From: Phoronis pallida
Lineage: Eukaryota; Phoronida; Phoronidae
DNA length: 27,425 nt
Reading direction: 5' to 3'
Assembly (NCBI GenBank): GCA_028565715.1
Contig: JAOXYC010202017.1
Location: 1-27,425 of the forward strand
Shown here: piece by piece, positions 1 to 27,425 of the stretch
Numbering within the stretch: position 1 is the stretch's first letter
Layout: each line of letters begins with the position of its first letter
The notes under the pieces: generated by a model
What the model saw: the letters and a program-made list of their open reading frames with translations, nothing else
Told to the model about the DNA's origin: nothing
Databases searched by the model: none
Translations under genes and position numbers: made by a program

Positions 1-400
1 CGTACACACACTTTCAAGTTGATTTGAATTTTGACCCCAGATCCTCACCAACAAGGAGACAGTATCTTTAAGATAACATGTGGATGCTGCCATCCACAAT
101 TCAAGAATTTTTCAAAATAACCATTTAACAATTTTGGTCGATGGAAATGTAGACACTGCATTTCTCTTAGATGCAGAACTTCATTATTCTTGTTATAAAC
201 TTCTTCAAGAATTTGCCTGTGTTTGAAATTTAATGAACATTTGTTAATAGTAAAAAAGCTATGATTGTATGACACAGGCTTTGAATATTTGGAAAACATA
301 TGATTGAAAACATGTCAAGATCAAAAATACATTAATAATTCTATTAACACAGCATTTGTTCAAGAAAAACTTTCATGATATGGTTGATGTTATAAATTTA

Positions 401-509
401 GTACAAGTCGAATAATGTGGTCCCTTGTGTATCTTCGGTTATTCATTCAATGGAAACACATTGACAAAATAACGCCAATAAACGAGGGACCACATTATTC
501 AACTTGTAC
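401..509. mobile_element. MITE-like foldback element with 25-bp inverted repeats
   Basis: The arms at 401-425 and 485-509 are inverted copies of 25 bp with one mismatch, reading from GTACAAG at each outer end and enclosing a 59-nt AT-rich centre. The direct repeat ATAAATT lies just outside both arms (392-398 and 511-517), possibly a target duplication though not flush with the arms. There is no coding capacity, so it would be non-autonomous. It could instead be a simple genomic hairpin. Confidence 0.6.
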
Positions 510-2063
510 CATAAATTGACCTCCAGAACAGAAGGTTGTTCTTGAAGCATTCTGAACATGGGTGTTTTCAGTTGTCAGTACATATGTGATTCATTAGTGT
601 ATGTAAATATAGACCATTACATCCAGTAAATGGCATCTTGGTTATTGATTCTAGAGTCTAATGTAATGTGTGCAGACTGAAACAGGATGTGCTACAATAT
701 ATGTCTTGCAGGGGAAGTTATTTTTGAACTTAGCCAATGGATTTCAATAGCTGATGAATATTTATGTAGGCCTAGCTGATTTATTTTTTAAAGTTCAGTG
801 TTGAAACAGCACTGGCTCTGAAATAACACTAAACATCTTTCTTTTTTGTAATAAATATACGCTAATAAATTATGTCATCAGGTTTTTATGGAAGAGAATA
901 TATTTTGAGTTACATTGAGAAGAAAGTACGGTATCAATGAAATGCCATTTTCTCAAATTTTTCTGCAATCTTGAAATCATACTTGGATTTGGCAAAATGT
1001 CAAGACATATGAAAAATGCATTGGTCAAGCTGTTCTGATATGTTTTCCTTGTGGGGTTGAATAGAATTGCCATGGTTACTGGGTGTTAACATTCAATAAC
1101 TAAGAAACCCGAGACAGTATGCTTATCATATTTTGTGTTAATTCTCAGCACACATTTCATAAGACATTTTAAAAAACTTTGGTGCCCTTTCTTCTAAATT
1201 TTCATTCCTAGTAAAAAAAATCTAATTGAAATTAAATTAACTTTTCAAGATATTTTTTTAAACTGAGAGATTTTGATAAAAAAATTATCCATCAAATGAA
1301 AAATCCAAGTAAGCTTCAGATCTCAAGTAAAAAAAATCTTTAAAAAATAAGGTAAAACTCCTTGAATAAACAAATATTCAATTTGTCTGGCAGTTTTATA
1401 GCTGTTTTTCTAGTTCAATGATAAGCAGGCAATGAGTCATCATTCATAAGTAGAGTCTGTCTGGCTGAGATGAACTGGAATGATAAATAGTCAATAGTGT
1501 TATCATAATCTTAAGAATTTGTGTGAGAAATTTGAAGATGGTTGGTAGCTTGGTTTCATGGGAATCAGGTTATATTTTAATAAATTAAAAAGTTTTGGGT
1601 ACTACTTAATTTTTTATCCCATGGCTTCCAATCAAAAATATTTCATGTATGGAAAAATTATGCTGTTACCGGTAGTAGAACTTGACTCAGATTTCCAAAT
1701 TTTGGTGTAAACTTGTCTTAAAAAATATCCAATTTTCAACAAAAAAGTTATGGAATAGATACATTGACTTGTCGGGGATTATGAGGGAATCTCTTGCAAG
1801 TTTTACTGACAAGGAACACTGGTCCATAACGTTCAGTTATTAAAAATAATGATTATGATAATAAAGTTAATTATAATTTAAATAATGCAAAATTACAATT
1901 TCTTAACTGCGTTTTACCTTTAATAATTGAAATAACTAATTTTTTCAGAGGCAGATGCAGACATTAAAAATATATATTAAAAGCTTGCACAACTCTTCAT
2001 CGTGAAAGCCATCCGTCTCCTTTCTAAAAAATAATTTATTTCATAGAAATTTCATTTTGGAAA

Positions 2064-2077
2064 TTTTTTGTTTCAAG
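2064..2077 (+). promoter_or_regulatory. candidate 3' splice site before the first coding exon
   Basis: A T-rich run ending TTTCAAG sits 9 nt before the start codon. Splicing here would leave TGAGACAAG as the last untranslated bases, with TGA in frame just ahead of the ATG. A stronger-looking CAG acceptor at 1948 is the alternative and would give a longer 5' UTR. AAG is a less common acceptor, so the choice is open. Confidence 0.4.
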
Positions 2078-2086
2078 TGAGACAAG

Positions 2087-2332
2087 ATGACAGACGTAGG
2101 AGCCCGCGAAGTGAAGATACTTGAGACAGCCGAGGACATTCAAGAACGACGTGACCAGGTTCTCTCTCGCTATGACCAGTTCAAGCAAAATGTTGCCCAG
2201 CGTCGTTCGATGCTGGAAGATGCGCGACAGTTTCAGTACTTCAAACGAGATGCCGATGAGTTGGAGAGTTGGATTAACGAGAAACTTCAGACAGCCTCAG
2301 ATGAAAACTATCGTGATCCAACGAACCTCCAG
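2087..2332 (+). CDS. SPTAN1: coding exon 1: N-terminus, tetramer helix and repeat 1 helix A
   Basis: Residues 1-82, ending at phase 0 before donor GTATTT. The segment around [14 protein letters not shown] (16-29) is the partial repeat (helix C') that pairs with the C-terminal partial repeat of beta-spectrin to form tetramers. R22 aligns with the Arg (R28 of erythroid alpha-I) known as a tetramer-defect hotspot. Repeat 1 begins after it, with [14 protein letters not shown] (Trp 62) and DPTNLQ at the end. Confidence 0.95.
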
Positions 2333-5300
2333 GTATTTTTTCAAACGTCAAAAAACACAATAACAATTAGCCAAATAAATAGTATAGAAATAAGAGAAGA
2401 CATAATATTGGAATAGAAGCAATCCATTTTAGTTATCAGTCAAGGCGCAAGGGCCAGTTCACATATTCATTTTGATTTTTGAAGTAAGATAGTTCCCAGT
2501 TCAGAATTTTTCTGTCTTCAAATGTATCAGATAATATAAGGATGGTAATATCATATTTCTTTACTTTTTACAACAAAATTTTATTTTGAAGGGTTTGGAT
2601 TTTGTTGATTCTGAACCAGTCTTTTAACTTTAAAGCCTACTTGAGTTTCATAAAGTTTTTAAAATTAACTTTTGAACTTGATTTTTGTGTTCGCATTGTA
2701 GGCCAAAATTCAGAAGCATCAAGCGTTTGAAGCTGAAGTTGCCGCTCATAGCAACGCGATTGTTGACCTTGACAACACTGGAATGGAGATGATCAATAGA
2801 CAGCACTTCATGTCGGAAACCATCAGAGTATGTCTTATTTATAAATTTGATTCTAACAATTTTGATAATTCTTGTCCAACTATTTTCATAATGCATACCC
2901 CACTATTTGATTCTAATAACTTTGATAAATTATACGCCCACATCGTCAATACAAAAAAAAGATACGTAAAAATTAAAAGCCTACTGCACAAAAGTCACAG
3001 TTGTAAAAGCAGTGAATTGTTTTTAAGAAAAGATGTGTTCTTGTTTTCATTCATCAAAATATTGTAGGTGCTCAAAACACGTCACCATTAACTAAACAAG
3101 TTTCATTTTGCTTTGCTACTAACAATTCTTTTACAATCATCCAACAACTTGTGCGTTTTGTTTTCAGATCCGCTTGGAAGAACTTCACCGTCTGTGGGAG
3201 CTCCTGCTTGCCAAGTTAGCTGAGAAAGGGCTGAAACTACAACAGGCCCTCCAGCTGCAGACATTTCTGAGAGGGTGTGACGAGATCATGTTCTGGATCA
3301 GAGACAAGGTTAGTGTAATTTTTATTCAGATGATTAAAATTAAACTAAATTGGTGAAAATATATATTCACTTTGGGAGGAAAATAGTTTAGTTGAGTCAA
3401 ATGTAAATTTGTAAAAAATCTATAGGTATTGAGTCTGGCTAATTTCAGGAAAAAAACAGAAAAATTAGGAACCAAATTTTTCTGTTTTCTATATACATCA
3501 TTTTGGCCAGTGAAAGAATACTTATAACTAGTCTAGATAGTTTAGTGCATCATCATTTAGCAAAATTTTATTGGATCATGTCATGCATTAAGTCTATATG
3601 ATTTGTCTGAATTTTCATTTTTAGGTTCATTTTACATATTTCTCAATTTAGTGAAAGCAAATGCTAAACACAAAGTGGATCTATTTGTATTTCTGATGGC
3701 AAATGTTAGATAAATGATTTCAATCTTACACAAATATTCAGTGAAGGTTAAATAATTTTTAATTAAAATTCTCTTTTTCTAGGAAGCATTCGTAACATCA
3801 GAAGAATTTGGACAGGATTTAGAACATGTTGAGGTTCTACAGAAGAAATATGATGAATTTAACAAGGTGAATATTTTATTGGCATAGGAAAAAGTTTGCT
3901 ATTTCTCATTGTTTCTTCACAACCATCTTTATAACTAGTAAATAATTATCATAAGCGATTTGATATGTGTATTGTTTTAAATATGACTATATGAATATTT
4001 TCAAACTCAATAAATAAAAATACCCATACAAGTACACAGGAGGAAAAGACTGACAAATTTTTGATTATTGATAATTCAGATTATTTATGATATCTATTCA
4101 AAAGCTGATTTTTTTCTGTTTACGCTTATCCATTTTTTTAGGACTTGCAAAATCATGAAGATATTGTGACAGATATCAACCAACAGGCTGAAAAGCTTGT
4201 AGAAGATGAACATCCTGATGACGCCCACATCAGGCAAAGACAGGAGGTGAGTGGGGTTTACAGTTTCTTAATTGTTTCTATAACATTTGACATAAGAAAT
4301 CGCTTCTTAATTTGACCTACCACATTCAATGCCAAGTACTAGTTCTAAAGTTGAAAAATGTGTAGCTTAGTAGACTGCCAATGGTAAATTCTGTCTAGTT
4401 TTGCCATGCATATAATCGATCAATATTTACAAGACTTTAAAGCTCATGTGAGCAAATCTGCAAAATCATAATTAACTACAAAATGTACAACACAGTCCAG
4501 TTATCTGCACTCTGATTCCCATCGGGTAAAACTTCATTAAGCAAAGTCAGTAAAATGAAAAGAAAGAAAAGGAAAAAGAAAAAAAAGAAAAAAATAGTAT
4601 AATTATGCTTATACAATTTTGCTTTGCAGGAACTGAATGAAGCCTGGCAGAGACTGAAACAGCTGTCACTACTGCGTCAAGAGCGCCTGTATGGGGCTCA
4701 TGAGTTCCAAAACTTCAACCGCGATGCTGACGAGACAAAGATCTGGATTAACGAGAAAGATGTCATCCTTTCATCGGATGATTACGGACGTGACTTGCCA
4801 AGTGTTCAAGCTTTACAACGTAAACACGATGGAGTGGAGAGAGATCTGGCTGCTCTGCAAGAAAAGGTGTGTAGTTTAGGATTCAACTAATAACATAAAA
4901 TTTGTCAATTATCTTATAATATTGTACTTAAAAGTGTATTCTTTTCAAGTATGAAATTATTTTTCAAAACATCTATCAACGTAAATCAGTATAAAACTGG
5001 AAGTCTTCTAGAAAATTAAAAAATGGAAATGATTGAAATAATTCATGAATATGTTAAACGTTGTATGCGTCCACATGTGGTCCCATATTGTTTGATATGA
5101 TTTGTGTTTTATTGTGAAATTGATATCTAAAACATTTACGCTTTTCTCAGGTGAATACTTTGGGCACCGAGGCAGGGAGATTGTGCGAGAACCACCCTGA
5201 AAGCGCTGAGGAAATAAACAACAAGCTACAAGAGATTGAGAACAACTGGGAAGGACTAAGTGCTAAGGTATGCTTTTCTAAATAAAAGATAGAAATAAGA

Positions 5301-8300
5301 ATGAACCATTTCTGGGCCTTGTGGAAATCATATATTTCCGTACATGAGAGGTTTTAAAAAACACAAAATTCTTATAAAGACAAGTAAATTAAAAAATTAG
5401 TGCAAATAATCATATGACTACTCATGCTTTATTTACAACAGTTTTTTTAAAAATTTAAATTCAATTTAACAACCTATGTAAATGAAAAGTATTTTTTCTC
5501 ATTTTTTGTCATCTTAATATGCTTTTGTTGATATTTTTACTCCCATTATCAGTTTTTTAATGCCAATGGCCACAAACTAACTATTTGGTTATTCAACATT
5601 CTCCTTGAGAAATTTTAAAGTTAAATAATCCAAATTTCATTTTGCAGGCAAAAGAGCGAAAAACCAGACTGGATGATTCATACAAACTCCAGCGTTTCTT
5701 GTCCGACTTCCGTGACTTGGTATCCTGGATCCATGACATGAAATCCGTCATTTCCTCCGATGAGCTTGCAAAGGATGTTCCAGGAGCCGAGTCACTGCTG
5801 GAAAGACATCAGGAACATAAGGTTAGTTTTATCATAGTTTAACTTATTCACTAAAGGTTTTAAATTAGTGATCTGAATAGCCTCCTGCATTATATAGCAG
5901 AGGGTTCTTGCAATTCACGCTTGTTAAAACTGCATTATTTTGTACAAGTAAAATGATGTAGCATACGGACCATTGGATGAAAGGCTGACTAAAGTTGTAT
6001 ATCATGTGTCAGAGTTATTGTATGTTTACGTTGACTTCACAAGAAAGTCACTGTGTTAATGCTGTCACAGTCTTCACCAAAGGGAGATTGAGCAGCACAA
6101 AAATCATTAAATAGTTTCTGTCCAGGGTTTACTGCACATTATTTTCAAGTTATTATTATTAAGTCAATCAGACTGCTACATGTAAGAATCAAACTATTTC
6201 CTTTGATCGTATGTTTACTATTGATGTTCTTTGATTCAGCATTAATTATGGTAATTCAATGATAACATACTCTCTTCTTATTCCGCCTAAGGCAATTACA
6301 GACTGAGCCAATAATATTATATTATCCACACAACAGGGTGAAATTGATGCTCGTGAGGACAGTTTCATTGCCACAGCCGCCGCTGGACAAAACCTCGTTC
6401 AAGACGACCACTATGCCTCCGATGAGGTCAGAGAGAAACTGCAGACCCTGGATGATGAGAAGGCGTCCCTTCTCTCTCTCTGGGACGAGCGCCGCATTCT
6501 GTATGAGCAGTGTATGGACTTGCAACTGTTCTACAGAGATACTGAACAGGCTGATGCCTGGATGTCTAAACAAGAGGTAAACTATGAGAAAAATCACATT
6601 TTGATAAAAAACATGTTCATGGTTTTTTGGTATCCACTTCTTAAAAGCATACAAATAAATTGATGCTTTTACTGGCGAAAGTGAAAATATTGAAGACGGA
6701 AAAATTCAAAACTGATCTGGGAATCGAACCCAGGCCTCCTGATTGCCTGTCAGATACTCTACCATCTAAGCTTGAATGACACATGTGAATAAGTCTCCAG
6801 TCACAATGAACACCAGAAATGAATTGTTTCAGTTAACATAATTCTAAGTTTGAGCATCTTAAAGAGTTGATTTACAAAATTTCCCAGATTCTCAATTTTT
6901 ATGTGACATTTTAATTTTAAACAATCCAATTTGACATGTGATGTCCATTTGCATTTATATATCACATTAAAATTGATTGAGTTGGTTAATGAAATCATTT
7001 TAGTTCAAAGATTTTCTTTGAGTCAAGTCTTATCTCAAAAAATCCCTAAAATTCATTTGCTTGACTTTTGTAGGCTTTCTTGGCCAATGAGGACCTTGGT
7101 GAGTCTCTGGACTCCGTGGAAGCATTGATCAAGAAACAGGAGGACTTTGAGAAGTCTCTCGCTGCCCAGGAGGAGAAAATCAGGGTAATTGTTTCATGAA
7201 AATATTTGTATCAGTTATCAATAAACTATGATAAATATACCAATGATTTTTTACAATGATCAAGTGCAACGCCCGTACATGTGGAATTTTATTGGACTAA
7301 ATATACCAGTAATCGTCGTATTTTAAACATTTTAATTATTTATAAATATACCAAAATTGATATCAATAAGCTGTGATTTTAAAAATTTAATTTTTATTTC
7401 AAAACTCACCACAAAATTCTGTATTTATGTTTTTGAAGTCATAATTCAAAATCTTGTGGTCGAACCAAACATGGATTTTTGTTCCGATAAATTTTCAATT
7501 TATTTTATTTGTTTGCTTTCTTTGCATTTTAACCCTGACAGTTTAAAATTTAAACATTGCCTTATTAACTAATTTCAGGCACTAGATGACTTTGCTACTA
7601 AACTCATCGAGAGCGAGCACTACGCCGCTGATGAAGTAGCCGCAAGACGCGACCAACTCTTGACCAGACGAAACCAGCTGTATGAGCGCTCCCAGCAGCG
7701 TCGCATCAACTTGGAGGATTCCCTCCGATACCAGATGTTCTGGAGGGATGGTGATGAGACCAAGAGCTGGATTAATGAGAAACTCAAGCAGGTGGCAGAT
7801 GAGAGCTACATGGTATGCTCTTCATTAATTTTGGATTCACTGTATGCTCGATGAAAAATAAAACTCCAGTTGGGTGGCAACTCAAGGTGACCACATTTTG
7901 TTGGTAATCATAGCAACAGTGTAAAGCTGTGGACAACATGTTTAAGTGTTGAAAATGGCAACTTTACTCAAAAGGTTTTCTCAAAAATTGGCCAATCACA
8001 TGCCTTGTGTCAACTGAATTTGCATGTTTCAATCAAAACAAATGATATCATTGGTCAATAATTTGAATTTCAGGACTCTACTAATCTGCAAGCCAAACTG
8101 CAGAAACACCAGAACTTTGAGGCTGAACTCCAAGCCAATGAGGTGCGTGTGGACTCTGTGAACGCCACCGGACGGGAACTGATTGAGAATGAGCACTACG
8201 CCTCGGAGAAGATTCAGGAACAGATGGATGAAATCCAGGCACTCTGGAAACAACTGTGTGAAATGACAGATAAGAAGAGTAAGTGAAGATTTACTGTAGC

Positions 8301-11300
8301 AAATTATGTTTATTGTTTTTAACGTAGATTTGACCTTTTGTTGAATGTTTATTTCCTTAAAAATATGTAAGCAGGAATTAACTTGCATTAATTTAGTAGA
8401 TAATGTTCAAATTTCAGTACAAATTTGAATATTTTGTCTGAATTTATTTTGTAAGATGGCTACAAAACTGTCAGTACATTTTTAGACCAAAGAACGTACA
8501 TATTTCGACCATTTACCTCTCAATTGATAATGTGAAGTGCATGGTTACACGCCATTGTCATTGAAATAAAGGAAACATCTTGTGTGTAGAATTATACAAA
8601 TGAGGGTTAGTTATATGTGGGTAAATAATTTATTTTGTTTTGTCTCTACAGGTCTCCGTCTGAAGGAAACAAGTGATCAGCTGCAGTTCAACAGGAACAT
8701 TGAAGATGTTGAGATCTGGTTTAATGAGGTTGAGGGCGCACTTATGTCTGAAGACTTTGGCAAGGTAGGCTTCTTGTTTCATGATAGGTTTGGTCAGTTA
8801 CACCTGTTTATCTACAGTTTTTTCCAATAATAAAGTCTTCGCATTTGAACTGTTAATTTTGAATTAAAAAATCTGTGCCAATTGATATGAATTGCCTTCT
8901 ACTAATATGTCAAAGAACTACTGACAATAACGTGACTGATCACGACTGAAAATATTTCATAAAAGAATCTGCAAAAATTTGTATTAAAAGACCTTTGCAT
9001 ACTATAGGTTAAAATATTGTATGCTTTGTTGTGAGCTGCGCATTACTTTTCTAAAATAAGATATCATTTCATTCAATGTTTAAATTCATCAGATGGTTAG
9101 TGGTGTGAGTAAAATACATTATGTCATTGAAATAATTTGATATTTTTATTGCTTTGGCATGATATTTGCTCTCACATTATGTCGAAGTAGATACATACAC
9201 TAAAATACACTTTAATTTATATTTAGTAGGCTGTTTAATGAAATAGGCTTCACTTAATCACTCAGTCTGACAATGGTCACTTTTTTATTGTTTTGATTAA
9301 CAAAAAATGTAGATTTGTGTTGATCAGTAGCATCAGATCAGATATAAAAAATATCATTTGACAAACAATGCAGAAATCTAAGTTTAAACTCACCTTTTTG
9401 CTTTGCATGGTTTTATTCAATAGCATTGATTTTCATAGAGTAAACTAGTCACTAGTTATGAATTGTTATAGGCATTTGTGATCATAGCATAACTTTGCAA
9501 GTACTTTACATCTGATATCAGGGAAATCTACTTCAATTCGAGGCAAAGTAAAAGTAAAAGCAAAATGGATATCAATTTAAGAAAATGCGCAGAATTTGTT
9601 ATGTATAATTTCTCCAACTAATTGCATGTAACAATAATTGTTTTGTTGAAATGTTGAAAAAAGTAATGATTCTGCTTTTTTCAGGACTTGACTAGCGTAC
9701 AGAACCTGCAGAAAAAACATGGACTCCTTGAGTCTGACGTGGGTGCTCACCAAGATCGTGTGGACGCCATTGTTGCCCAAACGGAACAGTTCGTTGAGAG
9801 TCAGCATTTTGACGTGGACAACATTGTTGATAAGAAGGGCCAGGTTGTTGAACGTTATGAAGCATTGAGTGTAAGTTTCTTTTTACTAATAAATGTATGC
9901 TTTTATTGGTCAAATTGGATAAATATGGAAAAGACAGAAATCCCAGATCAGTTCCAAATTTTTCTTTGTGAACTCATTTCACTGGGTAAAAAAATTGATA
10001 TGAAAATTGATAATGATTTGAATGTTGATCTGTTTTCAATGGCCAACAACTAAACTATCTTTTATAAAGTTGTGTCATCATCAATGTAATGACAATTTAA
10101 TGTTGAGAACAACTTATAAACTCCTTTGAAAATGAAAGAATTAGAAAAAGTCAAAGATTTCTGTATTTACACAACTCTTGAAAACAAGTAATACTGGAAG
10201 TACCAAATACCATCAAAGAATCCTATCTATTTTGATGTAATATTGCATGACATTTAGACGTTTAAATTTCAGTTAATAAAACTAAGAATATTGATGATAA
10301 AAAATTAATATTTCTAGGATCCCATGGCTGCTCGCAAGAACAAGTTAGCTGATGCACTCAAACTTCAACAGTTCTTCCGTGACGTTGAAGATGAAGAAGA
10401 CTGGATCCGCGAAAAGGAGCCAATTGCTGCCTCTACCAACAGAGGGCGTGATCTGATCGGTGTCCAAAACCTGATGAAGAAACATCGCGCTCTTCTTGCA
10501 GAGTTGAACGGCCACGAGTCTCGCATCAACGCTGTTGTTGATGAGGGCCAGGAGATGTTGAAAGATGACCATTTCGCTTCTGATGAAATTAAACAGAAGA
10601 ATGATGAACTGGCTGAGAAATGGAAACAACTTGTCGTAAGTGTATCTTTGATTTTCAGAAAGAAATCTTGGTTGCATTCAATGTTTTACAAGATGGAGCC
10701 ATGACGGTGAATTTCGTGTGTAACCTCTTTGAACACTCTAAGCTAGCATTGTTTTTGCAAGGTTTTCAAAAAATAAGTCATTCACAAGTTTTCATGTACC
10801 TGGTATTGTTGCCAGTCTATTCAAAAAATGGTAGACAGGGATATTAAAGAAAATCTCAGTTCCTGATTAATGTGAAATATTACGAAAAAACGGTGTTGTT
10901 TCTGAAGTTTATCAAAGTGTATCTGACGAAAGAAAAATCTAAAAAATAAAAATTTCAACTATTATAGGAGAAAGCCAACCAGCGCACGGAGGACCTTGAG
11001 GACTCTCTGCAGGCCCACCAGTACTTTGCTGATGCCAACGAGTCAGAATCCTGGATGAAAGAGAAGGTACCGGTGGTCAGTAGCAAGGATTATGGTAAGG
11101 ACGAGGATTCCGCCGAGGCCCTACTCAAGAAACATCAAGCTCTTATGTCCGATTTGGAGGCATACAGGAGCAGCATCGATGGACTGAGAGACCAAGCCCA
11201 GGCTTGCAGAGTAAGTAGAGATTTGTTTTATATTTTTATTATGAAACCTTTACTTTAGTTATTTATTACATTGAAAATGTGTGATAAAAAAGTGTTTTTG

Positions 11301-14300
11301 AATGATCTCTCAAAATTGTATGTTGGATTTATTTTATCAAAAACAAGAAAAGAAAAATGCTTTATGACTTTGAAATTATTATGTTCCATTTTTGTGGGCT
11401 TTTTTTTGATAAATACAGCTCTTTCTTACAGCTACAAGCTCTGTTAGGGCCTTCTTTCATTATGATGGTAAAATAAATTGTTTTTATTAGTTATGAGTTT
11501 TGTTGAAGTTGTTGTTCTACATGCCTATATATTTTTGTTTTGTTCTGAATTTGACTTTATTCTTGTTTTGGCCATTCAGATAAGCTATCACTGGAATCCT
11601 TAATTAATATTTCTAACGATCTTAAGTTTGTTATTTCCTCTGTTTACAGCAACAAGAAGCCCCTGTTGTTGATGATCTCGGCAAGGAATGTGTGCAAGCT
11701 CTCTATGACTACGCTGAGAAGAGTCCACGTGAAGTCTCCATGAAGAAGGGAGATGTACTCACTCTGCTCAACAGTTCAAACAAGGTTAGCATTAGAATAG
11801 ACATTTTATGTCTGGTATTTTTTTCTTGGTGATATTCTATCGGGTTAAACGGTATTTATTGAAATTTTGCATTCAATGTTTATTTTGAGACCGTTATGTA
11901 TTGAGAGCAAGATAATATGTTGTACAAAACTGTCAGAGAACACGATCTATCTCACAGAAGCAAGACGTCTGAATATAATTTTGTTTTTACATATGTTTTG
12001 GTTTTCACAAAAGATTTTTGTTGAAATAAGACTTTTCAGTCATTTAAGTTTTGTAAAATTCTAAAGAGTGCTCAACTAAATGTTTCATGCAGATTTCTTT
12101 GGATCAAATCTCCACGATCAATACTGAAATATTTCTCCCAATTCCAGGACTGGTGGAAAGTTGAAGTTGGTGACCGTCAGGGATTCGTGCCAGCTGCGTA
12201 CTTGAAGAAACTCGAGACCGGACTGTCTGCCAGCCGAGAACAACTGGCTGATGAATTCACTATCTCTGTCCGACAGAGACAGATTGAAGATCAGTAAGTA
12301 GTATTCTGATTGGTCTATGTGTAGCCATGTGACTTCTGTGTTGTCTGGTAGTGGATAATGGTGAAGTGGGAGATATTATTGAAGGCTTTGGAATCGGACG
12401 TTATCTGACAATTCTTATGAGTGCTTTAGTCATTGATCCTCTAAACAGATATAGTGTATTGAAATCCCTAGATTATCCCAATAACTGGCTACTATTTTGG
12501 TAAATTTTCTATTGAAATTCCAAAAGACGTTTAGCAGAATAAAAACACCAGAATGAAAATGTGTTGAAAACAGTCAGCATTCGTTCATCCTTTTGAGAAA
12601 ATGATACAAATAATGCTTTTGCTGGTAGAAAGAATTCAAAAAAACAACAACAACCAATTTCACAAAAAAAATGATTTTCAAACAGATATCAAGTAAACTC
12701 ATTTCTCTCCATTGTCTCCCACAGGTATGACAGTCTCATTGACATGGGTAACCAGCGTAGTAACAGACTGAGAGACAGTGCCCGAACATACGCCGTTGTA
12801 CGTGATGCGGCTGAGTTGGGAGATTGGATCGATGCTAAAGAGCAGATCGCGGTTGAGGAGGTTATTCAGGCAGAGGACCTTGAACAGGTGGAAGCTCAGC
12901 AGAAGAAGTTTGATGACTTCCAGAGGGTAAGTTTGTGTGGGGATTGTGTTGGAAATGAGGTGTGAAGAAGATTTTTGTCTTCTTGAACTCACTTGTTTTA
13001 AATAATAGCAGGATGTCATTGTAAACATGCTGTTTAGTTTCAACATTTCAAGCAGCTTAATATGAAAAAGTCAAAATGCTGTTGTCAATGATATCTATTT
13101 TGAAAGTAAGAGTAAAAAGTGATGTAAAATTAGAACAAAATGATAGAATATACTTTTGGTTTCATTTGAAGTAAGAACCAACCTTTTACTTTGTTTAAAT
13201 TTTCTTTGTCAAATGACTTACGTAAGACATATTTTATTTTAATTTTACAGGATTTGAAATCCAATGAACAACGTCTACAAGAGATGAACAACCTGGCTGA
13301 GCAGCTTGACACCATGGGTGAAACTGAGGCTGCGGATAAAATCAGAATGCAGATCACGGTACGAAATCAAACCGCTAATATCTAAAACTTTTTACAAGCT
13401 GTTAGATATAATTGTGCAATGTTAAATGATGCCAACATAAATTTTGAGATTAAGGTTTTAGTAAGTAGTGAACATATCATTCACCCAGGTTGATGAAATA
13501 TTGTAAGTTATGCTCAAAGCATATTCACTTACTGGGAGACTGAGAAATTGATTCATGTCAAACGTTTCCACCCTCCTCTATAGGTCTTGGTCACTAGCAC
13601 TGACTGCTGTTCCCGTCAGTGCTAGTGACCAAGACCCTTAGAGGAGGGTGGAAACGTTTGACATGAACCAAATTCTCAGTCTCCTAGTGAATATGTTTTG
13701 AGCATCAAAACAGGAGACAATGAACAATCTTTTTTACTATTGTAGGTAATGTTTTTTGATTTTGAAGGAATTGAGTATTAATAAAATGCTTTGAAATACA
13801 GTTGTTATTTGAACCTGTTTTGAAAGAATTCTTCTATTTTCAGACCATTAACGCCCGTTGGGAGAAACTGCAAGAGACCACACAACAACAGGCTGCTAAA
13901 CTAGCCAGCTCTCATGAAGTTCAGAGATACCACAGGTAATGATTTTCATCACATAACTTCTTGTTTTCAATCTAGTAACTTGATTCGGTAAATATCTATT
14001 GTTAGATTCTTATGTTGCATGTCCCATTCACAGTATGGGCCATGGTGTTGTGTATACTGTGGTAAAGCCAGGACATGGAAATGATTTTAATACTCAGAAA
14101 ATAAAAGTTTTCTAACATTATTAAAAAAAAAAAAATTGTTAAAGTTGACAATGTGTGAAAAAAGTATTCTCAAATTCATGGGGAGTGAAACCAAACTTTT
14201 ATTAAATTCAATTATTGAAGTTTATTCTTTAATAATGACGAGCTATAATCACCAAATCAAAACCAAAATTGAAAAATTGTATTACATTTTTCACTGGTTA

Positions 14301-17300
14301 CAGAGATGCTGATGAAACAATTGACTGGATTAATGAGAAAGACCAGGCTCTCAACACCGACAACTATGGTCAAGATCTGGCCAGTGTCCAGAGACTACAG
14401 AGGAAACATGAGGGTCTTGAGAGGGATTTGGCTGCTATTGGTGGCAAGGTATGATGAAGAATGTTCTGGTGGTAGATCATTGGAAAATGCTTTGTTTGTT
14501 ACATTGGACAGTTGAAGGGCCATTTTCATGTGTGTGATATCTAGTTGAAACATTGTTAAGAATGAAGATAATGCTCTGAATTGAAGCTCCCTTTCTCTTT
14601 TGGCATAAAAATGAAACGTTTTGGAAGTTTCAAGAAGAAATTATTGAGGACCAAAGTAATTGCAGAATTCATTCTTAGTAGTGTCAAAGGTAAACAATGG
14701 ATATTCTGTACTGAACATTTTTTTTTTAAATTGGATGGGAAACCATTGTAAAAGCCAGCCTTAAGATTGCATCCAGCAATAATTTCTAATTTCAGGTTCA
14801 ACAACTGGACGAGACAGCTATCCGTCTGACCCAGAGTCATCCAGACCAAGCTGAGGGTATCAACCAGCATCAGAATGATTTAACGGAGAAATGGAATGAT
14901 CTGACAGGCAAGGCAAACGACCGCAAGGCCAAGCTGCTGGATTCCTACGACTTCCAGAGGTTCTTGAGCGACTACAGGTAAAAATATAGAAAAGTCTAAA
15001 GACTTTTGAATTGGTTTTCTCAAAAGTTAGCAAGGCAGAATTTAAGAAAAAATATTTTCTTTTCAGGACCCTTTTCTTTAGTCAAAAGGCATACCTTAAA
15101 AATGTAGAAAAGTCATAAGACTTTGGAATTGTTTTTCTCACAATTTAGCAAAGCAGAGTTTGAGAAAAAACATTTTGCTTCTCGGGGCTTATTTCTGTAG
15201 TCATGAGACATTCCTTAACAAACGTGTTTTTGTATCAACCGATATCTATTTGGAATGCATTTTAAAATTCATTTATTTCACCGGAAACCATCTTCTCGAA
15301 TAACCAGTAAGTAAGTCACAATAATATGCGTTGCCCTACTTAGAAGTTAAACTGGACTGTTTTCTAAAAGCACATTATCCGGTGCAATGAAAGTGAAAAC
15401 TTATTGCTAGAAATTGCAAAAAGTATAAGATAAGAATGAAAAACTTCTCAGAGCTCTGTTGATAAAATCCAAATTGAAGCTGACAGGTGCTCTACATATT
15501 CATTGTAGTAAACCAACTCTAAATGCGTGCTTGTTATTTCAGAGATCTGATGTCATGGATCAGTAGCATGCAGACACTTGTATCCAGTGATGAGTTGGCC
15601 AAGGATGTCACCGGAGCTGAGGCCCTGTTGGAGAGACACCAGGTAACGCATCTGGCTTAATAAATTTCTTAGAAATATGACGACGGGACAATTATAAAGA
15701 AATCTTTATTATTTTAGGTTACCCTACATTGATTTTGATTTCATTCAAGTGAAATATGTACAGTTATGAATTGTTTCATTCACACAAGAAATTAATATGT
15801 ATCACATATTTCACTTGTACTAACTATGGGATATCTCATATAAGTACAAAGTGAAGTATGTGAAATGTGTAATTTTCTTGTGTGATTGTCAGCATTCATG
15901 ATTGTATTTATTGATGGAATTATCAATTAATTTCACTTTTCTGATTAATTTTCATTTTTTCATCACATTTCTAGTCTGGTGGCTGATGGAATGTCTTCAA
16001 TGTTGTTGCTTTCTATGTTATTTGATTTTCTAGACTTTATTACATCCAAATGATTTTTTCATAGATTTACTCTGTCATCTCAGTTTCATTATTTATTTTA
16101 AACACAAGACTTATTTCAATATTTTTTCCTAGTACTCAACTCACTGTCAATAACTTTTTTCACCTATTTTATTAACTTTCAAACTTTTCATTTGAATTTT
16201 GTTTTATTTCTACCTGGTCATTTTGTTGATATTTTGTTGGGTTCTTGCCATAAATAGGCTTACCGCACGGAAATAGACATTCATTACGGTGACGGAGATA
16301 TGGTGCCTCAGGTGCGGTAATTAATTACACGGCTTTATGCTGCATGCCGTTACTGCATGGCCAAATGTTAAAAATGTTTGTTTATTTTATGACATATTTT
16401 CCTGTAGCAAAGACAATTGAAAACCAAGAAAGCTTTTTTAAAAAGATAATCTCTCTCTGTTGGTCCCAATCTGGCATCAAATCTCAAATCAACTAGAAAT
16501 GTTGTGTACGAATCCTTTGTTGAACACAACTTACTTACATCTGAGTCCAAAAGTTCAAAAAATCTGCAAAGGGGTGAATTGAGTGCTTTTGTGTCAGATA
16601 TATTGACTTTTTATCGGATACAAAGCTCTCAAATCTTGGTTTTCACTTCAATCTGCAGGAAGATATTCTACTGAAAAATCTGTTATTTTGTAAAGTTATT
16701 CCAAAATCACCTTTTTTATTTCATGTAGTTGCCATAGTTTTAGCCAAGTTCCCAAGATGCACTGGGACTTCAGTGTAGTACATGCTTGTCTCAGACACTC
16801 TGATTGGTTGGTTGGCTTAGAAGGTTGACCAATCATTGTTGTTCTTTTATTGTACATAATGTCATCAAAAACTGTTTTGAATCGATTGTTAATTCGTTAT
16901 AAAGTGAACTTAATTGGATCATGAATAACCTGCATGGTGTGGGTTAACTCTATTTTTTTCAAGTGTGTCATAAATGGAATACATTCAAACTATGTCTTAG
17001 GGCTATCCCAGCAAAAAATGTATCCCCAGGGGGGGGAAGGCACTTTTCTTTAGACCCACCTACCACATTTTTTAATTAATTTTTCTTTTATACTTGTTAT
17101 TCAACAACTTTTGTATTACTGAAGATATATTGCCGTTATATACCAACTTTTATACTTATATATATTTTTTAAGAAAATACCCACCTACCCATATTAATTA
17201 ATTAAACAACCTCCCCCCAAGGATACCTTTTTTGCAGGAATAGCCCTTAGCAAATTCTAAATGAAACAAATATTGCTGTGCGCTAAGCCAAGGGATGGTT

Positions 17301-20300
17301 TTCAAGTGATGGGTTGCCAAATCCTACTGCACACACACTTTCCAACTTGCCGCAATTCAACACACATCTATGCAATAAGGTCCAGAAAACTTAAAACTCA
17401 TCCTCTGTATTTCTGCCTCTTACACAATTCTGTGCAATTATATACTCTGAATAATTTGCTTCTTTTTAGTTTTGACAACTTTTCTGTTATAAATTCATTT
17501 AAAAGACAAAATAAATTTGGTAGGTCTACAGCCATCCACAACATGCAACAATCAGAATTCAGTGAATAACCAATGAACAGCGCATTTAATCTTAATTGTT
17601 TCTTAACCAATCGAAAAAAACATGCATGGTCAGGTTTGCTTGGAGTTCAGTGTGTTATTTTCAATCATTGCATGAAGTAGAAATGATGTTTTATGGTTTC
17701 CCTTCCTGAATTCTTGTTTTGGTCATATTATCTTTTAGATGATTTGATCCAGTCCTTGGAGAAACCATCTGTTCTTATTATATAGCTTTAATCAAGACAT
17801 TATTTAAATAATGAAAATAAATTTACTTGAGTTCATTACCGTATGTTTTGTATAACACTGCACCAAGTTATCAATGTCTGGTCAACTAACATAGCATTGT
17901 GGCTTTTCCTAGATTTAGAGCTAATATTCAAATAATATTTTATATTCTCCACTAAGCATAAGCAGGCATCACCAAACAGCAACTATCTGACCTATCGTCA
18001 CTTTTCTCGTAAATTATCCTCTTTCGAAACAATATTTAGATTCTTGATTCTCTAATAAATTGAATCTTTTCATTTCATTAATTGCAACCTTCAAATGCCC
18101 TCATTTTTATCTGGACCCCATTATCCTGACATTTAATTCTGCATTGGGGGGTTCAATTGATACCAAAAATTGGGGACAAGAACTGTATTCCAAAAGTTGA
18201 GTTTTTAAACGATTTTAATCACTTAGTCCTCACTTACCTTTTTTGCTGTTCTAAATCTCTATTTTGCACTCAGCAGTATTATCCTCTATGAGCAGCACTC
18301 TCCTGGTCTGAATAACTCACACAAAGGCAGAAATAAGGATTCCATAGATAAATATTATTCCAAATCTTTTTCATATTTGAAGTCGACGTTCAAACCGGAA
18401 CATTATCGTTTTTATTTAAAACTGAGCCTAGGGGTGAGGCAGACCTTTGAAGAACAAGAGATCAAATAGATGTTTGGCTTTGTTGTCAGGATTAGTAATT
18501 AATAAGGGGTTTGTTATTCTGGGTGGTGTTTTCCAAACTGATACGAGTTCTCTAAAAATAATCTTTAAGTTTGCCGCATAAATTGGACAATTCAAGTACA
18601 AAAAATAGTAGTTAATTTTTTTCTGTTACCGTTTCCAGGAGCATCGTACAGAGATTGATGCCAGAGCTGGAACTTTCCAAGCATTTGAAATGTTTGGTAA
18701 CCAACTCCTTCAGAACAGTCATTATGCGTCCGATGATGTCAAAGAAAAGTTGGATGACTTGGCCCAGGCTAGAGAGGAGCTTGAGAAGTAAGCATATTCT
18801 GTTTTGTATTATTCTAGAAACAATTCTTCTGACATGCGTCATCTTTGAACGATCAAATTTGCAAATTACAGTAATATGTTTTTTTCCATATTGGTTTTAA
18901 GAACAAAAATGAAAAAAATATTGTTGGCATTTAAACTTTTTCAGTTTCTGTTCTAAAATTTTCGGTGTGTTGTTCTCTATCAATTGTAGAATATCAGAGA
19001 AGAATTAAGCTTTGATAGGTATTCCTATTTAGTTTTTTGTAGAAAATGAATTAAGTTGATAAATTTAATGAGATTTATATCATTTAATAGAAATTTATAG
19101 CTGTTATTCAGTCTAAGTTTTGTTATTTTAGGGACTGGATAGGTCGTCGCATGAAACTTGACCAGAATCTTGAGCTTCAGCTGTTCAACCGTGACAGCGA
19201 GCAGGCCGAGAACTGGATGGAGACACGTGAGACGTCCCTCGCCGGAGGAGATGCCGTTGATGGCGATAGTGTGGATAACATGATCAAGAGACACGAGGAC
19301 TTTGACAGGGCCATCAATGCTCAGGTAGATTTGTGATCAAGGATTTTCTATACCTAATCAGAAAAGGTGCACAGCGCCGCTCATGGGGTAAAACATATAC
19401 TGGCTATAATGCTATTATGCGTTAAATATCAGACAGAATTAGGAGTAGCTGGGTAGCTTAGAGGTAGAGCACCATAACCGGCTATTGTGGGGACCTTGGT
19501 TCGATTCCCAGTTCAGTTACGATGATTTTTTCTGTCTTTTCAAATTAATCAAAACATGGTACATAATTACTTTTGCCATGTTTGATGTTCATGATCATCA
19601 AGAATTCCAAGAACAATTTATGAAGTTTTTTCTCTAATAAGATTTTTTTAGTACTTTGATTACAGTACTGTCAAAGCCTCCAACTTCTTAGTCACTCTAG
19701 GTATTTCTACAGAATAAGCCAATAGAGTGGCTAGCTGTGTGTTCATGTTTTTAAGCTTCTAGTATTTAGTTGTGCCAGCCATTTTGTTGGTAGTGAAGGA
19801 AACATTCATTTCTGGTTGTATGCAAAAAAATGTTATGAATGTTTTTTATTCAGTAAATGAAAAAGTTTAAATTTACCAAAATCATCAATTATATGATTGA
19901 TTTCAACTCAAAATTGAAATTAGTTTGGGAACTACACTGTCTTATGATATGTTTCTCTATTTTAACACATCAAATTTTCTAATTTTAGGAGGAAAAGATT
20001 GTTGCACTAGAACAGTTCGCTGATCAACTATGTGCCGCTGATCATTATGACGCTCCTGCTATTTCTGACAAGAAAGACCAAGTCCTGGATAGGTATGAAG
20101 TAAAAATGTGGTGTCAAGTTTATGGAAAGAATTTAATTGGTTCAACAGAAACTTTTGTAGTTAGAACTTAATATTGCCCTGTTGGGTCTATTTGCAGGGA
20201 TCCTTGTACCTTACTCCCTATTTGACTAAATTTCAAAATTCTTAAATCTATGCGATCACCACTTCAGTGGTGCAGTTGATTATAAGATTAGTTAAGATCT

Positions 20301-23300
20301 CTTGAAAGTATGGTAAGTTTTTAAAAAAAGCTGCCAAAAACTCTTACAATGTTACTTCACAAAACAACTCGAGCAATAGTCAATTATTCAAAAATTATTT
20401 TTAAAAAAATGAATTTTTATTACCAACGTAATCTTCCAATTGCCCAACAGGTGGAGCAACTTGAAGACAGCTCTTATTGAGAACCGCTCCAAGCTTGGCG
20501 AGGCACAGACTCTACAACAGTTTGTGCGTGAAGCTGAAGACATCGAGGTATGGATGTCCGAGAAGATGCAGGTGGCCCTCGACGAGTCTTACAAAGATCC
20601 AACCAACATTCAAGCTAAGCACCAGAAACATCAAGCATTCGAGGCAGAACTCAAGGCCAACGAGGATCGCCTGAACCAAGTTATCAACACTGGAAATAGT
20701 AAGTGTTTCAATCTCATGGCCAACTCTCTCTGTTCACCTAAATTATTTGACATTAATTAATTTTCTTTATTTCTTTGTTTTCAAAATAAAAGGCTCGTGG
20801 TAAAACTTCCATGATTTTGGACAGCTGGATGGCAACACACATTTAATTTCTCTAAAAACATTTTTCCATAAAAATTTGGCTTCACTTTGAGCAAATCCTG
20901 TTGACACTCTATTACCATGTTTAACAAATTTTACACGAGACCTCTCAAAGTGGCTTGGATTCGTTAAGCAAAAATGTGTCCAAAATAGAAGTTTTATCCT
21001 AATCCTACTTTCTTGCGTAATACCTTAAAACATTTTCCCAAATTTTATTCTTTATATCAAATCTTGCTTTATTTAATTTCTGGATGGTCATAGGACTGTT
21101 AATATCTTATTTTGAGTGGTGCTATATAATTTGATCCCCAGCCGCTGAGAATTTGTAACATATAGCTTTAGCAAACCCTGTAACGCAGTTAAACTCCATA
21201 GCTGGTGCTGGCTAGGAAAATTAAAAATGGACTGATGAAAGGAACTCAATGTCCAACCATACTTATGCTTGGGTGTGACATTTTACAGGAATGACAACAG
21301 GCGAAGGTGATTCTAAATCACACATAGAAGTGTCTAATAGCATGACTGTTTCAAATGAATTTGGTCATGTTAGATATAAACAATTCAGTGTTCTGTTGAA
21401 CGGTATTCTGTTTTAATGTACCGTACTATGGTTGAACTTTAAAAGCTACCAAAAAGCCAGTGGTCTTTGATATGAAAAATTTTTCCTAGGAAAAAATACT
21501 TACAAATTGGGGATTGACTGTGATACAAGCATGTTGTCTTACCCAGTTGATTTGGTTAATCATTGTTTTGTTTTGTTGGACACTGACAGCAAATAAAAGC
21601 ATGCAAATGTTCTACTTGATGCTCGTCTTGTTCAAAATTTTGTTTTTTAAACAAAACATGTTCGTGGACATTTTATGTCCACACAATGTTTGAGGTTTAC
21701 CTGTATGCTCATAAAAAGTTGGTCATAATGAAAAATTGAGTTTCCTGTTTGCATTGCATTGAATGTTCTGTTGAGAGCTGAGTGATGAAATGCACAAATA
21801 ACAACACATCACAACTTTGCAGTTGAATGCAAGCTTATGTCCCTGCTAGGCCTATATGAATGTTTGTATTTGAATGTCCACTTTGGAATGACAAGCACAT
21901 ACATTTTGTCAAATATTTTCATTTGGTAGCCAGTCCTGGGATTTCCAAACTGAACTACTCGCACTTGATTCTCGAAAGTTGCGTTGCAAATCAACTCAAA
22001 GTGAGTGACGCAGTTGATCATAGACAATTGAATGAAGTAAAGTTTGGGAATCTTAGGTACAGGGTGTGATTATTTTCGAATTTGTTAGTGGTTTTGAAGG
22101 CACGCATGAATGTGAGCCAAGTTGAAGTCTGTGCAAAATTGGTAATGGATTTTTCTATGAATTTGGTTTCAAATAGTGAACTCATGTATAGAATTAAAAC
22201 AAGACATTGATTCTTATTTTCTTAATATAGATGGCAACAAATGACATATTTCATCATTTCAATTTTACATGTCTTGCTTTAACTGCATGCATGCATGTTC
22301 TACAATTTATCATAACACTCTGATCCTTAATTCTCCAGCACTAACTGAGAACAACCAGTGTGCTGGCTCAGAGGACATAGTCAAGGAACGCGTCGCAAAC
22401 CTCTCGCAGCAATGGGATTACCTCATCACTCTGTCGACCGAGAAGAGCCTCAAGTTGAAGGAAGCCAATCGCCAGCAGACGTTCAACGCCGGGGTCAAGG
22501 ACATTGAGTTTTGGCTCGGTGAGGTGGAGCATCTACTATCATCTGATGATTATGGAAAAGATTTGGCATCTGTGCAGAATCTTCTAAAGAAACATCAACT
22601 TCTTGAGGCTGACATTTCAGCACATGATGTAAGTGAAACTTTAATCCTGATGATGATGAAAGTTGTTAAAGAAACATCTTCTGTTTTTTTTCTATTACAG
22701 CACATATTGAATTTGCTGAAGTCATGAAGTGATATAAAAATGAAAATTAAAAATAGACCAAATGAAGTTAGATAATGGCGTCCCTTTAAAAAATTTGAAT
22801 CCTGATAATGGAGAAAGTTGGTCTGAACTAATGCCATTTCATACTTCCTTTCCTTTGGAAGAGGCCATAAACTAAGAATAATATAAAGACCATATGGATA
22901 ATTGTGTTTAAAATTTATGTTTGCTTAAAACATAAGTGAGTAAATTTGACATTTACTAAAATTTATCAGAAAATTGAATTTATATAAGAAATGAATCAAT
23001 ATGATTTCTCAGTATATCACAATAAGTGATCCCCTTAGTTATTGAGGTTTAATGTAATGTAATGTAAGATAATAAAACGTTATCAAAACGCAATGGAATA
23101 ATGCTCTCTCATGTTCACATATTTTAAAATTGTTGTTAATATTCTAGGATCGCATCAGAGACCTGACCAACACTGCCAATGAGTTCATTGAGGCCGAAGT
23201 GTGGGATGCTGAGGCTCTTGCTGCCAAGAGAGATTCCATCAACGAACGTTATGAAAAGTGAGTCAACATTTTGACTTGTCAAGTTGAGAAATATCAAATC

Positions 23301-26300
23301 ATAGCCAAGTCTTGTTTTTGTCTTCACCTTAAAGTTTGGATCATGAATTTGGAAGTCCATTTTAATGTTAAATATGTTTTAGAATTTTAAAATGATAAAT
23401 GTTCATTAATTTATAGGTTGTGTTCGTGATATCATTGAACATAAATAACAATTTCCTCAGTTGAGGGAATTAGGTCACGTGATGTAACCAAATAGTTGCT
23501 TGAACAGATTCATAATTATTTATAATTTAATCATAATATTCATTAAATTTTTTGAGAAATTCTCTCAAACTTTGGGTAGTTACAGTCTTCCAATCCCAAA
23601 AACAATTTTCTTCTGGACATTATTTAGTGTGTCTGCCCAAAATATATATTTTCATATGGAACATATTATTCAGCTTAAAATTCTCAACAAAATGAACCAT
23701 TTCATTTTGCCATACCTTCCATGCACATGCTCTACATTTATCGACTCCTATTTACAGTGTCAAAGATCTGGCCAATCAGCGACGAGACCGTCTCAATGAG
23801 GCACACACTCTTCACACCTTCTTCCGGGACGTTGATGATGAAGAGGCTTGGATCCGTGAGAAGAAACTTCTCGTTGGCTCCGATGATTATGGACGTGACT
23901 TGACTGGTGTTCAGAATCTTCGCAAGAAGCACAAGCGCCTGGAGGCGGAGCTTAACAGTCACGAGCCTACAGTGCAGGTTAGTATTAGGGCATTTCCTAA
24001 ACATTTAAGGAAAGGAAAAGGTCCCATCCCATGGAGTTGTAATTTGCAAATTTTCCACTAGCTTTCTGTGTCTTGTCACTCAGTAGCACATTTTCAACAT
24101 AGTTTTATCAGAAAGAAAATTATTTTCTAAGTGATTGGCAATTTATGATTATTGTAGCATTAAGCGGCCTTTTTGAATCAACAGCATCATTTATAATTTC
24201 AAAATATGATTGAACACAATCACTTGTGAATGCTGTATAATTTTGCATGTCACATTTGAGAGCGAGACACTAAAATGATTTCCTTAAACTGTAGATTCAT
24301 GGTATTCGATTTGTAAGTAAAAATCGTCATCAAACACCTAGCTTAGGTTTTTATTTAAAACAATTTTTGTTGTGTTTTCACACGCTGTTTCACAAGTCAC
24401 AGATTGAATTTCTTTACCATTCGAAACTAACTCATTTCCACACTTTCAGCTTTGTTTGTTGTTGTTGTTGCCCTTTGACCTTTGCCATTTGACCTCTATT
24501 CCTAGCATGTTTCCGTTTTGAGAAGTACTGTTATATTTCTTGTTAGAAGTGGAAACAAAAAACTCACAGAAAAAGAAAAATCAATTTTTGACAGTTAACT
24601 TTTCTTTGCTATCAATTGATATTTTCAAAAGTGTTTGAAAAAAAATTCTCTTTTCGAAAATCGAGTTGAAACCTCAAAGTATTTTTACCGACGCATGGTC
24701 CACTTTCCCTTGTCATTGCTGCTGACCTTGACCCATGAACATTGAACTATGAACTTGGTTTCCCCAGTGTTTGTTGTACTTTTCCCATCCAGTTGAATGT
24801 TAGAATATTGGCATGAACCCTGACCTATAAACCCTGACCTCTGAACCCTATCATTCCCCCAATGTTTGTATTATCCCCCCTGGTTGAATGTTACAGTATG
24901 TTGATGGAATATTGCATTTACTGGAATCGAGGGAACGATTAGTAAGTACAGCTCAGAATATGCTCTTTCCATTGACTTCAATGAGCAGACTTATTGCAAG
25001 ATTGCTGTTTTTAAGCCTCTTTTCGCAATAATGAAAAAAGCTTTGTTCCAAAGCTGCATCCATTATTGTGAAATTTCATGTTAAACTCAAACAACATGTT
25101 GAGGGTCTGGTGAAGTTATTTGAAGTCAGAATAAAATGACCCAAATCTCATTCTTCAACTTGCGTCAATGGATGTAACATTTACATTTGCTTCATGCAAT
25201 TTCACTAGATCGACCATCAACGTGTTTTGAGTTTTCAAAAATAAGAAAATCTGGCCAAAAATAAGTCTTGTGAAGTCAATGGAGTTTATTTGCCATTCTG
25301 GATGCTTACTGGTTATTGGTAGGTTTCTAAACCTAAATCATTGCATAGTTGCTAGATAAAATTACTATGCATGGGAAAAGGGAAATTGACGGTTTTGACT
25401 TGGTTTTGTATCACAAACTTGTTTCTCCAAAACGACCAGTTTCTGATGTTTTTCCAAATGAATTTTAATATGAAATGTTTTCAGATTAGTTTCTGAACTG
25501 GCACGATCAGTAGTAAATCAAATTGTTTAAACTTACCAAAAGAAAAAGACTGATACAAAACAATGTCACACTTCATATATGCTGTTTTAGGAAGTTTTGT
25601 AAAACAGTTTCTGCTCTGGATTGTTCAGAAATATATGATTTATTATTTTAATGAAACAGAGGGTTTGTTTAAAAAAAATGCCAAATGCTTTTGTAAACAA
25701 CTGTCTAGGTTATGGTACTCAACATTTTAGAAAAGCTACTTTTAGGCCCTTGTCAACTTTGCTAAAAGCTGTTATAAATATAAATGGTTGAATATGAGGA
25801 CTGAAGCCAGTCTATTTTCATTATTTTTGGTTGAAACATGGCAATGTTTTGTTATAAGGCAAAGGCAATGTTTCGTTATAAGGCAAGGGATGCCATTATT
25901 TGCTGAGCTTTTTTAATTCAATTTTCTGGTATGAAAATATGAATAAAAGGCTGCTAGCCCTTGTCATGTTATATTAGTTGAGGTTTTGGGTGTCTGTCAT
26001 AAAACGAGTTAAACAAATGTTGACAGCAGAACAAAGTTTATGATTTCACTGTTCCCACGTATACCACAACTTCAACTTTTCACAAGTAAAACTGAAGTTT
26101 ATCAGTTATTCCCTTCACTCCCAACTTTTTTCAAAAACACAGTAGAAAAATCACCATATTCATTGGTACAAAACTGCCATCTATATGTTGACCTGAAAAC
26201 TAATTTTGCGTTTTACCCCATAAAGGGTGTACAAGACCAGGGTGCCCAACTCATGGCCGAGTCCTCCCTCGGGGCTGACGATATCAAGGCCCGCCTCGAC

Positions 26301-27036
26301 CAACTCAACGATAGCTGGCTGGAGCTGAACACCTTAGCTGCCAGACGAGGACAGAAGCTGGATGAGTCACTAGCCTATCAACAGTTTGCAGCGAATATTG
26401 AAGAGGAGGAATCGTGGATCGCTGAAAAACAACATCTGTTGTCGGGAGAGGATTACGGCGATACTCTAGCTGCTGTTCAGGTTGGGACATTTATGAAGTA
26501 TTTTTGAATTTCAAAAATTAAATTAAATGGGAACAAATTAGATTAAATCTTGGAAGTAGACTATCATGTTGATATTTTTTTTAATTCAAACACAGTATTC
26601 ATTTTTTATGGACCATCTAAAAGCAAAACATTAGGTAAACTATTGAATAATTTATAAATCACTGAAATTATAAAAAGTTATATTTAACAACTTCTTTTAA
26701 AATGGTGTGATCCCAAAAACTTTCCATTAGTTACAGCAATGTAAACATTTAATCCAATTTTGTTTCTCTCTTAACAGGGACTCCTGAAGAAGCATGATGC
26801 TTTCGAGACTGACCTCCAAGTCCATAATGACAGATGCTCTGAAATCAAGAAGGAGGGAAATAAACTGATCGACGAGGGGAACCACAATGCCGACCAGATC
26901 GCTGCTCGCTGCGCCACCCTTCAGGAGAAGATTAGCTCCCTGGATGACTCCGCTAATCGTCGCAAGGCCCGACTTATTGATAACTCAGCCTTCCTACAGT
27001 TCATCTGGAAAACTGATGTCGTTGAGAGTTGGATTG
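2087..27036 (+). CDS. SPTAN1: alpha-spectrin, non-erythroid type; 33 coding exons, 3' end beyond window
   Basis: Alpha-spectrin pairs antiparallel with beta-spectrin and joins head to head into tetramers that crosslink actin in the membrane skeleton. Seen here: an N-terminal tetramerisation helix (residues about 10-45), triple-helical repeats with helix-A Trp every 105-108 residues, and an SH3 domain (about 972-1027: ALYDY 977-981, WW 1007-1008, GFVPAAYL 1017-1024) inserted in repeat 9. Repeats 10-17 and the start of repeat 18 follow. All 32 introns are GT-AG and phases match at every join; coding total is 5818 nt (1939 codons plus 1 nt). The start ATG has A at -3 and an in-frame TGA 9 nt upstream. 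The C-terminal EF-hands are outside the window. Introns not listed separately (300-520 bp, AT-rich) show only splice signals to my reading. The order SH3-in-repeat-9 excludes beta-spectrin and alpha-actinin. An orthologue of SPTAN1 / Drosophila alpha-Spec is near certain. Confidence 0.97.
2702..2827 (+). CDS. SPTAN1: coding exon 2: repeat 1, helices B-C
   Basis: Residues 83-124, phase 0 at both ends (acceptor TTGTAG, donor GTATGT). It carries [16 protein letters not shown] and [11 protein letters not shown], which are highly conserved in alpha-spectrins. The preceding 369-bp intron holds nothing recognisable. The following 340-bp intron contains a loose duplication of TTTGATTCTAA about 60 bp apart. 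Confidence 0.95.
3168..3308 (+). CDS. SPTAN1: coding exon 3: repeat 1/2 junction and repeat 2 helix A
   Basis: Residues 125-171, phase 0/0 (TTTTCAG to GTTAGT). It spans the continuous linker helix [16 protein letters not shown] and reaches helix A of repeat 2 (FWIRDK, Trp 167). The 474-bp intron that follows has a 14-bp perfect inverted repeat but no other feature. Confidence 0.95.
3783..3866 (+). CDS. SPTAN1: coding exon 4: repeat 2 helix A/B
   Basis: Residues 172-199, phase 0/0 (TTTTTCTAG to GTGAAT). [20 protein letters not shown] is the typical A-B loop with the conserved (D/E)-(F/Y)-G-x-D-L pattern. The exon is only 84 nt. Confidence 0.93.
4142..4246 (+). CDS. SPTAN1: coding exon 5: repeat 2 helix B/C
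   Basis: Residues 200-234, phase 0/0 (TTTTTTTAG to GTGAGT). [19 protein letters not shown] matches the helix B/C region. The 383-bp intron after it holds a purine-rich A/G tract at about 4556-4596. Confidence 0.93.
4630..4866 (+). CDS. SPTAN1: coding exon 6: repeat 2/3 junction and repeat 3 helices A-B
   Basis: Residues 235-313, phase 0/0 (TTTGCAG to GTGTGT). It has the linker Trp 240 ([10 protein letters not shown]), helix A with [13 protein letters not shown] (Trp 273) and [20 protein letters not shown]. It is closely paralogous to exon 22 (repeat 11), evidence of old internal duplication of a multi-repeat block. Confidence 0.96.
5151..5267 (+). CDS. SPTAN1: coding exon 7: repeat 3 helix C
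   Basis: Residues 314-352, phase 0/0 (TTTTCTCAG to GTATGC). [20 protein letters not shown] and the linker Trp in ENNWEGL are typical. It is paralogous to the first half of exon 23. Confidence 0.94.
5648..5821 (+). CDS. SPTAN1: coding exon 8: repeat 4 helices A-B
   Basis: Residues 353-410, phase 0/0 (TTTTGCAG to GTTAGT). It has [14 protein letters not shown] (Trp 379), [20 protein letters not shown] and ends EHK. It is paralogous to exons 23-24 (repeat 12), but the intron here falls three codons later (after EHK rather than after RHQ). Confidence 0.96.
6337..6576 (+). CDS. SPTAN1: coding exon 9: repeat 4 helix C and repeat 5 helix A
   Basis: Residues 411-490, phase 0/0 (CACAACAG to GTAAAC). 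It opens with GEIDARED, the paralogue of TEIDARA in exon 25, and ends in AWMSKQE (Trp 485). The 497-bp intron after it contains a SINE copy on the minus strand. Confidence 0.96.
6687..6782 (-). mobile_element. tRNA-derived SINE copy (minus strand)
   Basis: Read on the minus strand, AAGCTTAGATGG (6762-6773) matches a pol III box A and GGGTTCGATTCCC (6719-6731) is a full box B inside a perfect 5-bp T stem (CTGGG/CCCAG). The tail CAGTTTTGAATTTTTCCGTC follows. A related copy lies at 19441-19541 with the same head order and a similar tail. Ends are approximate and no clear target duplication was found. It is not a working tRNA, since no good acceptor stem forms. Confidence 0.7.
7074..7184 (+). CDS. 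SPTAN1: coding exon 10: repeat 5 helix B
   Basis: Residues 491-527, phase 0/0 (TTTTGTAG to GTAATT). [20 protein letters not shown] is a classic A-B loop. The exon ends AAQEEKIR. The 394-bp intron after it shows nothing but AT-rich sequence. Confidence 0.95.
7579..7812 (+). CDS. SPTAN1: coding exon 11: repeat 5 helix C and repeat 6 helix A
   Basis: Residues 528-605, phase 0/0 (AATTTCAG to GTATGC). It runs from [20 protein letters not shown] through helix [15 protein letters not shown] (Trp 591) to ADESYM. The last codon ATG abuts the donor. Confidence 0.95.
8074..8278 (+). CDS. SPTAN1: coding exon 12: repeat 6 helices B-C
   Basis: Residues 606-673 plus one base of codon 674 (acceptor AATTTCAG, donor GTAAGT, phase 1). 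[19 protein letters not shown] repeats the DPTNLQAK motif of repeat 1, and LWKQLCEM is the linker helix. Confidence 0.95.
8652..8764 (+). CDS. SPTAN1: coding exon 13: repeat 7 helix A
   Basis: Completes Ser 674 and encodes residues 675-711 (acceptor TCTCTACAG, donor GTAGGC, phase 0). [20 protein letters not shown] carries Trp 696, then SEDFGK. The 920-bp intron after it (8765-9684) is AT-rich, and I see no gene or repeat family in it. Confidence 0.95.
9685..9870 (+). CDS. SPTAN1: coding exon 14: repeat 7 helices B-C
   Basis: Residues 712-773, phase 0/0 (TTTTTTCAG to GTAAGT). [19 protein letters not shown] and the run to VVERYEALS match alpha-spectrin repeat 7. The intron after it carries a possible SINE tail fragment at about 9893-9962. 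Confidence 0.96.
10318..10635 (+). CDS. SPTAN1: coding exon 15: repeat 8
   Basis: Residues 774-879, phase 0/0 (TTTCTAG to GTAAGT). At 318 nt it is the largest exon here and encodes one full repeat period: [20 protein letters not shown] (Trp 802), then [18 protein letters not shown] and a complete helix C ending in [19 protein letters not shown] is a very conserved alpha-spectrin signature. Confidence 0.97.
10968..11210 (+). CDS. SPTAN1: coding exon 16: repeat 9 helices A-B, before the SH3
   Basis: Residues 880-960, phase 0/0 (ATTATAG to GTAAGT). [15 protein letters not shown] (Trp 908), [19 protein letters not shown] and the end DQAQACR, after which the SH3 domain interrupts repeat 9. The 439-bp intron that follows contains a candidate 36-nt cassette exon. 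Confidence 0.97.
11432..11467 (+). CDS. SPTAN1: candidate 36-nt cassette exon before the SH3 domain
   Basis: In the intron between exons 16 and 17, a strong pyrimidine tract ending CTTTCTTACAG precedes 12 open codons ([12 protein letters not shown]) followed by the donor-like GTAAAA. Length is a multiple of three and the phase is 0/0, so it could be included between ACR and QQEAPVV without disturbing the frame. The donor is only moderate and I do not recognise the peptide, so this may be chance. Confidence 0.3.
11650..11784 (+). CDS. SPTAN1: coding exon 17: SH3 domain, first part
   Basis: Residues 961-1005, phase 0/0 (TGTTTACAG to GTTAGC). The SH3 fold starts at about [11 protein letters not shown] (971-981), with the RT loop [14 protein letters not shown] and [14 protein letters not shown] carries the aromatic residues that bind proline-rich partners. 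The intron cuts the SH3 just before its WW pair. Confidence 0.97.
12148..12293 (+). CDS. SPTAN1: coding exon 18: SH3 domain, second part, back into repeat 9
   Basis: Residues 1006-1053 plus two bases of Gln 1054 (acceptor ATTCCAG, donor GTAAGT). [19 protein letters not shown] completes the SH3 (W1007, W1008, P1020, Y1023). The helix C of repeat 9 resumes with [11 protein letters not shown] and ends IEDQ. Vertebrate alphaII-spectrin places its 20-residue SH3i insert exactly at this exon end; no matching exon is visible here. Confidence 0.97.
12725..12926 (+). CDS. SPTAN1: coding exon 19: repeat 10 helices A-B
   Basis: Completes Gln 1054 and encodes residues 1055-1121 (acceptor CTCCCACAG, donor GTAAGT, phase 0). 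[20 protein letters not shown] carries Trp 1088, 180 residues after the repeat 9 Trp, as expected for one repeat plus the SH3 insertion. [14 protein letters not shown] is the helix B. Confidence 0.95.
13251..13358 (+). CDS. SPTAN1: coding exon 20: repeat 10 helix C
   Basis: Residues 1122-1157, phase 0/0 (AATTTTACAG to GTACGA). [20 protein letters not shown] leads into [15 protein letters not shown]. In vertebrate alphaII-spectrin this point carries a loop with the calpain/caspase site and calmodulin-binding segment; here the chain passes straight to exon 21, so the loop is absent. The intron after it holds a long foldback. Confidence 0.95.
13511..13704. repeat. near-perfect foldback, about 90-bp arms, 10-nt loop
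   Basis: The arms at about 13511-13604 and 13615-13704 are inverted copies; the inner part, from TCATGTCAAACGTTTCCACC through GGTCTTGGTCACTAGCACTG, is almost identical, with small differences and a 3-nt indel in the outer part. The loop is 13605-13614. There is no coding capacity and no clear target duplication. It could be a young foldback/MITE element or an intronic hairpin giving small RNAs. Confidence 0.85.
13844..13935 (+). CDS. SPTAN1: coding exon 21: repeat 10/11 linker
   Basis: Residues 1158-1187 plus two bases of Arg 1188 (acceptor CTATTTTCAG, donor GTAATG). [20 protein letters not shown] is the linker helix and HEVQRYHR opens helix A of repeat 11. Confidence 0.95.
14304..14448 (+). 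CDS. SPTAN1: coding exon 22: repeat 11 helices A-B
   Basis: Completes Arg 1188 and encodes residues 1189-1236 (acceptor TGGTTACAG, donor GTATGA, phase 0). [17 protein letters not shown] has Trp 1196; [20 protein letters not shown] follows. It is the paralogue of exon 6. Confidence 0.96.
14796..14977 (+). CDS. SPTAN1: coding exon 23: repeat 11 helix C to repeat 12 helix A
   Basis: Residues 1237-1296 plus two bases of Arg 1297 (acceptor AATTTCAG, donor GTAAAA). [20 protein letters not shown], the linker LTEKWNDL and FQRFLSDYR, the start of helix A of repeat 12. Its donor sits at the start of a tandem duplication. Confidence 0.96.
14982..15217. repeat. tandem duplication, period 118 bp
   Basis: Copy 1 (14982-15099) and copy 2 (15100-15217) are similar throughout: TAGAAAAGTC, GACTTT, AATT, TTTTCTCA, TTAGCAA, GCAGA, GAAAAAA and CCTTAA all recur at a constant 118-nt offset. 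By eye identity is about 80 percent. The first copy starts a few bases after the exon 23 donor, so the donor itself was not duplicated. Confidence 0.75.
15543..15642 (+). CDS. SPTAN1: coding exon 24: repeat 12 helices A-B
   Basis: Completes Arg 1297 and encodes residues 1298-1330 (acceptor TTATTTCAG, donor GTAACG, phase 0). [20 protein letters not shown] (Trp 1302) and [10 protein letters not shown]. The next constitutive exon starts EHRTEIDAR 3.0 kb downstream, and a candidate cassette exon lies between. Confidence 0.96.
15780..15885. repeat. imperfect inverted repeat, about 42-bp arms
   Basis: The left arm 15780-15821 (TCACACAAGAAATTAATATG to CACTTGTACT) pairs with the right arm 15843-15885 (AGTACAAAGTG to TTCTTGTGTGA) with a few mismatches and 1-nt gaps, around a 21-nt spacer. 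A short related piece, CAAGTGAAATATGTAC, lies just upstream at about 15746-15761. It could be a decayed foldback element. Confidence 0.6.
16258..16311 (+). CDS. SPTAN1: candidate 54-nt cassette exon in repeat 12
   Basis: It encodes [18 protein letters not shown], 18 codons, phase 0 at both ends, between acceptor CATAAATAG and donor CAG/GTGCGG. It would sit between RHQ (exon 24) and EHRTEID (exon 25). The segment is clearly richer in GC than the surrounding intron. RTEID is repeated from the start of exon 25, yet all five codons differ at the third base, which suggests an old duplication kept by selection on the protein. Constitutive inclusion would break the 106-residue repeat spacing, so optional use is likely. 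Two TGCATG motifs follow the donor. No transcript evidence is available here. Confidence 0.6.
16341..16359 (+). promoter_or_regulatory. paired TGCATG motifs (RBFOX-type splicing enhancer candidate)
   Basis: TGCATG occurs at 16341-16346 and again at 16354-16359, about 30 and 43 nt after the donor of the candidate cassette exon. In animals, RBFOX proteins bind UGCAUG downstream of alternative exons and promote their inclusion, often in nerve and muscle. Single TGCATG words occur elsewhere in the window, so it is the pairing and position that matter. Confidence 0.45.
17000..17246. mobile_element. MITE-like element, Harbinger/Tourist-type
   Basis: Terminal inverted repeats of about 40 bp: left GGGCTATCCCAGCAAAAAAT and on through a G run, right the inverted counterpart ending TTTTGCAGGAATAGCCC. 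The element is flanked by TTA on both sides (16997-16999 and 17247-17249). A 247-bp length, no coding capacity, GGGC ends and a TTA target duplication fit non-autonomous PIF/Harbinger elements. Inside, ACCCACCTACC occurs twice as a direct repeat near the two ends. Confidence 0.7.
18639..18787 (+). CDS. SPTAN1: coding exon 25: repeat 12 helix C
   Basis: Residues 1331-1379 plus two bases of Lys 1380 (acceptor CGTTTCCAG, donor GTAAGC). [20 protein letters not shown] followed by [15 protein letters not shown] is very close to vertebrate alphaII-spectrin at the same point. Confidence 0.97.
19132..19324 (+). CDS. SPTAN1: coding exon 26: repeat 13 helices A-B
   Basis: Completes Lys 1380 and encodes residues 1381-1444 (acceptor TTATTTTAG, donor GTAGAT, phase 0). 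[19 protein letters not shown] (Trp 1408) and [20 protein letters not shown]. It is the paralogue of exons 9-10. Confidence 0.96.
19441..19541 (+). mobile_element. tRNA-derived SINE copy (plus strand)
   Basis: Box A-like TAGCTTAGAGGTAGAGC (19454-19470) and box B GGTTCGATTCC (19498-19508) lie in one tRNA-length unit that folds partly like a tRNA: a possible acceptor pairing GTAGCTG/CAGTTAC and an anticodon-arm pairing CATAA/TTGTG. Extra bases between T stem and acceptor, and C instead of T before the anticodon position, argue against a working tRNA. The T-rich tail TTTTTTCTGTCTTTTC resembles that of the minus-strand copy at 6687-6782. Confidence 0.7.
19989..20092 (+). CDS. SPTAN1: coding exon 27: repeat 13 helix C
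   Basis: Residues 1445-1478 plus two bases of Arg 1479 (acceptor AATTTTAG, donor GTATGA). [20 protein letters not shown] and [10 protein letters not shown] match the family. The preceding 664-bp intron holds the plus-strand SINE. Confidence 0.95.
20451..20698 (+). CDS. SPTAN1: coding exon 28: repeat 14
   Basis: Completes Arg 1479, encodes residues 1480-1561 and gives one base of Thr 1562 (acceptor GCCCAACAG, donor GTAAGT, phase 1). [20 protein letters not shown] (Trp 1513), [20 protein letters not shown]. The 5-residue vertebrate insert known after NIQ (LSKLL) has no counterpart: there is no intron at that point here. Confidence 0.96.
20699..22338 (+). other. 1.6-kb intron 28
   Basis: AT-rich with no supported gene. 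A weak inverted repeat (20799-20822 against 20978-20999) and a weak 18-nt frame-neutral microexon candidate (21289-21306) are the only structured items. The run TGCATGCATGCATG lies at 22284-22297, close to the exon 29 acceptor. Confidence 0.7.
22339..22628 (+). CDS. SPTAN1: coding exon 29: repeat 14 helix C and repeat 15 helices A-B
   Basis: Completes Thr 1562 and encodes residues 1563-1658 (acceptor AATTCTCCAG, donor GTAAGT, phase 0). [20 protein letters not shown], then [20 protein letters not shown] (Trp 1620), [20 protein letters not shown] and [14 protein letters not shown] and ADISAH are strongly conserved in alphaII-type spectrins. Confidence 0.97.
23148..23257 (+). CDS. SPTAN1: coding exon 30: repeat 15 helix C
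   Basis: Residues 1659-1694 plus two bases of Asn 1695 (acceptor ATATTCTAG, donor GTGAGT). [20 protein letters not shown] and [10 protein letters not shown] short TAATG tandem (about 23051-23069) lies in the intron before it. Confidence 0.95.
23758..23977 (+). CDS. SPTAN1: coding exon 31: repeat 16 helices A-B
   Basis: Completes Asn 1695 and encodes residues 1696-1768 (acceptor CTATTTACAG, donor GTTAGT, phase 0). [20 protein letters not shown] (Trp 1726), [20 protein letters not shown] and HEPTVQ. It is nearly identical to vertebrate alphaII at the same place. Confidence 0.97.
24295..24312 (+). CDS. SPTAN1: candidate 18-nt microexon in repeat 16
   Basis: ACTGTAG precedes six codons IHGIRF, followed by the consensus donor GTAAGT. 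The phase is 0/0, fitting between exon 31 (PTVQ) and exon 32 (GVQDQ). The pyrimidine tract (TTTCCTTAAACTGTAG) is fair. TGCATG lies 46 nt upstream of the exon. So short a segment can arise by chance, so this needs transcript support. Confidence 0.35.
24751..24901. repeat. two diverged copies of about 60 bp, offset about 91 bp
   Basis: Copy 1 (24751-24810) and copy 2 (24843-24901) share GAAC, CCCCA.TGTTTGT, CCC..C and TTGAATGTTA in the same order. Between them lies a short tandem of ACCCTGACCT. Only copy 2 has the TTACAG acceptor used by the candidate 45-nt exon; copy 1 reads TTAGAA. Confidence 0.55.
24897..24941 (+). CDS. SPTAN1: candidate 45-nt cassette exon in repeat 16
   Basis: The acceptor tract TATCCCCCCTGG to GTTACAG, then 15 open codons [15 protein letters not shown], then consensus donor GTAAGTAC. 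The phase is 0/0, fitting between exon 31 and exon 32. The peptide has the leucine spacing and charge of an amphipathic helix, which suits insertion into the helical rod. I do not recognise it from known spectrin inserts. Confidence 0.5.
25840..25887. repeat. 24-bp tandem repeat, two copies
   Basis: GGCAATGTTTTGTTATAAGG plus CAAA is followed directly by a second 24-bp copy differing at two positions (C for T in TTTCG, and the last base). Confidence 0.85.
26226..26480 (+). CDS. SPTAN1: coding exon 32: repeat 16 helix C and repeat 17 helix A
   Basis: Residues 1769-1853, phase 0/0 (acceptor ACCCCATAAAG, donor GTTGGG). [20 protein letters not shown], then the linker [20 protein letters not shown] and [15 protein letters not shown] (Trp 1832), ending [10 protein letters not shown]. 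The AAG acceptor is non-optimal, but the frame and the family alignment fix it. Confidence 0.95.
26778..27036 (+). CDS. SPTAN1: coding exon 33: repeat 17 helices B-C and start of repeat 18
   Basis: Residues 1854-1939 plus one base of Gly 1940 (acceptor CTCTTAACAG, donor GTAGGT, phase 1). [20 protein letters not shown], the linker [18 protein letters not shown] and VVESWI (Trp 1938). The family continues G-E-K-E, so the split Gly codon is expected. The rest of the gene is downstream of the window. Confidence 0.96.
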
Positions 27037-27425
27037 GTAGGTTTTTCTGTTTTTTTTTTTTTAAATTCTTTATTTGAAAAACAAACAAATTACATTTATA
27101 GACTTGCCCAGAAATCAATTAAGTGAAGCATTTTATCTGGGCTTTTCTGTCAGATAGTAATTATGGAAGTATGCTTTAACCTTGGGCGTCAAAACTGTTT
27201 ACGCTTACAAAAGGTTTACATAAAACTGATGGTATATGGAATGAAGCAAAAAATTGACAGTAGTAAAGATAAGTATTTTTGTGAATTATTTCTGATCTAT
27301 AGATTTCTCTGAATTGTTAAATTTAAAATAGCAAAATGTTTATAATTCTATATCAAAGGTAGTTACCTTGTCAGAGTCCAGTGTTTTGAGCATGAAGAGC
27401 TTTCGTGACCATCGCGGTCACTTCG
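27037..27425 (+). other. start of intron 33, incomplete
   Basis: AT-rich with a T run after the donor (27048-27061). No further exon is visible before the window ends. A small inverted repeat GTGACC/GGTCAC lies near the end (about 27405-27421). Confidence 0.7.

Follow-up and report, generated by a model that had tools for sequence, protein, structure and literature searches.

The alpha-spectrin gene of Phoronis pallida contains, in all likelihood, a short conserved coding exon, most likely a cassette exon, which inserts 18 residues into repeat 12 of the protein. We are highly confident that this exon dates back at least to an ancestor that insects and spiralians share and that it arose by partial duplication of the start of the next exon, with inclusion that is probably promoted by an Rbfox-family protein. 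Judging from predicted proteins in the databases, other species carry the exon as well.

The window analysed here is a stretch of 27,425 nucleotides that stops before the 3' region of the gene, in which the C-terminal EF hands would lie. When 33 exons, whose limits we placed ourselves, were joined, they gave an open frame of 1939 codons from the 5' region of an alpha-spectrin gene. As in alpha-spectrins, the protein has tandem spectrin repeats, the ninth of which carries an SH3 domain; in the 1419-residue piece that was scanned, Pfam recognized 12 Spectrin stretches and the SH3 domain at 976-1021. The identity between the alpha-spectrin of Gigantopelta and the protein of this locus is 71.5%. 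In a tree of 21 sequences, the protein joined six gastropods with support 100/99 and was placed outside them, with the insects next to this group and the vertebrates further off; its branch is long (0.4), and the tree tool flags its placement as unsure. From this tree, the gene is probably spiralian, and its source is not vertebrate.

Another contig of the assembly (C171, 1-19642) carries a second copy of the locus that has diverged from the first; it aligned over parts of 9038-27350 and may represent the alternative haplotype of a highly polymorphic animal. Twenty annotated exons were compared between the two copies and are 93-100% alike, and 131 synonymous and 7 non-synonymous differences were counted among 1228 codons. 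The introns are mismatched at 1% to 27% of positions where aligned, with one more (44%) that is probably misaligned and some stretches that did not align. Two further elements were observed in introns of the gene: a tRNA-Ala-like sequence with anticodon GGC at 19447-19520, which could be a tRNA-derived SINE or a tRNA gene, and a MITE-like inverted repeat at 13531-13604 and 13615-13688, whose 74-nt arms are 93% complementary and separated by 10 nt.

Table 1. Features at and around the candidate exon; positions are those of the window.
Feature	Position	Strand	Remarks
Upstream exon	15543..15642	+	Ends ...ALLERHQ, phase 0
3' splice region of the candidate	16238..16257	+	Weak; ends ATAAATAG; PWM 0.41, above 2 of 32 real acceptors
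Candidate exon	16258..16311	+	54 nt, 18 codons, phase 0/0
RTEID codons in the candidate exon	16264..16278	+	Common to the next exon; all third bases differ
HYG codons	16282..16290	+	Also in insect ([HR]YG) and gastropod (HYG) inserts
5' splice site GTGCGG	16312..16317	+	Lower-middle rank among real donors (PWM 5.85, better than 10 of 33)
UGCAUG, Rbfox-type	16341..16346	+	+30 from the donor; same offset in C171
Second UGCAUG	16354..16359	+	+43 from the donor; same offset in C171
Distal UGCAUG, downstream intron	16931..16936	+	May be chance
Distal UGCAUG, downstream intron	17623..17628	+	May be chance
Distal UGCAUG, downstream intron	17669..17674	+	May be chance
Downstream exon	18639..18787	+	Starts in phase 0
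RTEID codons, downstream exon	18645..18659	+	Read from the sequence

The anatomy of the candidate is that of a cassette exon: it is bounded by AG and GT, its length is a multiple of three, its phase is symmetric, and its frame is open (Table 1). The coding sequence through the upstream exon amounts to 3990 nt, or 1330 codons; therefore, both junctions are in phase 0, and the 18 residues would be inserted after residue 1330. By tryptophan count, this point lies in repeat 12, 28 residues past its helix-A tryptophan (1302). An earlier note on this DNA had described the same open, in-frame 54-nt segment and assigned it to repeat 12, and both descriptions are borne out. It had also remarked that the base composition of the segment is unlike that of the intron, which holds: its GC content is 0.50, as compared with 0.31 in introns and 0.49 in exons, and only 1.2% of 5273 intronic 54-mers reach this value. 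As for the splice signals that the same note had counted in favour of the exon, the AG and GT are present, but their surroundings are ordinary to weak when ranked against real sites (Table 1). Moreover, at the splice thresholds of the candidate, the 19.1 kb of intron holds five open cassettes, the candidate included, two of which are nested. Since five open cassettes pass these thresholds, the splice signals alone were rejected as proof, and the same count is what one could cite for a chance open segment of intron between decoy splice sites.

The evidence that speaks against such a chance segment comes from other species. The earlier note had proposed looking for the peptide in predicted spectrins of relatives, and a search with the spliced protein gave 909 matches, of which 120, with high scorers favoured, were listed and fetched as full-length alpha-spectrins. 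Among these 120, 21 carry an insert at exactly this junction and 98 do not, namely 96 vertebrates by name, one gastropod isoform and one presumed sponge; the remaining entry, a coral protein, did not permit scoring. Considering that the 120 are weighted towards high scorers and that 789 matches lie outside them, neither count is a frequency in nature. Inserts were found in ten genera that we take to be insects (Anabrus, Periplaneta, Rhynocoris, Rhodnius, Gryllus, Thrips, Nilaparvata, Fopius, Habropoda and Lycorma) and five that we take to be gastropods (Littorina, Physella, Bradybaena, Babylonia and Plakobranchus), and all 21 inserts contain EI[DV] and [HR]YG. On the one hand, these inserts resemble that of P. 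pallida in lying at the identical junction and in sharing the two motifs. On the other hand, they are database entries only and differ in length from its 18 residues: those of insects have 14-15 residues, for example NHRAEIDAHYGVPQ, with the aligned form NHRAEIDAHYG----VPQ, and those of gastropods have 24-26 residues, with MFSSEIVSHYG followed by an acidic tail.

When its four extra residues are taken as an insertion, the P. pallida insert is identical to that of Gryllus at 10 of 14 residues (score 45). Five insect inserts were tested against it, and in every case not one of 20,000 shuffles was as good. The gastropod inserts match it at EI and HYG only, with scores of 16 for both Littorina (34 of 20,000 shuffles) and Physella (13 of 20,000). 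As controls, three of the gene's four remaining open cassettes were tried, and all three scored negative against every one of these insect and gastropod inserts. The candidate shares with the protostome repeat-12 inserts the same junction and a likeness beyond chance, and because of this conservation in insects and gastropods, we judge it very likely to be a real exon. With these matches, the negative controls and the aligned RTEID described below, a chance origin of the segment appears extremely improbable. We infer that the inserts share their ancestry, those of the other species being known from protein entries alone.

Short-protein searches extended this comparison. The HYG insert was absent from the 186 proteins fetched in them (81 matches, and 120 listed of 237), and 87 of these proteins cover the upstream side of the junction. 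Ten of the 87 seem to be read straight from LLERHQ through an intron at exactly this junction into EHRTEID, and none of the ten has the insert. The position of the intron therefore seems to be shared more widely.

Identity between the two copies of the locus was considered as a sign of selection on the exon and was rejected. The exon and its flanks are identical in C171, inside a 274-nt perfect block, but five perfect runs of this kind, 214-335 nt long and lying entirely in intron, were counted, this block among them, and 14.6% of the other intronic 54-mers (1716 of 11,793) likewise show no change. For this reason, the identity is uninformative on selection. It does bear to some degree on the idea that a once-functional exon is decaying and is no longer spliced in this species. 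Such decay would agree with the weak acceptor and with the four residues by which the insert exceeds that of Gryllus; however, the frame is open, R, EID, HYG and VPQ are kept, the junction phase is the same, the GC content is exon-like, and the exon is unchanged in C171. We consider decay very improbable.

Whether the exon is optional or always used is a separate matter. All listed isoforms of Periplaneta (four) and Anabrus (both) and all three entries of Rhodnius, among the matches listed, include the insert, as would be expected if the exon were constitutive or nearly so in P. pallida, with skipping or loss confined to other lineages. The weak acceptor, the flanking UGCAUG pair and the 98 insert-free proteins among the 120 listed, which include the gastropod isoform X2 of Gigantopelta, argue against constitutive use, which we regard as unlikely. 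Among the proteins listed, no species was represented both with and without the insert. The nearest hint of the optional use that we favour is the same isoform X2, which lacks the insert, five other gastropods having it.

In terms of origin, the insert resembles the start of the exon that follows it. RTEID occupies codons 3-7 of both the candidate and the next exon, in register, and five of five codons differ at the third base. An aligned identical run of at least five residues occurred in 29 of 2,000,000 random peptides of spectrin composition, so that the copy of RTEID with every third base changed, to which the earlier note had drawn attention, is real and beyond chance. When the inserts were compared with the start of the next exon, that of P. 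pallida was identical at 6 of 14 residues (score 19; 2 of 20,000 shuffles as good), and that of Gryllus at 8 of the first 14 (score 37; 0 of 20,000). That of Littorina, the sole gastropod insert tested, was identical at 3 of 14 (5930 of 20,000 shuffles). The in-register likeness to the adjacent exon that marks a tandem partial duplication is thus seen in P. pallida and Gryllus and not in Littorina. All three results would follow if the first part of the next exon had been duplicated before insects and spiralians split and the likeness had later been eroded in gastropods. Because both insects and gastropods carry the insert, the duplication probably predates this split, and RTEID in P. pallida would be inherited rather than freshly copied. 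The partial duplication followed by conservation that had been suggested earlier is accordingly supported, but a fresh copy arising in this species is not. Separately, a transposon origin was tried and rejected, as the 201 nt at 16180-16380 matched just two places in the 11.7-Mb assembly, which may be incomplete: this locus and C171. A scan of viral contigs found no relative.

The proximal part of the downstream intron contains two UGCAUG hexamers, at +30 and +43, which is the placement expected of an Rbfox-activated exon. At least two UGCAUG were present in 13 of 19,999 simulated 100-nt intron windows, and a Poisson estimate from the other introns gave 0.002, in a test that was chosen after the motifs had been noticed. 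None of the 32 annotated introns has two UGCAUG within 100 nt of its donor, and just one has a single copy there. In the whole window, the hexamer is mildly over-represented (27 against 18.6 expected on both strands; 4 of 100 shuffles had as many). Three overlapping UGCAUG also occur on the + strand in a (TGCA)n run at 22284-22297, which precedes the exon at 22339 and is probably a simple repeat.

According to the accessible text of PMC10514471, Rbfox bound to UGCAUG downstream of an exon activates that exon, and the accessible text of PMC8742874 describes the motif as common to fly and vertebrate Rbfox1. Considering this known activation and the motif pair near the donor, Rbfox control of the exon is plausible. 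GFPT1 exon 9 offers a parallel, being a 54-nt cassette with a downstream UGCAUG that is activated by Rbfox1/2 (PMC10514471, in the portion available); it belongs to an unrelated gene, and the analogy concerns the way of working only. The exon may instead be regulated without Rbfox, the pair being incidental. This is a substantial possibility, though one from which we lean away: the post hoc nature of the motif test and the commonness of the hexamer in this stretch are in its favour, but a pair at +30 and +43 seldom arises in simulated introns, and the same offsets are found in C171, though there the whole surrounding 274-bp block is identical.

Structure prediction was applied to two pieces from different species, both with the same 11 aligned rows, which make a shallow alignment. 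The insert-free piece of Gigantopelta was predicted with a mean pLDDT of 85.2 and with helix B at 60-79 and 81-96, and the junction (residue 71) therefore lies inside helix B. The Gryllus piece with the insert was predicted with a mean pLDDT of 64.7, and its helix B is split into 63-81 and 86-111, the insert's G-V-P-Q marking a break that the insert-free control does not show. For the insert form, the tertiary model was discarded as unreliable (TM 0.30 and rmsd 18 to 3FB2); because of this, we took from it the local break alone, as a hint that the insert breaks helix B of repeat 12. In the P. pallida form, the break would be longer than in the Gryllus model.

For the optional use of the exon, its Rbfox control, the tissue concerned and its structural and mechanical effect, we infer the following course. 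An in-frame partial duplication of about the first 14 codons of the next exon would have given rise to the exon, and an Rbfox-family protein on the two proximal UGCAUG would promote its inclusion in some tissues, offsetting the weak acceptor; by analogy, these tissues may be nerve or muscle. On inclusion, helix B of repeat 12 would receive 18 extra residues: AYRTEID could continue the helix in a sequence close to the native one, the following ten residues would break it, and EHRTEID would restart it. The outcome may be a kinked or looped-out repeat 12 that is softer or has a new binding face. A bolder version, which we offer tentatively and consider rather doubtful as a whole, is that the exon is a splice switch inherited from an ancestor that insects shared with molluscs or their relatives and absent from or lost in vertebrates, created by a duplication of the first two heptads of the next exon and run by Rbfox in nerve or muscle, where it would break helix B of repeat 12 and so provide one soft or partner-binding joint in the rod.

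Small inserts are known in vertebrate alpha-II spectrin. The earlier note had placed them elsewhere than at this junction, and rightly so: the fetched proteins show three kinds, none at the repeat-12 junction, and among the matches listed 0 of 96 vertebrate proteins have an insert there. One fetched alpha-II protein shows inserts of 5 and 21 residues, which we take to be the 5-aa insert and the 21-aa insert named 'cardi+'; these are likewise small alpha-spectrin inserts, but they lie at other positions of the protein and bear no sequence likeness by eye. The SH3i insert (20 aa, repeat 9) is also a short, in-frame, alternatively spliced insert in an alpha-spectrin repeat and, according to the accessible text of PMC3751641, raises the binding of alpha-II spectrin to Mena and VASP; it differs from the repeat-12 insert in repeat and in sequence. 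The spectrin inserts discussed in the accessible parts of PMC6521328 and PMC3751641 are vertebrate only and located elsewhere in the protein. In the spectrin literature, judged by titles and abstract openings and with subscription journals mostly uncovered, we found no account of a repeat-12 exon. The earlier description of the exon as undescribed accordingly stands for this literature but not for the databases, and because database predictions contain the insert, the exon is not unseen.

From these comparisons, the splice inserts of alpha-spectrin would gain one with an unexpectedly deep history. If borne out, which RNA-seq of insects and molluscs can test, the exon would illustrate cleanly how a partially duplicated exon can become a regulated insert. 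Spectrin repeats are usually regarded as interchangeable units of the rod. Retention of an exon at a single junction ever since insects and spiralians diverged would imply that this place in repeat 12 has a particular function.
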